From Butyrivibrio sp. MC2013 (lineage in GTDB: Bacteria > Bacillota > Clostridia > Lachnospirales > Lachnospiraceae), in NCBI RefSeq assembly GCF_000424585.1, contig NZ_AUKE01000014.1, positions 1-64,000 of the forward strand: 64,000 bases of DNA. Reading direction: 5' to 3'. Position numbers and translations under genes: made by a program. Under the pieces are notes generated by a model, which saw only the letters and a program-made list of their open reading frames with translations, made no database searches and was not told the origin of the DNA. This document shows positions 1 to 64,000 of this stretch, piece by piece; positions within the stretch are counted from its first letter, which is position 1; each line of letters starts with the position of its first letter.

Positions 1-177
1 AGCTTCAGTTTTTCTGTGTCTCCCATCTGTCGGAATCATCTCACCCGTCTCAGGATCTATCTTTCCGATAAGAGTACGCTTGGCCCGGCTCTGCTGTTTT
101 TCTTTGTCCCAGTATGCCTTGGATTCGTAGACATAGGTTATTCCTGTTCGTTTATCAAGTTGTTTTATTATTCCCAT
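1..177 (-). CDS. DDE transposase N-terminus (partial, IS1634-like)
   Basis: Leftward reading frame of 59 codons that runs off the window start. The protein begins MGIIKQLDKRTGITYVYES and continues with a Trp/Lys/Arg-rich stretch (residues 23-37) and a G-K-I-D-P-E-T-G-E turn. This N-terminus is familiar from large (about 550 residue) DDE transposases of Lachnospiraceae that are usually labelled IS1634/IS4-like. The catalytic domain is outside the window, so completeness cannot be judged. The ATG at 177 is supported by an AGGAG ribosome site seven bases upstream on the minus strand. A good promoter lies just upstream (213-241). Family assignment is from recall of similar proteins; the coding call itself is firm. 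Confidence 0.65.
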   Translation of the reverse strand, partial: MGIIKQLDKRTGITYVYESKAYWDKEKQQSRAKRTLIGKIDPETGEMIPTDGRHRKTEA

Positions 178-196
178 GGGGGTGCTCCTTTCTGTA

Positions 197-241
197 ACAT
201 CGTTACGTTTATATTATATATCATAACGATGTAAAATGCAA
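197..241 (-). promoter_or_regulatory. Transposase promoter with inverted-repeat operator
   Basis: On the minus strand, TTGCAT (241-236), a 17-base spacer and TATAAT (218-213) form a near-consensus sigma-A promoter for the leftward transposase. A perfect 9-base inverted repeat, ACATCGTTA at 197-205 and TAACGATGT at 224-232, lies over it: one arm in the spacer, the other just downstream of the -10. This geometry suits a self-regulating repressor or transposase-binding site. The binding factor is unknown. Confidence 0.6.
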
Positions 242-242
242 T

Positions 243-281
243 AGAAAAACCCAAAAAAGTTAGATTTTTTCTGGGTTTTCT
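243..281. other. A/T-rich hairpin, possible IS end or terminator
   Basis: AGAAAAACCC and a nearly complementary CTGGGTTTTCT flank a short loop, with runs of A and T in both arms. It sits immediately upstream of the transposase promoter, so it may be the inner part of an insertion-sequence end or a bidirectional terminator. The element boundary cannot be fixed from one end. Confidence 0.4.
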
Positions 282-382
282 CAAATTTTCATATGTATTT
301 TTATCGTTAGGTTAGAATGTCAAGTTAGGGTCTGAACAGTAACAAGAATCAAAATAAAGTTTGAATAAATAGTCAAATACAA

Positions 383-411
383 TTGACAAGTATATATTTG
401 TCAGATAGACT
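383..411 (+). promoter_or_regulatory. Sigma-A promoter for the small 453-518 ORF
   Basis: TTGACA at 383-388, a 17-base spacer and TAGACT at 406-411. The -35 is perfect and the -10 matches at four of six positions. The next coding frame is the 21-codon ORF at 453, and a terminator follows at 568. Confidence 0.5.
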
Positions 412-452
412 GAAGAAGTAGTAAAAATCTAAAAGAAAGCGAGGTAGTCTTA

Positions 453-518
453 ATGTTTGCGATGAAATTTCATAACGTAACTGCATATAAGATGGCGACC
501 TCGGTTTGCGATTATTAA
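453..518 (+). CDS. Candidate 21-residue small protein
   Basis: ATG at 453, preceded by a GAGG ribosome site at 441-444, opens a 21-residue frame ending in TAA at 516-518. The peptide is MFAMKFHNVTAYKMATSVCDY. It has no hydrophobic segment of membrane length and no family I recognise. It lies inside what looks like its own transcription unit: promoter at 383-411 and intrinsic terminator at 568-595. The ribosome site is part of CGAGGT (440-445), which is exactly complementary to ACCTCG (498-503) near the end of the frame, so the mRNA could fold to hide its start. This may be a small protein, a leader peptide or a small RNA with a chance frame. Confidence 0.3.
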   Translation: MFAMKFHNVTAYKMATSVCDY

Positions 519-524
519 TTCCCT

Positions 525-561
525 ATGACATAGAAGTGCATCCATGCACTTTTTGACATGT
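525..561. repeat. 55-bp family dispersed repeat, copy A (partial)
   Basis: Contains GACATAGAAGTGCATCC and ATGCACTT, the palindromic core of a repeat also present at 22954-23008 and as a tandem array at 59642-59769. The right arm is degraded (CTTTTTGACATG instead of CTTCTGAGCATGTC), and the second hairpin of the unit is missing. Confidence 0.75.
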
Positions 562-567
562 TATTTC

Positions 568-595
568 AACCGTGGCTGTATTGTCACGGTTTTTT
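568..595 (+). terminator. Intrinsic terminator before the GNAT-RsgA gene
   Basis: AACCGTG (568-574) pairs with CACGGTT (585-591), followed by a T tract. It closes the small transcription unit at 383-518 and lies upstream of the next gene's start at 637. Confidence 0.7.
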
Positions 596-636
596 CTATT
601 TTTTCACAAGACCGGGTCTCCATCATCACAGCAAGA

Positions 637-2238
637 ATGGAGAATAAGACATTGAATAACAATATTATCATCAGACCGGAAACCAAAGACGACTATTACA
701 ATACTGAACTCATGACCCTGCGAGCCTTTTGGAATATCCATGGGCCTGGCTGTAATGAGCATTATCTGGTGCACAGGCTCAGGGATTCAGAGGACTATCT
801 GCCGCATCTTAGCAGGGTGGCAGAATTGGATGGCAGGATAGTGGGAGCTATATTCTACTCCAGAGCCAGAGTGGTAGGTGAGAGTGAGCATGAAGTCCTG
901 ACCTTTGGACCATTGGCGGTGGAGCCTACATGCTTTGCCATGGGTATAGGCTCCATGCTCCTTGAGGAGACTTTGGGCCTTGCAAGAGATGAGGGCTACA
1001 AGGGGATAGTCATCTGCGGAGAGCCGGATTATTATCCCAGGCACGGCTTTAAGACCTGTGATCATTACGGGATCATCCATCCGGGCTTTGGCCAGTCACC
1101 TGCCTTTATGGCATATCCCCTTAATGATGGCTTTGAAGATATACAGGGATATTTTTATGAGGCACCTGTATTTGAAGAGTGTGAGGATGAGGAGAAGGTG
1201 AGGGAGTTTACTGCTTCTTTTCCCTATTACAGGCCTCTTAAGCTCTCATGCCAGTGGCTCCATGAAGAGAAGCTGGGCAGGATATCAGAGGTCAGGAAGG
1301 GGAGCTATCTCATACGCTTTTGGGAGGAGGATATTCCTGCCAGGCTCAAAGGATGCTTCTATGACTGCGACGCCGGCGACCTTCCTGTAGTGGGAGATTA
1401 TGTGACATTCAGATATAATAGGAGAGGTGAATCCCTGATACTATCTGTATGTGAGAGGAAAGGCCTGCTCCTTAGGCCTGATCAGTCAAAGACCGGAGTG
1501 ATGCAATACATGGCTGCCAATGTGGACTATGTATTTATAGTGACATCACTTAATGATGATTACAGCTACAACAGGATAGCCAGGTATGTCAGCGCCGTGA
1601 TATCAGGAGGCAGCATACCTGTGATCATCCTGACCAAGTCTGACCTTTGCGACGACGTGTGGACTTATATCATGGAGGCAGAGAGCATATCTGATAAGGC
1701 AAAGGTACATGCCATTTCAGCTATATATGGGACCGGTATGGATGAGCTGCAGGCATATATGACGCCCGGCAACACCATATGCCTCATGGGATCTTCCGGC
1801 GCAGGCAAGTCTACTCTGATCAACGCCCTGTGCGGAGAGGATATCATGAAGACGTCTGCTATCAGGGAGGATGATTCCAAGGGCAGGCATACTACCACTC
1901 ACAGACAGCTGATAGAGCTGGATAACGGCGTATCTATCATAGACACCCCCGGCATGAGAGAACTGGGGATGGCAGGGATGGAAGAGGGTATAGACAATAC
2001 CTTTGCTGATATCATAGAATTGGAGAGCAGATGCAGGTTTAGCAACTGCAGGCATGAGACCGAGCCCGGCTGTGCTATCAAGGCTGCCATAGAAAATGGT
2101 GAACTATCCGAGGAAAGATTCAGGCTTTATAAGAATCTGGGCAGCGAAAACAGTTATAATTATGCTAAGAAAAAAGAAATATCAAAATGGGCCAAGGCCT
2201 ATAAGAAGCATAATAAGAGAACCGGCTGGGATGCCTAA
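637..2238 (+). CDS. GNAT acetyltransferase-RsgA ribosome GTPase fusion
   Basis: A 533-residue two-domain protein. Residues about 10-190 resemble a GNAT N-acetyltransferase, with a central R-x-x-G-x-G/A-like stretch (MGIGSMLLEETLGLARDEG). Residues about 205-533 are a complete RsgA (YjeQ): OB-fold, then a circularly permuted GTPase with G4 TKSD, G5 SAI, P-loop GSSGAGKS at 385-392, GRHTTT switch, DTPG, and a C-x4-C-x-H-x5-C zinc knuckle. RsgA is a GTPase acting in late 30S ribosome assembly; the substrate of the acetyltransferase half is unknown. Nothing looks broken. The start is uncertain: ATG 637 lacks a clear ribosome site, TTG 652 has GGAG nine bases upstream, and ATG 544 lies inside a repeat and upstream of a terminator. 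The GTPase assignment is secure, the GNAT assignment good. Confidence 0.88.
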   Translation: MENKTLNNNIIIRPETKDDYYNTELMTLRAFWNIHGPGCNEHYLVHRLRDSEDYLPHLSRVAELDGRIVGAIFYSRARVVGESEHEVLTFGPLAVEPTCFAMGIGSMLLEETLGLARDEGYKGIVICGEPDYYPRHGFKTCDHYGIIHPGFGQSPAFMAYPLNDGFEDIQGYFYEAPVFEECEDEEKVREFTASFPYYRPLKLSCQWLHEEKLGRISEVRKGSYLIRFWEEDIPARLKGCFYDCDAGDLPVVGDYVTFRYNRRGESLILSVCERKGLLLRPDQSKTGVMQYMAANVDYVFIVTSLNDDYSYNRIARYVSAVISGGSIPVIILTKSDLCDDVWTYIMEAESISDKAKVHAISAIYGTGMDELQAYMTPGNTICLMGSSGAGKSTLINALCGEDIMKTSAIREDDSKGRHTTTHRQLIELDNGVSIIDTPGMRELGMAGMEEGIDNTFADIIELESRCRFSNCRHETEPGCAIKAAIENGELSEERFRLYKNLGSENSYNYAKKKEISKWAKAYKKHNKRTGWDA

Positions 2239-2310
2239 AAGCTAAAGTCAAAGCTAAATCCAAAGTGGATATTTCGGATACAATTTAAATAATAATTGCT
2301 GGGGGTAAAG

Positions 2311-3357
2311 ATGAAGGGGAATGAGCGTTATGAGCAGTATGATCTGATAAGGTGTGTTGCAATGTTTTTTGTACTGGGAGTACACTCATCTCCCACTTTA
2401 TTCCCTGAAGAGAGCCTTGGCGCAGAGGTGATGCATTCCATTTTGTTTGCATGCAACGGTCTCTTCTTTATGCTAAGCGGCAGATTTGCCCTGAGCAAAA
2501 AGCTGGATGGACCAAAGGATATATTGTCTTTTTATTGGAGGAGGTTTGCGTCCCTCCTTCCTGCATTTTTTGTATTTTCCTTTGTGTCATATTATGTGGA
2601 TTTCATCCTGGATGATGGGCCATTTGACTATATCATGTGGATAAAGGCTTCTTTTAGAGGTATACTCAAGGATCTGTCGGGCGGGTATCTATGGTTTGTA
2701 TTTTATCTGGTAGGCCTGACGCTGGTAGCTCCCTTTCTGGGCCGTATGCTTCAGGCACTATCTGACATGGAGTTGAGGCTCCTGGTCATGATCTGCATGA
2801 TATGGGCAGTGCTTGTAGTATACCTGGGAAAGGGCACAGGCTATGGTTTTGGCTATTCCCAGTTTATCTTCTATGGCTGGCCATTTTATTACATCCTGGG
2901 CTATTGCGAGAGTAGGATAGGGGACAGTATATCCTCTAAGCTATGGCTTGTAGCGACTCCTCTGGCTCTGATAGTGAATATTTTGCTGGCTTATTATGGC
3001 GGGGCGCACCTTGCAAGCAATGCCCATGATCTGGCACCTATATATACTATCTATATAGTAGGACTGTATATGATCCTGAGAAATGCACCTGCCTGGAGAA
3101 TGCCCATATGGATTCGCAGTGCTGTAGCCTATATAGCATCCTGCTCCTACTATGTATATCTATCTCACAGAGTACCCAAGAAGCTGATAAAATGGGATGA
3201 AGAATTAATGGGGAGAGTCCCTGCCAATCTGATGTCATTTGTTTCTATGGCAGTGATATCCCTGATGATAGCAGCTGTATGCAAGATCGTATTTGGCGCT
3301 GTCACCAGATTTCTGGTAACCCGGGATCCTTTTAGAGAGAAAATGAAAAAAAGCTAA
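2311..3357 (+). CDS. Acyltransferase-3 family membrane protein
   Basis: About 348 residues with roughly ten hydrophobic segments. The N-terminus has the family pattern YDLIRCVAMFFVLGVH, in which the Arg and His are the conserved acyltransferase-3 residues, followed by a FMLSGRFAL turn. Proteins of this family O-acylate sugars on surface polysaccharides or lipids from the membrane; the acceptor here is unknown. ATG 2311 is preferred over the TTG at 2296 because GGGGG at 2301-2305 sits five to six bases upstream of it. No dedicated polysaccharide cluster is adjacent. Confidence 0.82.
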   Translation: MKGNERYEQYDLIRCVAMFFVLGVHSSPTLFPEESLGAEVMHSILFACNGLFFMLSGRFALSKKLDGPKDILSFYWRRFASLLPAFFVFSFVSYYVDFILDDGPFDYIMWIKASFRGILKDLSGGYLWFVFYLVGLTLVAPFLGRMLQALSDMELRLLVMICMIWAVLVVYLGKGTGYGFGYSQFIFYGWPFYYILGYCESRIGDSISSKLWLVATPLALIVNILLAYYGGAHLASNAHDLAPIYTIYIVGLYMILRNAPAWRMPIWIRSAVAYIASCSYYVYLSHRVPKKLIKWDEELMGRVPANLMSFVSMAVISLMIAAVCKIVFGAVTRFLVTRDPFREKMKKS

Positions 3358-3392
3358 AGTATCAATTATTTCAATATATGAAGGAGATTTCT

Positions 3393-4022
3393 ATGAACGA
3401 GAATATCATTAAGAGAAACAAGCTGCTGGCAACTACTGTTATCAAAGGCCTGGAATCCAGGAACATGAAGGGCTACTATGCGGAAAATAAAGAAGAGGCG
3501 CTGAAAAAAGCACTGGAGCTGATTCCTGCAGGCAGCAGTGTGACCATGGGCGGCGGTATGAGCGTACATGAGATAGGACTGGTGGAAGCACTTAAAAATG
3601 GTGATTATAAGTTCATAGACAGAGACGAATGTGAGGATAAGAGGGCAGCAATGCTCATGGCATATGATGCGGACTATTTTCTCTCAAGTGCCAATGCCAT
3701 GACTCAGGATGGTGTCATTGTCAATATAGACGGTAACTCCAACAGGGTATCTGCAATTGCACAGGGCCCCAAACATGTACTCTTCATCGTGGGAATGAAT
3801 AAGATCTGCGATGATGTGGACGGCGCAATGAAGAGAGCCAGAAATGTGGCTGCTCCCATTAACGCCCAGAGATTTGGCCTGTCTACACCCTGCTCCAAGA
3901 CCGGTACCTGCATGAACTGCAAATCTCCTGATACTATCTGCTGTCAGTTCCTGATAACCAGATTCTCCAGGCACGAAGGAAGGATATCTGTGATATTGGT
4001 AGGCGAAGAGCTGGGCTTCTAA
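3393..4022 (+). CDS. LUD-domain protein (LutC/YkgG-like)
   Basis: 209 residues, matching the stand-alone LUD-domain proteins often named lactate utilisation protein. Visible features are a SVTMGGGMSVHEIGL segment near residues 50-65 and a cysteine cluster near residues 165-185 (CSKTGTCMNCKSPDTICC). Relatives in lactate operons work with iron-sulfur LutA/LutB partners; neither is nearby, so the substrate here is not established. The frame could open at 3378, but AAGGAG at 3381-3386 is placed to serve ATG 3393. It converges tail to tail with the leftward GH88 gene 19 bases away. Confidence 0.8.
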   Translation: MNENIIKRNKLLATTVIKGLESRNMKGYYAENKEEALKKALELIPAGSSVTMGGGMSVHEIGLVEALKNGDYKFIDRDECEDKRAAMLMAYDADYFLSSANAMTQDGVIVNIDGNSNRVSAIAQGPKHVLFIVGMNKICDDVDGAMKRARNVAAPINAQRFGLSTPCSKTGTCMNCKSPDTICCQFLITRFSRHEGRISVILVGEELGF

Positions 4023-4041
4023 GACGGCCATAGCAAATTAT

Positions 4042-5187
4042 TTACCAAAGGAATAGATCTTTATTACAGAGCATGAGCACAGCTTCGGTAAAATAGTAAT
4101 CGCCATAGATTATTGGGAAGTTGTGCTCTTTGTCGTGGTAGGCAGCAGAGCAGTTCTCCAAAAGCTCATCATCTTCCGGAGACCAATTGCAGCGCTTGTC
4201 TGCCAGGGTATGCAGGAGGCATATAGCTGTTTCGTGATAGATGGCAGCTTTGTTTCCTGCGGCATATTGCTCCAGCTCCAGGAGTCCGCAGGCGATAATG
4301 GCAGCAGCTGTGGAGTCCTCGTATTCGCAGGACGCATCCTGACAGAAGTCCACAGGGATGATATAGTCATCGTTTATCTGAGATATGATATGGTCTGCAA
4401 CCTTTATAGCAGTTTCAAGATATTCCTTTTTACCGCTGTGACGGTAGCTAAGGCTAAATCCGTACAGAGCCCAGGACTGACCTCTGGTCCAGGAGGAGCC
4501 TTCAGCCATTCCCTGGCCTCCCAGAGTCCCTTTGAATTCTCCGCTTGCAGGGTCGAATACGGCGATATGTGCTACTGAGCCGTCCTCTCTGATAAATACC
4601 CTGCTGGCAGTATCTGCATGTATGATAGCGATCTGGGCGAATCTGGGATCATTAGTCACTTCGCCTGCCCAGTAGAGTAGTGGCAGATTCATCATACAGT
4701 CTATGATAGCCCATCCTGCCCTTTCTCCGCTTCCGTCATCATCCCATGCTCTGATAAAGCCTCCTGCAGGATTGAGGCGTCCTGCCAGATCTGATGCTGC
4801 AAGGAGAGCTCTGTTTTTGGACCTGGCGCTGCCTGTCATTTTGAAATCAGCAACAGAAGTGAGCAGCCACTTAAAGCCGCTGTCATGATCCATTCCCATG
4901 TAGTCCATAAGGACTGCGTCCAGCTTGTCTTCTATATCGCAGGCAATCTTCTTAAAGCTTTCATCGCCAAAGGCGTTGTATAGTAACCAGAGCTGTCCTG
5001 CCCAGAAACCGTTGGTCCACCAGTTGATATCAGTTGTATGATCATCCCATACGCCTTCTTTGGCAGTATAGGGGATCTTTGATCTGTTGCGAACAGCTAC
5101 GACCTTTTCTTTTTCATATATTCTCTGTGCTGTTTCCAGTGCCCAGTTTGTCTCTTCGTTTATGTCCCTCAATAATCTCTCTTCCAT
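4042..5187 (-). CDS. GH88 unsaturated glucuronyl hydrolase
   Basis: 381 residues of the GH88 alpha6/alpha6-barrel family, which release 4,5-unsaturated uronic acid from the non-reducing end of oligosaccharides made by polysaccharide lyases. The family's two essential aspartates, 61 residues apart in the Bacillus enzyme, fit D102 (MDHDSGF) and D163 (IIDCMMNL), also 61 apart. There is no signal peptide, so it acts in the cytoplasm. It is the last gene of a leftward operon with an RpiB-type isomerase 12 bases upstream and an SDR dehydrogenase before that, the set needed to process unsaturated glucuronate or iduronate. The natural chain (glycosaminoglycan or other lyase product) is not shown here; no lyase lies in the window. 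Confidence 0.88.
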   Translation of the reverse strand: MEERLLRDINEETNWALETAQRIYEKEKVVAVRNRSKIPYTAKEGVWDDHTTDINWWTNGFWAGQLWLLYNAFGDESFKKIACDIEDKLDAVLMDYMGMDHDSGFKWLLTSVADFKMTGSARSKNRALLAASDLAGRLNPAGGFIRAWDDDGSGERAGWAIIDCMMNLPLLYWAGEVTNDPRFAQIAIIHADTASRVFIREDGSVAHIAVFDPASGEFKGTLGGQGMAEGSSWTRGQSWALYGFSLSYRHSGKKEYLETAIKVADHIISQINDDYIIPVDFCQDASCEYEDSTAAAIIACGLLELEQYAAGNKAAIYHETAICLLHTLADKRCNWSPEDDELLENCSAAYHDKEHNFPIIYGDYYFTEAVLMLCNKDLFLW

Positions 5188-5199
5188 AAATAGATTCCC

Positions 5200-5844
5200 T
5201 TATACTTCTTGGCGAAGCTCTTTTACAAGCTCCAGGATCTCGCTATCCTTGCAGTCAGCATAGAAGAGCTCTTCAAAATGCTTACCGCTCAGTGCTCCCT
5301 TTACCAGCTCTCTGTCTGCTTCCTTCAGGATGCTGCAGATGTCCCGGTAAGTTACCTTTTTTAGTTCATCTAATATCTTCTTGTTTCTCTTTTCGGGAAC
5401 TGCTCGCTCTCTTGGGTAACCCTGGCCGCTTTCTTCGAGGAAGAGCTTCTCAAATATATATTCCAGATTTAGGTCCCCTCCCCAGCCAAAGCCTTTGGCA
5501 AAGGGAATGGCTATGGCATTGCCGTCATTGATCTGGGCAAAGGTATAGGCATCAAGGGGATCCTCTACATGTCCGCATATCACTCCAGGAAAGGAGTTGC
5601 AGGCCAGCATGGCGCCTTCACCTGTACCGCAGCCTGTGATCACATAATCACAAGCGCCGGAATTAAGGAGCACTGCTGCTAGTATACCCACCTGCACATA
5701 GGTCAGCTGCTCATCATCCTCTGCTGAGTACATACCGTAGTTGACTACTGTATGTCCCATGGGTTCTACGACTTTACGAAGGGCAGCTTCAATGATAGTA
5801 TTTTTGGCTGCCTGACTGTTTTCATTTATAAGTGCTATTTTCAT
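5200..5844 (-). CDS. dhuI: RpiB/LacAB-type isomerase, likely uronate ketol-isomerase (DhuI-like)
   Basis: 214 residues of the RpiB/LacA/LacB family, with the active-site loop ITGCGTGEGAMLACN around residues 69-83 and a C-terminal extension beyond ordinary RpiB (about 150 residues). In streptococci a family member of this type, DhuI, isomerises 4-deoxy-L-threo-5-hexosulose uronate and replaces KduI. The position between GH88 and an SDR of the KduD/DhuD type supports that role. Start ATG 5844 has GGAGG six to seven bases upstream. The alternative, a sugar-phosphate isomerase for pentoses or tagatose, fits the context less well. The function is inferred from the operon. Confidence 0.75.
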   Translation of the reverse strand: MKIALINENSQAAKNTIIEAALRKVVEPMGHTVVNYGMYSAEDDEQLTYVQVGILAAVLLNSGACDYVITGCGTGEGAMLACNSFPGVICGHVEDPLDAYTFAQINDGNAIAIPFAKGFGWGGDLNLEYIFEKLFLEESGQGYPRERAVPEKRNKKILDELKKVTYRDICSILKEADRELVKGALSGKHFEELFYADCKDSEILELVKELRQEV

Positions 5845-5915
5845 TATCTTCCTCCGTAGATATTTAGTGATTTTAAAAGCTGCGATATTTCTATCTGACT
5901 TAAAAGTGAGGCGTG

Positions 5916-6716
5916 TTATGGCTGTCTTCCTATATAGGAGAGTATCCCGCCGTCTACATATAAGATGTGTCCATTTACAAAATCAGATGCCTCTGATGCC
6001 AGGAATACAGCTGGTCCCATCAGATCCTCGGGAGTGCCCCAGCGCTCTGCAGGCGTCTTGGATATGATGAAGCTGTCAAAGGGATGGCGACTCCCATCAG
6101 GCTGTGTCTCTCTAAGGGGAGCTGTCTGAGGAGTTGCTATATATCCGGGACCTATGCCGTTGCACTGGATATTGTATTTGCCATATTCCGAAGCTATGTT
6201 TTTGGTCAGCATCTTCAGACCGCCCTTGGCAGCAGCATAGGCTGATACAGTCTCTCTGCCCAGCTCGCTCATCATGGAACAGATATTGATGATCTTGCCA
6301 TGGCCCTTTTCTATCATGTTGGGGATCACCGCTTTGGATACTATAAAGGTAGCCGTCAGATCTATGTCTACTACCTGGCGAAAATCTGCGGCGCTCATCT
6401 CTGTCATGGGGATGCGCTTTATAATGCCTGCATTGTTGACCAGTATATCTATGCTGCCCAGCTCTGTCTTGATATCAGCTATCATGCCTGCTACCTGCTC
6501 TTCACTGGTCACATCGCATATATATCCTTTGGCAGATATGCCATCGGCCTCATATGCCGCGAGCGCTTCCCTTAGATGCTCACTGCTCCTGCAGTTAAAT
6601 GCGATACTGGCCCCGGCGCCTGCCAGAGCCTTTGCTATGGCATAACCTATGCCGTAGGCAGCTCCCGTTACCAGAGCAACCTTGCCTTCCAGGCTGAAAA
6701 TGTCTCTATGATCCAT
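5916..6716 (-). CDS. SDR dehydrogenase, KduD/DhuD type
   Basis: 266-residue short-chain dehydrogenase. The nucleotide motif TGAAYGIG (residues 18-25), NNAG, a catalytic serine in the CSMMSE segment and the YAAAK catalytic pair are all present, with a C-terminal VDGGILSYIGRQP typical of 2-dehydro-3-deoxy-D-gluconate 5-dehydrogenases. It would reduce the isomerised deoxy-diketouronate to 2-keto-3-deoxygluconate. It heads the leftward operon with the isomerase and GH88. The frame is open to 6842, but GGAG nine bases upstream and family length favour ATG 6716. No KDG kinase or aldolase is present in the window, so the pathway is completed elsewhere. Confidence 0.85.
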   Translation of the reverse strand: MDHRDIFSLEGKVALVTGAAYGIGYAIAKALAGAGASIAFNCRSSEHLREALAAYEADGISAKGYICDVTSEEQVAGMIADIKTELGSIDILVNNAGIIKRIPMTEMSAADFRQVVDIDLTATFIVSKAVIPNMIEKGHGKIINICSMMSELGRETVSAYAAAKGGLKMLTKNIASEYGKYNIQCNGIGPGYIATPQTAPLRETQPDGSRHPFDSFIISKTPAERWGTPEDLMGPAVFLASEASDFVNGHILYVDGGILSYIGRQP

Positions 6717-7105
6717 AAGCTCATACTCCTTTTGATTGTTACAGATATGTGCGGCAAGTCTAAGAGATGCCGATGGAAAATATGTAACATAATAATTATG
6801 ATATATTAAAAACGTTTTTATTCCACCCGTAAGGATGACCAAAATATAACTGTAGTTTTTGGGAAGAGTGAACAGTAGTCATCTGAATCTTTTCGGAGAG
6901 ACATATTTATCCTCGGTAATTCAGACGATACGGAAGTACTGTGAATGTTTTTGAATAACAGCCTCAGTTTTATATTTCTTGACCAGGATTATTTTTTTCA
7001 AAGTCGCATGCCAAGCGACCACTTCTCCTTTTAGATTATGTATTCTTATCTCGTGGACAGGAAATACTGTTATAAACAGCAATATGAGTAGAGAGGAGAA
7101 TTTAT
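6717..7105. other. Divergent intergenic region of the uronate operon and DraG gene
   Basis: 389 bases between divergent genes. The left part holds the operator-like palindrome at 6807-6820 in an A/T-rich stretch. The right part contains no convincing frame or RNA class, only a ribosome site (AGAGAGGAG) before 7106. No perfect sigma-A promoter stands out on either strand. Confidence 0.4.
6807..6820. promoter_or_regulatory. LacI/CcpA-type operator palindrome
   Basis: TAAAAACGTTTTTA is a perfect 14-base palindrome with a central CG, the hallmark of LacI-family operators. It lies about 90 bases upstream of the dehydrogenase start, so it probably controls the uronate operon. No LacI-family gene is in the window. 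Confidence 0.6.
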
Positions 7106-7912
7106 ATGTACGGAGCGATTCTTGGAGATATGGTTGGAGCACCCTACGAATTTGACCAGGGAGATAAGAGCAAGGATTTTGAGATGTGGAACAGCAGCGT
7201 TCATTTTACGGATGATACTGTTATGACTATTGCGATCGCAGATGGAATAATGACTGCAGGCCTTGAAGCCCAGGAGACAGAGTTAAAAGAGTCGGTGGTA
7301 AATAAGATGCAGGCTTGGGGCAGACGTTATCTCGACGCCGGATATGGTGCAAGATTCATTCACTGGCTTGTAAGTAATAGGCCAATGCCCTATGGAAGCT
7401 ACGGCAATGGCTCAGCCATGAGGGTATCACCGGTAGGTTGGTTGTACGAATCTCCTGAAAAGACAAGGGAAGTAGCCAGATGGACCGCTGAAGTTACTCA
7501 CAATCATCCGGAAGGGATCAAAGGAGCTGAGGCAGTAGCATCAGTCATCTTTATGGCCAGGAATGGGGCGACTAAGGAAGAGATCAAGCAGTATGTGGTT
7601 GACGAATTTAATTATGATCTTAGCCGCAATTGTGACGAGATCAGACCATTTTATTATCATGATGAGTCCTGCCAGAAAACTGTACCTGAAGCGATCACAG
7701 CTTTTCTTGAAGGTGATGATTTTGAAGATGTGATAAGGACTGCAGTTTCTCTAGGCGGAGACTGCGATACGCTGACATGTATTGCCGGAGCTATGGCGGA
7801 AGCTTTTTACGGAGTACCTGTGGTGATGGTACAAAAGACAATGGAGAGACTTGAGGATGATATGTTGGAAGTAATAAGGAGTTTTAATAAAGCCAAAAAA
7901 TATCACAAATGA
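7106..7912 (+). CDS. ADP-ribosylglycohydrolase (DraG family)
   Basis: 268 residues, with the paired metal-binding motifs of the family: FTDDT (D36, D37, T38) and GGDCDT (residues 217-222), plus GNGSAMRVSPVG near residue 100. Members remove ADP-ribose from proteins or small molecules using two divalent metal ions. There is no signal peptide, so it is cytosolic. No ADP-ribosyltransferase or nitrogenase regulator is adjacent, so its partner is unknown. Start ATG has GAGAGGAG about eight bases upstream. It is monocistronic and followed by the structured element at 8003. Confidence 0.87.
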   Translation: MYGAILGDMVGAPYEFDQGDKSKDFEMWNSSVHFTDDTVMTIAIADGIMTAGLEAQETELKESVVNKMQAWGRRYLDAGYGARFIHWLVSNRPMPYGSYGNGSAMRVSPVGWLYESPEKTREVARWTAEVTHNHPEGIKGAEAVASVIFMARNGATKEEIKQYVVDEFNYDLSRNCDEIRPFYYHDESCQKTVPEAITAFLEGDDFEDVIRTAVSLGGDCDTLTCIAGAMAEAFYGVPVVMVQKTMERLEDDMLEVIRSFNKAKKYHK

Positions 7913-8002
7913 CCAAATACGAAAATATTATTATCAGTATATGAAACCTATAATGTTAGTAGAGTTATCTTGGCATATTATGTCGAAAAATGGGGGGACT
8001 AA

Positions 8003-8412
8003 TATTGTCAATTACCCACGGTCTAAAGACCGATGGGCTTGCAACTACCCAGTAGTTCGCTAAAAGCTCCTACCTTTGATACGGTGTAACTTCCGTGGTG
8101 TCGCATTAACAGGGTGATTGACAACACCCTTTGTATAAGAGATATGCTCTTATACAACTGTATCAGGTACTAAACTTCCCATGCCGTACAGTCGGTAATG
8201 CCTGAGTATATTTTACGCTGTCGCAGGACATTTGACAGCAACCTCATATATACTTGCCAATGTTCAAAAAGAGTGCCTTTGGTCGATATGTAACCTCACA
8301 GATACATTTGCCTAACGGTTTTCTCTATAAGAATATTATACTACTAAAGGTGTGGGTTAACAATTTACAAGGCTCCTCCCACCTGCTAAAGCAAGTGGGT
8401 TTCCGCCTACGA
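8003..8412 (+). mobile_element. ORF-less IS200/IS605-like structured element
   Basis: About 400 bases with no credible protein frame but strong RNA-like structure. It starts with the hairpin CCCACGGTC-TAAA-GACCGATGGG (8015-8037) and ends with CCCACCTGC-TAAA-GCAAGTGGG (8378-8399), similar stems with the same TAAA loop. Between them lie AGGGTG/CACCCT (8111-8130) and an 11-base perfect stem TTGTATAAGAG/CTCTTATACAA (8131-8157). Similar hairpins bound TnpB/IscB-type elements. This is best read as a non-autonomous element or an orphan omega-RNA (HEARO-like) locus without a nuclease. It ends about 20 bases before the GH18 gene. Class and exact edges are uncertain. Confidence 0.55.
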
Positions 8413-8432
8413 CAACCGAAAGGATTTTATTT

Positions 8433-9899
8433 ATGAAAAAGAAGCTGATAACGCTACTAACTACAATGATCATTTTATCTACAGCTTGCGGGTCTGGAGC
8501 GTCAGGTATTGATGAAGAGGGCTCTGCTCAGGGGATAAGCGATACATCGGAAGAAACTGTATCTGCTGAAGATGCAGATTTGGATGCTACCGGTGAAGAG
8601 GCAGAAGCGGATACCACAGACTCTGCGGACGATCTTGTCTCCAACGATGCTGCGCCAGATCAGGAAGAGACAGAAGAAACAGAAGAGCCGGAAGACGAAG
8701 CTGATGAGACTGCAGATCTTCATGGCAAGGAGATCATAGTGTATTTTCCCAACTGGAAGCTGGGACAGCCCGGGGGCAATGTGGAGGATATACCCTGGGA
8801 TTGTGTGACTATGATCAATCATGCTTTCTGGGAAGTGGCACCTGCAGGAGATGAGACGGAGTCATCATGGGATAGGCGTGATGCAGGGCTGGAGGCCAGG
8901 ACTAAGTGGACTGTAAGGTCAACGCTGCCGGATGCAGATGAAGAGATATTTGAGGCTTACAAGGAATATCATGAGCAATACCCTGACGTGAAGATTCTGA
9001 TATCAATAGGCGGCTGGTCCAGATGCGGCTTCTTTAGCGAGATGGCTTATACAGAAGAGGGCAGGAAGAGCTTCGTGGATGCATGCGTAGAACTCTTAAA
9101 GGATAATGACTGGATATCAGGTATAGATATAGATTGGGAGTATCCTTCGGGAAGTAATGATGGTGAGCGACTGCCGGAAGATGAGTCCGAGCAGGGCTGT
9201 CCCATATTTGGCACAGCTTTGGAGGACAGGTTTAATTTTCCATATCTCCTTAGAGATCTGAAAGAGGGACTGGATAATGCATTTGGAGCAGGCGAAAAGC
9301 TCCTGACAGCCTGTGCATCATCATCTACAGGCTGGACTCTTCCCAATCAGGATTGGAAGAGCGCAGGTGAATATCTGGACTACGTCAATATCATGACATA
9401 TGACATGGCAGGTGACTGGGATAAGCAGCCCGGTCATGCATCTGGAGTAGCAGGTACCAAGGGTGCTATGGCATACTTTATTATAAACGGAGTTGACAAG
9501 ACCAAGCTCAATATTGGTATCCCCTACTACGGCACCGGCTTTAAGCTTGCAGAGGCTACTAAAAACCCTGTAGGTGCAGAGATTGTAGTACCAAACGGGA
9601 TCAGCAAGGATTTCCTCACTGTGCCTCAGGTCAAAGAGTTTGAATCAGAACTGGTAGAAGATGAAGAAGCCGGATGGCACAGGGGCTACAATGAGCAGGC
9701 AGGAGGCGCATATCTTTGGAATGATGATCCGGATTCCGAGTATTATTGCTGGTACGTATCCTATGAATGCACCGACGCCATCGATGGCAAGTTTGCTCTG
9801 ATAGAGAAATATGATCTGGCAGGAGTCTTGATCTGGGAGATCACGGAAGATACGCCGGATCATGAGTATACGAAGTATATCGCAGATACTTTGAAATAG
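8433..9899 (+). CDS. GH18 glycosidase lipoprotein
   Basis: 488 residues. The signal peptide ends in lipobox LSTAC (Cys19), then an acidic Glu/Asp/Ser/Thr linker runs to about residue 100, then a GH18 TIM barrel. SIGGWS and the catalytic strand SGIDIDWEYP (acid/base E236) are clear. The first Asp of the usual DxxDxDxE motif is Ser here; the two inner Asp and the Glu remain, so activity is plausible. GH18 enzymes cleave chitin, N-glycan cores or related GlcNAc chains by substrate-assisted catalysis; the exact target is unknown. It would be anchored on the outer membrane face. Start ATG 8433 follows AAAGGA. The structured element at 8003-8412 lies directly upstream and must lie in or next to its promoter region. 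Confidence 0.85.
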   Translation: MKKKLITLLTTMIILSTACGSGASGIDEEGSAQGISDTSEETVSAEDADLDATGEEAEADTTDSADDLVSNDAAPDQEETEETEEPEDEADETADLHGKEIIVYFPNWKLGQPGGNVEDIPWDCVTMINHAFWEVAPAGDETESSWDRRDAGLEARTKWTVRSTLPDADEEIFEAYKEYHEQYPDVKILISIGGWSRCGFFSEMAYTEEGRKSFVDACVELLKDNDWISGIDIDWEYPSGSNDGERLPEDESEQGCPIFGTALEDRFNFPYLLRDLKEGLDNAFGAGEKLLTACASSSTGWTLPNQDWKSAGEYLDYVNIMTYDMAGDWDKQPGHASGVAGTKGAMAYFIINGVDKTKLNIGIPYYGTGFKLAEATKNPVGAEIVVPNGISKDFLTVPQVKEFESELVEDEEAGWHRGYNEQAGGAYLWNDDPDSEYYCWYVSYECTDAIDGKFALIEKYDLAGVLIWEITEDTPDHEYTKYIADTLK

Positions 9900-9907
9900 G
9901 AGTATTC

Positions 9908-10600
9908 ATGATAAAAGATGAGATACTGGACAGATTATATAGCCTGCAGGATATCAAATACAGGGACTTTCAAAAGGGTCTGATACCTACTGTTGATCCG
10001 GATAGAGTGATAGGTGTCAGAACACCTGACCTTAGAAAATATGCAGCAGAGCTGTCAAAGAGAGATGATATAAAAGATTTCTTGTCTGATCTTCCTCATC
10101 AATATTTTGATGAGAATCAGCTTCATGCATTTATCATTTCAAGGATCAAAGATATGGATATCTGCCTTATGGAAGTTGACAGATTTCTTCCCTATGTGGA
10201 TAACTGGGCGACCTGTGACCAGCTATCGCCTGCTGTATTTCGAAAGCACAAGGATGCTCTTTTGACGAGGATCAGAGAATGGATATCGTCAGAGGATACA
10301 TATACTGTGCGATTTGCCATAGGGATGCTCATGCAGCATTTCCTTGAAGATGATTATGATCCCTGCTATCCTGAGATGGTAGCTGCGCTGAGATCAGATG
10401 AATACTATATCAATATGATGATCGCGTGGTATTTTGCTACGGCGCTGGCTAAGCGATATGATGAGATTGTGCCCTATATAGAAGAGCGCCGTCTGGACAT
10501 TTGGACTCACAACAAGGCTATCCAGAAGTCTGTTGAGAGCTACAGGATCACTCCGGAGCAAAAGGCATATTTGAAAAGTCTGAAGATAAAAAGCAGGTAG
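9908..10600 (+). CDS. AlkD-like DNA alkylation repair protein
   Basis: 230 residues of the HEAT-repeat DNA glycosylase family related to AlkD, visible as a helical protein with Trp/Asp-rich turns (DNWATCDQLSP around residue 100, AIGMLMQHFLED around 138, MIAWYFATALAK around 178). Family members excise bulky or cationic alkylated purines without base flipping. It follows the GH18 stop by eight bases and is three bases ahead of an SRAP-domain gene, so the two repair genes form a unit. Substrate range is not predictable from sequence alone. Confidence 0.85.
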   Translation: MIKDEILDRLYSLQDIKYRDFQKGLIPTVDPDRVIGVRTPDLRKYAAELSKRDDIKDFLSDLPHQYFDENQLHAFIISRIKDMDICLMEVDRFLPYVDNWATCDQLSPAVFRKHKDALLTRIREWISSEDTYTVRFAIGMLMQHFLEDDYDPCYPEMVAALRSDEYYINMMIAWYFATALAKRYDEIVPYIEERRLDIWTHNKAIQKSVESYRITPEQKAYLKSLKIKSR

Positions 10601-10603
10601 AAG

Positions 10604-11185
10604 ATGTGCGGAAGATTTACATATCGCGAAAAAACATCATATGAGATAGAAAAGGAGCTGATGCTTCCCCGGGCCTTTATCAGGGCGGCCAAGGGTGATA
10701 TCTGCCCCGGTATGGATGCCTTGTCCTTTATAAAAGGCAGCTCAAAGGATGACCTGGCTTTAGAATGGATGTTTTGGGGAATCAAAAATGCTGATCAAAA
10801 GCTGATCATAAATGCAAGAGCTGAGACAATAACCCAAAAGGCCTCTTTTTCCCAGAGTATGGAGCATAGAAGATGCATCCTTCCCGCAGCAGCTTTCTAT
10901 GAATGGAATAGGGACAAGACGAAGTATACATTTACAGAGATCAATGATAAACCTATTTATCTGGCAGGCTTTTATGATCTAAGCGATAACAGAGATAGCT
11001 TTGTGATAATCACTACTGCAGCTAATTCATCTATGCTCCCTGTTCATGACAGGATGCCTGTTATGATTGATAAAAAGAATGTCAGGGAATATCTTTATGA
11101 TCATTCATCTGCTCTGGATATGATAAGAGAACCAATGCCTGAACTAAAGAGAAGCTGTGAATATGAACAGCTAAGTTTGTTTTAA
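10604..11185 (+). CDS. SRAP/HMCES-type abasic-site DNA-protein crosslink protein
   Basis: 193 residues of the SRAP family (YedK/HMCES). The protein starts MCGRF, so Cys2 becomes the N-terminal catalytic cysteine after Met removal. INARAET supplies the conserved Asn, FYEW the Glu, and VHDRMPV the His of the active site. SRAP proteins form a thiazolidine crosslink with abasic sites in single-stranded DNA. The position three bases after an AlkD-like glycosylase gene, whose product generates abasic sites, makes functional pairing likely. Complete, no signal peptide. Confidence 0.92.
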   Translation: MCGRFTYREKTSYEIEKELMLPRAFIRAAKGDICPGMDALSFIKGSSKDDLALEWMFWGIKNADQKLIINARAETITQKASFSQSMEHRRCILPAAAFYEWNRDKTKYTFTEINDKPIYLAGFYDLSDNRDSFVIITTAANSSMLPVHDRMPVMIDKKNVREYLYDHSSALDMIREPMPELKRSCEYEQLSLF

Positions 11186-11212
11186 AAGAGAATTATAGAT
11201 AGAGCGGCAAGT

Positions 11213-11279
11213 CTGTCTGATGGCTTGTCGCTATTATTTTGTTCTCTATTAAGATGACGGTATAAGTGTCATTTTTTTA
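11213..11279 (+). terminator. Terminator region after the repair genes
   Basis: A hairpin AGCGGCAAG / CTTGTCGCT (11213-11232, one mismatch) is followed by ATTATTTTG. A second short stem ATGAC/GTCAT (11254-11272) runs into seven T residues. Together they end the GH18-alkD-SRAP transcript. Confidence 0.65.
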
Positions 11280-11391
11280 TGCAATTAAATAATAGAGCAT
11301 ATGGACAAGATGGTTTATAATGTAACGGCACTTTATACGAAGGAAGAAATAATGTTGCAGTGCAAATAATATGGATTACCCGGAGGAAAGA

Positions 11392-13461
11392 ATGAAAAAG
11401 GAGATCATAGCTATTATGAGCCTGATAGTGACAGCAGGGATTATGACGGCGTGTGGCAAGGTGAAGTACACTGATGAGAGCATCAGTAAGATGGAGGTGT
11501 CTCTGGATACCCCATCCGGCGTCAGAGTAGAGATGACAGATAATGGACAGGAGCTGACCTGGGACAGCGTAGAAGGCGCAGGCAGCTACGTGATCTATAA
11601 GGGCAGCAGCAGACTGTCTGATGATTTTGAGATAGTGGGTCAGACCACAGATGGAGAATCCTCATATCTGATCGATAGCAAGGAGACGGACCTGTATGAC
11701 TACTATAAGGTAAGGGCATGCGGAGGTAAGGCTGTCAGCGACCTGTCGTCTGCAGCTTCCTATGAAAATACTCTTTTTGGAGACAACACATATATATATT
11801 CTCCCCAGGATGATCCTGAGGAAGTCAATACAGAGCTTAAACAGCTCTTCTACAGGCAGCAGATGGCGCAGTTTGAGGACAAGAGGTTTGCAGTCATGTT
11901 CAAGCCCGGCGAATATGATGAAGCCATAGATATGGAGATGGGCTTCTACATGGATGTAATGGGACTGGGGCTGCTTCCTACAGATACTGTGCTTCCCCAT
12001 TTTAACTGCAGGGCTGAGTGGCTGGGTGATGATGGCAATCACAATGCTACCTGCAACTTCTGGAGAGGTGTATCCAATCTCACAGTAAATGATGATGTTA
12101 TGTGGGCTGTATCCCAGGCTACATTTATGCGCAGGATGCAGATTAATGGCAATCTGGCACTTCATGACAATTACGGCTGGGCCAGCGGCGGCTTCCTGGC
12201 AGATTCAGTGATAGACGGTATCGCTGATTCCGGCAGTCAGCAGCAGTGGCTGTCCAGAAACTGTGACTGGAAGATGTGGACAGGTGATAACTGGAATATT
12301 GTATTTGCAGGTATTGCAGATGGCAAGGCTCCTACAGAGACATGGCCTTCCAAAGCCTATACAGACGCAGGCAATGTGACTGTAGAAGCAGAGAAGCCCT
12401 ATCTGTATCTGGAAGATGGAAAGTACAAGGTCATGGTACCCGATGTGATGACCGATACCAAAGGCGTATCCTGGCTGGATGGTGTAAAGGGTAAGAGCCT
12501 GCCTCTTAGTGATTTCTATATAGCTCATCCGGAGATGGATACAGCTGCTTCCATTAATGAAGCACTCATATCGGGTAAGAATATATTCTTTACTCCCGGT
12601 ATATATGAGCTGGACGAGGCTATCGTAGTAGACAGAGAGGATACTATCATCCTGGGCAGCGGTCTGGCATCTCTTCGTCCTATGAAGGGCAATGTCTGCA
12701 TGGAAGTGGGAGATGTGGACGGCGTGAGGATCGCCGGACTTCTATTTGATGCATGGGAAGAAAAGAGCGAGACCCTCCTGAGAGTAGGTAGTGAGCATAA
12801 TGATAATGACTATTCAGCTGATCCCGTGGTATTGAGCGACCTCTTTTTTAGAGTGGGCGGTGTGAGCAATAAGGCAACATCTGTGGATAACTGTGTGATC
12901 ATCAACAGTAATGATGTCCTTGGTGACAACTTCTGGGTATGGCGTGCAGATCACGGCAGCGGCGTAGCCTGGGATATGAATACAGCAGCCAACGGTATCA
13001 TCATAAACGGCGACAGAGTGAAGTTCTATGCACTGATGGTAGAGCATTTCAGAGAGTACCAGACCGTGTGGAACGGTGAGGATGGACTGACAGTATTCTA
13101 TCAGAGTGAGCTCCCCTATGATGTACCCAGCCAGAATGAGTGGAGGAGCCATGACGGAGCTCTGGACGGCTATGCTTCCTATTATGTAGATGGTGAAGTG
13201 GAGAGACATACAGCTATCGGTATCGGCATCTATTCCTACAACAGAGATGCCAAGGTACAGGAGGTCTGCGTCATGGAAGCACCCAAGGTGGCCGGTATGG
13301 ACCTGAGAAATGTATGCGCTGTCATGATCACAGGTAATCCCGGTATCACTCATGTAATAGATAATCTTGGCGCCAATTGCTATACCGCAGGCAGCAGGGC
13401 TATCATCACCGACTTCCAAAAGGAACTGGAAAAAGAGCAGGAAAGTAAATCAAAAGAATAA
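11392..13461 (+). CDS. Beta-helix lipoprotein with Fn3-like domain
   Basis: 689 residues. Lipobox IMTAC (Cys21) marks an outer-face lipoprotein. Residues about 40-120 look like a fibronectin-III fold (LTWDSVEGAGSYVIYKG). The rest is a repetitive right-handed beta-helix with segments such as NIFFTPGIYELDEAIVVDR and NFWVWRADHGSGVAWDMN. It resembles large secreted proteins of Actinobacteria and Firmicutes usually mislabelled adenylyl cyclase or coagulation factor 5/8-type protein, which probably act on polysaccharides; the reaction is unknown to me. The frame opens at 11371, but GGAGG places the start at 11392. A repeat pair follows the stop. Confidence 0.78.
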   Translation: MKKEIIAIMSLIVTAGIMTACGKVKYTDESISKMEVSLDTPSGVRVEMTDNGQELTWDSVEGAGSYVIYKGSSRLSDDFEIVGQTTDGESSYLIDSKETDLYDYYKVRACGGKAVSDLSSAASYENTLFGDNTYIYSPQDDPEEVNTELKQLFYRQQMAQFEDKRFAVMFKPGEYDEAIDMEMGFYMDVMGLGLLPTDTVLPHFNCRAEWLGDDGNHNATCNFWRGVSNLTVNDDVMWAVSQATFMRRMQINGNLALHDNYGWASGGFLADSVIDGIADSGSQQQWLSRNCDWKMWTGDNWNIVFAGIADGKAPTETWPSKAYTDAGNVTVEAEKPYLYLEDGKYKVMVPDVMTDTKGVSWLDGVKGKSLPLSDFYIAHPEMDTAASINEALISGKNIFFTPGIYELDEAIVVDREDTIILGSGLASLRPMKGNVCMEVGDVDGVRIAGLLFDAWEEKSETLLRVGSEHNDNDYSADPVVLSDLFFRVGGVSNKATSVDNCVIINSNDVLGDNFWVWRADHGSGVAWDMNTAANGIIINGDRVKFYALMVEHFREYQTVWNGEDGLTVFYQSELPYDVPSQNEWRSHDGALDGYASYYVDGEVERHTAIGIGIYSYNRDAKVQEVCVMEAPKVAGMDLRNVCAVMITGNPGITHVIDNLGANCYTAGSRAIITDFQKELEKEQESKSKE

Positions 13462-13482
13462 GTGGTATACTAAGTGATATAG

Positions 13483-13591
13483 GAGTCACAATCATCAATT
13501 CTGCATGCTCGCATGCAGAGAATTGATGATTGATGACCCTAACAAATATGAGGAAAAAAGGCATTTGCAAAGCAAATGACGATTTCCGAAT
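13483..13591. repeat. 109-bp hairpin repeat, copy 1
   Basis: Identical to 13655-13763. The core is a long stem around CTGCATGC-TC-GCATGCAG flanked by CAATT/AATTG and AATCAT/ATGATT, then a second perfect stem CATTTGC-AAA-GCAAATG. The 63 bases between the copies contain another hairpin, GAATTGC/GCAATTC enclosing GCTGT/ACAGC. A diverged copy lies at 24342-24403. Confidence 0.9.
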
Positions 13592-13654
13592 ATTTGTAGA
13601 ATTGCGAGAGCTGTGAAACAGCGGAGCAATTCGTATATCACGTAATGTTTTACT

Positions 13655-13763
13655 GAGTCACAATCATCAATTCTGCATGCTCGCATGCAGAGAATTGATG
13701 ATTGATGACCCTAACAAATATGAGGAAAAAAGGCATTTGCAAAGCAAATGACGATTTCCGAAT
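13655..13763. repeat. 109-bp hairpin repeat, copy 2
   Basis: Exact duplicate of 13483-13591 at a spacing of 172 bases. It ends 25 bases before the start of the next lipoprotein gene, so it forms most of that gene's leader. Lack of any difference between the copies suggests recent duplication or gene conversion. Confidence 0.9.
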
Positions 13764-13788
13764 TGATAACACACATTATGGAGGGAAC

Positions 13789-15684
13789 ATGAAAAATACC
13801 ACAGTAAGAAAACTGCTTGCAAGCATGCTTATCGCCTCTCTAAGTGTATCCACATTGTCCGCCTGTTCGGGCACTGCTGCAAATAACAAAGATGCTGCAT
13901 CTGACCAGGAAGCCTCTAAGGCAGAAGATGCTGCAGATCAGTCTGCCGACAGTTCAGACGCTGATCAGGAAGCAGCAGATGGCACAGCATCTGACAGCTC
14001 GGAATCTGCATCAGAAGCTGCAGTATCTGATACTTCTCCTGACAATGCAGTTGGTGAATGGGAATATGTATACACCCTGCACCATTCCGAATATGGAACG
14101 GAAGGGGAGTCCTATGACAGCTGCTATATGGCTGATGATCCCTACGGAACAGAATCAGAGATCCATATCAGCAAGGATGGGGATGACTACCTGGCAGATT
14201 ACAAGTACTCTGAGTACGAGACCAATGACCGTTTCTACGGCGCCAAGATGCTCCTGAACCAGGCCCCTGCTGCTGACTTTTGTGATAACAAGGACTGGTA
14301 TATGGAGTTTGATAATCCCTTTAATGACGACTATACCAGCAGGAGATTCACTCTCATAGATGGTGATACTCTTGTTTCTGTATTCGAAAACAAAGAAGGC
14401 GAGAAGGGGACAGAGGACTATTTTTACTACTATAATACAGACTACTATCTGAGAAAAGGTTCTGAGAGATTAAAGGACAGGGAGGGCCTGCGCTATTTCA
14501 AGACCGTTACTGTCAGCACCATAGAGGACCTGGTAAATAGTCTTGATAATAATACCAAGATCATATTAAAAGCCGGTACCTACGACTTTACACTCCTGGA
14601 TCAGAGTAAGGAAAACAGCGAATTCTTAAAGACCAGGGATGAGCTTGAGGATACCTACAGGACCTATACTATTCAGGGCTTGTCTAATTGCTGCATTGAA
14701 GCAGAAGAGGGTGCTGAAGTATTTATCTATACAGATGAAGCCTATGATCCTGTAATGTATTTCTCTTCTGCCACAAATGTTACCTTGAGGGGTCTTACTA
14801 TTGGACACAATGTGGAGCCCGGTTACTGCTCGGGCAGCGTTGTGGGATTTGAGTATTCCAATGGTATCACTATTGATAAGTGTAATCTCTTTGGCTGTGG
14901 TACCTATGGTATAGAAGGTAATAGCATTGAGAATCTCACCGTTACAGACAGTGATATATATGAATGTACTTACGGACTTCTTAGCTTTGACGGCTTATAT
15001 ACAGCTAATTTTGATCGTTGTACATTCAGGGACAGCAAGGACATGTCCCTGCTGGAGATCTATTCCGGATATGAGATCAATTTTAATGATTGTGAATTCA
15101 AGAATAACTATGTAGATTCCGGCTACGATTTTCTCTATTTCGTAAATCTGGGCGAGTATGCGGAAGTATCCTTTAATAAGTGCAGCTTTGAAGGCAATCA
15201 GTACGACAGATTCTCTAACCGCAAGGTGAAGCTGATAGACTGCACCATGAATGACAACGGAGATCCGGATCTGAGCAATGTGGCTGTATCCGAAGAGGAC
15301 TATGAGTCAGGCGATGTGACCTATGACAGCCTCCATACTGCTTATGATGAAGCTTTGAAGCGCCAGAAAGAGATTGATGATACCCTGGCAGGAGATTCAC
15401 TGCTGGATCAGCAGTCACTTAACGATCTGGCCAGTGAAGAGTATGAGCTCTGGGATGATCTACTTAATAAGATATGGGGATTCCTTAGCATGAGTCTGGA
15501 TGAGGATACCATGGCCAGCCTCACTGCAGAGCAGAAGAAGTGGATCAGTGAAAAAGAGTCTGCAGCAAAGGAAGCTGCTTCCGGCTTTGAAGGGGGAAGC
15601 GCAGAACCCATGGTCAGAAACGGCAAGGCTGCAGAACTGACGAGGAGCCGTGTTGAATACTTAATAGAGAATTATCTTCCATAA
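13789..15684 (+). CDS. Beta-helix lipoprotein with C-terminal LprI/DUF1311 domain
   Basis: 631 residues. Lipobox STLSAC, then a Ser/Asp/Ala/Glu-rich linker of about 80 residues. Residues about 230-500 form parallel beta-helix repeats of the pectate-lyase-like kind (short strands with Asn, Cys and Asp turns). The last 110 residues match the LprI/DUF1311 pattern: an EALKRQKEID helix, LNKIWGFL, EQKKWISEKE. LprI-type domains have been linked to lysozyme inhibition, so a role in the envelope is possible, but the combined function is unknown. The start is fixed by GGAGGG before ATG 13789; the upstream open frame is repeat sequence. Confidence 0.78.
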   Translation: MKNTTVRKLLASMLIASLSVSTLSACSGTAANNKDAASDQEASKAEDAADQSADSSDADQEAADGTASDSSESASEAAVSDTSPDNAVGEWEYVYTLHHSEYGTEGESYDSCYMADDPYGTESEIHISKDGDDYLADYKYSEYETNDRFYGAKMLLNQAPAADFCDNKDWYMEFDNPFNDDYTSRRFTLIDGDTLVSVFENKEGEKGTEDYFYYYNTDYYLRKGSERLKDREGLRYFKTVTVSTIEDLVNSLDNNTKIILKAGTYDFTLLDQSKENSEFLKTRDELEDTYRTYTIQGLSNCCIEAEEGAEVFIYTDEAYDPVMYFSSATNVTLRGLTIGHNVEPGYCSGSVVGFEYSNGITIDKCNLFGCGTYGIEGNSIENLTVTDSDIYECTYGLLSFDGLYTANFDRCTFRDSKDMSLLEIYSGYEINFNDCEFKNNYVDSGYDFLYFVNLGEYAEVSFNKCSFEGNQYDRFSNRKVKLIDCTMNDNGDPDLSNVAVSEEDYESGDVTYDSLHTAYDEALKRQKEIDDTLAGDSLLDQQSLNDLASEEYELWDDLLNKIWGFLSMSLDEDTMASLTAEQKKWISEKESAAKEAASGFEGGSAEPMVRNGKAAELTRSRVEYLIENYLP

Positions 15685-15692
15685 AAATCTAT

Positions 15693-15736
15693 GATATAGA
15701 ATTGTCTTTGCCAGGAAGCATGGACAATTCTATATC
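15693..15736 (+). terminator. 14-bp perfect inverted repeat after the LprI lipoprotein
   Basis: GATATAGAATTGTC and GACAATTCTATATC flank a 16-base loop. There is no strong T tract, so it may be a processed 3' stem or weak terminator. It separates the lipoprotein gene from the SulP gene 35 bases on. Confidence 0.5.
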
Positions 15737-15773
15737 TATGTGAAGGTGAAGTATTATAAATAAAGGAGTCATG

Positions 15774-17429
15774 ATGGATAAGTTAAAACCAAAGCTTTTT
15801 TCGGTAATGAAGACCTATAGCAAGGAACAGTTTGCCAAAGACGTGGTGGCAGGTATCATAGTGGCGATCATAGCCCTGCCTCTGTCGATCGCTCTTGCTA
15901 TCGCATCAGGGGTGGGCCCTGAAGCAGGTATATATACTGCTATAGTAGCAGGCTTTCTTGTCGCCTTCTTTGGAGGCAGCAGAGTGCAGATAGCTGGGCC
16001 TACTGCTGCATTTGCGACTATAGTAGCGGGGATTGTGGCCAAGGATGGTACAGAGGGTCTGATGGCAGCTACCATCATTGCGGGCCTGATCCTGATACTC
16101 ATGGGCTTTTTCCGATTCGGTAACCTGTTAAAATATATACCCTACACCATTACAACAGGCTTCACTGCCGGTATCGCGCTGACTCTTTTCATTGGTCAGA
16201 TCAAGGACTTTACAGGTATCAGCTATTTGCACGGTGAGAAGCCTATAGAGACCCTTGAGAAGCTGCAGGCACTTGCTGCCAATATTTCTACTATCAATTT
16301 TGCAGCGGTAGGAATAGGTGCCCTTGCTCTTGCCATACTGATCATATGGCCCATCTTCTTTAAGAAGATACCGGGATCTCTCATAGCAGTAGTTGTTACA
16401 GCTGCGGTGGTAAAGATCTTTAATCTTGATGTTAATACCATTGGCAGAGCTTTTACGGATATCAAGGCCGGGCTTCCCACATTTACTGTTAATGCTTCTA
16501 TCCTGTCTATAGATATGCTCAGAAGCCAGATACCCAATGCTGTGACCATAGCTCTCCTGGCAGGCATCGAGTCACTGCTCTCAGCTGTGGTAGCAGATTC
16601 CATGATAGCTTCCAAGCACCGTTCCAATATGGAGCTTATAGCTCAGGGTATCGCCAACATCGGTTCAGCCTGCTTTGGCGGTATACCTGCTACAGGCGCT
16701 ATTGCAAGGACAGCAGCCAATATCAAAAACGGCGGTCGTACTCCCATATCTGGAATGGTCCACTCTGTGACACTGCTCCTTGTGGTAGTATTCCTTATGC
16801 CCCTTGCAAAGCTCATCCCCATGCCCTGCATAGCTGCTATCCTGTTCCAGGTTGCATACAACATGAGCGGCTGGAGAGGCTTTGTGAAGCTGGTGAAGTC
16901 ATCACCTGCAGAGGATATCCTGGTTCTGATGGTCACCTTTATCCTTACCGTAGTCTTTGACCTGGTAGTAGCTATTGAAGTGGGCATCATACTGGCAGCT
17001 ATCCTCTTCATGAAGAAGATGAGCGAAGTGACTCAGGTAGAGGGCTGGAAGGAGATAGATGATGAGAATGATCCTGACAGTATCAGCCTCAGAGTCATCC
17101 CTGACTATACTGTAGTATATGAGATCTCAGGCCCTATGTTCTTTGCGGCAGCAGGCAAGATACTGGAGATAACCTTTAAAGAAGATACCAGATTCCTGGT
17201 AATCAGGATGAGAAGCGTAAATGCCATTGATGCTACAGCTCTCCACAGCCTGGAGCAGCTCTATGAGGATTGCAGGAAGAGAAATATCACTATCATCCTT
17301 TCTCATGTAAATGAACAGCCTATGCAGGCCTTTGCAAAGGCGGGCTTTGATCAGATGATCGGCAGGGACAACTTCTGTCCTCATATCGACGATGCCCTGA
17401 GTCGTGCCAAAGAGTTGGGAGGAAGATAA
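15774..17429 (+). CDS. SulP-family anion transporter with STAS domain
   Basis: 551 residues. The membrane part (about residues 20-400) has the SulP signatures GIIVAIIALPLSIALAIASG and GPTAAFATIVAG, with repeated hydrophobic helices. The C-terminal STAS domain (about 440-545) contains SVNAIDATALHSLEQL, the regulatory-site strand-helix. Family members carry sulfate, bicarbonate, dicarboxylates or other anions; substrate is not readable from sequence. ATG 15771 and 15774 are adjacent; AGGAG spacing (two versus five bases) favours 15774. The gene stands alone and ends before a strong terminator at 17581. Confidence 0.9.
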   Translation: MDKLKPKLFSVMKTYSKEQFAKDVVAGIIVAIIALPLSIALAIASGVGPEAGIYTAIVAGFLVAFFGGSRVQIAGPTAAFATIVAGIVAKDGTEGLMAATIIAGLILILMGFFRFGNLLKYIPYTITTGFTAGIALTLFIGQIKDFTGISYLHGEKPIETLEKLQALAANISTINFAAVGIGALALAILIIWPIFFKKIPGSLIAVVVTAAVVKIFNLDVNTIGRAFTDIKAGLPTFTVNASILSIDMLRSQIPNAVTIALLAGIESLLSAVVADSMIASKHRSNMELIAQGIANIGSACFGGIPATGAIARTAANIKNGGRTPISGMVHSVTLLLVVVFLMPLAKLIPMPCIAAILFQVAYNMSGWRGFVKLVKSSPAEDILVLMVTFILTVVFDLVVAIEVGIILAAILFMKKMSEVTQVEGWKEIDDENDPDSISLRVIPDYTVVYEISGPMFFAAAGKILEITFKEDTRFLVIRMRSVNAIDATALHSLEQLYEDCRKRNITIILSHVNEQPMQAFAKAGFDQMIGRDNFCPHIDDALSRAKELGGR

Positions 17430-17523
17430 TCGTTATGCCACACATCCTGAGCACGTGGCTGTGGCTGACTCCAAGGTGAGACCTTATACAGCCATCAGAA
17501 GCTGTCTGGATTTTGAACTATAA
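17404..17523 (+). pseudogene. Possible remnant of an unidentified gene 3' end
   Basis: A GTG-started frame of 39 codons overlaps the SulP 3' end in another frame and continues 94 bases beyond it, with protein-like text: RYATHPEHVAVADSKVRP then YTAIRSCLDFEL before TAA. Composition is that of a conserved globular C-terminus rather than random sequence. I cannot name the family. There is no ribosome site. It may be the tail of a deleted gene or chance. Confidence 0.25.
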
Positions 17524-17580
17524 GAGTATAAAACAGAGTGTAAAAGCTTTTTGATTGTTGCAGTATAGAATGAAAATATA

Positions 17581-17646
17581 AAAGCCCTCCTGTAGCTACG
17601 GTAGTGAATTTAACATCTACCGGCGCTGCGGGAGGGCTTTTTTAAT
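17581..17646. terminator. Strong bidirectional terminator
   Basis: AAAGCCCTCC (17581-17590) pairs with GGAGGGCTTT (17631-17640), with an inner CGGTAG/CTACCG stem and six T residues on the plus side. It sits between converging SulP and AEC genes and can serve both. Confidence 0.85.
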
Positions 17647-17650
17647 GCTA

Positions 17651-18565
17651 TTACATCCACAGGATTCCAGCCAGTCTGACTATGAGCGGAATGGTGATGA
17701 TGCACAGCAGGGTAGAAGCTGTTACTGTCTCTACTGCATAAGTGTAGTCCTTGTTATGGAGCTGAGCGTAGACAGCGATATTGGAGCCTACAGGACATGC
17801 TGAGCATATGAGCAGTGCATATCTCAGGTCGTCGTTGACGCCGGGCAGAAGAGAGAGCATCAGCAGGCTGATGAGGGGCACCAGGACGAGCCTGACTGCA
17901 GATACCAGGTAGAGCTCTTTCTTTTTGATCATCTTTCCCAGGTTGCACTGAGCCAGGTATACACCTACTGCAAACATGGCAAGAGGGGTATTGAGTCCTG
18001 CGCAGAAGCCCAGGGTACTGGTGATGATCTCCGGAGGTGTGATACCTGAGAAGAAGATGACAAGGCCTATGAATATAGCGATCATAAAGGGTGCTGTGAC
18101 TATTTTCTTTAATTTGAGTCCAGTCTTTTGGCCTGTAAGTATTGATACGCCATATGACCATTGAAGGAGATTCAGGAATGCTATAAATGAAGCTACGTAA
18201 AAGGATGCTGCTGAGGATATCAGCGCTGCGATGATTGGGATACCAAAGAAGCCCGGGTTGGAAAAGGCTCCTGCAAAGGAAGCAATAGCATCCTTTCTGA
18301 ATACCAGTCTTGATACTACTATCGATATAAGAAGGATCACTGCTGCCAGCAGTGCACTGATCGCCAGGTCCTTTATCTTATCCGGTGTTCTCTCTGTGAT
18401 GAAGCCGTTTATGATGACTGACGGCAGAGATATGAATATCAGTATATTACCAATGTTTTTGCTGCCTTCATCAGTGATCTTTCCTCTCTTATAAGCGATA
18501 TAGCCTACTGCCCCCAGCAGGAACATGATGATGACGCGGTTTAGCAGAATGATAGTTGTTTCCAT
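17651..18565 (-). CDS. AEC-family transporter
   Basis: 304 residues, ten hydrophobic segments in the AEC (auxin efflux carrier) pattern, including GAFSNPGFFGIPII and CSACPVGSNIAVYAQ, the two conserved broken-helix segments. Bacterial relatives move malate, other organic acids or amino acids. It is leftward, monocistronic, and starts at ATG 18565 behind GGGG. No neighbouring enzyme hints at its substrate. Confidence 0.87.
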   Translation of the reverse strand: METTIILLNRVIIMFLLGAVGYIAYKRGKITDEGSKNIGNILIFISLPSVIINGFITERTPDKIKDLAISALLAAVILLISIVVSRLVFRKDAIASFAGAFSNPGFFGIPIIAALISSAASFYVASFIAFLNLLQWSYGVSILTGQKTGLKLKKIVTAPFMIAIFIGLVIFFSGITPPEIITSTLGFCAGLNTPLAMFAVGVYLAQCNLGKMIKKKELYLVSAVRLVLVPLISLLMLSLLPGVNDDLRYALLICSACPVGSNIAVYAQLHNKDYTYAVETVTASTLLCIITIPLIVRLAGILWM

Positions 18566-18638
18566 TATTTCCCCCTAAATATATGTATTTTTATGCCAGT
18601 TTCCTTTATAAACTCTTTTGCCGGGGCTGTCAATTACG

Positions 18639-18709
18639 AGACACCGGGGACGAAAGAAAATGAGTCATTTTAGCAAAAATGAGGCATTTTGTTACGTCCC
18701 CAGTGACTC
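18639..18709. repeat. REP-like palindrome of the CACCGGGGACG family
   Basis: GAGACACCGGGGACG (18639-18653) faces CGTCCCCAGTGACTC (18695-18709). Inside are AAAATGAGTCATTTT, a perfect palindrome, and its variant AAAATGAGGCATTTT. Fragments of the same family lie at 37090-37131 and 39195-39240. Such units are common near genes in Clostridia; the maker of these copies is not in the window. Confidence 0.8.
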
Positions 18710-18743
18710 TAAATATACTTATGTGAAAAATCACATCTGCTTG

Positions 18744-18791
18744 TTGACAAAATGATATATCAATAGTTATGATGTATTAAATGATATATCA
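18744..18791 (+). promoter_or_regulatory. GH76 promoter with paired TGATATATCA operators
   Basis: TTGACA (18744-18749), 18 bases, TATGAT (18768-18773). The palindrome TGATATATCA occurs twice: at 18753-18762 within the spacer, and at 18782-18791 around the expected start of transcription, where it extends to AAATGATATATCATTT. Centres are 29 bases apart. The arrangement suggests a dimeric repressor gating the mannanase gene. Confidence 0.65.
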
Positions 18792-18858
18792 TTTCGCTAG
18801 GGGTACTATTTTTTCAGAAGGTATTAACCAATACTATTCAATTCTGGGGGAAATCAAC

Positions 18859-21800
18859 ATGAAAAGAAAGTTAACAAAATGGATGTCTCTGTTATGCGTA
18901 GCATCGCTGACGATGACAGGCTGTGGTGCGCTGAACCCGGGTGGGGGCTGCAAGCCTCCGGTAGTGATCCCGGATGAGCCCGACGAACCGGACAATCCGG
19001 ATCTTCCCGACGATCCTGATAACCCGGACAATCCCGATAATCCGGATAATCCGGACAACCCGGATAATCCCGACAATCCCGATAATCCTGACAATCCGGA
19101 CAACCCGGATGACCCCGATAATCCTGATAACCCGGACAATCCTGATAATCCCGACCTTCCCGGTGTGATCAGGATCGAAATGGAGGATTATACCGAGGGA
19201 GAGGGTGTTAAGGTTCAGGACTGTGCAGAGGATGACGGTCAGGAATTATGCGGCATTGAAAACTATGGCTATACCATGTACGCCGATGTGGACTTTGACA
19301 GCGTTCCTTTCAAGTCTGCTGTATTCCGTGCAGGTGCATGGGGGCAGGGCGGCACTATTGAACTGCGTGCAGATGCTCTTGAAGGAGAAGATAGTATTCT
19401 CCTTGCCACATGCCAGGTTACATCTACAGGTGACTGGAGCAATTATGACTCCTTTGGCTGTGTACTGTCCGAGGAGCTGACAGGCAAGCATGATCTTTAT
19501 CTGGTATATAGAGGCAGTAGCTGGCTTTTTAATCTCAACTGGTTTGAACTCTATAGGGAAGGTGAAGATAAGGTGACAGATGTATCATTCTCAGAACCTC
19601 TGACCGGTGAGCTGTTAGAGGCACAGGCTATGCCTGAGGAAGCAAAGGTAATTTTTACCTGGTATGTTGATGGCAAGTCAGTAGGAAACCAGCAGACCTA
19701 TCGTCCTACTATGGAAGACTTGGGCAAAGATATCGTAGTCAAGGCAACAGGTTATGGTTCATATTCGGGAGAGGTAGAAAGCGCTCCAAAGACCGTTGTT
19801 TTAAATCCTTATTCTGATCTTGACTTTGATCAGATGGCCAGGGATGCATTTACCAGCTTCAATAACAAATACTACACTGTAAAAGACGGCGCCGGTAAAT
19901 ATTCAGATGGCTACTTCTGGGATTTTGCAGAGGAATATGAGATCGTAATCGATGCCTATGTTCACACCGGACTTTCCGTATATCGCAATATGATCGATGA
20001 AGTATATCGCGGATTTACAGCTACCTTTGGCACAGACTGGGCATCCAATGATTACAATGATGACATTATGTGGATGACCATTGCCTGCGCAAGAGCTTAT
20101 GAAGCAACAGGCGATCAGGTATATCTGGATGAGGCTGTGCAGAACTTCCAGACTGTATATGGCCGCGGCTGGAGTGATGACCTGGATGGCGGTGTATGGT
20201 GGAAGACAGACAAGCAGTGCAAGAATGCCTGCATCAACTGCCCCGCTGCTATTGCTGCCTGCCTGCTGGCAGAAGCAACCGGTGATGACAGCTATTATGA
20301 CAAGGCAATGGCTATGCTTGACTGGGTAGTAGATAAGCTTTACGATCCTGAAATTGGCTGCATCTATGATAACGTAGATATCACAGGCAAGAGGACAGAT
20401 TGGCTCTTTACTTATAATCAGGGGACTTTTGTAGGTGCTGCAACACTCCTTGCAAAGCATTTTGAGGAATTGGATCCTGAGCTTTCTGCCAAGTATCTTG
20501 GATATGCCCGTAAGACTGTGAACTATACCATTTATGATAAGTATCACGGCGGCGTGATGAACGACGAAGGCGGTTCCGGAGATAAGGATGATGCTCAGGG
20601 CTTTAAGGGCATCCTGACCAGGTGGTTCTATCTCTATGCAGTAGAAAATAATGAGCCTCTGGTAATGGAATGGCTGCGCATGAATGCAGCAGTAGCATAC
20701 AGCAATCGCAACTCTGAGGGCATCATCTGGACCAGATGGGGCGATAAGGCTGAAGAGAAGCGCTATTATGCTTTTGGAGCATCCACTGCTGTTGCAGTAC
20801 TTCAGAACGTACTGCCTGCAGGCGATCTGGTAAAAGATGTTCGTGGCGGTTTAGAGGCAGAGGACTTTAATGACTGCCGCGGAATCACACTTTCTCAGGA
20901 TGGCAGCAGAGTAGGCGGTATCAGAGAAGGCTATTATACACTCTATAAGAATGTTGACTTCGGATCTGCAGACGTGATCAGAGCAAGACTCATAGCTTCT
21001 TCTGCAATGGCAGGAGGCAAGGTAGAAATCCGTCTCGACGGACCTGATGGAGACCTTATTGGTACAGCAACTGTTACAGGTACAGGAAGCTTTAACAATA
21101 CTCAGGAATTTATCTGCGAGATCGCTCCTACAAATGGAGTACATGATCTGTGTCTGGTATACAGAGGAGAAGGCAGATTCCTCTTTGAGCTTGACAATAT
21201 CTCCTTTACCGATGAAGCTCTGGAGATCCCGGACTATGGCGATGACGGCACAGTATCTGCTTATGATCGCATAGAGATGGAGAGCTTTAGTGAGAAGCAT
21301 TCCGGCGTAGGAACAGAAGGCAATGATATCGGCGGTGTATCGCTTGCAGGTATTTCAAACGGCTATTACACATTCTATGAGGATGTGGAATTTGGTGACG
21401 TAGGACCGGCGGCTGTACTGATCAGAGCATCTGCATGGGACGGCGGCAGAGTAGAGATCAGAGACGGCGGCGTAGACGGTGATCTTCTTGCAAGCTGCGA
21501 AATCGCTTCAACAGGTGACTGGATGCAGTATCGCACATTTAAGGCAGATATCACAGAGCCTATCACCGGCAGCCACGATCTGTGCCTTGTATTTGTGGGT
21601 AATGGCGCACTGTTTAATCTTGACTGGTTTGAATTCTGTGAACAGGACAAGAACCTGATCGATGAAGTCAGACTGACTACTGAGAGCATTACCGCAGGAG
21701 ACCTCCTTACAGCAGAGATCAGTCCTGAGGACGCTACTGTAAATTATGAGTGGTATGTAGGCGGAGAGCTTAGGAGCTGTGATAGCAGCTACAGGGTAGC

Positions 21801-22734
21801 TCCTTCTGATGTCAAGAAGACTATTCAGCTCATCGTAACAGGCTACGGCGATTATGTAGGCAGCTACAACAGCAATACCACTTCCAGAGTACTGACAAAG
21901 GGCATGCCTGCTTATGAGAGGATCGAAGCTGAGACCTATGATGAAAAGGGCGGCAATTGCGGTTCCAATGATCATGAATTAAACGGAATCTACAAGTATG
22001 GATATGCTGCATACAAGAACCTTGATTTTGGCGATGTTAGTCCGAGGAGCTTCCTGGTAAGAGCAGCTACACCTCTTGAAGGCGGTACTATAGAAGTACG
22101 TGCTGATGCCCTTGAGGGAGATGAGAGCATACTTCTTGGAACATGCACAGTTACACTTACAGGCGACTGGGCGGCATACAGAGAATTTGGCTGCGAACTT
22201 ACAGGTGAGCTGACAGGTCTTCATAACATCTATCTGGTATTCAGAGGTGATGATTATCTCTTCAACATAGACTGGTTTGAGTTCTCCACAGGAGAAAACG
22301 AAGGCGGTCAGGAAGAGGAAGAAGAGAAAACAGTAGACGCTTATAACAAAATCGAGGCTGAGAGCTTTGCAGAGAGCGGCGGAGTAGGACTGGAAGCCTG
22401 CGGCGACGAAGGCGGCGGCATCCACCTTGCAGGTATCAATACTTACGGCTTTGCAAAGTATACAGCTGTAGACTTTGGTGATGAGTCGGCACTGTCTGCA
22501 CAGTTCAGAGCAGCATCTGATGGAAATGGTGGAGATATCAAGATATACCTGGATGAGATCGCAGATGAGCAGCTCATCGGAGTATGCTCTGTTCCTCCTA
22601 CAGGCGGCTGGGGCAACTGGCAGGATTTCTCCTGCGAGCTGACTGCAGAGGCTACTGGAGTGCACACGGTATACCTGGTATTTGAAGGAGAGGGATACCT
22701 CTACAACTTCAACTGGTTTAGATTTGTAAGATAA
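18859..22734 (+). CDS. GH76 alpha-mannanase lipoprotein with five CBM6-like modules
   Basis: 1291 residues. Lipobox LTMTGC (Cys22); a Pro-Asp-Asn tripeptide linker (about residues 39-101) encoded by 9-bp tandem repeats; CBM6-like module (102-235); Ig-like domain (240-315); GH76 catalytic domain (322-654); CBM6-like modules at 661-785 and 803-929; a second Ig-like domain (930-1010); CBM6-like modules at 1017-1144 and 1160-1291. The GH76 acid pair is D401-D402 in SNDYNDDIMWM. GH76 enzymes hydrolyse alpha-1,6-mannan backbones such as fungal mannan. CBM modules share the pattern IEAE...W-F-x-F. ATG 18859 has GGGGGA upstream; earlier codons lie in the promoter. The modules are close homologues, implying internal duplication. 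Specificity is inferred. Confidence 0.9.
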   Translation: MKRKLTKWMSLLCVASLTMTGCGALNPGGGCKPPVVIPDEPDEPDNPDLPDDPDNPDNPDNPDNPDNPDNPDNPDNPDNPDNPDDPDNPDNPDNPDNPDLPGVIRIEMEDYTEGEGVKVQDCAEDDGQELCGIENYGYTMYADVDFDSVPFKSAVFRAGAWGQGGTIELRADALEGEDSILLATCQVTSTGDWSNYDSFGCVLSEELTGKHDLYLVYRGSSWLFNLNWFELYREGEDKVTDVSFSEPLTGELLEAQAMPEEAKVIFTWYVDGKSVGNQQTYRPTMEDLGKDIVVKATGYGSYSGEVESAPKTVVLNPYSDLDFDQMARDAFTSFNNKYYTVKDGAGKYSDGYFWDFAEEYEIVIDAYVHTGLSVYRNMIDEVYRGFTATFGTDWASNDYNDDIMWMTIACARAYEATGDQVYLDEAVQNFQTVYGRGWSDDLDGGVWWKTDKQCKNACINCPAAIAACLLAEATGDDSYYDKAMAMLDWVVDKLYDPEIGCIYDNVDITGKRTDWLFTYNQGTFVGAATLLAKHFEELDPELSAKYLGYARKTVNYTIYDKYHGGVMNDEGGSGDKDDAQGFKGILTRWFYLYAVENNEPLVMEWLRMNAAVAYSNRNSEGIIWTRWGDKAEEKRYYAFGASTAVAVLQNVLPAGDLVKDVRGGLEAEDFNDCRGITLSQDGSRVGGIREGYYTLYKNVDFGSADVIRARLIASSAMAGGKVEIRLDGPDGDLIGTATVTGTGSFNNTQEFICEIAPTNGVHDLCLVYRGEGRFLFELDNISFTDEALEIPDYGDDGTVSAYDRIEMESFSEKHSGVGTEGNDIGGVSLAGISNGYYTFYEDVEFGDVGPAAVLIRASAWDGGRVEIRDGGVDGDLLASCEIASTGDWMQYRTFKADITEPITGSHDLCLVFVGNGALFNLDWFEFCEQDKNLIDEVRLTTESITAGDLLTAEISPEDATVNYEWYVGGELRSCDSSYRVAPSDVKKTIQLIVTGYGDYVGSYNSNTTSRVLTKGMPAYERIEAETYDEKGGNCGSNDHELNGIYKYGYAAYKNLDFGDVSPRSFLVRAATPLEGGTIEVRADALEGDESILLGTCTVTLTGDWAAYREFGCELTGELTGLHNIYLVFRGDDYLFNIDWFEFSTGENEGGQEEEEEKTVDAYNKIEAESFAESGGVGLEACGDEGGGIHLAGINTYGFAKYTAVDFGDESALSAQFRAASDGNGGDIKIYLDEIADEQLIGVCSVPPTGGWGNWQDFSCELTAEATGVHTVYLVFEGEGYLYNFNWFRFVR
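18973..19163 (+). repeat. 9-bp tandem repeat coding the Pro-Asp-Asn linker
   Basis: About twenty copies of a degenerate nonamer coding Asn-Pro-Asp, with synonymous changes (aat/aac, ccg/ccc/cct, gat/gac) and occasional Asp or Leu substitutions. It joins the lipidated Cys to the first carbohydrate-binding module as a rigid spacer through the wall. The reverse strand shows a misleading Ser-Gly-Leu frame. Confidence 0.9.
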
Positions 22735-22745
22735 GCGGTTTTTGT

Positions 22746-22783
22746 AAAAGGTCATAAGAGCGATTTGCTCTTATGACCTTTTT
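22746..22783. terminator. Bidirectional terminator between GH76 and GGDEF genes
   Basis: AAAAGGTCATAAGAGC pairs perfectly with GCTCTTATGACCTTTT around a five-base loop, with U tracts in both directions. It serves the converging GH76 and GGDEF genes. Confidence 0.92.
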
Positions 22784-22802
22784 CTAAACATATTCAGTTT
22801 AC

Positions 22803-23891
22803 TTAGTTCATGACCACCTGGTTCTTGCCGCTTTGCTTGCCCTTATATAGTTTGGCATCTGCAGAACTGATCCAGGAATCTATATCCATGCCCTGCTCAA
22901 ATAGTGACATACCAATGGTCACGGTCACCTTGAAGCTGGTATTGTTATATTCACGACATAGAAGTGCATCCGTGCACTTCTGATCATGTCGGCATACATC
23001 CCTGTATACAAAAAGATAGCTTTCTACGGCTCTCCTTAAGCTGTCCAGGTATTGCCTTGCATTTTCTCCTGAGCCTTCGATCTTACTGATGAAGATGAAT
23101 TCCTCGCCGCCCCATCTGCAGCATAGTACTTTCTTATCCCCGGCCAAAATATTGGCCACAGTCTTTAACACATAATCCCCGCAGTTGTGTCCGTAGCTGT
23201 CATTGATCCTCTTGAAATTGTCTATATCAGCAATGGCGATCCAGTAGTCCCCTAGCTGTCCTCGCTCCCGGATCTGATTTAAATAAGATGACATGTAGTA
23301 GCGGTTTGGGAGCTCAGTTAGCTTATCATGGGACATCTGATGCTCCAGCTTGTCATTGGATTTATATACGATCAGTACAAAGAACTCCAGCATAAAAAGG
23401 GTGATCGCAAATACAATAGCCCCCAGTATGATATTCATCCAAAATTCATACTCAGGAGGAATAGAGTATTTTGGCGGATTGTAATAAACATAAACATAGG
23501 AGAACAGATACAAAAACATTCCAAATATGCCAAAGGGCAGCATCCTTGCATATCTGAGCCTGAGCATACGACCCAGGTATTCACTGTAGAAGGCCAGGAT
23601 GTTGATGCCTATTATGATGGTCTGAAAGCCGCTTCCCCAGCCCGTACATATTACTGCCAGACAGGCGTGTAAGACTACCTCCACGTAGACCAGGCAGGTA
23701 TATAGCTGCAGGTAACCGGTATAAGCTACAAAGCATATGACTATATAAAATGGGATGCTGAAATAATTGAAGCATACCATTGGATATATGCCGGATTGTT
23801 TGAAGGTTATCAGAAAAAATATATGTATTAACAGAAAGCATATCGCCATGGCGATGGCTACAATCTTGGTACGTTTAAGGTTCATTATCAT
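22803..23891 (-). CDS. Membrane GGDEF diguanylate cyclase
   Basis: 362 residues. Six or so hydrophobic helices (residues 10-185) lead into a GGDEF domain starting at LTELPNRYYMSSYL. The active motif is GGEEF with the Arg-Trp preceding it; IADIDNFKRINDSYGH gives metal and base-binding residues. No RxxD product-inhibition site is visible five residues before GGEEF. It should make cyclic di-GMP in response to an unknown signal at the membrane. Near the C-terminus, residues about 295-315 (CRHDQKCTDALLCREY) are encoded by a copy of the 55-bp repeat, an insertion relative to ordinary GGDEF domains just before KVTVTIGMS. AGGAG nine bases upstream supports ATG 23891. Whether activity survives the insertion is not known. 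Confidence 0.88.
   Translation of the reverse strand: MIMNLKRTKIVAIAMAICFLLIHIFFLITFKQSGIYPMVCFNYFSIPFYIVICFVAYTGYLQLYTCLVYVEVVLHACLAVICTGWGSGFQTIIIGINILAFYSEYLGRMLRLRYARMLPFGIFGMFLYLFSYVYVYYNPPKYSIPPEYEFWMNIILGAIVFAITLFMLEFFVLIVYKSNDKLEHQMSHDKLTELPNRYYMSSYLNQIRERGQLGDYWIAIADIDNFKRINDSYGHNCGDYVLKTVANILAGDKKVLCCRWGGEEFIFISKIEGSGENARQYLDSLRRAVESYLFVYRDVCRHDQKCTDALLCREYNNTSFKVTVTIGMSLFEQGMDIDSWISSADAKLYKGKQSGKNQVVMN
22954..23008. repeat. 55-bp dispersed repeat, copy B (inside GGDEF gene)
   Basis: Carries both hairpins of the family: GAAGTGCATCCGTGCACTTC and ATACATCCCTGTAT. It differs from the 59642 array at several positions. It is translated within the GGDEF gene with the frame kept. Confidence 0.85.
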
Positions 23892-24002
23892 GATCGGATA
23901 CTCCTAAGCAAGCGATTACACACATGTTATCACATAACTATTAGATTATGCTTGAATAATAGCTACAAGCTGTCCAATCTAAATATCGGATAAAAATATC
24001 TA

Positions 24003-24031
24003 TTGACAAGGGAAACCAGGATTGTTATTAT
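24003..24031 (+). promoter_or_regulatory. trp operon promoter
   Basis: TTGACA (24003-24008), 17-base spacer, TATTAT (24026-24031). It lies about 25 bases upstream of the T-box leader. Confidence 0.8.
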
Positions 24032-24049
24032 AGTTTTAATTTAATCCTT

Positions 24050-24331
24050 TAAACCGTTGAAGCGGAGATAACGGCAGGAAAGCCTTTACAGAGAACCCGT
24101 GGTGCTGAGAATCGGGTATGATACTACTTGTCAAATGGACCGCTGAGGGCGCAGTCAAATGTGGCTATCCACAGAGTATTCTGCGACGTTGCAGGCAGAC
24201 GTATAAATGCCGGGGATATGCAGGTATCCTGCTAAGAGCACGCGTCATGGCGTGAAATCAAGGTGGCACCGCGGATAAAATATTATTCGTCCTTGACAGA
24301 TACTACACGTATCTGCCAAGGACGTTTTTTT
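24050..24331 (+). promoter_or_regulatory. Tryptophan T-box leader of the trp operon
   Basis: The invariant T-box AAGGTGGCACCGCGG lies at 24260-24274. The likely specifier codon is TGG (Trp) at 24136-24138 in stem I. The leader ends in a terminator, CGTCCTTG/CAAGGACG plus CAGATAC/GTATCTG with a run of seven T (24288-24331). Uncharged tRNA-Trp should bind the specifier and T-box bulge and stop terminator formation, turning on trpE-A. The specifier position is read by eye; the T-box itself and the operon downstream leave little doubt. Confidence 0.93.
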
Positions 24332-24341
24332 ATTGATATAG

Positions 24342-24403
24342 GCGTCGTAATCAGCAATTCTGCATGCTTGCATGCAGAGAATTGCTGATTCACGACCCTA
24401 GGT
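24342..24403. repeat. Diverged copy of the 109-bp hairpin repeat
   Basis: GTCGTAATCAGCAATTCTGC and its complement GCAGAGAATTGCTGATT / CACGAC enclose CATGC-TT-GCATG. Compared with 13483, CATCAATT/AATTGATG has become CAGCAATT/AATTGCTG and GTCA/TGAC has become GTCG/CGAC: paired changes that keep the stem. It lies between the T-box terminator and the trpE ribosome site. The second small stem of the full repeat is absent. Confidence 0.85.
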
Positions 24404-24428
24404 AAAATTAGGAAAAAGGAGGACATCC

Positions 24429-25889
24429 ATGATCATCAGACCTGAGAAAGAGGAGATAAAGCGTTACGCAGACCTGGGTCAGTACAACGTACTCCCTGTC
24501 AGCTGCGAGATCCTATCAGACTGCATTACCCCCATTGAGACCATGAGGATACTTAAGAATGTGTCCAGCCACTGCTACATGCTGGAGTCGGCAGCAGCCA
24601 ATGAGAAATGGGGCAGATACACCTTTATGGGTTATGACCCCAAGATGGAGATTACCTGCAGGGACGGACATATGAAGGCCGGTAACCTCACATTTGAAAC
24701 AGATGATCCTTCTGCATACCTCAGGCAGATCCTGTCTGAATACAAGAGTCCCAGTTTTAGCTATCTGCCCACATTTACAGGTGGCCTGGTGGGATATTTT
24801 TCCTACGACTATGTGACCTACTCAGAGCCCACCATCAGGTGTGATGTGGAAGATAGCGAGGACTTCAAGGATGTGGACCTGATGCTCTTTGACAAGGTGA
24901 TAGCCTTTGACTCTGTGAAGCAGAAGATCATCCTCATGGTGAATATCCGCCTGGATGATTATGAGCAGGAGTACAACAGGGCAGTGCTGGAGCTGAGGCA
25001 GCTTGCAGACCTGTTGCAGCACGGAGTAAGGGCAGAGGACAAGCCTGGGAGACTGACAGGTCCTGTGACACCTCTTTTTGATGAGAAGAGCTATTGCGAG
25101 ATGGTAGAAGAGGCCAAGGGTCACATAAGGGAGGGGGATATCTTCCAGATAGTACTTTCCAACAGACTGTCAGCACCCTTTGAGGGGAGCCTCTTTAATA
25201 CTTACAGGATGCTCAGGACTATCAATCCTTCGCCCTATATGTTCTATTTCAGCGGCACAGATGTGGAGATAGCGGGCGCTTCTCCCGAGACGCTTGTGAA
25301 GCTGGAAGGGGACGTACTCCACACCTTCCCCCTGGCAGGTACCAGGAGGAGAGGATCGACAGAGGATGAGGACCTGTCCCTGGAGCAGGAGCTACTTGCG
25401 GATGAAAAAGAGCTTGCGGAGCACAATATGCTGGTGGACCTGGGACGAAATGACCTGGGCAAGATCAGCCGCTTTGGCAGTGTGGAAGTGGAAGAGCTAA
25501 GGAGCGTGGTGAGATACTCCCATGTAATGCATATAGGCTCCACAGTAAGGGGAGTGATCAGAGATGACAAGGATGCACTGGATGCCATAGAGGCAGTGCT
25601 CCCTGCCGGTACACTCTCCGGTGCTCCAAAGATCAGAGCATGTCAGCTCATAGGCGAGCTTGAGAATAATAAGAGAGGCGTATACGGTGGTGCCATAGGT
25701 TATATAGATTTTACCGGCAACATGGATACCTGTATCGCCATCAGGATAGCTTACAAGAAGAATGGCAAGGTCTTCGTCAGGAGCGGCGCGGGGATTGTGG
25801 CAGACTCTGATCCCCATTCGGAATTTACAGAATGTATGAACAAGGCCGGAGCTGTATTAAAAGCTCTTGAAATGGCAGAGACATTATAG
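24429..25889 (+). CDS. trpE: Anthranilate synthase component I
   Basis: 486 residues, converts chorismate plus ammonia to anthranilate with TrpG. The N-terminal regulatory motif CYMLESA (LLES-like, Trp feedback site) is near residue 55. The chorismate-binding domain has DIFQIVLSNR, SPYMFYF, FPLAGTRRRG, HNMLVDLGRNDLG, VLPAGTLSGAPK and AGAGIVADSDP-type segments. The last six contain the metal and substrate residues. Start ATG has AAAGGAGGA upstream. It is first in an operon controlled by the Trp T-box. Complete. Confidence 0.97.
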   Translation: MIIRPEKEEIKRYADLGQYNVLPVSCEILSDCITPIETMRILKNVSSHCYMLESAAANEKWGRYTFMGYDPKMEITCRDGHMKAGNLTFETDDPSAYLRQILSEYKSPSFSYLPTFTGGLVGYFSYDYVTYSEPTIRCDVEDSEDFKDVDLMLFDKVIAFDSVKQKIILMVNIRLDDYEQEYNRAVLELRQLADLLQHGVRAEDKPGRLTGPVTPLFDEKSYCEMVEEAKGHIREGDIFQIVLSNRLSAPFEGSLFNTYRMLRTINPSPYMFYFSGTDVEIAGASPETLVKLEGDVLHTFPLAGTRRRGSTEDEDLSLEQELLADEKELAEHNMLVDLGRNDLGKISRFGSVEVEELRSVVRYSHVMHIGSTVRGVIRDDKDALDAIEAVLPAGTLSGAPKIRACQLIGELENNKRGVYGGAIGYIDFTGNMDTCIAIRIAYKKNGKVFVRSGAGIVADSDPHSEFTECMNKAGAVLKALEMAETL

Positions 25890-25904
25890 AAGGGAGGTAG
25901 AGCT

Positions 25905-26474
25905 TTGACACTGCTAGTAGATAATTATGACAGCTTCTCCTACAACCTGTATCAGATGCTGGGAGAGATAGATCCGGATATCAGAGTGATCAGAAATGAT
26001 GAGATGACAGTAGATGACATCATAGCCCTGGAGCCTCAGCGCATTATCCTCTCACCCGGGCCCGGGCGTCCTGAGGATGCGGGAGTGATAGTAGAGCTTG
26101 CAAAGAGAGTACCTGATAATATCCCGCTCCTGGGCGTATGCCTTGGTCATCAGGCCATATGCATGGCGCTGGGCGGAGTGGTTGGATATGCTTCAAGACT
26201 CATGCATGGCAAGCAGTCTGATACTGAGTTTGACCTTGGCTGTCCTATATTTGCAGGCTGCAGCCCTAGGGAAAAGGTAGCCAGATACCATTCTCTTGCA
26301 GCTGATGAGAAGAGCCTTCCGGAGTGCCTGAAGGTGACTGCCAGGACAGATGACGGGGAGGTCATGGCTGTCAGCCATAAGTCTAAACCTATATATGGCC
26401 TGCAGTTCCACCCGGAGTCCATCATGACTCCTCATGGCAGGCTGATGTTGGAGAACTTTATGAAACTATCCTGA
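25905..26474 (+). CDS. trpG: Anthranilate synthase glutamine amidotransferase
   Basis: 189 residues, class I glutamine amidotransferase. Catalytic Cys in GVCLGHQAIC, and His-Glu in FHPES; the oxyanion segment SPGPGRP is present. It supplies ammonia to TrpE. The start is TTG at 25905, preceded by a very strong GGGAGG, 15 bases after the trpE stop. No ATG fits the conserved TLLVDNYDSFSYN N-terminus, so the TTG start is real. It is not fused to trpD. Confidence 0.96.
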   Translation: MTLLVDNYDSFSYNLYQMLGEIDPDIRVIRNDEMTVDDIIALEPQRIILSPGPGRPEDAGVIVELAKRVPDNIPLLGVCLGHQAICMALGGVVGYASRLMHGKQSDTEFDLGCPIFAGCSPREKVARYHSLAADEKSLPECLKVTARTDDGEVMAVSHKSKPIYGLQFHPESIMTPHGRLMLENFMKLS

Positions 26475-26533
26475 GATATAGGATTATCACACGTACTACA
26501 AATAATAAATGACTCACAAAAAGGAGAGAAGAT

Positions 26534-27550
26534 ATGATCAAAGAAGCTATTGTGAAAATAGTAAACAAAGAAGACCTGACTTATGATGAAGCCTATGCAG
26601 TAATGAACGAGATCATGAGCGGAGAGACCAGCCCTACACAGAATGCAGCATTTCTGGCTGCTCTTTCTACCAAGAGCGCAAGAGCTGAGACTACAGATGA
26701 GATCGCAGGCTGCGCAGCTGCCATGAGAGAGCATGCTACCAGAGTAGATACAGGTATGGATATATTTGAGATAGTAGGTACAGGCGGAGACAATGCGCAC
26801 AGCTTTAATATCTCCACCACATCAGCTATCGTAGCTGCTGCAGGTGGTATGAAGGTGGCCAAGCATGGTAACCGTGCTGCATCTTCCAAGTGCGGTACAG
26901 CAGACTGCCTGGAAGCTCTGGGAGTGAACATAGTCCAGGAGCCTGACAAGTGCATAGAGCTCCTTAATGAAGTGGGCATCTGCTTCTTCTTTGCTCAGCA
27001 GTATCACAAGTCCATGAAATATGTAGGATCTATCCGCAAGGAACTGGGCTTTAGAACAGTATTTAATATCCTGGGACCTCTGACCAATCCTGCAAGGCCT
27101 GCAATGCAGCTCCTGGGCGTCTATGATGAATATCTGGTAGAGCCTCTGGCTCATGTACTGTCTGAGCTGGGCGTAAAGCGCGGCATGGTAGTATATGGCA
27201 ATGACAAGCTGGATGAGATATCCCTAAGCTCTACTACTACAGTATGCGAGATCAAGGATGGCTGGGTCAAAAAATATGTTATCAGCCCCGAGGACTTTGG
27301 CATGGAGCTTTGCAACAAGGAAGATCTGGTAGGCGGAAGCCCCAAGGAGAATGCAGAGATCACCAAATCTATCCTCAGGGGAGAAAAGGGTCATAAGAGA
27401 AATGCAGTACTCCTTAATGCAGGTGCAGCGCTTTATATCGGCGAGAAGGCAGCCAGCTTTAAAGAAGGCGTAGAGATGGCGGCAGAGCTCATCGATTCAG
27501 GCAAGGCTATGGAAGTACTGGATAAGTTTATCGAAGTCAGCAACAGGTGA
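26534..27550 (+). CDS. trpD: Anthranilate phosphoribosyltransferase
   Basis: 338 residues, transfers phosphoribose from PRPP to anthranilate. Family motifs are [15 protein letters not shown] (PRPP/metal loop, about residues 77-91), [12 protein letters not shown], and GPLTNPARP. Complete and of normal length, with AAAGGAGAG upstream of ATG 26534. Second metal site DE is present in KLDEISLS. Confidence 0.97.
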
Positions 27551-27639
27551 TGGTAGTTATCTTAAAAAGTATCTGTCACATGACCAATCGAGGAAACTGA
27601 ACATCAGATTCAAAACAGAAAAGACAGAGTGATAAGCAT

Positions 27640-28443
27640 ATGAATAACGTGAATATATTATACAGATTGTCGGAAGGAGCCAGGAAGAGATGTAATGAAG
27701 CCATGAAGGTCATGTCTCTTGAGGATATCATAGACAAGGCCATGGCTCTTCCCACAGGGGATTTTGCATTTGAAAGGGCTCTTAGGAAAGATGACATAGC
27801 ATTTATCTGCGAATGCAAGAAGGCATCACCATCAAAGGGCATCATAGCTGAGGAATATCCATACAGGGAGATAGCCATGGCTTATGAAGAAGCGGGCGCT
27901 GACTGCATCTCGGTCCTGACTGAGCCTGATTATTTCCTGGGGAGCCTTGAGCATCTAAAAAAGGTATGCAGCAGCGTATCTATCCCTGTCATCAGAAAAG
28001 ACTTTACAGTAAATGAGTACATGATCTATGAAGCAAGGCTCTGCGGAGCTTCTGCAGTACTCCTTATCTGTTCTATCCTGGGCGAAGAGACTATAGCCAG
28101 GTATATAGAGATATGTGACAGTCTGGGTATGTCTGCTCTGGTGGAAGCTCATGATGAGCAGGAGGTGATGATAGCCCTGAATGCAGGAGCCAGGGTGATA
28201 GGCGTCAATAACAGGAATCTTAAGGACTTTACTGTGGATACCTCCAATAGCAGGAGGCTGAGAGAGCTGGTACCTGATAACGTGCTATTCGTATCAGAGA
28301 GCGGAGTAAAGACTGCTGAAGATGTAGAGCTCCTAAGGCAGAGCCGCTGCAATGCAGCTCTTGTTGGTGAGACTCTTATGAGGGCAGAGAACAAGAGTGC
28401 CAAGCTCGCAGAACTAAAGGGCAGGATAGCGACATATGGTTAA
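27640..28443 (+). CDS. trpC: Indole-3-glycerol phosphate synthase
   Basis: 267 residues, TIM barrel closing CdRP to indole-3-glycerol phosphate. [13 protein letters not shown] holds the catalytic Lys and phosphate residues, [12 protein letters not shown] and VIRKDFT follow, [10 protein letters not shown] and VSESGV finish the barrel. ATG 27640 lacks a strong ribosome site, so a start a few codons away is possible. Its stop overlaps the start of the trpFB fusion by eight bases, a translational coupling arrangement repeated at the next junction. Confidence 0.96.
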
Positions 28444-30220
28444 GATCAAGATGTGCGGCCTTAGCCGCAGGGAGGATATCCTGGCAGCCAATAGGGTAAA
28501 GCCTGATTATATAGGCTTTGTATTTGCCAAAGGGAGCAGGAGATATCTGGAGCCTGAGAGGGCATCTGAATTAAAGAGTCTCCTGGATCCAGCTATCAAG
28601 GCTGTGGGCGTATTTGTAAATGAGGAGATTGCTGTAGCAGCAGATCTTGCAAATAGAGGCATCATTGATATCATACAGCTCCACGGAGATGAAGATGAGG
28701 ACTATATCAGAGAACTGAGAAAGTATACAAGTGCTAATATCATCAAGGCCTTTGTCATAGATGGCCCTGGGGACCTTAAAAGGGCAGAGGCTTCATCTGC
28801 AGATCATATTCTGCTTGATTCCGGTAAGGGCAGCGGCAAGGTCTTTGACTGGGAGCTGCTTCGGGATATGAAGAGGCCTTACTTTCTCGCGGGAGGCCTT
28901 GATAAAGACAAGGCGGTCATGGCGCTCACAAAATTGCGTCCCTATGCCATTGATGTCAGCTCGGGGATAGAGACAGATGGAGTCAAGGATCCTGCCAGAA
29001 TGGCAGAGTTTATGGAAAGGATAAGTATTATGGCTGATAAAAAAGGACGATTTGGTATCCACGGAGGACAGTATATTCCTGAGACACTGATGAATGCAGT
29101 GATCGAACTGGAAGAAGCCTATGAGCATTACAAGAAGGACCCGGAATTTAACAGGGAGCTCACAGAGCTCTTTAACGATTATGCAGGCAGGCCTTCAAGG
29201 CTCTACTATGCTGAGAAGATGACTAGGGACCTGGGAGGTGCCAGAATCTATCTCAAGAGAGAGGACCTCAACCATACAGGCGCTCACAAGATCAATAACG
29301 TGCTGGGACAGGCTCTTCTGGCCAGGAAGATGGGCAAGACACGTCTCATAGCTGAGACAGGCGCAGGTCAGCATGGAGTGGCTACAGCCACTGCAGCAGC
29401 CCTGATGGGTATGGAGTGCGTGGTATTCATGGGCGAAGAGGATACCAAGCGCCAGGCTCTTAATGTATACAGGATGAAGCTCCTGGGGGCATCTGTAGTA
29501 CCTGTTACATCAGGCACTGCCACACTTAAGGATGCTGTATCCGAAGCTATGAGAGAGTGGACGTCCAGGATAGATGATACTCATTACTGCCTGGGTTCTG
29601 TTATGGGACCACATCCGTTCCCTACCATAGTCCGTGATTTTCAGGCAGTGATCTCCAAGGAGATCAAAGAGCAGATACTGGAAAAAGAAGGAAGGCTCCC
29701 TGATGCGGTCATTGCCTGCGTAGGCGGCGGCTCCAATGCCATAGGATCCTTCTATCATTTCATAGAGGATGAAGATGTACAGCTCATAGGCTGTGAGGCA
29801 GCAGGCAGAGGCATAGATACCTTTGAGACTGCAGCAACCATTGCTACAGGAAAGCTGGGTATCTTCCATGGTATGAAATCTTATTTCTGCCAGGACGAGT
29901 ATGGTCAGATAGCACCTGTGTATTCCATATCCGCAGGCCTGGATTATCCCGGCGTAGGCCCTGAGCACGCAGACCTTCATGACAGAGGAAGGGCGCAGTA
30001 TGTGCCTGTTACAGATGATGAGGCTGTGGAAGCCTTTGAATACCTGGCCCGCACTGAGGGTATCATACCTGCTATCGAATCAGCCCATGCCATAGCCTAT
30101 GCCAGAAAGCTGGCTCCTACCATGGACAAGGACCAGATCATAGTAGTGACGGTATCAGGTAGGGGCGACAAGGACTGCGCTGCCATCGCCAGATACAGAG
30201 GGGAGGATATCCATGAGTAA
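28436..30220 (+). CDS. trpFB: Fused phosphoribosylanthranilate isomerase-tryptophan synthase beta
   Basis: 594 residues in one frame. Residues 1-197 are Trp[12 protein letters not shown] with the catalytic Cys, IQLHGDED, and [13 protein letters not shown]. Residues 199-594 are TrpB beginning [18 protein letters not shown], with the PLP lysine in [15 protein letters not shown], and GGGSNAIG. Met199 could also act as an internal start, but no stop separates the halves and no clear ribosome site precedes it. The fusion joins a step-3 and a step-5 enzyme. The TrpB half belongs to the main TrpB1 type. The start overlaps trpC by eight bases and the end overlaps trpA by eight. Confidence 0.95.
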
Positions 30221-30971
30221 GATAAGAGAAGCTTTTGCAAAGGGCAAAGCCTTTATAGCATTTATAACCTGCGGTGATCCGGATCTGGAGACGACTGTAT
30301 CTGTAGTCAAAGAAGCGGTCAAGAACGGCGCAGACCTTATAGAACTGGGGATCCCTTTTTCAGATCCCACTGCAGAGGGTCCTGTTATCCAGGGGGCCAA
30401 TCTTCGTGCCCTTACAGGGGGAGTGACTACTGACAAGATATTTGACATGGTGGTAGAGCTGAGAAAGGAAGTATCCGTGCCTATGGTATTTATGACCTAT
30501 GCCAATGTGGTCTTCTCCTATGGTATGGATAGGTTTGTCCAAAGGTGCGCTGAGATTGGCATGGATGGCCTTATACTGCCGGATCTTCCCTATGAAGAAA
30601 AAGAGGAATTTGCCCCCACCTGCAGGAAATACGGCATAGACCTCATATCCCTCATAGCTCCTACCTCAGAGGGCAGGATAGCTATGATCGCCAAAGAGGC
30701 AGAGGGCTTCCTCTACATAGTATCAAGCCTGGGTGTGACCGGCTCCAGGAGCCAGATTACTACAGACCTTTCATCAATGGTGAAGCTGGTCAGGGATAAT
30801 ACAGATATACCCTGTGCTATAGGCTTTGGTATATCCACGCCTGAGCAGGCAGAGCAGATGAGAGCAGTAGCAGACGGCGTAATCGTTGGCTCTGCTATTG
30901 TAAAGATCATTGCTGAGCACGGACGGGATGCGGCTCCTTATGTGGGAGAGTATGTAAAATCCATGGTATGA
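30213..30971 (+). CDS. trpA: Tryptophan synthase alpha subunit
   Basis: 252 residues, cleaves indole-3-glycerol phosphate to indole for Trp[17 protein letters not shown] contains the catalytic Glu; the catalytic Asp lies in [14 protein letters not shown] and GFGIS phosphate-binding segments are present. The ribosome site GGGGAGGAT lies inside the trpB end, and the start overlaps trpB. It is the last gene of the operon. Confidence 0.97.
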
Positions 30972-31032
30972 GCACAGGGCCTTTGTAAAATGAGAAGGCT
31001 TCGCTGTTTTCTTTAAAAGAATATAGATTGGC

Positions 31033-31092
31033 AATAAGGGCTGATAATGCAGGTAGCTACATAAGCAGGGCCACCTGCCAGTCCTTATTTTG
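31033..31092. terminator. Candidate bidirectional terminator after trpA
   Basis: AATAAGGGCTG faces CAGTCCTTATT with an inner GCAGGT/ACCTGC pairing and a short T tract. It overlaps the last codon of the leftward radical-SAM gene, so it may end both transcripts. Confidence 0.55.
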
Positions 31093-32893
31093 CAAGGGCA
31101 TATTGTATTATTTCATAATGATCAAATGCAAGTGCATCAGCTGACAAAGCTGATACATCTACCCAGCTGGCATAGAGCGCATCACTGTTGGCTATGGGCT
31201 TTACCAGTGTTTCATCAAGGGTGATCATATATGCGACGCTCAGGACCCAGCCTCTGGGATCGCGGCCCCTGGTAGATGTGACCTTTACCAGATTTTCCTC
31301 AGTTATATTGGCTGAAACAGAAGTCTCTTCCAGTAGCTCTCTTGTGGCAGCATATTCCAGCGTTTCATCTGTGGGCTGGTAAAAGCCGCCGGGCAGGGCC
31401 AGCTTATTTACATAAGGATGATCAGCTCTGTTGATCATTAGTATCTTTGACTTGTCCTTGTTGAAGACCAGAAGGTCAACGGCTACAGAGGGTGCGTCAT
31501 AGGCTTTTCTGTCATACTTATCCAGATAGATCTCCTCACCCTTCTTGTCATTTAGCCATCGGTCAGACATTGCAAACATCTCTTTGACGCTGCGCTCGCT
31601 GTAGAAGAGAGGGATGATGCCATATAAATGTGCTGCACCGTAATCTGTGAGCATCAGGGTATCATCATCTATGAATTCCATAAGGCCGTTCTTTTCCAGG
31701 AAGGAGATCTGCGCCCCATATACTTTTCTGAAATTCTCATTAAACCTTTTCTCATAGGCTTTCATGGATATGAATCCAAAATAGAACATTACTGAGATCG
31801 CCTTGGCACGCACTTCTTCCCTGGGCATATCTGCAATGTCATTGATGGGGAGCCTGCCTTCATCAATTGCTGCAAAATAGCTATCCAGCTTATGATCTGC
31901 ACAGCCAAGGTTATAGGCAAGATAATCACCTACAAATGACTGGGCGCCAAGGCCAAAGCCCACGTAAGATGTGGCATCTATGACACGTTTTGTCAGATAG
32001 GAAGAGGTACCCATATCGCCGGGAATCCTGCTGAAGGTGTTCTTGCCATTATTGGCAATATAGTCTGCTTCCTTGAGGAGCCTGTAAGCAATATCATACT
32101 GGCGATTGATCTTGTAAAGGGTCACGCCCTGGGATTCAGCCTCCAGCTTGGTTCCCTTATAACGATTACGGTATAAGGTGATAAATTCCGGTTTAAGTGC
32201 AATGGTATATTTTATGGTATTGGCAAAATCCTCGTCTGACTGATTGAGAAAGCCGTACATAAGATCGATGTTAAGTCTGTCAAAGCCTGCCTTGCGCACG
32301 TTTTCAACAGCTTTTTCATATATCGATTTGGAGCCTTCTCTGCCAAGTGATTCCAGAAGCTTTTCTGATACTGTCTGAAAGCCCATGGATATACGGTTAT
32401 AACCAAGCTCTCTTATGGCTCTTATCTTCTCAGGATCATTGGCTGCTATGACAGGTGTGGTTTCCACACTCAGGTACATACCCTCTGACAGATTAAAGCT
32501 CTTTATGGCTTCTGTTATCTTTCTTATGTTTTCGGTAGACAAAAATGATGGAGTACCACCGCCAAGATCATATCCTACAATGGGCTTATCCTTGATGATA
32601 GCGCGGTAGAACTCAATCTCGCGGAGCAGATGCTCCACATATCTGTCAGGGTCAGATTCCTCCGGCTTATCTAGTACAACATATTCACAAAATTTGCACC
32701 TGGCCTGGCAGAAGGGCACATGAACATACAGACACAGCTCGTCCTGCGCTTCGATGTTCTTCTTTACCAGCTCATATATTTCTTTATCATCGTGGAGTTC
32801 ATATTGCGCCAGAGAATTGGGGCGCAGCGGATATGCGGTATTGCAATAGTGATGAAATTTGATTCCCCTGTCAAAAATATCTTCACACTTCAT
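31085..32893 (-). CDS. Radical SAM HemN/HemW-like protein fused to NUDIX domain
   Basis: 602 residues. Residues about 50-430 are a radical SAM domain of the coproporphyrinogen oxidase-like type: CQARCKFC (Cys62, 66, 69), DLGGGTPSFLS, SVETTP, RISMGFQ, and a HemN-like C-terminal winged part. Residues about 455-602 are NUDIX: LALPGGFYQPTDE then TRELLEETS, matching REUxEExGU except that Ser replaces the final Gly and one extra residue lies before the first Glu. It is not obviously a haem enzyme; HemW-like proteins bind haem, and NUDIX domains hydrolyse or sense nucleotide sugars such as ADP-ribose. The combined role is unknown. AAAGGAG supports ATG 32893. Monocistronic. Confidence 0.85.
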   Translation of the reverse strand: MKCEDIFDRGIKFHHYCNTAYPLRPNSLAQYELHDDKEIYELVKKNIEAQDELCLYVHVPFCQARCKFCEYVVLDKPEESDPDRYVEHLLREIEFYRAIIKDKPIVGYDLGGGTPSFLSTENIRKITEAIKSFNLSEGMYLSVETTPVIAANDPEKIRAIRELGYNRISMGFQTVSEKLLESLGREGSKSIYEKAVENVRKAGFDRLNIDLMYGFLNQSDEDFANTIKYTIALKPEFITLYRNRYKGTKLEAESQGVTLYKINRQYDIAYRLLKEADYIANNGKNTFSRIPGDMGTSSYLTKRVIDATSYVGFGLGAQSFVGDYLAYNLGCADHKLDSYFAAIDEGRLPINDIADMPREEVRAKAISVMFYFGFISMKAYEKRFNENFRKVYGAQISFLEKNGLMEFIDDDTLMLTDYGAAHLYGIIPLFYSERSVKEMFAMSDRWLNDKKGEEIYLDKYDRKAYDAPSVAVDLLVFNKDKSKILMINRADHPYVNKLALPGGFYQPTDETLEYAATRELLEETSVSANITEENLVKVTSTRGRDPRGWVLSVAYMITLDETLVKPIANSDALYASWVDVSALSADALAFDHYEIIQYALAK

Positions 32894-32997
32894 GGCTATC
32901 TCCTTTGGGTTTGCTATCAGTTTTCGAAGTATTATATCATATCAAAATATCTTTGTTTGAATTGTCAATTTATTGTTCATAATTTTACTTTTTCAAG

Positions 32998-33092
32998 TAT
33001 AATAGTTAGTAGCAAGACCTATGCCATGGGAGGGCAGCACTGCGGTATTGCTAATCAGCTTATTTCTAGTAAGAAAAAAGAGGAGATCCGCA
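32998..33092 (+). promoter_or_regulatory. -10 element and structured leader of the surface protein gene
   Basis: A TATAAT lies at 32998-33003; the -35 is poor. The leader from 33012 can fold: AGCAAGACC with GGTATTGCT, enclosing TGCC/GGCA. It does not match the c-di-GMP or other riboswitch consensus I know. Ribosome site AGAGGAG follows before ATG 33093. Confidence 0.4.
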
Positions 33093-35135
33093 ATGAACAG
33101 TTTTCGCTATAATTCAAAGAAATTCTTTAAAAGATCCATTGCAGTGTTATCAGCTGCTTTTATCGCTATGTCAGGATATCATATTGATTCCTATGCTGAG
33201 GGGGATAAGTTAGAGTGGCCTTCAGACTTTAGTGGCGAAATCAATAAAGAATACGGTGACGATACAACGTTTATTATAACCGCATCCATAAATTCTGAAA
33301 GCATTGAAGGTGATATTTCTTATTCGACTAATGATAATGGAGGCGTTGCAACAGTTGAATCTACTACGGGTGAGGTTACATTGTTGAAATGTGGAGAAGC
33401 GGTAATTACGGCCAAAATTGATGGTCAATCCACCATATCTCCAATATCATATACAATTAAATATTCGAAGAAATCCTTGTCATTCGATTGGAATGGGCAG
33501 AAAGATTATGGCCCTAATGATGAGACTCCAAAACCGTCTATAGCGAATTTGGATGGAAGAGTAGTTGGGGATAATGAATCTGATATTAATATTTCAGTTA
33601 AGTATTATCTGGGAAATACTGAACAACAAGAGCCGTTGACTACTGCAGGCGAATATGTAGCTAAGGCTGAACTTACGGGATCCAAAAGTGATTTTTATCA
33701 GATTCCGGAAAATAAAAAAGAGTATTCTTTTAAGATAACAGCAGGAAAAGCAACTGTTGACCCTGCTCCTGTTGCAGCAAGTGGTCTTGTATATAGCGGG
33801 TCAGCTCAGGCATTGCTTTCATCAGCGGGAACTGCTACCGGTGGTTCCATGAAATACAGACTGGGAGAAAATGGTGAGTGGACTGATGCTATTCCTCAGG
33901 CAACTAATGCAGGGGATTATGAAGTGTATTATAAAGCAGTCGGTGATAATACTCATTCTGACTCTGATGTTGGGGGGCCTATATCGGTTTCCATTGCCAA
34001 AATTGATCTGTCAAAATGTGATGTGACTATTGATCATACTGTATTTGTATATGACGGATCTGAGCAGGGGCCGGAAGTATCAGTATCATATAAAGATACT
34101 CCAGTTCCGGAGGCTGTATATAAAGTAGAAGGTGATAGCGGGAAATCTGCCAAAAGCTACAAACTAAAATTATCTTCTAATGATAGTACTAACTGTACTG
34201 GATCTAAATCGATTTCTTGGAAAATAGTTCCTAAAGATTCAAAGATGGGATCTGATGGAGAAATCACTACTTATCTGACTTTAGGGTCAGATGTACCATC
34301 GGGTACCAAAATAAGTAGTGTGTCATCTGATAACGGTCTCTCAGGATTGACTGCATCTGAGAAAAACCTGGTTGAAGATGAGGACTACGAGATCAACTAT
34401 TTTGTGACTTTGGAAAAACTTGACAGTTCAACTGAAGGAGCGAAGAAGGTATCGGCCGAAGGCGCTACTGGAGCAGCTTATTTCAAGGTTAGTTGCACAA
34501 AAGAAATTATAATAGATGGAGAATCTCAAGGGATTACTAGTTCCAAGGTACCTTCCGGATTATCTGTTACTATGCCAATATCATCGCTCTTCCCTGCGGT
34601 ACAATCTGGCTATACACGTAAATATGCGATACTCGGAATTGATAATAATGAAAAGGAAGCATTAAGTACATCATCATCAAGTAATATTACAGCAACAGTT
34701 AAATCAAAATATATGCCAACTTTTGCTATAGCTTATCAGGATACCTCCAACACCACCTACAAAGTCACCTTCAGCATGGGCGGACATGGTACCGCTCCTG
34801 CAGCGCAGACTATAGCAAAGGGTGGCAAGGTTTCAAAGCCTACAGATCCTACAGAGACAGGATACACCTTTGGCGGATGGTATACAGATAGCGCCTGCAC
34901 CAAGGCTTATGATTTCAATTCAGAGGTTACAGCTAATCTCACTCTCTATGCGAAGTGGACCAAGGTGATCAGTGCAGAAGAAGCTGCAAAGGCAGCGGCG
35001 GCAAGCGCAAATGTGCCAAAGACAGGAGATGAGCTACCTCTTGAACTTATGCTTCTGGTGTTGGTTGCAGGAGTATCATTTATTGCTATGGGACTAAAGT
35101 TTAGAACCGAGGTTAGAAAGAACGACGATCAGTGA
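33093..35135 (+). CDS. Sortase-anchored surface protein with MBG-like and InlB repeats
   Basis: 680 residues. Sec signal (cleavage near SYA-EG), a Big-like segment, two or three MBG-like beta domains (about 130-320), a less defined region (about 370-550), one InlB B-repeat (554-627: VTFSMGGHGTAPAAQ through GYTFGGWYTDS to LYAKWTK), then VPKTG at 641-645, a hydrophobic helix and RTEVRKNDDQ. VPKTG plus helix plus charged tail is a sortase signal; the adjacent class B sortase is the likely enzyme. DNA from about 33200 to 34730 is visibly more A/T-rich, with different codon use from the 3' part, suggesting imported or fast-changing ectodomain. Function is probably adhesion or wall interaction. Start is set by AGAGGAG; the upstream frame to 33021 is leader. 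Confidence 0.82.
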   Translation: MNSFRYNSKKFFKRSIAVLSAAFIAMSGYHIDSYAEGDKLEWPSDFSGEINKEYGDDTTFIITASINSESIEGDISYSTNDNGGVATVESTTGEVTLLKCGEAVITAKIDGQSTISPISYTIKYSKKSLSFDWNGQKDYGPNDETPKPSIANLDGRVVGDNESDINISVKYYLGNTEQQEPLTTAGEYVAKAELTGSKSDFYQIPENKKEYSFKITAGKATVDPAPVAASGLVYSGSAQALLSSAGTATGGSMKYRLGENGEWTDAIPQATNAGDYEVYYKAVGDNTHSDSDVGGPISVSIAKIDLSKCDVTIDHTVFVYDGSEQGPEVSVSYKDTPVPEAVYKVEGDSGKSAKSYKLKLSSNDSTNCTGSKSISWKIVPKDSKMGSDGEITTYLTLGSDVPSGTKISSVSSDNGLSGLTASEKNLVEDEDYEINYFVTLEKLDSSTEGAKKVSAEGATGAAYFKVSCTKEIIIDGESQGITSSKVPSGLSVTMPISSLFPAVQSGYTRKYAILGIDNNEKEALSTSSSSNITATVKSKYMPTFAIAYQDTSNTTYKVTFSMGGHGTAPAAQTIAKGGKVSKPTDPTETGYTFGGWYTDSACTKAYDFNSEVTANLTLYAKWTKVISAEEAAKAAAASANVPKTGDELPLELMLLVLVAGVSFIAMGLKFRTEVRKNDDQ

Positions 35136-35207
35136 TAAATGCTCTATACATGACAAACTGGCTTAAAGAATCTGAACAGCAGGATTTTTCGGAAAGATAT
35201 TGGATAT

Positions 35208-36095
35208 ATGAAGAAAAAATTTTTGACCAAAGCAGAGCTCATGATCTTCGCTGGAGCTACCATGCTCCTCTCTGTGATACTGGCAGTCTCCGGGACGCTC
35301 CAACATTATAAGAGGGAGCGGGAGATGTACGAGGAGGCCAGGAGGCTCTATCTGGTAGAGAGTGCCGAAGCCAGGGACTACGCCATGGGAGAAGTGGACA
35401 TCAAGAGGTATTCATATACTGATGGACCTCGCGTGGCCGGAGCTTCCAGAGAGTATGTCAAAGAGAATGCATCCGGGGATGAGGACAGTGAAGAGGCAGA
35501 TATGTTCGGTGTTCCCTGGTATGACATGGTGGAAGTGGACTTTGAGGACCTGATGGGGATCAACAGGGACATCTGCGGCTGGATATATTTTGAAAATGAG
35601 AAGATCAGTTATCCTCTTCTCTATTCCAAGGACAATATGAATTATCTGCGGACTGCCTATGATGGCAGGAGCGCCAGGTCGGGCTCCATATTCCTGGACG
35701 GCGGCTGTGAAATGGATCTCACAGGCAGGAATTCCATCATATACGGTCATAATATGCGAGACCTCAGCATGTTTGGAAGGCTACGTTATTACAGGACCAA
35801 GAAGGATTATTACGAGGATCATCAGTATTTCCAGATACTTAATGAGGATCATAAATACAGGTACAGGATATTCGCTTTCTATACTGTATCTGCAGAGGAT
35901 GATCAGGGCCCCTTTGTTCGGAATTTTGATAGCAAAAAAGAATTTGATAGCTTTATACAAGATTCTATAAACAGGTCCCTCACTGATACTGATGTAGAGG
36001 TGGGGACCAGTGATCATCTGGTTACCTTATCAACTTGTGTAAATGATGATAGCAAGAGATTTGTGGTTCAGGCTGTTCTTGTGGATATGGATTAA
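35208..36095 (+). CDS. Class B sortase
   Basis: 295 residues. N-terminal membrane anchor (residues 9-30), a charged stem, then the sortase fold. Catalytic His181 (IYGHNMRD), Cys277 (TLSTCVND) and Arg284 (KRFVVQ) are all present; ICGWIYFENEKISYPLLY is typical of class B. It probably cleaves the VPKTG signal of the protein encoded 72 bases upstream and links it to peptidoglycan. Iron-surface genes often found with SrtB in Staphylococcus are absent, so this is a dedicated two-gene system. Confidence 0.92.
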   Translation: MKKKFLTKAELMIFAGATMLLSVILAVSGTLQHYKREREMYEEARRLYLVESAEARDYAMGEVDIKRYSYTDGPRVAGASREYVKENASGDEDSEEADMFGVPWYDMVEVDFEDLMGINRDICGWIYFENEKISYPLLYSKDNMNYLRTAYDGRSARSGSIFLDGGCEMDLTGRNSIIYGHNMRDLSMFGRLRYYRTKKDYYEDHQYFQILNEDHKYRYRIFAFYTVSAEDDQGPFVRNFDSKKEFDSFIQDSINRSLTDTDVEVGTSDHLVTLSTCVNDDSKRFVVQAVLVDMD

Positions 36096-36180
36096 CTGCT
36101 TGCGATAGCGTCCAATGTACTTGTTATCCTGCTATCATGAGCCATATAACAGCTGTGGAAGCAGCTAAAAAGGAGATATG

Positions 36181-37092
36181 ATGAAGAAGAATGATCTGAT
36201 CCGTAGGGATAACCGTATACAGAAGATTATTAAGGGTGCAGCAGCACTGGTTCTCTCGATGGCACTGCTGGCGGCCTGCTCGGGAGCCGAGAGCGGAAGT
36301 GCTGATCCTGCTACTTCAGAGGTGGTGGAGGATAGCAGTGCATCTGAAGCTTCCACAGCTGATGAGGAAGCCTTGGATATAGATGATAGTGTTGATGCAG
36401 AGGAAGAGGATAAGGAGACTGATGCTGCTGAGGAAGAGGATGCCGAAGTAGACTCAGAAGAATATGAAGAGGATGAAGCGGCAAATCCCGAAGAATACAT
36501 AGCAGCATACTCAGAACTTGCAAAGCAGCTTAGCGAAAGCGGCGAAGCAGATCTCTTCAGACCTGTATATGTTGATCAGGATGATATACCTGAGCTTGCA
36601 GCTATAAGCAGCGAGGGCTCCTGGGACAAGGATCAGGTATTCCTCTATACCTATTATGATGGCGAGGCCAGGCTCCTTGTGAGTGATATAGGCCCCGGTA
36701 TGGAAGGACATTCTGTCAGCTTCTTCCCTCAGTGCAATATGATCATGAAGACCGGAGCAGCAGCGGGAGAGGCATACTCATTCTATTGCATAGGCTATGG
36801 CGAAGCTGAGGAATTCATGACTTTCTCCTCTCTTGTAAACTTTGACGAAGATGATAATGAACAGATTTCATATATGATAGACGGAGAGGAAGCATCTGAA
36901 GAAGAGTTTGAAGAACAGCTCGGTGAACTCCTGGCTACTGACGACGGTATCAAGCTCTGCGAAGTCGATGATATGGCCATGATCCAGAAGACCATGAGCT
37001 ATAAGGATGGCGTCTATACGGAAGAAGAGAAGGGCAGAGCAGACTATTTCGACTATGATGAGCTCTTGGATGAATTGGAGATCTATAGGTGA
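36181..37092 (+). CDS. Acidic-linker lipoprotein, unknown function
   Basis: 303 residues. Lipobox LLAAC near residue 34, an extremely acidic Glu/Asp/Ala/Ser linker to about residue 105, then a globular domain starting NPEEYIAAYSELAKQL. No family recognised; the domain (DIPELAAI, VFLYTYYDGEARLLV) resembles calcium- or ligand-binding periplasmic domains of many Lachnospiraceae lipoproteins. ATG 36181 is favoured over 36178 by AGGAG spacing. The stop codon TGA at 37090-37092 is part of a REP copy (TGAGTCACCGGGGACG), so the C-terminus was set by that insertion. Its natural terminator may be the one at 38744, now cut off by the TnpB element. Confidence 0.75.
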   Translation: MKKNDLIRRDNRIQKIIKGAAALVLSMALLAACSGAESGSADPATSEVVEDSSASEASTADEEALDIDDSVDAEEEDKETDAAEEEDAEVDSEEYEEDEAANPEEYIAAYSELAKQLSESGEADLFRPVYVDQDDIPELAAISSEGSWDKDQVFLYTYYDGEARLLVSDIGPGMEGHSVSFFPQCNMIMKTGAAAGEAYSFYCIGYGEAEEFMTFSSLVNFDEDDNEQISYMIDGEEASEEEFEEQLGELLATDDGIKLCEVDDMAMIQKTMSYKDGVYTEEEKGRADYFDYDELLDELEIYR

Positions 37093-37131
37093 GTCACCGG
37101 GGACGTAGCAAAATGACTCATGGCATTTAGG
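37090..37131. repeat. REP-like CACCGGGGACG fragment
   Basis: TGAGTCACCGGGGACG followed by AAAATGACTCAT. It is one arm of the family seen whole at 18639-18709. It supplies the stop codon of the preceding gene and abuts the TnpB element's right end. Confidence 0.75.
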
Positions 37132-37152
37132 GTTATAATTAAATAGTATTTC

Positions 37153-37271
37153 CGTATGTGAACCTCTCCGACCTTCGGCAAAAGCCTTAGAGGTCGGAGC
37201 TTCTAAAGAAAGGCGGTAAATCCGCTTTTTCTTATTTAAGAAGTTTGGTATTTAAGTCTCCACCTGAAAAT
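37153..37271 (-). ncRNA. TnpB element right end with probable omega-RNA
   Basis: Downstream of tnpB on the minus strand. Contains a perfect 9-bp stem CTCCGACCT/AGGTCGGAG (37166-37199) and a stem formed by AAAGCGGATTTACCGCCTTT (37210-37229), in the place where IS200/IS605 elements encode the guide-bearing omega-RNA. The guide would be host sequence just beyond the element edge near 37150. Edge not determined exactly. Confidence 0.6.
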
Positions 37272-38540
37272 TCAGGCAACCCTTATTCTTATAGGCGTGT
37301 CCACATCGCCTCTACCGTATAGGATACTAAGATCCACAACGCTACTTTTACGCATGATATTTAATGCTCCATTAACATCGGCATTAAAACTAAAGCCACT
37401 GGCAGTCTTATACATCCCACGATGTATTCTTTTGCCACTGAACTGATACTCTTTTGGATTGTCATTATTGTAAACAGGAATATCATCTTTATCCCAAAAT
37501 GATGCTTTTGATGTATAGCTTTCTTCCTGTTCAACATAAGTAATTCCATTTAGCTCACAAAGGTATGACAGCTTATCTCTTAATAATCCATAAGGGATAT
37601 TAACAAAATTTTGATTACTCTGTTTGCCCATATGTGAACCTCTCTGGAATGTAACATTATATCCAGCTACAAGGGTTCCTATATCATTGACAACACAGTA
37701 ATCTATAACCTTACGTGCAGCTTTGCTCATATAATCATTTATCTTATTATTTCGATCACGAGCTATGGCTTTCTGACGGTTCGTAGTCTTTTTGCCAGAA
37801 TGCTGTTTATCTTTAATAGACTGCAGACGAGCATTTTCCTTATTAAACCACTGGTTTATGGATTTAAGCCTTCTTCCGTCAATTATAAATGACTTCCCAG
37901 TATTTGATACTGCGGTGACGAGATTATTTACACCAAAATCAAGGGCCAGTGCATTGTTTTTATTAAGATTCCTTTGAACATATTCAGCTTCGTAAGTGTA
38001 CTGAATTTCAAAGAACCTGGCATGAGCTTTTGGTATAATACGTATCTCTTTGACGTTTTTATCAAGTAGGATTGGCGGTATTTTAATCTCAACAGGCTTA
38101 TGGGTTTTCTTAAAGCTGTTTGAAAACGGAAGTATTAGCTTATTTCCATTAAGCCTTACAAATCCAATAACAAGGGTAGTATATCCGTCTTTTGGAAGGT
38201 AATTTGGAAGCTTACAGTCCTTGAAAGCATACTTACCCTGCTTGGCAAGTTTAAGTAGTCCAAAAAATGACTTAAAGCTACCATCTACTTCTTTAAGGAT
38301 CTGCTGTGCCATATTTGAATTTAACGTCTTGTAATTAAAGCTATTCTTTAAAAGAGCGTAATTCTTCTCGTATTTCAAGAACTTGCCCTCAGTAAAGTAA
38401 TACTGCCTTACATTATAAATAGCCTCATTAGCTAAATTTTTAGCAGCATGGCACAATTCTTTTATAGAACGATAATCTTCTTTGGACAGATGCTTTACCT
38501 GTTGCTTCACCGTAAGATACATATAATATTTTCCTTTCAT
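37272..38540 (-). CDS. tnpB: TnpB RNA-guided nuclease, zinc-ribbon-less type
   Basis: 422 residues from ATG 38540. N-terminal helical/OB region with the usual LCHAAKNLANEAIYNVRQYYF. RuvC residues are D201 (LALDFGVNN), E340 (EQEESYTSKASF) and D388 (NADVNGALNI). Between E340 and D388 there is no CxxC pair, so this belongs to the TnpB branch without the zinc ribbon (FSGKRIHRGMY in its place). No TnpA transposase is next to it, so movement would need one in trans. The start could be 38576, 38540 or 38522; AAAGGA best suits 38522. The frame is intact, so an active nuclease is possible. Confidence 0.9.
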   Translation of the reverse strand: MKGKYYMYLTVKQQVKHLSKEDYRSIKELCHAAKNLANEAIYNVRQYYFTEGKFLKYEKNYALLKNSFNYKTLNSNMAQQILKEVDGSFKSFFGLLKLAKQGKYAFKDCKLPNYLPKDGYTTLVIGFVRLNGNKLILPFSNSFKKTHKPVEIKIPPILLDKNVKEIRIIPKAHARFFEIQYTYEAEYVQRNLNKNNALALDFGVNNLVTAVSNTGKSFIIDGRRLKSINQWFNKENARLQSIKDKQHSGKKTTNRQKAIARDRNNKINDYMSKAARKVIDYCVVNDIGTLVAGYNVTFQRGSHMGKQSNQNFVNIPYGLLRDKLSYLCELNGITYVEQEESYTSKASFWDKDDIPVYNNDNPKEYQFSGKRIHRGMYKTASGFSFNADVNGALNIMRKSSVVDLSILYGRGDVDTPIRIRVA

Positions 38541-38680
38541 AAGACTCGGATTGCTCCTGTATGTATATTGTATCATATATTTTACTGAAATTATAGTAAT
38601 CTAGTAAAATACAGATATATTAAAATAGACTAATTGCCAAGCTATCAGTCTCTTGTGTTTTTCTTAAGTAACGCATTCAT

Positions 38681-38711
38681 CCCCTACCTACGCTACGCTT
38701 AGAGGTAGGGG
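38681..38711. mobile_element. Left-end hairpin of the TnpB element
   Basis: CCCCTACCT (38681-38689) pairs with AGGTAGGGG (38703-38711), the imperfect-palindrome end typical of IS200/IS605 units. With the right end near 37150 the element is about 1.57 kb. Between the hairpin and tnpB lie about 140 A/T-rich bases with a TATAAT on the minus strand near 38595. Confidence 0.7.
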
Positions 38712-38743
38712 GGGTCTGCGAAATTTTTGATAAATGTGTACTT

Positions 38744-38780
38744 AAGGAGATTGGATCATGATCCGGTCTCCTTCTTTTTT
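38744..38780 (+). terminator. Intrinsic terminator beyond the TnpB element
   Basis: AAGGAGA...GGATCATGATCC...TCTCCTT is a near-perfect palindrome (38744-38773) followed by six T. No plus-strand gene ends just before it, except the lipoprotein gene on the far side of the TnpB element. Confidence 0.85.
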
Positions 38781-38914
38781 GAAATGTGCATTGAGCTATA
38801 TAAAAGCATTTGACTGTAGCTATACATATGATCATAATGAGCTTTGGATCATAGCGAAGAACTGTAACCGAACTTGATACAATTATCCAATGACCGGGAT
38901 TAATGGAGCTAATG

Positions 38915-39208
38915 ATGAAAAGATATTATACAGCGAAGATCAATTGGCTTTCTGAGCATGAAGGAGGAAGGAAAAATCCGCCTCCTGTTGGTACAAGATA
39001 TTGCCCACTAATAAAGCTAGGAAATGGCGAATTGTGGAGCTCGGATTTTATATGTTCTGATTACCCTTCATCAGATACGATAACTATATCTATGTTAGTT
39101 GAAGGTGCGCCTTTTCATATGATTTATGAGGGGGAAACATACGAGTTATATGAGGGAGAACGATTGGTTGCTGTTGTTTATATCGAATCCGAGACTGAGT
39201 CAAAATGA
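38915..39208 (+). CDS. Small EF-Tu-barrel-like protein
   Basis: 97 residues: MKRYYTAKINWLSEHEGGR, NPPPVGTRYCP, a beta-rich centre and YELYEGERLVAVVYIE. The EGGR-x-x-P-P pattern and strand spacing resemble the domain-2 beta-barrel of translation GTPases (EF-Tu type), as seen in short stand-alone proteins of unknown role. GGAG at 38905 favours ATG 38915 over 38903. The last codons (ETESK) and the stop run into REP sequence, so the native C-terminus may have changed. It is monocistronic. Confidence 0.6.
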   Translation: MKRYYTAKINWLSEHEGGRKNPPPVGTRYCPLIKLGNGELWSSDFICSDYPSSDTITISMLVEGAPFHMIYEGETYELYEGERLVAVVYIESETESK

Positions 39209-39240
39209 AACGTCCCCGTGACTCAAAACATCCCCGTGAC
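39195..39240. repeat. REP-like fragment, doubled
   Basis: TGAGTCAAAATGAAACGTCC with two copies of CCCCGTGACTCA. It overlaps the end of the 38915 gene and is the minus-orientation counterpart of the arm at 37090. Confidence 0.7.
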
Positions 39241-39318
39241 TCACTTGCGGTAAATACCCGCAAAGTTGTATCCTTTTGGTGTAAAGAAAGAGATATTTGG
39301 GAAGGAGAAAAGATCAAT

Positions 39319-40074
39319 ATGATGAAAAAGCTATGCATACTGCTGATGGGAATTGCCTTGTCAGTGGCGCTTGTGACAGGGTGCGCAAATGCAGAAGGAC
39401 CTAAGGGAGCACAGCCTGTAGCTATAAATGCCGGCGAGGAGGAGTCCTCTGCCGAGGACGCAGCGGCTGATGAAGCTGATGAGGCTAAGGAAGAGGAGCA
39501 GGCTGAGAAAGCCGAGCAGCCGGAAGCTGATAGTAGTGAGGTTGCAGGATCAGAAGAGCCAGATGAGGAAACAGATGAGACTGCAGGCGAGGAGGCAGAA
39601 GAAGGAAGCGGGGAGACTATTGAGAATCCCGGCTATGACAAGGGTATCTACTGTGTCAGAGTCAACTGGTCATATTTTGAGTCTGATGAGGGAGAGAATG
39701 ATGTATATGTTGAGCTGGCAGATGGCGCTTCCACTATTGACCTTAGCTCTGTGAGAAAAGAGTCTCAGGAGATCACAGATACCTATTATGCCAAGGTCAA
39801 TGGTCAGGAAGAGAAGATCTATAGCTATTGCCTCAGTGAAGATGGCTATCATCTGGAGCTCTTTCGTGATGATATCAACTATTCCATATCCTGGCAGACC
39901 CTTAGCAATATGATAGAGACTGACTGCAAAGCGGTGATCACTGATGCTCAGGGCAATACAGAAGTCAGGGATCGTAATGACTATCTGATCAGGAGCTACA
40001 CAGGTGCATGGTATTTTGGCATTTGCACTATCACAAACGGTAGACTTGGAGACTACGTGGCAGCAGGTGAATAA
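39319..40074 (+). CDS. Acidic-linker lipoprotein, unknown function
   Basis: 251 residues. Lipobox LVTGC (Cys22), acidic Glu/Ala/Asp linker to about residue 110, then a domain beginning IENPGYDKGIYCVRVNWSYF. The domain has alternating beta strands and no cysteine or catalytic pattern I recognise. It shares only the anchor-plus-acidic-linker design with the products at 8433, 13789, 36181 and 53548. AAGGAG lies 11 bases upstream of ATG 39319. A terminator follows at 40161. Confidence 0.72.
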   Translation: MMKKLCILLMGIALSVALVTGCANAEGPKGAQPVAINAGEEESSAEDAAADEADEAKEEEQAEKAEQPEADSSEVAGSEEPDEETDETAGEEAEEGSGETIENPGYDKGIYCVRVNWSYFESDEGENDVYVELADGASTIDLSSVRKESQEITDTYYAKVNGQEEKIYSYCLSEDGYHLELFRDDINYSISWQTLSNMIETDCKAVITDAQGNTEVRDRNDYLIRSYTGAWYFGICTITNGRLGDYVAAGE

Positions 40075-40160
40075 GGCCGAGCCCAAAAGCTATGTTCACC
40101 TGTGAATATAAAGCTAGTCAAAAAGATTGAGTGTTATTCCAAAAATATGTAATGTTTTTA

Positions 40161-40203
40161 ACCCCGGTTAATCATTGATATGATTCCCGGGGCTTTGTTT
40201 TTT
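40161..40203 (+). terminator. Intrinsic terminator after the 39319 lipoprotein
   Basis: CCCCGG (40162-40167) pairs with CCGGGG (40187-40192); then CTTTG and seven T. It overlaps the 3' end of the leftward AraC gene. Confidence 0.8.
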
Positions 40204-41071
40204 TGGCATATTCTTTTGGCGTACATTTCATATATCTTTTGAATATTTTGGTATAGTAGGCAGGGCTGTTAAAGCCCATTTCTCCGGCAATATGAGTAAT
40301 GCTTTCTCCACGCCTCAGGAGGGAGAGGCTGTTCTGGATACGAAGTGACATCTGGTATTCGATTATGGTAGTATTCATATATTTCTTAAAGAAGCGGCAG
40401 CACTCTTCTTTGCATATATTCACGGAGCCTGCCACATCTACTATACTGATAGGCTGATCAAAGTTTTCCTGGATATATATGAGTATATTCCTTAGTCTGT
40501 CTATATGGCGGTTGACCCTCATATTATCTCCGGGAAGAGAAGAGTAGTAGTCATATAGTATCTGCCAGATCTGCATGCATAGCAGCTGTATTCTGAGTTC
40601 ATAATCCGTAGGAGGCTGCTGGGACAGCCTGTGGATCTCTTTTATTTTATCCAGTATCTCAGCGTGGCGCTGCATATTGGGATCCAGCTTGATGGAATCC
40701 CAGGAGTCGTTCTTGATGATGAAATCCACATATTTGGTCTGCAGGATGCTCCCCTCATAGCCATAAAGGAAGCGGGGGTGAAACTTGATACGAAAGTAGT
40801 AGCAATTGTTCTCACCGTTTTGAAAGCCTGCATGGAGAGCATTGCTGTTTGCAAATAGTCCTTCACCCTCTTTTAGGATATACACATGCTCATTTACCCT
40901 GTATTCCATTTCTCCGGATACAATAAGTGTCAGCTCTATTTCCGGATGCCAGTGCCATAGGAACTTGCCATTCTCGTAGTCCAGTATGGTATCCAGATTG
41001 GTATCCACAGGAAAGCTGTAGTCATTTTTGGATGAAAGCTCTAATTGATATTCATTGGTAAGTATCTGCAT
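40172..41071 (-). CDS. AraC-family regulator of the beta-glucan locus
   Basis: 299 residues. N-terminal cupin sensor with WHWHPEIELTLIVSGEMEY (residues about 38-57) and a C-terminal pair of helix-turn-helix motifs (SIVDVAGSVNICKEECCRFFKKYM and ESITHIAGEMGFNSPAYYTKIFKRYM). Such proteins usually activate adjacent sugar genes on binding an oligosaccharide. It is divergent from the beta-glucan operon starting at 41225, with 153 bases between. GGGGGA favours ATG 41071 over TTG 41086. The inducer is presumably a beta-glucan oligosaccharide. Confidence 0.9.
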   Translation of the reverse strand: MQILTNEYQLELSSKNDYSFPVDTNLDTILDYENGKFLWHWHPEIELTLIVSGEMEYRVNEHVYILKEGEGLFANSNALHAGFQNGENNCYYFRIKFHPRFLYGYEGSILQTKYVDFIIKNDSWDSIKLDPNMQRHAEILDKIKEIHRLSQQPPTDYELRIQLLCMQIWQILYDYYSSLPGDNMRVNRHIDRLRNILIYIQENFDQPISIVDVAGSVNICKEECCRFFKKYMNTTIIEYQMSLRIQNSLSLLRRGESITHIAGEMGFNSPAYYTKIFKRYMKCTPKEYAKKTKPRESYQ

Positions 41072-41129
41072 TTCATATTCCCCCAAAAAGATAATCTCAA
41101 TATCGTTATAAAAATACTCAGTATCTTAA

Positions 41130-41158
41130 TTGTTTGGTCTGTATTTTCTCATTATCAT
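41130..41158 (+). promoter_or_regulatory. Candidate promoter of the beta-glucan operon
   Basis: TTGTTT (41130-41135), 17-base spacer, TATCAT (41153-41158), in the AraC/operon divergent region. Both boxes are imperfect, as expected for an activator-dependent promoter. Confidence 0.5.
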
Positions 41159-41224
41159 TTAATTATTCTACAGCAAGCAAAAAAGATTGGCTAGTAACAG
41201 ATTTGCAAATGGGGGGAATATCTG

Positions 41225-44128
41225 ATGTTGGGAACTGGCAGGGGGAGCGCGAGAATACTGGCGTGTATCATATCAGCCGGCTTATTGCTGGAGAGCAATA
41301 TGGATGTATATGCTCGGGAGATAGCAGAGGATGAAGAGTTAAAGCAGTACTATACCAGGGTATATGAAAGTATAGATTATAAGGACTACCTGGAAGGCTA
41401 CACAAACGTGTCCCATCCTGAGCATCATATCGTGATCCCCGGCACAGATTACAGCGCAGCTGACTGCGCGGTCAACAGCTCTGACTGGTATGAGGGCAGG
41501 GAAAATGTACTCCTTACTCCCGAGGAAGGGAGTGTAAGCTGGGAGTGTGATATCCCGGAGGGCGGTCTCTACAAGATATTCATAGATTATTATCCCACGG
41601 AAGGAAAGGGCAATACCATTGAGAGGGAGCTGTATATCAATGGACAGATACCTTTTGAAGAAGCGGGGTATCTGGAATTTGTCAGAAACTGGACTTCGGA
41701 AAATCTGCAAAAAAATATAGCTATAGAGCAGGATCCCAGAGGTAATGATATAAAGCCCAGGCAGCTTGAAGAGCCTGTATGGAGAGAGCAGTGCCTGAAA
41801 GACATTGGCGGATATGTAAGTGAAGGCTTTGATTTTTATCTTCAAAAGGGAACTAATACCATCACTCTTAATTCTGTAAGAGAACCTATGGCTATAGCAT
41901 CTCTCAGCATCTGTCAGGCTGATGATATTCCCACTTATGACGAATATATCCTGAATGCGTCAGGCGCAAATGACGCACATCAGACTATCAAGCTTCAGGG
42001 AGAGGACGCCAGGTACAAATCGGAGTCGGTATTGACCCCTGTAAATGACAGGACATCACCCAAAACTGAGCCCTATGATCCTTCCAAGATCAGGATGAAC
42101 GCAATAGGCGGAAGCAACTGGAGCCGTGTGGGACAGTGGATAAGCTGGGAAATAGATGTACCTGAAGACGGCCTGTATGAAATAGCTATCAAATACAAGC
42201 AGGGTATAAAGCAGGGAGCGACAGTGTGCAGGTCCCTGAGGCTGGATGATAAGCTGCCCTTTAAGGAGGCAGGCGAAATAAGCTTTCATTACAAAAATGA
42301 ATGGCAGATCATGAAGCTGGGCCGTGAAGATATTGATTATAAATTCTATCTGACAAAGGGCAGGCACAGCCTGAGCCTGGAGGTGACCCTGGGGCAAAAG
42401 CTCTCGGATATCCTGGATGATGCAGACAGCTCCATAGCTGAGCTTAATACCGCATACAGGCAGCTCCTTATGGTGATAGGCACATCTCCTGATGTTATGA
42501 GGGACTATCAGCTGGAACTAAAGTGCCCTGAGGCTCTGGATACCATAAGAGAGCAGTACGGGATCATAGGTGATCTCTCAAAGAGAGTAGAGGAATATGC
42601 CTGCGGCTCCAAAGCAGGTCAGACAGCAGTTCTGGATAATCTCAGCCTGCAGCTGGGCAATATGACTAAGGATCCTCAGACCATTCCCAAATACTGGTCA
42701 TCCTTTAAGGATAATATCATTGCCCTGGCCTCCTGGTCGCTTAGCATGAAGGAACAGCCTCTTATGATCGATTATCTGATGCTGATGCAGCCCGGAGATA
42801 AGCTTCCGGAGAGCGCAGCAAATATAGGAGAGAAGATAGGCCATGAGGTGAGGGCCTTTGCATCAAGCTTTAGCGAAGACTATGAAAGCATAGGAGATGT
42901 ATATGAGGGCGATCCCCTGGAAGTATGGCTCCTTGCTGATCCGGGAACCGTGGCCGGTAGCTCGGGAAGCGGCCGTGATCAGGCCTCTATCCTAAAGGAC
43001 CTTGTAGATAACTATTTTGTAAGTCAAAAGGATATACCTGTTAATGTCAAGTTGGTAAACAGAGATAATCTCCTCTCAGCTACCCTTGCAGGCAGAGGGC
43101 CTGACCTGGCACTTAGTGTATGGAACAGAGAGCCTGTTAATTATGCTCTTAGAAATGCTGTTGAAGATCTGAGCAGCTATCCGGACTTTGAGCAGGTCAG
43201 GGGACGTTTTATTGACGGGGCTCTTGATATGTTTACCTACGATGGTGGCGTATATGCGCTGCCATACAGTACATCTTTTCCTGTCATGTTTTACCGGGCG
43301 GATATCTTAGAGGAGCTGGGACTAGAGGTACCGCAGACCTGGGACGACTTTTATGCATGCCTTGCAGTGATCCAAAAGAGCAATATGAATGTGGGTATCC
43401 TGCCGGACTATACCTCTTATGGAATGATGCTCTATCAATATGGTGGGGCGTATTACTCAGAGGACGGCAGTGCAAGCGGACTATCTTCCGAAGAGGCAGT
43501 CAGAGCCTTTAGTCAGTGGACAGGTAATTATGCAGATTACAAGATGCCTGTTTCCTATGACTTTGCCAACAGATTCAGAACAGGCGAGATGCCCCTGGGA
43601 ATTGCAGACTATACTGTTTACTCTTATCTGTCTGTATTTGCACCCGAGATCAAGGGCTTATGGGGATTTACCATAGTGCCGGGACATGAGAGAGAAGATG
43701 GTAGTGTGGATCATTCTGTGATTGCAGGACAGATGGCATGCGTAGTCCTTAAGGATTCGGATCACAAGGATGAAGCCTGGGAGTTTCTCAAATGGTGGTC
43801 TTCCTGTGACATACAGACTCAGTATGCAACAGAAATAGAAAATGTACTGGGCGTAGCAGGGCGAGTTGCCACTCCCAATATGGAAGCACTAGAGAACCTG
43901 CCCTGGTCACACAAGGACTTAAAGCAGCTCCTGGCTCAGATGGGAGAGGTACATGTAGTCCCTGAAGTACCCGGTGGATATTTTACAGAGAGACATGTGA
44001 GAAATGCCTTTTATGAAGTATATAACGACAAAGAGGATCCCAGAGAGACTCTTGAAGAGTATGTAAAGACTATAAATAACGAGATCACAAGTAAGAGGAT
44101 CGAGTTTGGACTGGATATAACAAAGTAG
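41225..44128 (+). CDS. Long extracellular solute-binding protein with two beta-sandwich modules
   Basis: 967 residues. Secretion signal (cleavage near VYA-RE) without a lipobox. Two related beta-sandwich modules (about residues 70-240 and 265-400), each with W-x-CDI/IDVPE-G-LYKI/EIAI and GFDFYL/FYLTKG-x-HS segments, resemble galactose-binding-like carbohydrate modules. The rest (about 560-960) is a family 1 ABC sugar-binding domain: FPVMFYRADILEELGLEVPQTWDDF and PGHEREDGSVDH, with AWEFLKWWSS at the end. It would capture a polysaccharide fragment for the permeases that follow. Strong GGGGGGA before ATG 41225. Absence of a visible membrane anchor is unusual for a Gram-positive binding protein. 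Confidence 0.85.
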   Translation: MLGTGRGSARILACIISAGLLLESNMDVYAREIAEDEELKQYYTRVYESIDYKDYLEGYTNVSHPEHHIVIPGTDYSAADCAVNSSDWYEGRENVLLTPEEGSVSWECDIPEGGLYKIFIDYYPTEGKGNTIERELYINGQIPFEEAGYLEFVRNWTSENLQKNIAIEQDPRGNDIKPRQLEEPVWREQCLKDIGGYVSEGFDFYLQKGTNTITLNSVREPMAIASLSICQADDIPTYDEYILNASGANDAHQTIKLQGEDARYKSESVLTPVNDRTSPKTEPYDPSKIRMNAIGGSNWSRVGQWISWEIDVPEDGLYEIAIKYKQGIKQGATVCRSLRLDDKLPFKEAGEISFHYKNEWQIMKLGREDIDYKFYLTKGRHSLSLEVTLGQKLSDILDDADSSIAELNTAYRQLLMVIGTSPDVMRDYQLELKCPEALDTIREQYGIIGDLSKRVEEYACGSKAGQTAVLDNLSLQLGNMTKDPQTIPKYWSSFKDNIIALASWSLSMKEQPLMIDYLMLMQPGDKLPESAANIGEKIGHEVRAFASSFSEDYESIGDVYEGDPLEVWLLADPGTVAGSSGSGRDQASILKDLVDNYFVSQKDIPVNVKLVNRDNLLSATLAGRGPDLALSVWNREPVNYALRNAVEDLSSYPDFEQVRGRFIDGALDMFTYDGGVYALPYSTSFPVMFYRADILEELGLEVPQTWDDFYACLAVIQKSNMNVGILPDYTSYGMMLYQYGGAYYSEDGSASGLSSEEAVRAFSQWTGNYADYKMPVSYDFANRFRTGEMPLGIADYTVYSYLSVFAPEIKGLWGFTIVPGHEREDGSVDHSVIAGQMACVVLKDSDHKDEAWEFLKWWSSCDIQTQYATEIENVLGVAGRVATPNMEALENLPWSHKDLKQLLAQMGEVHVVPEVPGGYFTERHVRNAFYEVYNDKEDPRETLEEYVKTINNEITSKRIEFGLDITK

Positions 44129-44153
44129 ATCTAAGGCGTTGTGCGGGGGAAAA

Positions 44154-45113
44154 ATGGAAGCGGAAAGAAGTAAGAAAAGTCTCTTTTATCTACTATTAGA
44201 AGATATTATGAGCAGATTATCTGTCACATGGAAGGAAGTCAAAAAAGCTAAGGTCTCTTATGCGTTTATTGCTCCTTTTTGCCTGATATTTATCATCTTT
44301 TATCTGGTACCTGTCCTGGTATCCATCGGCCTTAGCTTTACCTACTATAACATCCTGGAAGCGCCCAGGTTTATAGGCTGGCAGAATTATATCAATCTCT
44401 TTTTTGCAGATGATGTATTTCTCATTGCGGTGAAGAATACCTTCTTATTTGCCGTGATCACAGGACCTTTGGGATATTTTGCAGCCCTGATGATTGCCTG
44501 GATGATAAACGAGATCAAAAACCGCTTTATAAGGGCGCTTATGACCCTTGCCTTTTATGCGCCGACTATTTCCGGTCAGGCTTTTATTATCTGGAAATTC
44601 ATCTTTTCCAGTGATGGTTATGGACTGGTCAATGGCTGGCTCATGAAGCTGGGGATCACCTATGAACCTATCCTTTGGTTTGAAGATGCCGGGTATATAC
44701 AGCCGATCCTCATCATTGTAGTCCTATGGATGAGTATGGGTACAGGCTTTCTCTCATTTATAGCAGGTCTTCAGAATGTGGATAACAGCCTTTATGAAGC
44801 CGGTTATATAGACGGAGTCAGGAACCGTTTTCAGGAGCTGTGGTATATCACCCTTCCATCCATGAAGCCTCAGCTGATGTTCGGCGCGGTTATGACTATT
44901 ACTTCATCATTTGCTATACATGATCAGCTGGCAGCACTTGCAGGCTTTCCCAGTGTGGATTATCAGGCCCATACCGTGGTATCTCACCTCATCGATTACG
45001 GCTCCATACGTTTTGAGATGGGATATGCATCAAGTATAGCTACCTTGTTGTTCTTTACCATGATCCTGTGCAACAAGCTGGTCCAGAGATTGATCAGAAA
45101 GGTTGGAGACTAA
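44154..45113 (+). CDS. ABC sugar permease, first pair subunit A
   Basis: 319 residues, six membrane helices of the MalF/LplB type. The EAA loop that contacts the ATPase reads EAGYIDGVRNRFQELWYITLP. ATG 44154 follows GGGGGA; the TTG at 44139 is not needed. It is directly behind the long binding protein and ends one base before the second permease gene. No ATPase gene is present in the locus, so a shared MsmX-type ATPase probably drives it. Confidence 0.93.
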   Translation: MEAERSKKSLFYLLLEDIMSRLSVTWKEVKKAKVSYAFIAPFCLIFIIFYLVPVLVSIGLSFTYYNILEAPRFIGWQNYINLFFADDVFLIAVKNTFLFAVITGPLGYFAALMIAWMINEIKNRFIRALMTLAFYAPTISGQAFIIWKFIFSSDGYGLVNGWLMKLGITYEPILWFEDAGYIQPILIIVVLWMSMGTGFLSFIAGLQNVDNSLYEAGYIDGVRNRFQELWYITLPSMKPQLMFGAVMTITSSFAIHDQLAALAGFPSVDYQAHTVVSHLIDYGSIRFEMGYASSIATLLFFTMILCNKLVQRLIRKVGD

Positions 45114-45114
45114 T

Positions 45115-45984
45115 ATGGCTGCAATGAAAAAGAAGAGAAAAGGCGTAAAGCCGTCCCATTCTCTTCTGGGTAATTTCTTTAACATTTTTATACTGGTCCT
45201 TTTGGGGCTCTTTATGGTAATGCCCCTTGTCCTGGCAGTCAGCAATTCCCTTAAACCCTTGGAAGAGCTCTTTGTTTTTCCTCCAAGACTCTTTGTCAGG
45301 AATCCTACACTGGAGAATTTTCATGATGTATTTGTGCTCTTGTCAGAGTCATGGATACCTTTTTCCAGATATATATTTAACACAGTATTTATCACAGTCA
45401 TCGGTACACTGGGGCATCTTATTATAGCCAGTATGTGTGCCTACGCCCTTGCCAAGCACAGATTCCCCGGCAGGGATCTGATATTTGCGGTGATAGTAAT
45501 GGCCCTTATGTTTGCAGGACAGGTTACAGCCATACCCAATTATCTGATCATGAGCAGGATAGGCTGGCTGGACAGCTATATGGCACTGATAGTGCCTGCC
45601 ATAGGCAAGCCCATGGGACTCTTTCTTATGAAGCAGTTTATGGAACAGATCCCTGACAGCCTTTTGGAAGCAGCAAGGATAGATGGAGCAGGTGAAGCCA
45701 GGATATTCCTCACAATAGCCATGCCTCAGGTCAAGCCTGCCTGGCTGACTCTTATGATCTTCTCATTTCAGGATCTGTGGAATATGCAGGGCTCCAACTT
45801 TATATACAGCGAAGAATTAAAGACCATGCCCTACGCATTATCCCAGATAGCAGCCGGAGGAATATCAAGGGCCGGAGCCACCGCTGCCGTGACAGTGATC
45901 ATGATGATAGTACCCATTAGTATATTTGTCATCAATCAGAGCAGCATTGTGGAAACCATGGCTTCCTCGGGCATAAAGGAGTGA
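45115..45984 (+). CDS. ABC sugar permease, first pair subunit B
   Basis: 289 residues of the MalG/LplC type. Six helices and EAA loop EAARIDGAGEARIFLTIAMP. ATG 45115 is six bases after GGAG located in the end of the upstream gene. It pairs with the 44154 product; the stop overlaps the ribosome site of the NHL gene. Confidence 0.93.
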   Translation: MAAMKKKRKGVKPSHSLLGNFFNIFILVLLGLFMVMPLVLAVSNSLKPLEELFVFPPRLFVRNPTLENFHDVFVLLSESWIPFSRYIFNTVFITVIGTLGHLIIASMCAYALAKHRFPGRDLIFAVIVMALMFAGQVTAIPNYLIMSRIGWLDSYMALIVPAIGKPMGLFLMKQFMEQIPDSLLEAARIDGAGEARIFLTIAMPQVKPAWLTLMIFSFQDLWNMQGSNFIYSEELKTMPYALSQIAAGGISRAGATAAVTVIMMIVPISIFVINQSSIVETMASSGIKE

Positions 45985-45989
45985 TGAAG

Positions 45990-47462
45990 ATGACAAGCAG
46001 GATAAGCCTTTGGCCAAAATACATTATTACAGCAATAATGGCAGCAGTTTTTTGTTTGATCAGTATCAAAGCTAATGCCTCCACAATGCCATATGTTGCC
46101 TACAGTTATGATTGGTGGGGTGATCCGGTTCCGGAACCCTCCCCATATCTGTATGGGGCGACCATAGATAAGGGCAGGATAGGGCAGGCTCTGAACAATC
46201 CTCAGGACTTATTTGAAAAAAACGGAAAACTCTACATTGCAGATACAGATAACAACAGGATCCTCATAGTCACATCTGAGGGAGATTATGTCTCAGAGAT
46301 ATCTGATGGCCTTATGGCTCCCAAAGGGGTATTCGTGACAGATGAAGAACATATATATGTAGCTGATTCCGGTAATGAAAGAATACTGGAATATGATGAT
46401 CAGCTAAAGCTCATCAGGGATATCCCAAGGCCCGTCACCAATCTGATAGGCGCTGATAAAGCCTATATCCCCACCAGGCTGGTAGTGGATAAGGCAGGAC
46501 GTATATATACCATAGCATATGGGATCAATATGGGACTCTTGGAGCTTGATCCGGATGGCAATTTTCAGGGCTTTATGGGAGCTGCCAGGGTAAATGTATC
46601 ACCCTGGGAATATATATGGAAAAACTATTTCTCCACAAGTGCTCAAAAACAGAGAATGGAGACCATAGTTCCCACTGAGTACAGCAATATATTCCTGGAC
46701 GATGAAGGCTTTATATATGCCAGTATCAGTAATCTGTCAAATGAAGATCATATACAGGGCAAGGATGCTCTAAGGCGCCTTAATCCAACAGGCACAGACG
46801 TACTTAGAAGACTTGGCAATTTCCCTGTTACAGGGGACCTGTACAAGTATTATGACGGTGCAGAATGGTCTGAATTTGTTGATGTGGCTGCTACCGATTA
46901 TGGTTGCTATTTTGCCCTGGACAGGGCCGGGGGAAAGGTCTTTGGCTACGACGGGGACGGGAATCTCCTCTTTGTATTTGGTGCAAAGGGCAGCAGGCAG
47001 GGCATGTTCTCCAGTGCTTCGTCACTGGTCCTAAGTGATGATCAAACAAGGTTGTATGTGCTGGATTCCCAGCTGGGTGCTATACAGACCTTTGAGATCA
47101 CTGATTATGGCAGGAATCTCCTGGGGGCTCTAAAGTCCCACTACTACGGCGATTCACAGGGAGCTGACAGGCAGTGGGAGAAAGTGCTTAGCTACAACTC
47201 ACAAAGTGAAGAAGCCTGCATCGGCCTTGGCAAGACCAGGCTCAGAAACGGTGATTACAAAGCTGCAATGAAGTATTTCAAACTGGGGAATTGCAGAAAG
47301 TATTACTCCAAAGCCTTTTGGTTTTACAGAAAAGAATATATGCAGAAGAACTTTGCCAGATATATTCTTCTCATCATTATTCCCTGCGGCATAGCTGCTG
47401 CTGTAACTATCATCAGGAGACTTAGGAAATGGGTAGGTGAAGTGAAGTGCAAAAATATCTAG
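45990..47462 (+). CDS. NHL-repeat protein with TPR and C-terminal membrane anchor
   Basis: 490 residues. N-terminal signal or anchor (about residues 10-30), then NHL beta-propeller blades (LNNPQDLFEKNGKLYIADTD, MAPKGVFVTDEEHIYVADSG, IPTRLVVDKAGRIYTIAYG, YSNIFLDDEGFIYAS), a TPR-like helical pair (SEEACIGLGKTRLRNGDYKA) and a single membrane helix (ARYILLIIIPCGIAAAVTI) before a basic tail. It most likely sits on the outside of the membrane as a scaffold for the ABC importer. ATG 45990 is preferred by AAGGAG spacing. It recurs with Yip1 and DUF5696 genes in other glycan loci of this group, to my recollection; its role is not known. Confidence 0.8.
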   Translation: MTSRISLWPKYIITAIMAAVFCLISIKANASTMPYVAYSYDWWGDPVPEPSPYLYGATIDKGRIGQALNNPQDLFEKNGKLYIADTDNNRILIVTSEGDYVSEISDGLMAPKGVFVTDEEHIYVADSGNERILEYDDQLKLIRDIPRPVTNLIGADKAYIPTRLVVDKAGRIYTIAYGINMGLLELDPDGNFQGFMGAARVNVSPWEYIWKNYFSTSAQKQRMETIVPTEYSNIFLDDEGFIYASISNLSNEDHIQGKDALRRLNPTGTDVLRRLGNFPVTGDLYKYYDGAEWSEFVDVAATDYGCYFALDRAGGKVFGYDGDGNLLFVFGAKGSRQGMFSSASSLVLSDDQTRLYVLDSQLGAIQTFEITDYGRNLLGALKSHYYGDSQGADRQWEKVLSYNSQSEEACIGLGKTRLRNGDYKAAMKYFKLGNCRKYYSKAFWFYRKEYMQKNFARYILLIIIPCGIAAAVTIIRRLRKWVGEVKCKNI

Positions 47463-48070
47463 ATAGTCTGCTATTTGGCTTTCATGTAATATTTCATCCC
47501 TTTGACGGATTCTGGGATCTTAAAAGAGAAAAAAGAGGGACCCTTAAAGCTGCTCTGACCTTTATTGTCCTGACTATTTGCATGTATACGATAGAAAAGC
47601 AGAATACCGGTTTTCTGTTTAATACAAACCGTCTGGAGGAAGTGAATGTATTTGTTGATATCATCACCGTGGGTCTTATGTTTGTCCTTTGGTGTGTATC
47701 CAACTGGTGCCTGACTTCTCTTATGGACGGAGAAGGCAGGATGCGGGATATAGCTATATATACCGCATATGCTGTGATTCCTCTTCTTATCATACAGTTT
47801 CCCCTGGTCGGAGTGAGCCATTTCATCACCCTGGAAGAGGGCACCTTCTATTATGTTTTTAGAAATATCAGCTATATCTGGGCTTTGGCTCTGCTCCTTG
47901 CAGGAATGAGCCAGACTCATCAGTACAGCATGAAAAAGACCTTATTTACCACTCTTTTGACCTTGCTGGGAATGATGATAATCACCTTCATAGCACTGTT
48001 ATTTTTCAGCGTATTGAACCAGATATTCGTATTTGTTTTATCCGTTTATAAAGAGATCAGATTCAGATAG
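47447..48070 (+). CDS. Yip1-like membrane protein
   Basis: 207 residues with five hydrophobic helices, in the Yip1 domain pattern: N-terminal HPFDGFWDLKREKRGTL, then helices with an aromatic-rich centre. Start is GTG at 47447, overlapping the NHL gene by 16 bases, so translation is coupled. It lies between NHL and DUF5696 genes inside the importer operon, suggesting a membrane partner of the NHL protein. No enzymatic motif. Confidence 0.8.
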   Translation: MQKYLDSLLFGFHVIFHPFDGFWDLKREKRGTLKAALTFIVLTICMYTIEKQNTGFLFNTNRLEEVNVFVDIITVGLMFVLWCVSNWCLTSLMDGEGRMRDIAIYTAYAVIPLLIIQFPLVGVSHFITLEEGTFYYVFRNISYIWALALLLAGMSQTHQYSMKKTLFTTLLTLLGMMIITFIALLFFSVLNQIFVFVLSVYKEIRFR

Positions 48071-48085
48071 GGGAGTGACCGGGCA

Positions 48086-50692
48086 ATGATAGATAAGAGA
48101 AGGAATAGGATAATGAACTGCTGCATGGCCCTGATAATAGCAGGAAGTGGCCTTTTGGCAAATGCTATAAAGGCCTGTGCAGATGAGCCCCTTGGCACTT
48201 CTGACAGGCAGCAGGCAGAGGATGTCCTGTCTGATATGTCACTTGTGGCTTCTGACTCTGAGCTGGAGCTATATATAGATCCTGTCACAACAGCTCTTGC
48301 TGTGAGAGTGAAGGCCAGTGATGACTACTGGTTTTCCAATCCACCGGATTGTGATAATGACAGCCTGGCAGGCGAATATTACAAGGGACTGATGAAGTCC
48401 CAGCTTATTATCAATTACTTTAATGACAAGGTCCAGGAACAGACCATGGACAGCTATAACGACTCTACCTTTAAGGGCCAGTTCAGTATAGAAAATATCG
48501 AGGGCGGTGTCAGGGTCTTATATGAAATAGGAGAGCTGACTGACAGGTATGTGGTCCCTGGCATTATCAGCAAGGATCGTTTTGAAAGCTATCTGTCCAA
48601 AATGGATGAAAAAGCAGCCAAAAAAACAAAACGAAATTACTATTACCTGGACCTTGATGAAATGCATAGGGAGTCAGAAAAAAAGGAATACCTGGAAAAA
48701 TATCCTGTTCTAAGTGAATACCCGGTATATGTTCTCAGCGAAGGCGTAAAGGATTACAAGCTGGAAGAGCTTACAGACTATTTTGAAGCTGCAGGCTATA
48801 GCAGAGAGGATATGCAAAATGATAATGCCACTAACGGATATATAAACGAAAATGATAAAGCGTTTTTTTCTATTCCTGTTGAATACCGTATAGAAGATGG
48901 GGATTTTATTGCAGAAATAATACCGGATGAAGTGGAATATGACAGTCAAAGCTTCTATTTGACTACTATTTCCCTGCTTCCATACTTTGGCGCTGCATCA
49001 TCAGGGGAAGAGGGATATATCTTTGTCCCTGACGGATCGGGAGCACTTATTGATTTTGATAATGGCAAGCTATCCGGTACTGCGCCATACCTTGGCTATT
49101 GCTATGGAGAAGACAAGACTGAGCTGGCTGATGATAACAAAAAGTCAGAGCTTGATCAGAAGCTGTCAGTCAAAATGCCTGTATTTGGGATCAAAAAAGA
49201 GGATAAGGCATTTCTGGCGATCATAGAAAAGGGAGATGCAAATGCCACTATAAAGGCGGATATCTCAGGAAGAACAGATGATCAGAATAAGTGCTATGCG
49301 CTGTTTGACTATCTGACCTATGGAAGCGTCACCATGGATGAAGTCCTTGGAGCCAACAGCTTTCAGATCTATTCAAAGCCTGTTTTTCCGGAGAATTACA
49401 AGCTAAGATATGAATTTCTCTATGGGGAAGATGCTGATTATTCCGGCATGGCAAGGTGTTACCGTGACTATCTTTTAAACAGAGATATGTTGGGCTCAAA
49501 AGTGGATAAGGATACTGTGCCTCTGTATATCAGCTTTATAGGCGGGGCTAAGAAGTGGGAATCGGTGCTGGGACTAAAGCACAAAGCGCTGAAAAAGCTG
49601 ACCACCTATGAAGCTGCAAAAAAAGCTGCGCAAGGTCTGATGGATAAAGGCGTAGATAATATCAAAATATCTTATCTTGGATGGACCGGGGGCGGTTATA
49701 AGGGGAGTTCCCCTGTAGCAGCCAAGGCAGCAGGGCTCCTTGAGAGCAAGGGATTATCTATAAAAGAGTTTGGACAGCAGATGAAAGAGCTTGATATCCC
49801 GCTATTTTGGGAAAGCGACTTTCAGTATGTATACAAGGACAAAATCCTGGATGGATATCAGGCAGAAAGACATAGTCCCAGATATTACGATAATACCATA
49901 GTGAATTCATATAAATACATGATCCCCAATAATATGCGGGATAAATCTGCTCCGGAAGCCCATATGATAAGCCCCTATTATCTGGAGGAGATCACAGGGG
50001 ATTACATGAAGGCTACTGCCAAATATGCTCTGGACGGGCTTGGGATAGGTTATCTGGCTTCTGATCTATACGGTGATCACTATGAAGCGCATTACGTGGA
50101 CCGGCAGAGCGCGGTCTATAGAAACAGCCAGGCTCTTGAAACGCTGTCTGAACAATACGAGGGCAGGCTCCTTGGCCAGAATGCCAATGCCTATGGCTTT
50201 AAATATCTGTCAGACATATTGGAAGCTCCTATGGACAGTAACAGGTGCCTGATCATTGACGAGGTGATCCCCTTTTATGAAATGGTCATACACGGATATA
50301 TAAGCTACGCAGGTGATCCCATTAATCTGTCTGATGATATAGAGGGAAGCATATTGAAAAGTGTGGAGTGCGGAGCAGGCTTGTCATATTGCCTTATTAC
50401 TGAAGACAGCTCTGTACTAAAGGATTCAGGCTTTGATGAGCTCTATTCCGTCAGCTTTGACGACTGGGAAGAAAAGATGGTGGATAGCTGGAGTCGTGCA
50501 AACTCTGTGCTGGAGCGGCTGATGGACAAGAAGATCTTAAAGCATGAAAAGCTCATGGATGGTCTCTACCGTACCAGCTACGAAAACGGAGCTTGTGTGC
50601 TGGTCAATTACAACAATACAGACCTGAATATAGACGGACAGACTGTCAAGGCCCGTGATTTTATTCTCGATGAGGGAAATAACTATGAATAA
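48086..50692 (+). CDS. DUF5696 secreted protein
   Basis: 868 residues. Signal peptide (residues 1-32, cleavage near CADE). The centre has the DUF5696 pattern YIFVPDGSGALIDFDNGK followed by a large domain with GGAKKWES, KISYLGWTGGGYKG, FWESDFQY and IDEVIPFYEMVIHGYISYAG, consistent with a TIM-barrel-like glycosidase fold. I know of no characterised member and assign no activity. Asp/Glu at strand ends (SDLYGDHYE, IIDEVIPFYE) would be candidates for catalysis. It overlaps the next permease gene by eight bases. Confidence 0.78.
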   Translation: MIDKRRNRIMNCCMALIIAGSGLLANAIKACADEPLGTSDRQQAEDVLSDMSLVASDSELELYIDPVTTALAVRVKASDDYWFSNPPDCDNDSLAGEYYKGLMKSQLIINYFNDKVQEQTMDSYNDSTFKGQFSIENIEGGVRVLYEIGELTDRYVVPGIISKDRFESYLSKMDEKAAKKTKRNYYYLDLDEMHRESEKKEYLEKYPVLSEYPVYVLSEGVKDYKLEELTDYFEAAGYSREDMQNDNATNGYINENDKAFFSIPVEYRIEDGDFIAEIIPDEVEYDSQSFYLTTISLLPYFGAASSGEEGYIFVPDGSGALIDFDNGKLSGTAPYLGYCYGEDKTELADDNKKSELDQKLSVKMPVFGIKKEDKAFLAIIEKGDANATIKADISGRTDDQNKCYALFDYLTYGSVTMDEVLGANSFQIYSKPVFPENYKLRYEFLYGEDADYSGMARCYRDYLLNRDMLGSKVDKDTVPLYISFIGGAKKWESVLGLKHKALKKLTTYEAAKKAAQGLMDKGVDNIKISYLGWTGGGYKGSSPVAAKAAGLLESKGLSIKEFGQQMKELDIPLFWESDFQYVYKDKILDGYQAERHSPRYYDNTIVNSYKYMIPNNMRDKSAPEAHMISPYYLEEITGDYMKATAKYALDGLGIGYLASDLYGDHYEAHYVDRQSAVYRNSQALETLSEQYEGRLLGQNANAYGFKYLSDILEAPMDSNRCLIIDEVIPFYEMVIHGYISYAGDPINLSDDIEGSILKSVECGAGLSYCLITEDSSVLKDSGFDELYSVSFDDWEEKMVDSWSRANSVLERLMDKKILKHEKLMDGLYRTSYENGACVLVNYNNTDLNIDGQTVKARDFILDEGNNYE

Positions 50693-51593
50693 GAAAATGC
50701 TAATGCCAAAGAAGGAGACCATAGCAGGATACATGTTTATCCTTCCATTCCTCATAGGATTTTTTGCCTTCTTTGTGCCCATGCTCATAAAATCTGTGAT
50801 CTACAGCTTCAGCAATATGACAGTGGAAAGCGGCGGTTATGTCCTGAGCGGTGCTGCATCTAACGGATTTGAACACTATATCAGAGCTCTTTTTATCGAT
50901 CCGGATTATAACAGGGATCTATTAAAGGCTGTAAAGGACATGTTTTTAAATGTGCCTTTGGTGCTTATATTCAGCTTTTTTGCAGCTAATCTCCTTAATC
51001 AGAAATTCAGGGGAAGAGGGATAGCCAGGAGTATATTTTTCTTTCCTGTGATACTCACATCAGGAATACTGATGAGCATAGAAGCTTCTGACCTTCTCAT
51101 ATCCACGCTGGGGCCGGAAAATGCCTTATCCGCAGATGATGCCAATACTGTATTTAACGTGTCTCGTTTTTTGATCGAATATACAGGACTTCCCACAGCC
51201 CTTGTCATGTATCTCTCAAAGTCTGTGCTGGGGATATATGACATAGTAGTGGCTTCCGGTGTGCAGATCCTCATATTTCTGGCAGGACTCCAGGGTATAT
51301 CACCCAGCCTCTTTGAAGCTTCCAATATGGAAGGGGCTACTGCCTGGGAAAACTTTTGGAAGATCACCTTCCCTATGATCAGCCCGCTAATACTGGTCAA
51401 TTCCATCTATACCATCATAGATTCCTTTACCAGTGCGGGGAACGAGCTTATGACTGTCATAAAGAGGACCATATTTACGGATGTGAAATTTGGCTACGGC
51501 TCCGCCATGGCCTGGATCTACTTCCTGGTGATCGCCGTCCTTATCAGCTCCATAAGCGTAGTCGTAGCACGTAAAGTATTCTACATGGATTAA
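50685..51593 (+). CDS. ABC sugar permease, second pair subunit A
   Basis: 302 residues, six helices, EAA loop EASNMEGATAWENFWKITFP. MalF/UgpA-like. ATG 50685 is eight bases after GAGGG and overlaps the DUF5696 stop. A second importer inside the same operon implies two substrates or two sizes of glucan. Confidence 0.92.
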   Translation: MNKKMLMPKKETIAGYMFILPFLIGFFAFFVPMLIKSVIYSFSNMTVESGGYVLSGAASNGFEHYIRALFIDPDYNRDLLKAVKDMFLNVPLVLIFSFFAANLLNQKFRGRGIARSIFFFPVILTSGILMSIEASDLLISTLGPENALSADDANTVFNVSRFLIEYTGLPTALVMYLSKSVLGIYDIVVASGVQILIFLAGLQGISPSLFEASNMEGATAWENFWKITFPMISPLILVNSIYTIIDSFTSAGNELMTVIKRTIFTDVKFGYGSAMAWIYFLVIAVLISSISVVVARKVFYMD

Positions 51594-51607
51594 GAAGGTG
51601 CATGGTT

Positions 51608-52570
51608 ATGAATAAATACAAAGTAAGAATCAGGCTGACACTGCCTGCTATGTCGCGTTTACTCTGGTCAATCGTGAGAGCGGTCATAGTTTTTGGGATA
51701 TGCTTTGTGATCTTATATCCGCTATATCTCAAATTATCCGTTTCCTTTATGGATGAAAAAGACCTATATGATGCGACGGTACATTACGTTCCCAAAAACT
51801 TTACCCTGGATAATTACAAGAGGGTATTAGCTGGCCTTGAATATGGCAGAGCCTTTATAAATACTCTTGCGCTCTCTGCGCTGGTATCAGGCCTGCAGCT
51901 GTTTGCCTGCATGCTCACAGCATACGGTTTTGCAAGGTTTTACTTCCCTGGCAAAAATCTCTTGTTTGCATGCGTGATCTTCACCTTGATAGTACCGCCT
52001 CAGATAGTGATGCTGCCTATGTTCATGAATTTCAGATTCTTTGATCTCTTTGGTCTGTTTAAGAGGGCTATGGGACACAGTCTGAATCTCATAGACACTC
52101 CCTGGCCCCTGATCATACAGGCTATGACCTGCATGGGCTTTAAGAACGGGCTCTATATCTACATGCTGCGGCAGTATTTCAAGGGCCTGCCAAAAGAGCT
52201 GGAAGAGGCTGCCTTTGTGGATGGCTGCGGAAGATTTCGCACCTTTATCCAGATCATGCTCCCCAGCAGCGTGCCTATGATGGTCACAGTCTTCCTGTTT
52301 GGATTTGTATGGCAGTGGACCGACTCTTTCTACGTGGGTATGTATCTGCCAAAGGCCTGCCTCTTCTCCAATCAGCTCAGCTCCCTGGCTCAGGTCATGG
52401 CAAGGCAGTACCAGAATATGAGCGGCAGCATGAATTTCGTCAGTCCCGGCTTTGCATCAATGGTCAATAATACCGGTTCTATACTCATCATGCTTCCTCT
52501 TATCATATTGTATCTCTTTTGCCAGAGCTACTTCGTAGAGGGAATCGAACGCTCCGGCATCGTGGGATGA
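51608..52570 (+). CDS. ABC sugar permease, second pair subunit B
   Basis: 320 residues, MalG-like, EAA loop EAAFVDGCGRFRTFIQIMLP. ATG 51608 has AAGGTG seven bases upstream; ATG 51602 is an alternative. It probably works with the 50685 permease and the binding protein at 53548. Confidence 0.92.
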   Translation: MNKYKVRIRLTLPAMSRLLWSIVRAVIVFGICFVILYPLYLKLSVSFMDEKDLYDATVHYVPKNFTLDNYKRVLAGLEYGRAFINTLALSALVSGLQLFACMLTAYGFARFYFPGKNLLFACVIFTLIVPPQIVMLPMFMNFRFFDLFGLFKRAMGHSLNLIDTPWPLIIQAMTCMGFKNGLYIYMLRQYFKGLPKELEEAAFVDGCGRFRTFIQIMLPSSVPMMVTVFLFGFVWQWTDSFYVGMYLPKACLFSNQLSSLAQVMARQYQNMSGSMNFVSPGFASMVNNTGSILIMLPLIILYLFCQSYFVEGIERSGIVG

Positions 52571-52584
52571 GTTGAGGCGCTCCC

Positions 52585-52606
52585 TCCCTGGGCAGCGCAG
52601 CAGGGA
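52585..52606 (+). terminator. Hairpin between permease and GH16 genes
   Basis: TCCCTG and CAGGGA around a ten-base loop, without a T tract. More likely an mRNA processing or stability stem than a full terminator. Confidence 0.35.
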
Positions 52607-52647
52607 AGTGATGGCAGTTTATCGGTAACTATATAACGGGAGGGATT

Positions 52648-53493
52648 ATGAAAAAGAGAGTAACAATTGTGGGAACAGCAATGCTATGTACCCTTTTCTT
52701 GGGGGCATGTGCAGGTATAAAGGAGAATGAAGTGGAAAACGAGATCAAATACGATTACGAAAACCTGAATTATGAGCTGGTATGGTCTGATGAGTTTGAT
52801 TATGAAGGCAGGCCTGATCCTGAGAAATGGGGATATGAGACCGGCTATGTCAGAAATGATGAGCTCCAGTACTACACAGAGGGAGACAATGTCAAAGTCG
52901 AAGACGGTGTTATGAAGATAGAGCTCAGAAAGGAAGAAGATGGCAAAATCACCTCTGCAAGTGTCATGAGTCAGTACAAGGGCGACTGGAAGTATTGCAA
53001 GGTAGAGGTATCTGCAAAGCTTCCTCTGGGTCTTGGTACATGGCCTGCCATATGGATGATGCCCACTGATTCTGTATATGGCGAGTGGCCAAAGTCCGGA
53101 GAAATAGACATTTGTGAACATGTAGGCTGTGATCCCGGTGTGGTAGTGAGCACAGTACATACAGGCAAATACTGCGGAGACAGCAAAAAGAGTAATTGTA
53201 TCAGGAAAAAGGATGTGAGCGAGGAGTTTCATCTTTACGGCCTGGAGTGGCTTCCTGACAAGATGATCTTTACAGTGGATGGCAAGGAAGTCCTTACATT
53301 TGACCCTCTGAAATATAATGACGGACTTACAAGCGATATATGGCCCTTTGATCAGCGCTTTTATCTCATACTGAATCTGGCATACGGGGGAAGCTGGGGC
53401 GGTATGAACGGAGTGGACGATTCATATTTTCCGGCTGAATATCAGATTGAATATGTTCGGGTATATCAGAGCCCGGAACTTCAAAAAAGATAA
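52648..53493 (+). CDS. GH16 beta-glucanase lipoprotein
   Basis: 281 residues. Lipobox FLGAC (Cys21), then a single GH16 jelly-roll: LVWSDEFDYEGRPDPEKWGYE, WPAIWMMP, and catalytic EIDICE (E152 nucleophile, D154, E157 acid/base) followed by HVG, the laminarinase/lichenase-type signature. It should cut beta-1,3- or mixed beta-1,3/1,4-glucan at the cell surface. GGGAGG supports ATG 52648. Short linker, no CBM. It is the extracellular depolymerase for the importers on either side. Confidence 0.94.
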   Translation: MKKRVTIVGTAMLCTLFLGACAGIKENEVENEIKYDYENLNYELVWSDEFDYEGRPDPEKWGYETGYVRNDELQYYTEGDNVKVEDGVMKIELRKEEDGKITSASVMSQYKGDWKYCKVEVSAKLPLGLGTWPAIWMMPTDSVYGEWPKSGEIDICEHVGCDPGVVVSTVHTGKYCGDSKKSNCIRKKDVSEEFHLYGLEWLPDKMIFTVDGKEVLTFDPLKYNDGLTSDIWPFDQRFYLILNLAYGGSWGGMNGVDDSYFPAEYQIEYVRVYQSPELQKR

Positions 53494-53547
53494 TGAAAAA
53501 GTAGGGTTTTCATTATAAATCACACAAAAGAGAAAGGAAAAGAAGGT

Positions 53548-55047
53548 ATGAAGAAGAAAATCGTGGCACTGGTGTTGTCCACCGCGCTAACGGCTTGTGC
53601 TGTGGCTTGCGGGGGCGAGGCAAAAAAGGATGAAGCAGCAAATTCAGGGGAGGAGTCGCTTGCTGCTAATGAAGCTATAGAAGAAGAGTCTTCTGAAACT
53701 CCTCAGGCTTCAGAACCGGAAGAGGAAGAAGAGACGGAAGAGACCTATGACTTTGGGGGAAGGGTTGTAAGGATCGGTTCGTATTATGACATGACTCCCG
53801 ATCCCTCTCAGAATGAGTTTTCAAGAGCTTACTCAGAGAGGATCAAATATGTAGAGGACAACTATAACTGCAAGATCGAGTTTGTAAATCTTGGAGAGGA
53901 TTACGAGAAGGCCTATATCACTTCTGTACTGTCAGGTACTCCTGTGTGTGATGCGGGATATATCCTGACCTACAGGCTCCTTCCTTCTCTTATAGAGGGA
54001 GGTATTGCATATCCTATAAGTGATCTGGGCGTGATAGATTTTACAGAACCTCAGTATTCCCAGCCTGTAACAGAGGCTTGCACATACAAGGGCAAGGTAT
54101 ATGCTCTGGCTCAGACAAGTGCAGAATGCCGTTACGGCATCTTCTATAACAAGACTCTCTTTGAAAGGTACAATCTTCCTGACCTTTATGAGCTTTATAC
54201 CAAGGGTGAATGGAATTGGGACAAGTTCAAGGAGATAGCCCTGGCAGGCAATCAGGATCTGGACGGAGATGGCGAATATGATATCCACGGTTTCAATGAG
54301 AGACTGAGTCTGGCATGGAACTATATGGCTTCCAATAATGCAGATGCTGTTAAGAGCACAGATGCAGGTATTGAGCTGGCTCTTGAGACTCCTGAAGCTA
54401 TGCAGGCTCTTGAAGCCTATGCTGATTTTATGCAGAATGTGCCTCACCTTAGCGGCTGGCTGGGCGACTGGCAGAGCCAGATCTGGGACTTTAGAGATGG
54501 CAATTCCTGCATGTGTCTCGAAGAGTGGTGGATCGCTCCCGAGTATCTGGATGAAATGGAAGATGATTGGAGCTTTGTTCCCTTCCCTATTGGACCAAAC
54601 GGCAGCGAATATGTTTCCTATGGTAAAGAATCATCACCCCTTATGATTCTCAACGGAATAGAAAAGCCTGAAGAAGTGGCACAGATCATAGACCTGATCT
54701 ATCAGAGCTTCGAAGATGAAGAAGATTGGAATGATGCTATCGAAGCAAAGTTTGAAGCAGATGCAGATGATGCAGGTGCTGTAGAAGTAGTAATGGATCT
54801 GAAGGATAAGATACAGATCTCACCTATCCTTGGCTTTTCAGAGCTGGATTCTATGGTAAATGAGATGCTGACCACTATTGAATATGGTGAAAATACACCT
54901 GCCAATGCGCTTGAGAGCTACAGATCATCTCTTGAGGCTGCGGTAGAAGATATTAAGACCCATGATTATTCCAATGATCTTCAGGAAGAGATATCTGAAG
55001 AGGAGGCTGCGGAATCTGAAGAGGATACATCAGAGTCCGATGACTGA
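53548..55047 (+). CDS. ABC solute-binding lipoprotein, second importer
   Basis: 499 residues. Lipobox AVAC near residue 21, an acidic linker to about residue 70, then a family 1 sugar-binding fold (FGGRVVRIGSYYDM, ECRYGIFYNKTLFERYNLPD, WNWDKFKEIA). Last 20 residues are again very acidic. It likely feeds the second permease pair with glucan fragments. RBS GAAAGGAAAAGAAGG precedes ATG 53548. A terminator at 55095 follows, so binding protein should exceed downstream GH3 expression. Confidence 0.9.
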   Translation: MKKKIVALVLSTALTACAVACGGEAKKDEAANSGEESLAANEAIEEESSETPQASEPEEEEETEETYDFGGRVVRIGSYYDMTPDPSQNEFSRAYSERIKYVEDNYNCKIEFVNLGEDYEKAYITSVLSGTPVCDAGYILTYRLLPSLIEGGIAYPISDLGVIDFTEPQYSQPVTEACTYKGKVYALAQTSAECRYGIFYNKTLFERYNLPDLYELYTKGEWNWDKFKEIALAGNQDLDGDGEYDIHGFNERLSLAWNYMASNNADAVKSTDAGIELALETPEAMQALEAYADFMQNVPHLSGWLGDWQSQIWDFRDGNSCMCLEEWWIAPEYLDEMEDDWSFVPFPIGPNGSEYVSYGKESSPLMILNGIEKPEEVAQIIDLIYQSFEDEEDWNDAIEAKFEADADDAGAVEVVMDLKDKIQISPILGFSELDSMVNEMLTTIEYGENTPANALESYRSSLEAAVEDIKTHDYSNDLQEEISEEEAAESEEDTSESDD

Positions 55048-55094
55048 GAGTAAGCTGTTGTAATGACATAAATTACACTAAAGGGCTTATAAGT

Positions 55095-55128
55095 GGAGGG
55101 GATGGTATTTCCAGCCCCTCCGTATTTT
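55095..55128 (+). terminator. Intrinsic terminator between binding protein and GH3
   Basis: GGAGGGG (55095-55101) pairs with CCCCTCC (55115-55121) and is followed by GTATTTTTG. Probably partial, giving more binding protein than GH3. Confidence 0.8.
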
Positions 55129-55141
55129 TGAAACGAGGACG

Positions 55142-57376
55142 GTGCAAAAGCAAATGATAGAGGCAAAGCTCAAAGAACTAATAGAAGATATGTCGGTGGA
55201 GGAAAAAGTCGGGCAGCTCGTGATGCTGGAAGGCTCCTATTTTGAAAAAGATGCTCTGGTGACGGGGAATATCAATGAAAATAACTGCGATACAGAATCG
55301 TTAAAAGCCTTTGCCGGCAGTACTATTGGGATATCCGGAGCGGAAACGGTTCGCTCCATCCAGAAAAAGCAAATGGAAGATCAGCCTCATCACATCCCCA
55401 TGCTATTTATGCTGGATGTGATACATGGCTATCGCACCGTTTTTACCTGTCCTTTGGGACAAGGTGCATCCTTTGATCCTGAAATGTCCCGGAAATGTGC
55501 AGAGATTGCTGCCAGAGAGGCCGCTGCGTCCGGGATACACATTGTCTTTTCTCCCATGGCTGACCTGGTAAGGGATTCCAGGTGGGGAAGAGTCATGGAA
55601 TCTACAGGCGAAGATGTATATCTAAACGGCAGGATGGCATCTGCCATGGTAAAGGGTTATCAGGGTGATAATGCAGGCGATCCTCTTAGAGTAGGTGCAT
55701 GTGTAAAGCATTTTGCAGGCTATGGAGCTCCTGTAGCCGGCAGGGAATATTACAATGTGGAGTTGTCTGAGCATACCCTTAGAGAATATTATCTGCCTGC
55801 TTACCAAAAGGCAGTGGAAAGCGGCTGCGAGATGGTAATGAGTGCTTTTAATACCTGGAACGGTATCCCCTGCTCAGGCAACAGATGGCTGATGAAAGAT
55901 GTACTAAGGGACGAGATGGGCTTTGATGGTGTAGTCATATCTGATTGGGGTGCTGTTGCAGAGATGACCATGCACGGCTTTTGTAGGGATAATAGGGAAG
56001 CTGCCGGGGCTGCACTTAAGGCCGGAGTGGATATTGATATGTGCGGCAATGCTTATGCGGAGCATCTTGCAGAGCTTGTGGCTAAAGGGGATATAGACAG
56101 CTCGCTACTGGACGAGGCGGTAATGAGAGTGCTAAGGCTCAAGAATAAGCTGGGGCTTTTTGAGAACCCTTATAAAGATGCGGATATCAGGCTGGAGAGA
56201 GAGATAATACTCTCTAAGGAGCATAGAGAACTGGCCAGGGAAATGGTGAGAAAATCTATAGTTCTATTGAAAAATGATAAATATGATGACGAAAATGTCC
56301 TTCCTTTGAAAAAGGGAAAGCTGGCATTTATCGGACCGTATGTGGATAATGCTGACATGGACAGCTCCTGGGCTGTAAATGGAGATGTCCTTGATCAGAT
56401 CAGTATAAAAAAGGCTGCGCTGGAATTCTGGGATAAAGGTGACCTTCTCTTTGCAGATGGCTGCACAATGCTGGATAATCACACTGTCGGTGCCAGATAC
56501 TACTATGAGGATGAGGCTTTTTGCAGCAAAAATGACTCTTTGTTAAAGCAGGCAGTGGAAGCGGCCAAATGCGCGGATACGCTCGTGTTGTGCCTGGGCG
56601 AACACAGGGCTCAAAGCGGCGAAGCATCCAGCAGGGCCCGGATAAAGCTTCCAAAGGTACAGCTTAATCTCCTTAGGGAACTGGCAAGGAGCGGCAAAAC
56701 GATAATAACGCTTATATTCAGCGGAAGGCCTCTGGAACTTGAAGAGATATTAAAATATTCTCATGCCGTAATGATGGTTTGGCTCCCCGGCACAGAAGGT
56801 GGGCACGGGATAATGGATGTGCTTACAGGTAAGCACAATCCATCAGCCAAGCTCCCCATTAGTATTCCCTACAACGAGGGCCAGCTTCCCATCTCTTATG
56901 ATCAGTATTCAACAGGACGCCCCCGCACAGGCATTCATACGGGGGAATATACCTCGGGCTATATTGATGTGCCCAACGAGCCGCTGCTTCCTTTTGGATA
57001 TGGGCTTAGCTATACAGACTTTAATATATCTAAGGTGAGTCTATCCTCTGATCATATGCTTGAAGATGGTACGATAACTGCCACTGTCAGGATCTCTAAT
57101 CAGGGAGATGTGGAGGGTACAGAGACTCTCCAGTTATACCTGCAGGATGTGGCAGCGAGCAGAGTCCGTCCTATCCTTCAGCTAAAGGGCTTTAAGAAGA
57201 TCAGCCTGAAAGCAGGTGAGGAGAAGCTTGTAAGCTTTTGCATCAGCAAAGAGCAATTATCTTTTATCAGGGCTGATGGCAGCTACGGCTGTGAAGAAGG
57301 GATCTTTAGACTTTGGATAGATAATAGCAGCAAGGTAAAAGAGCCTGTGACCTTTGAGCTTATAAAGAAAGGCTGA
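55142..57376 (+). CDS. GH3 beta-glucosidase, cytosolic
   Basis: 744 residues, domains GH3 N (1-300), GH3 C (about 365-590) and Fn3-like (about 650-730). Nucleophile D268 in VISDWGAV; KHFAGYGA and RE-x-Y-x-x-ELS-x-HTLRE are substrate-binding segments. No signal peptide, so it hydrolyses imported beta-glucan oligosaccharides to glucose. Start appears to be GTG 55142 just after GAGGACG; ATG 55154 is possible. It closes the beta-glucan locus. Confidence 0.93.
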   Translation: MQKQMIEAKLKELIEDMSVEEKVGQLVMLEGSYFEKDALVTGNINENNCDTESLKAFAGSTIGISGAETVRSIQKKQMEDQPHHIPMLFMLDVIHGYRTVFTCPLGQGASFDPEMSRKCAEIAAREAAASGIHIVFSPMADLVRDSRWGRVMESTGEDVYLNGRMASAMVKGYQGDNAGDPLRVGACVKHFAGYGAPVAGREYYNVELSEHTLREYYLPAYQKAVESGCEMVMSAFNTWNGIPCSGNRWLMKDVLRDEMGFDGVVISDWGAVAEMTMHGFCRDNREAAGAALKAGVDIDMCGNAYAEHLAELVAKGDIDSSLLDEAVMRVLRLKNKLGLFENPYKDADIRLEREIILSKEHRELAREMVRKSIVLLKNDKYDDENVLPLKKGKLAFIGPYVDNADMDSSWAVNGDVLDQISIKKAALEFWDKGDLLFADGCTMLDNHTVGARYYYEDEAFCSKNDSLLKQAVEAAKCADTLVLCLGEHRAQSGEASSRARIKLPKVQLNLLRELARSGKTIITLIFSGRPLELEEILKYSHAVMMVWLPGTEGGHGIMDVLTGKHNPSAKLPISIPYNEGQLPISYDQYSTGRPRTGIHTGEYTSGYIDVPNEPLLPFGYGLSYTDFNISKVSLSSDHMLEDGTITATVRISNQGDVEGTETLQLYLQDVAASRVRPILQLKGFKKISLKAGEEKLVSFCISKEQLSFIRADGSYGCEEGIFRLWIDNSSKVKEPVTFELIKKG

Positions 57377-57427
57377 TACATAATTTGCCGCAAGGCTTAA
57401 AAGCTTTTGGCCCTGGCTAATTATGTA
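57377..57427 (+). terminator. Stem-loop after GH3
   Basis: TACATAATT and AATTATGTA flank GCC-GCAA-GGC and AAAAGCTTTT stems. There is no T tract. It lies directly after the GH3 stop and probably shapes the 3' end. Confidence 0.45.
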
Positions 57428-57597
57428 AGTCAAAAGATCCGATATACAGTATGAGATAGGTGTAAAAGTATCCTTTGGCACCTATTCATAGTGTATTTAT
57501 TTGGAGCCTTATCTGTTATTTATCTCATAAGCAGTAATAGGAGGGCTTCACGTCGAAAAGGATTTCGGCGGGCACCATCAACAAGGAGGTGGATTAT

Positions 57598-58479
57598 ATG
57601 AGTTCTATACAAGGTCTATCTGCATATCAGCAGACCGGCAGATCCTGGCAGGCTGGAAGTACAGGCAAGGCAGGAAGCACTGCTGCGTCCTCGAAAGCGG
57701 CAGAAACAGCTTCCAAGACGGCTGTGGAGACAAAGCCCTGGACGCCGCTGGATAGCGCAAGTTCCCTGGTTCCCAGACAAACTGAATATGGTAATACCAT
57801 AGGCGATGTACAGCTGTCTGATAAGGCAAAGTCTTATTATGAACAGCTCAAATCCAAGTATCACAACCTGGAATTCATTGCTGTGAGTGGGGCTGTCAAG
57901 GATCAGGTGCAGAAGAATGCTGCATCCTATGGTAATGCCAATAAGATGGTAGTCCTCATTGATGAGGAAAAGCTGGAGAAAATGGCAACAGATGAAGCCT
58001 TCCGTAAGAAATACGAGGGCATCATAGCCATGTCCTCAGCCAAAATCTCCCAGCTTGGCAAAAGCCTTCAGGGTAGCGGCTCACCTGTCACAAACTTTGG
58101 AATGTCTGTGGGAAGTGACGGAAGAGAGAGCTTCTTTGCCACAGTAGACAAGAGCTTTGAGGCTCAGAACAAGATGGCCGAAAAGCGCGCTGCCAAAAAG
58201 AAGGAAGAAAAGGCTAAAGAGAAAAAGCTGGAAGAGAAGAAAACGGCAGAAAAACGTCTGGAGAAGGCAAAAGAAAAGAAAGCTGGTGAAGCCGGTGAAG
58301 CTGATGATGATACAAAGGCTGAAGGTGTAGCAGAAGAAAGGGAGTACGGCATCATAGAGGCAGGTTCTGTGGATGAGCTTTTGTCCAAGGTACAGACCTA
58401 TTCCTATAACAATTCCATGAACCATGTAATGGCTGATTCTGAGCGTATGCTTGGCGGACATGTGGATTTCAAGGGCTGA
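57598..58479 (+). CDS. DUF6033-family protein
   Basis: 293 residues. An N-terminal Ser/Ala/Gln-rich region, a globular centre (KSYYEQLKSKYHNLEFIAVS, NKMVVLIDEEKLEKMATDEAFRKKYE, VTNFGMSVGSDGRESFFATV), then a Lys/Glu/Ala-rich coiled coil (about 195-235) and a C-terminal ADSERMLGGHVDFKG. I recall this pattern as DUF6033, common in Lachnospiraceae and of unknown role. No signal peptide. AAGGAGGT seven bases before ATG 57598 is near perfect, implying high expression. It forms a pair with the coiled-coil gene 37 bases downstream. Confidence 0.78.
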   Translation: MSSIQGLSAYQQTGRSWQAGSTGKAGSTAASSKAAETASKTAVETKPWTPLDSASSLVPRQTEYGNTIGDVQLSDKAKSYYEQLKSKYHNLEFIAVSGAVKDQVQKNAASYGNANKMVVLIDEEKLEKMATDEAFRKKYEGIIAMSSAKISQLGKSLQGSGSPVTNFGMSVGSDGRESFFATVDKSFEAQNKMAEKRAAKKKEEKAKEKKLEEKKTAEKRLEKAKEKKAGEAGEADDDTKAEGVAEEREYGIIEAGSVDELLSKVQTYSYNNSMNHVMADSERMLGGHVDFKG

Positions 58480-58516
58480 GCTTTATGAGCTCTTTATCAG
58501 AGCAGGGAGAATTTAG

Positions 58517-59641
58517 ATGAATATCTCTTTTAATAATCTAAATTCATATATACCCTATAACGGGAATAATAATATCCCGGGCTCTTTAAATGCCCGGGAC
58601 AGCTCTCTGCGGCAATTTCTGCCTGCAGCAAGAGGTGAAAATGCGGATAAGCAAAATGCCTTTAGCTCCATCACAGACAGAATAAAGAATGATAAGGAAA
58701 AAAACTCCAGGCAGATGAGAAATCTCATCAGGGATATTAAGAAAAGCCCTGCGGAACAGGCTAATCCCTATTCTGCCACTATAAAGGACAAAGAAAACGG
58801 CTTCCTGCAGCTATCTGGTGCTCCCGAAGCAGAAAATGAAGATGAAAATGATGAGCCCGTAAAATACAGCAGCAGGGAAGTAGAGAGTAAGATCCAGAGA
58901 GCCAAATCTTCTACCAGCGCAGGTCTTGCAGTGATAGCAGCAAAGCGTAAGGTAAGTGAAGTGAAGCGGCAGATGGCAAGAGGCGATGGCGACCCGGAAG
59001 AACTGCAGATGGCTCTGAATCATGCAAAGGGCATGGAGAGAGTAGCAAAGAAAAAGAAGCATCATCTGGAACTGGAAGAGCTGGTTGAGAATACAGGAAA
59101 GAGAGATGAGAAGCTCAGGGGGGAAGAACAGACAGCCTCTCAGCTGGAAAACATGGTGATCTCCGCTTGTGAAGATAAGCTTGCCAAAGCTGAAGAAGAA
59201 CTGGCTGCTGAGCAGGAAGAAATGATATCTGCAGCCATTGAAGAGATGAAAGAGCAGGGCGAAGAGATCACGAAGGAAGCTCTGGCAGATTTGAATGATA
59301 TGGTCTCTGAAATGACTAAAGAGACTATGGATGAGCTGGAAGAAAATATGGAGATCCTGGAGCTCATGGAAGTGGTAGATCCCCACATGAGTAAGGAAGA
59401 CCTGGAAGATTTAAAGAGAAAGCATAGAGCCTCTGAAGAAAAAGAAATGGTAAAGCTTGATATGGACTATCTAAAGGCTATAACCAAGCATGAGCTTGAA
59501 AAAGCAGCAGAGGGCAGATCTCCTGCGAGCGGCAGCGGCACTCATCCCATGCCCGCTATGCCTTTTGGCTCATTTACCGGTGCAGTCGCAAGCTCCGGTT
59601 TTTCAGCAGGCAGCGGTGGCGCCGTGGATGTACAGGTATGA
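58517..59641 (+). CDS. Coiled-coil protein, partner of DUF6033
   Basis: 374 residues. Asn-rich N-terminus, then long predicted coiled coil between about residues 120 and 330, rich in Glu, Lys and Ala with several Met. A Gly/Ser/Ala-rich tail (SGSGTHPMPAMPFGSFTGA) ends in AVDVQV. No family recognised. The absence of a signal peptide, the partner gene and the design (coiled coil plus flexible ends) suggest a cytoplasmic scaffold or exported structural protein. A 55-bp repeat array begins at the first base after its stop codon. Confidence 0.65.
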   Translation: MNISFNNLNSYIPYNGNNNIPGSLNARDSSLRQFLPAARGENADKQNAFSSITDRIKNDKEKNSRQMRNLIRDIKKSPAEQANPYSATIKDKENGFLQLSGAPEAENEDENDEPVKYSSREVESKIQRAKSSTSAGLAVIAAKRKVSEVKRQMARGDGDPEELQMALNHAKGMERVAKKKKHHLELEELVENTGKRDEKLRGEEQTASQLENMVISACEDKLAKAEEELAAEQEEMISAAIEEMKEQGEEITKEALADLNDMVSEMTKETMDELEENMEILELMEVVDPHMSKEDLEDLKRKHRASEEKEMVKLDMDYLKAITKHELEKAAEGRSPASGSGTHPMPAMPFGSFTGAVASSGFSAGSGGAVDVQV

Positions 59642-59769
59642 ATGACATAGAAGTGCATCCATGCACTTCTGAGCATGTCAGAATACATCCGTGTATATGA
59701 CATAGAAGTGCATCCATGCACTTCTGAGCATGTCAGAATACATCCGTGTATATGACATAAAAGTGCATA
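59642..59769. repeat. 55-bp tandem repeat array, copies C1-C3
   Basis: Two identical 55-base units (59642-59696, 59697-59751) and a partial third (59752-59769). Each has hairpin 1, AGAAGTGCAT-CC-ATGCACTTCT with outer GACAT/ATGTC, and hairpin 2, ATACA-TCCG-TGTAT. Copies at 525-561 and 22954-23008 belong to the same family. Not CRISPR: no spacers. Confidence 0.95.
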
Positions 59770-59872
59770 CGCTTGCCTCAGCGCCTGCGTCACTTATTCC
59801 TTTTGCAACAGCCTCAGCCATTGCCTGAGTATTACCACTTCCGGTCCAGTAAACAACCTTGATATTTTTCAT
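59678..59872 (-). pseudogene. Flavodoxin, truncated by the repeat array
   Basis: The leftward frame starts at ATG 59872 behind AAAGGAT and encodes MKNIKVVYWTGSGNTQAMAE then AVAKGISDAGAEAS: a flavodoxin FMN phosphate loop (TGSGNT) and first helix. After about 34 residues the sequence becomes the 55-bp repeat read backwards and soon stops at 59678. Flavodoxins are about 140 residues, so some three quarters are gone. A short product would not bind FMN. The missing part is not elsewhere in the window. Confidence 0.9.
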
Positions 59873-59917
59873 GCTTTTATATCCTTTCTGAAAATTAATA
59901 TTAGCTGAATTTAACTC

Positions 59918-59946
59918 TTGAAACAGATGTTAGCTTATGCTAACAT
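59918..59946 (+). promoter_or_regulatory. Promoter and operator of the Fur-like gene
   Basis: TTGAAA (59918-59923), 17 bases, TAACAT (59941-59946). A perfect palindrome, ATGTTAGC-TTAT-GCTAACAT (59927-59946), covers the spacer and -10. The TTAGC...GCTAA core resembles metal-regulator boxes of the DtxR type. Binding would block the promoter. It may also control the leftward flavodoxin start. Confidence 0.65.
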
Positions 59947-60001
59947 TGTGATCAATAAACGGTGATGATAACTTTTATCACGCACTGGAAGACTGCAGGA
60001 T

Positions 60002-60030
60002 GACCCGTTTGGAGACGGGTATCTTTTTTA
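60002..60030 (+). terminator. Terminator-like hairpin in the leader of the Fur-like gene
   Basis: ACCCGT/ACGGGT (60003-60020) followed by ATCTTTTTT, between the promoter at 59918 and ATG 60074. Either an attenuator or the end of an RNA from upstream. Confidence 0.6.
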
Positions 60031-60073
60031 ACCGGCAGTTAGATAAGACTAATACATTAAAAGGGAGGACTAG

Positions 60074-60310
60074 ATGAGTGATGAGCAGATCATCGAGGCA
60101 CTTAGACAAAGAGGAATGCGTATAACAAAACAGAGAAGGCTGGTAGCACGCATTATCGCGGATAATGACAGAGCAAGCTGCAAGGACATATGCTGCATGG
60201 TGAGAAGTAGAGATGGATCCGTTGGCATTGCTACAGTATATCGCATGATCAAGGATCTGGAGGATCTGGGTATAATAGAGAGAATTGATATGATCAAACT
60301 TAATTACTGA
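60074..60310 (+). CDS. Minimal Fur-family regulator (DNA-binding domain only)
   Basis: 78 residues: RGMRITKQRRLVARIIADN, an SCKDICCMV helix, and VGIATVYRMIKDLEDLGIIER, the recognition helix of Fur-type winged helix domains. A normal Fur has about 140 residues and a C-terminal metal-binding dimerisation domain with His/Cys ligands; all of that is missing, and no remnant follows in any frame. GGGAGG supports ATG 60074. Short Fur-like proteins of this kind may be native in Lachnospiraceae, so this is not necessarily truncated. The palindrome at 59927 is a candidate self-operator. Confidence 0.85.
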   Translation: MSDEQIIEALRQRGMRITKQRRLVARIIADNDRASCKDICCMVRSRDGSVGIATVYRMIKDLEDLGIIERIDMIKLNY

Positions 60311-60409
60311 TAGGTCCATATTCGATCTTGTGAAAGCATGGATCGATAAAATATGACAATTAGTCATATTTTGCACATTATAACTGCATATATCGGATAT
60401 TAGAAATGA

Positions 60410-60468
60410 CTCCCTGTCTGTAAGATTATTTATGGAAACCATTATCTTACGGGCCGGGAGCTTTTTGT
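60410..60468 (+). terminator. Intrinsic terminator upstream of the FAD oxidoreductase
   Basis: CTCCC/GGGAG and GTAAGAT/ATCTTAC stems (60410-60460) followed by CTTTTTG. It ends the Fur-like transcript. Confidence 0.85.
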
Positions 60469-60560
60469 TTGTTTTGGGCTGACCCTCCATCCCTTGCGGA
60501 AATGCCCGCTCCCGGTCTTGCGTGCTGATTTTGAGACGAGGAGAAAGGAAGTGGAGTAAG

Positions 60561-61856
60561 GTGAAATATGATGTACTTGTGGCAGGTGGCGGCCCTGCAG
60601 GTGTAGCAGCAGCTATAGCCAGTGCCAGGGAAGGGGCAAGGACACTGCTCATTGAAAAGGAAGCCTGTCTGGGCGGCATGGGTACTGTGGGAGGTGTTCC
60701 TGCATACGGGCCATTCTATGATGAGGACATTGAGCTGATAGGAGGCATAGGTCAGGAACTCCTTCATAAGCTCATGGAGGATGACCTTATCCCGGAAAAG
60801 GCCAGGAACACCAGGTGGTATGCCATTGATTCCGAGAGACTAAAAAGACTCCTGGATGAAATGGTGGCAGATAACGGTGTCGATATCCTCCTGCATACAT
60901 ATCTGACAGGAGTGACTGGGGAAGATGGCCATCTGCTGTCTGTAGAGTGTGTTAATAAATCAGGTAAATTCAATATAGAGGCGGATATATTTATTGACTG
61001 CACGGGAGACGGAGACCTGGCTGTTATGGCAGGGGCAGGATATGAATACGGTGATGAAGAGGGCAGAGTACAGGCGGGCACGCTATGCTTTAAGATAGCA
61101 GGCTTTGATACTGATGCTTTCCTGAAATATGCACAGGAGAGCGGAGAAGATGGGAACCTTAGCCTGGCAGTGGCCAGGGCCAAAAAGGATGGTGCTTTTG
61201 TCCCTAATGAAATGAGCGTCTGCGGCATTGGTATATATGCGGACGGGGTAGCCAGCTTTAATTTTGGCCATGTATATAATATCAGGCCTCTGGATAGCGA
61301 CGGACTGACAAGGGCTGAGATGGAAGCAAGGGCTGCGCTCCCAAGGCTTATGGAATTTATCCGAAGATATGTGCCCGGAGCTGAAAATGCAGTACTTGCA
61401 GCCTCCGGCCCCTGTATAGGTATCAGGGAGAGCAGGAGAATAGTAGGAAGGGACAGGGTGACTCGGGCCGATTATGATAAAAGAGCCAAACATGCTGACG
61501 GTATAGCAGCCTACAACTATCCCATAGATCTCCATCCTCCTGTTCCTGCTTTGTGGGATGAGGATAAGAATAAGAGTCTCTATGTCACATCAAGATATAA
61601 ACACGGCGAGTCCTATGATATACCCTACGGTTGTCTTCTTCCCGCAGGGCTGTCCAACGTTATGGTTGCAGGCAGGTGTATCAGCAGTGACAGAGCCATG
61701 AATGCTTCTGTCAGGTTGATGCCTATATGCTTTGGTACGGGCCAGGCAGCGGGAACGGCAGCTGCCCTGTGCACAGCGGAGGGCATAAAGCCCTGGGATC
61801 TGGATACGGACAGATTAAGGGATATGCTCATTGCCAATAAATGTATCATTGGCTGA
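60561..61856 (+). CDS. FAD-dependent oxidoreductase
   Basis: 431 residues. N-terminal FAD fold VLVAGGGPAGVAAAIASARE with the acidic adenosine-binding Glu in LLIEKEACLGG. A middle ADIFIDCTGDGDLAVMAGA and a C-terminal NVMVAGRCISSDRAMNASVRLMPICFGTGQAAG complete the PF12831-type pattern. Relatives act on sugars or other glycan-derived alcohols and frequently lie in carbohydrate clusters; the substrate here is unknown. GTG 60561, four bases after GGAG, fits the conserved KYDVLVAGGG start; earlier codons at 60522 lack support. It precedes the third sugar-binding lipoprotein gene. Confidence 0.85.
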   Translation: MKYDVLVAGGGPAGVAAAIASAREGARTLLIEKEACLGGMGTVGGVPAYGPFYDEDIELIGGIGQELLHKLMEDDLIPEKARNTRWYAIDSERLKRLLDEMVADNGVDILLHTYLTGVTGEDGHLLSVECVNKSGKFNIEADIFIDCTGDGDLAVMAGAGYEYGDEEGRVQAGTLCFKIAGFDTDAFLKYAQESGEDGNLSLAVARAKKDGAFVPNEMSVCGIGIYADGVASFNFGHVYNIRPLDSDGLTRAEMEARAALPRLMEFIRRYVPGAENAVLAASGPCIGIRESRRIVGRDRVTRADYDKRAKHADGIAAYNYPIDLHPPVPALWDEDKNKSLYVTSRYKHGESYDIPYGCLLPAGLSNVMVAGRCISSDRAMNASVRLMPICFGTGQAAGTAAALCTAEGIKPWDLDTDRLRDMLIANKCIIG

Positions 61857-62015
61857 GGTGATGATATATGATGAAATAAGAGCAATGATTTGATCGTATA
61901 TATTCTTACGTCAAAAACTGAACATTACAGCGTCATTTGATGAATTTACCCCCGAGGATCATTTCAATACAATGAACTCATCAAACAACAACCGCTGTAT
62001 ATGGGAGGGCAGTAA

Positions 62016-63482
62016 ATGAGAAGAAAAAAATTAACAGCACTGATAATGACTGGCACAATGCTGATGGGCCTGCTGACAGGATGTGGTCAGGACAGTAGCG
62101 AGGCTCAGACAGGAACTGAGATCAAGGCTGAGGAAACAGCCAAGGCTCAGGAAGAAAAAACTGCAACTAAGGACGAGGTCAAAGAAGAGGCAAAAGAAGA
62201 GTCAACGGGAGAAAAGACCACTATCACAGTCTGGACCAAGGATCGTCACGATGCGGAGTACATGCAAAGCAAGGTTGATGAGTACAATGCCACTAACACT
62301 GACAATATCGAGGTAGTATATGAGATCTACTCAGATAACTATCCTCAGGCGGTAGATATGGTATTTCAGAACGGTGATGCTCCGGATATCTTTGTATTCC
62401 AGGAGCAGATGTTCAGAAATTATGTCAATGCCGGCAAGTATGCGGATATCACTCCTTTTATGGATGATGAGTTCAAAGAGACCTTTGGCTGTAATCTTAT
62501 TGATGATTACAATGTGATCGATGGTAAATGTTATTTTGTTCCTACGGCTGCTACGGTCTGCAGACTCTTCTACAACAAAGATATCTTTAAGAGAGTGGGC
62601 ATTGATAAGGCGCCTGAGACTCTGGATGAGATGGTAGAAGATGCAAGGCTGATCACATCACAGCTCTCCGGAGAAGGAATCTATGGTTTTGCGGCTAATA
62701 TGAAGGGTGCTCAGTCAGCACTGTCCAGATCACTTATGAAGCAAGGCGAAAGAGAACTGGGTATCAAGTTTGGATATGACTTTGGGACAGGAAGGTATGA
62801 TTTTACAGGATATGAGAATCTGGTAAGCGCCTGGAGGACACTTATGTCTCCTGAATGCGCATTCCCCGGATGTGAGTCACTGGATATCGATCCCTTAAGG
62901 ACTCAGTTTGCAGATGGCAAGATCGGTATGTATATCTCCTTTACCCATGCAGAGCCCGGTGTATATGCCAATCAGTTCCCCATGGAAGAGGAATGGGGCT
63001 GCGCACAGCTTCCTGTAACAGACGGCAAGGTTGTAGGCGCAGAGCACTATCAGCCTATGAACGGCTATCTCTTTAATGCAGAGAGCACTCATCTGGAAGA
63101 GGCCTGGAAGGTATACCGTGCTATATTCACCAATGTGGATGTACTTAGGGGATATTATGAAGGCGGCTTTGGCATATCAACAGTACCTGCAGTCATAGAG
63201 GGTGCTCAGCCTGCCCAGTACTATCTGGACAATCCCGACCTTCTCATCTGTGACACCGATGCAGTATATCCTTCCACACCTCAGGAAGCCAATGTGGACG
63301 CTGTGATCGTAGAAGGCATGAACATGTATGACAGCATGGCAGAACTGATTTGGGGAAATGGCGACATCGCGGCAGGTCTTCAGGATCTGACAGACAGATA
63401 TAATACAGCCCTTGATGCAGGTATTGCAGAAGGCATTGGCAGCGAGATCAGGATTGACGGATTCGATCCTATGAATCCTTGA
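62016..63482 (+). CDS. ABC solute-binding lipoprotein, third importer
   Basis: 488 residues. Lipobox LLTGC (Cys23), a Lys/Glu-rich linker to about residue 65, then a family 1 sugar-binding fold starting TTITVWTKDRHDAEY, with CRLFYNKDIFKRVGIDKAPETLDEM and GYLFNAESTHLEEAWKVYRAI. It begins a third ABC locus with the permease at 63581. GGGAGGG precedes ATG 62016. The next gene is separated by a terminator, so binding protein is made in excess. Confidence 0.92.
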   Translation: MRRKKLTALIMTGTMLMGLLTGCGQDSSEAQTGTEIKAEETAKAQEEKTATKDEVKEEAKEESTGEKTTITVWTKDRHDAEYMQSKVDEYNATNTDNIEVVYEIYSDNYPQAVDMVFQNGDAPDIFVFQEQMFRNYVNAGKYADITPFMDDEFKETFGCNLIDDYNVIDGKCYFVPTAATVCRLFYNKDIFKRVGIDKAPETLDEMVEDARLITSQLSGEGIYGFAANMKGAQSALSRSLMKQGERELGIKFGYDFGTGRYDFTGYENLVSAWRTLMSPECAFPGCESLDIDPLRTQFADGKIGMYISFTHAEPGVYANQFPMEEEWGCAQLPVTDGKVVGAEHYQPMNGYLFNAESTHLEEAWKVYRAIFTNVDVLRGYYEGGFGISTVPAVIEGAQPAQYYLDNPDLLICDTDAVYPSTPQEANVDAVIVEGMNMYDSMAELIWGNGDIAAGLQDLTDRYNTALDAGIAEGIGSEIRIDGFDPMNP

Positions 63483-63494
63483 TGACAAGTATAT

Positions 63495-63558
63495 AAGGCC
63501 AATATTCAGGGGGATGCCGCAGCAAAATCCCGGTATCTCCCTTTTAATGGCCTTTTTT
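63495..63558 (+). terminator. Terminator/attenuator between binding protein and permease
   Basis: AAGGCCA (63495-63501) pairs with TGGCCTT (63548-63554), then T residues; inner GGGGGAT/ATCTCCC-type pairing. Some read-through must occur for the permease to be made. Confidence 0.8.
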
Positions 63559-63580
63559 AACAAGGGAAAGGACAAAGCAA

Positions 63581-64000
63581 ATGCATCAGAGCAATATAAT
63601 ATCTGCTTCGAAGAGAAAAAGGATCATCCTGGATAATCTTCGTTCATACAGTATGCTCCTGCCTAATCTCATCCTCTTCTTGGCTTTCTCGGTATATCCT
63701 GTCATATGGACTCTCAGGTTTGTATTTTACAGGTATGGCGGCTACGGAGCTTCTGTTCCGAAGTTTGTAGGCTTTGATAATCTGATCCGTGTATTTGGGG
63801 ATCAGATATACTGGAAAGCGGTGAGAAATACCTTTGTATATGCGGGAGCCAAGATACTATTTATCATACCTGCAGCTTTTTTTCTTGCACTATTACTTAA
63901 CAGGAAAAGAAAGGGCAACGGTCAGCTCCAGAGCATCATCTTCATGCCTACCATCATGAGCTCTGCTGTTATGGGACTGGTCTTCTATCTGCTCTTTAAT
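63581..64000 (+). CDS. ABC sugar permease (partial at window end)
   Basis: First 140 codons of a MalF/UgpA-type permease: basic N-terminus, helix SMLLPNLILFLAFSVYPVIW, a periplasmic loop, then NTFVYAGAKILFIIPAAFFLALLLN. It runs off the window end before the EAA loop. GGAAAGGA lies upstream of ATG 63581. It forms an importer with the 62016 lipoprotein. Confidence 0.9.
   Translation, partial: MHQSNIISASKRKRIILDNLRSYSMLLPNLILFLAFSVYPVIWTLRFVFYRYGGYGASVPKFVGFDNLIRVFGDQIYWKAVRNTFVYAGAKILFIIPAAFFLALLLNRKRKGNGQLQSIIFMPTIMSSAVMGLVFYLLFN

What the first reader, a model, noticed from the sequence alone, without database searches (positions are those of the whole stretch)
45990..50692. NHL-Yip1-DUF5696 trio embedded between two ABC permease pairs
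Three genes of unknown role sit inside a beta-glucan import operon with overlapping frames: an extracellular NHL/TPR protein anchored at its C-terminus, a five-helix Yip1-like protein, and a large secreted DUF5696 protein that may have a glycosidase-like fold. Their placement suggests an accessory machine for handling long beta-glucans at the membrane, linking GH16 cleavage to the importers. This is the best candidate here for an undescribed system.
Basis: partly seen in the sequence, partly recalled or inferred. Interest (0 to 1): 0.8.

Follow-up and report, generated by a model that had tools for sequence, protein, structure and literature searches.

The report
Twin sugar importer with accessory trio
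A widespread but apparently undescribed bacterial gene block joins two sugar importers to three accessory proteins, one of which looks like a sugar-cutting enzyme that has mostly lost its cutting residues and may now hold the sugar for uptake.

Summary
The three genes are real and lie between two ABC permease pairs. They are not special to this operon. In 199 DUF5696 loci, six-frame profile searches found an NHL domain in 193 and a Yip1 domain in 195; NHL and Yip1 are one fused protein in 84 of 198 distinct loci, as in this genome's second copy. The whole block SBP1–permeases A,B–NHL–Yip1–DUF5696–permeases C,D stands in 131 of 198. Neighbouring enzymes vary widely, so 'beta-glucan' fits only this copy (GH16 and GH3).

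The parts
40172..41086 (-). AraC-type regulator, divergent from the operon
   Evidence: Pfam HTH_18, AraC_binding
41225..44128 (+). SBP1: 967-aa solute-binding protein; about 580 N-terminal residues ahead of the SBP domain
   Evidence: SBP_bac_1 at 585-860; weak Golvesin_C match below cut-off
44139..45113 (+). Permease A
   Evidence: BPD_transp_1 45.7 bits; EAA loop
45103..45984 (+). Permease B
   Evidence: BPD_transp_1 44.8 bits; EAA loop
45981..47462 (+). NHL propeller-TPR protein with membrane segments at both ends (start possibly 45990)
   Evidence: Pfam NHL; hydropathy; model of the fused relative P0125
47447..48070 (+). Yip1-family membrane protein, five hydrophobic segments
   Evidence: Pfam Yip1 57.1 bits; hydropathy
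48086..50692 (+). DUF5696 protein, GH129-type fold; GH129 nucleophile maps to Y656 (or D660), acid/base to Q698
   Evidence: Pfam 591.1 bits; model and fold search; mapping
50655..51593 (+). Permease C (true start may lie downstream of 50655)
   Evidence: BPD_transp_1 20.8 bits, below the Pfam cut-off of 26.4; EAA loop; NCBIfam MalF/UgpA-like matches below cut-off
51602..52570 (+). Permease D
   Evidence: BPD_transp_1 49.5 bits; EAA loop
52648..53493 (+). GH16 enzyme, lipoprotein-like N-terminus, EIDICE motif at residue 152
   Evidence: Pfam GH16 78.2 bits; sequence
53548..55047 (+). SBP2, lipoprotein-like N-terminus
   Evidence: SBP_bac_1 44.3 bits; sequence
55142..57376 (+). GH3 enzyme without an evident signal sequence
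   Evidence: Pfam GH3 N, C and Fn3-like domains; sequence

Best explanation
A dual glycan importer. SBP1 with permeases A/B, and SBP2 with permeases C/D, form two carbohydrate (CUT1-type) ABC importers that borrow a MalK-type ATPase encoded elsewhere. Between them the NHL propeller-TPR protein and the Yip1 protein act as one membrane unit (one polypeptide in many relatives) that scaffolds the importers and presents the propeller outside. DUF5696, a secreted or anchored relative of the GH129/GH101 alpha-glycosidases, sits there as a glycan-binding, mostly non-hydrolytic receptor that holds the chain for the SBPs. In this copy the surface GH16 makes beta-gluco-oligosaccharides and the GH3 finishes them inside. 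Shown: gene content, conserved order, fusion, DUF5696-GH129 homology, absence of the mapped catalytic pair in most members, coupling loops in all four window permeases, one MalK-type match off-operon. Inferred: physical complex, glycan binding, hand-over, substrate.
For: NHL in 193 and Yip1 in 195 of 199 loci, anywhere in the locus; 84 of 198 with NHL-Yip1 fused, 90 adjacent; 175 of 198 followed directly by C,D, 131 of 198 with the whole block. In 249 genomes, 20 of 21 with a strong NHL-Yip1 match also have full-length DUF5696. The genome's only two Yip1 matches are in its two modules. Distances of NHL+Yip1 and DUF5696 correlate at 0.97 over 6786 pairs and 0.98 over 39 same-genome pairs. GH129 fold and homology. 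Catalytic pair acidic at both positions in 9 of 68, strictly D+E in 3 of 68; D and E in 12 of 12 NagBb-like controls. G532-W533 kept in 60 and 61 of 68. EAA loops; one OB_MalK match, on another contig. Varied enzymes beside the block.
Against: No interaction, binding or growth data. The correlations are high for every pair of parts (0.90-0.99 within genomes), so they show joint inheritance, not contact. The nucleophile mapping has confidence 6 of 9, and a direct GH129 alignment gives column 660 instead, D in the window. D656 is kept in 27 of 68, and E761 (65 of 68 acidic), D725 (58) and D664 (53) are well kept, so an altered active site is possible. 52 of 189 permeases labelled C lack my EAA pattern.
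Confidence: 0.42

Rival explanations
1. DUF5696 is an active glycosidase with a changed active site that trims glycans at the cell surface before import; NHL-Yip1 anchors it near the permeases.
For: GH129-type fold; E761 acidic in 65 of 68, D725 in 58 of 68, D664 in 53 of 68; strict D+E at the mapped pair in 3 of 68 and 9 of 99; D656 in 27 of 68.
Against: Neither mapped catalytic position is acidic in the window protein; E761 and D725 also stand in L117 beside the ordinary pair, so they look like pocket residues; the same protein goes with very different enzymes.
Confidence: 0.27
2. NHL-Yip1 is an assembly or quality-control factor for the four permeases and DUF5696 rather than part of a working uptake complex.
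For: Tight coupling with the permease genes; Yip1 proteins elsewhere are linked with membrane trafficking (recalled).
Against: Ordinary CUT1 importers assemble without it (general knowledge); the outward propeller and DUF5696 suggest work outside the cell.
Confidence: 0.13
3. The trio is a sensor that reports glycan binding to regulators of the locus.
For: Extracellular propeller joined to a multi-helix membrane domain; regulators are common neighbours.
Against: The regulators seen are ordinary AraC, LacI and two-component types; no kinase or DNA-binding domain in the trio.
Confidence: 0.08
4. No special machine: two ordinary importers and three independent accessory proteins merely kept in one operon.
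For: High correlation of all parts can come from operon inheritance alone.
Against: Repeated NHL-Yip1 fusion and near-universal presence with DUF5696.
Confidence: 0.1

Closest known systems
GH129 / GH101 alpha-glycosidases (NagBb 5WZN, ZgGH129 5OPQ/8RZK, EngBF 2ZXQ)
   Same: Fold and full-length homology of DUF5696
   Different: Mapped catalytic pair mostly absent, not acidic in the window protein; extra N-terminal parts; always met here with permeases and a membrane pair, except the sibling subfamily L117-L119
CUT1-type carbohydrate ABC importers (MalFG, UgpAE type)
   Same: Two permease pairs with EAA loops, two SBPs, ATPase off-operon
   Different: Two full pairs in one conserved block with a membrane trio between them; SBP1 of 967 aa
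Gram-positive polysaccharide utilization loci (PMC5320581) and the Blautia producta mixed-linkage glucan locus (PMC10318527), passages read
   Same: Enzyme, transporter and regulator together; GH16 and AraC in both beta-glucan loci
   Different: The Blautia locus is described with one SBP, permease and ATP-binding gene set; the passages mention no NHL, Yip1 or DUF5696
SusCD systems of Bacteroidota (recalled)
   Same: Possible analogy only: surface glycan capture feeding an importer, many substrate-specific copies per genome
   Different: No outer membrane and no homologous parts

Membership tests
GH129 glycoside hydrolase | GH129 fold | tested here: met
GH129 glycoside hydrolase | Sequence homology to characterised members | tested here: met
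   Profile hits to GH129 chains E 6.9e-5 to 5.3e-4; hhalign E 2.7e-14
GH129 glycoside hydrolase | Catalytic Asp nucleophile and Glu acid/base | tested here: not met
   Window Y656 and Q698 through the L117 bridge; the nucleophile could instead be D660, but Q698 is a high-confidence match to the acid/base
GH129 glycoside hydrolase | Match to Pfam PF11308 | tested here: not met
   No PF11308 match of the window protein at E 0.001; none in the whole genome
DUF5696 (PF18952) | Score over the curated cut-off | tested here: met
   591.1 bits, cut-off 25.6
Yip1 (PF04893) | Score over the curated cut-off; several membrane segments | tested here: met
   57.1 bits, cut-off 28.6; five segments
NHL repeat (PF01436) propeller | Repeat score over cut-off and six-bladed fold | tested here: met
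CUT1-type ABC importer | Two permeases with EAA loop plus SBP | tested here: met
   permease C is below its Pfam cut-off but has the loop
CUT1-type ABC importer | Dedicated or shared MalK-type ATPase | tested here: inconclusive
   One OB_MalK match, on contig C26; sharing not shown
Gram-positive polysaccharide utilization locus | Degrading enzyme, carbohydrate transporter and regulator in one locus (PMC5320581 passage) | tested here: met
   GH16, two importers, divergent AraC gene
Beta-glucan-specific system | Beta-glucanases as the regular neighbours | tested here: not met
   3 GH16 and 15 GH3 proteins in 199 loci; many other families

The most novel reading that the evidence does not exclude
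A general Gram-positive glycan-capture machine: two ABC importers physically braced by an NHL-Yip1 membrane scaffold, with a catalytically retired GH129-type glycosidase as glycan receptor, retuned copy by copy to different plant, fungal, algal or host glycans; the functional counterpart of SusCD in bacteria with one membrane.
Probability: 0.3. Interest if true: 0.88.

Novelty: new variant of a known kind. Interest (0 to 1): 0.68.

Why it matters
DUF5696 is over its cut-off in 59 of 200 family genomes and 39 of 398 phylum genomes, two family genomes carry six full-length copies each, and the trio has no assigned role. If it is a shared capture machine it would help explain how bacteria without an outer membrane take up large or branched glycans, give a marker for glycan loci in gut and soil bacteria, and offer a clear case of a glycosidase turned into a binding protein, with sibling proteins that keep the catalytic pair.

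Tried and rejected
Beta-glucan specificity as a rule: rejected, kept for this copy. Trio unrelated to sugar transport: rejected. Permeases C/D uncoupled from an ATPase: not so in the window, all four have the EAA loop. My first pattern was one residue too long and found none; with the right one 2 of 160 A, 6 of 166 B, 52 of 189 C and 16 of 179 D proteins still miss it, not followed up. Yip1-DUF5696 fusion in L019 (1101-aa ORF): no Yip1 or NHL match in that ORF. DNA repeat inside SBP1: none. Promoter/terminator scan: 46 promoter-like sites against 36.4 expected, 13 terminator-like against 15.3, no use made of it. PDB sequence search with the single DUF5696 protein: no match. PF11308 was found in 6 of 150 family and 1 of 398 phylum genomes, so a deep GH129 alignment was not to be had; 12 NagBb-like sequences were used. 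L204 and L222 were left out of that set as not close to NagBb, L220 gave no match. Other phyla were not examined. 39 loci lack either the trio directly upstream or C,D directly downstream by my ORF calling; from the listing most are contig ends or antisense ORFs preferred by my caller; real exceptions are L117, L118, L119 (another subfamily), L073 (order changed), and perhaps L040 and L038, where no NHL gene stands beside Yip1.
Full report
OBSERVATION. On the + strand the window holds SBP1 (41225), permease A (44139), permease B (45103), an NHL protein (45981), a Yip1 protein (47447), a DUF5696 protein (48086), permease C (50655), permease D (51602), GH16 (52648), SBP2 (53548) and GH3 (55142), behind a divergent AraC gene. 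The trio scores over the Pfam cut-offs. Hydropathy fits an NHL protein with a membrane segment at each end, a five-segment Yip1 protein and a DUF5696 protein with one N-terminal segment.

SECOND COPY AND FUSION. The genome has one more full-length DUF5696 gene, on contig C5. The protein just upstream carries NHL and Yip1 domains in one chain. The only two Yip1 matches in the genome are those of the two modules. A database search with the fused protein found 445 relatives; of the 120 listed I count 113 with both Yip1 and NHL Pfam domains.

NEIGHBOURHOOD SURVEY. DUF5696 is over its cut-off in 59 of 200 family and 39 of 398 phylum genomes. I fetched 70 loci of full-length hits of the family search (the genome's own second copy included), 45 of the phylum search (ten further full-length phylum hits were not fetched) and three shorter relatives, L117-L119, plus 80 named loci, mostly Paenibacillus and Cohnella, the best 80 of 527 confirmed stretches. 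With the window that is 199 loci, 198 distinct (L075 and L185 are the same). Profiles were seeded from the window proteins and iterated, so labels depend on them. Directly upstream of DUF5696, NHL and Yip1 are fused in 84 and adjacent in 90 of 198; permeases C,D follow directly in 175; SBP1-A-B precede in 139; the whole block stands in 131. Much of the shortfall is contig ends or antisense ORFs chosen by my caller. By six-frame profile search an NHL domain is in 193 and a Yip1 domain in 195 of 199 loci, counted anywhere in the locus. Without Yip1: L113 (contig end), L117, L118, L119. Without NHL: those four, L183 (contig end) and L040.

REVERSE TEST. In 249 phylum genomes a profile of the fused protein gave strong matches (E below 1e-27) in 21; 20 of these also have full-length DUF5696, the other is a 284-aa frame in G441; 29 more genomes have only short generic NHL matches (at most four candidates scored per genome). 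All full-length DUF5696 genomes with handles up to G449 are among the 21. I take the 249 to be part of the draw because the handles coincide; the list of genomes without a match was cut.

UNITY OF THE BLOCK. Spacing is tight (DUF5696/C median -4 nt, 173 of 186 within 20 nt; NHL/Yip1 -8, 87 of 91) and wider before SBP2 (median 89.5); the first possible start was used, so overlaps are overestimated. Over 6786 pairs from the 117 whole-block loci that also have an SBP2, distances of NHL+Yip1 and DUF5696 correlate at 0.97, either with C/D at 0.93-0.95, with A/B at 0.88-0.93, with SBP1 at 0.94-0.95; SBP2 is lowest (0.76-0.88). Over 39 pairs of copies within one genome NHL+Yip1 and DUF5696 reach 0.98, but all core pairs are at 0.90-0.99. 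This shows joint inheritance, not contact.

SUBSTRATE. Proteins beside the block include GH38, GH36, alpha-fucosidase, GH31, arabinofuranosidase, GH95, GH2, GH106 and GH10, GH43, GH42, GH5, GH67, a rhamnogalacturonan lyase and a pectic lyase (74 of 99 mid-sized representatives, top 25 of 120 families shown). Window-seeded profiles found 3 GH16 and 15 GH3 proteins in 199 loci. So the block is a general platform; GH16 (EIDICE motif) and GH3 point to a beta-glucan here only.

CATALYTIC PAIR. NagBb D435 and E478 (numbers and roles recalled; D and E do stand at these positions in the alignment) are D and E in 12 of 12 NagBb-like sequences. L117 and L118, DUF5696-like proteins without a trio, keep both; their alignment with DUF5696 has E 1.4e-40. 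Through them the acid/base falls on column 698 (confidence 9 of 9) and the nucleophile on column 656 (6 of 9). The window has Q698 and Y656. Of 68 diverse DUF5696 proteins both are acidic in 9, strictly D+E in 3, neither in 20; of the 99 nearest the window, 10, 9 and 29. Against this, direct alignment to GH129 puts the nucleophile on column 660 (D in the window); 660 and 698 are both acidic in 6 of 68 and 24 of 99. Either way an intact pair is not general. The best kept acids are E761 (65 of 68), D725 (58) and D664 (53); L117 has E761 and D725 equivalents beside the ordinary pair, so I take them for pocket residues. G532 and W533 stay in 60 and 61 of 68. I read this as a binding pocket that has mostly lost its chemistry; an altered active site is not excluded.

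KNOWN OR NEW. 'DUF5696' is in none of the 5.39 million papers held. Six more searches aimed at the block listed nothing that describes it, by titles and abstract starts; two further searches were on GH129 and pseudoenzymes. Passages of four papers were read. Most subscription journals and all preprints are outside this library. The locus fits the published definition of a Gram-positive polysaccharide utilization locus, with an apparently undescribed dual-importer core.

VERDICT. Observation confirmed; interpretation partly supported. The strongest new points are the near-universal link of trio and importers, the NHL-Yip1 fusion, and DUF5696 as a GH129 relative whose catalytic pair is mostly lost.

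Noticed in passing
L117:8614-10296 and L118:8617-10371: DUF5696-like proteins of 560-584 aa without NHL or Yip1 in the locus; L117 stands beside one permease pair and an SBP. Both keep the GH129 catalytic Asp and Glu: likely active siblings.
   Followed up: partly
L119:8992-10881: Close relative of the Bifidobacterium alpha-N-acetylgalactosaminidase NagBb (E 2.1e-266) next to an SBP and a permease pair in a genome of the window's family; 11 more relatives of at least 53% identity were seen in other family genomes.
   Followed up: partly
window 41225-42970: The roughly 580 residues ahead of the SBP domain of SBP1 have no Pfam match over cut-off, only weak Golvesin_C hits; SBP1 of about 1000 aa recurs in the block.
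   Followed up: no
window 37272-38576 (-): OrfB_IS605/TnpB-type transposase-associated nuclease with Cas12f1-like TNB domain.
   Followed up: no
window 57589-59641: Two genes after GH3: one DUF6033, one of 374 aa without a Pfam match.
   Followed up: no
G000 contig C26:19351-19521 (-): The only OB_MalK match of the genome, so one ATPase may serve several sugar importers.
   Followed up: no
L186:14445-16166 (+): A 574-aa protein with ricin-type lectin domains beside the block; its cluster has nine members in nine loci.
   Followed up: no
L046:8977-11193 (-): The genome's second DUF5696 differs at the mapped sites (G656, D698; Y at 664), so the two copies of one genome have different pockets.
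   Followed up: partly
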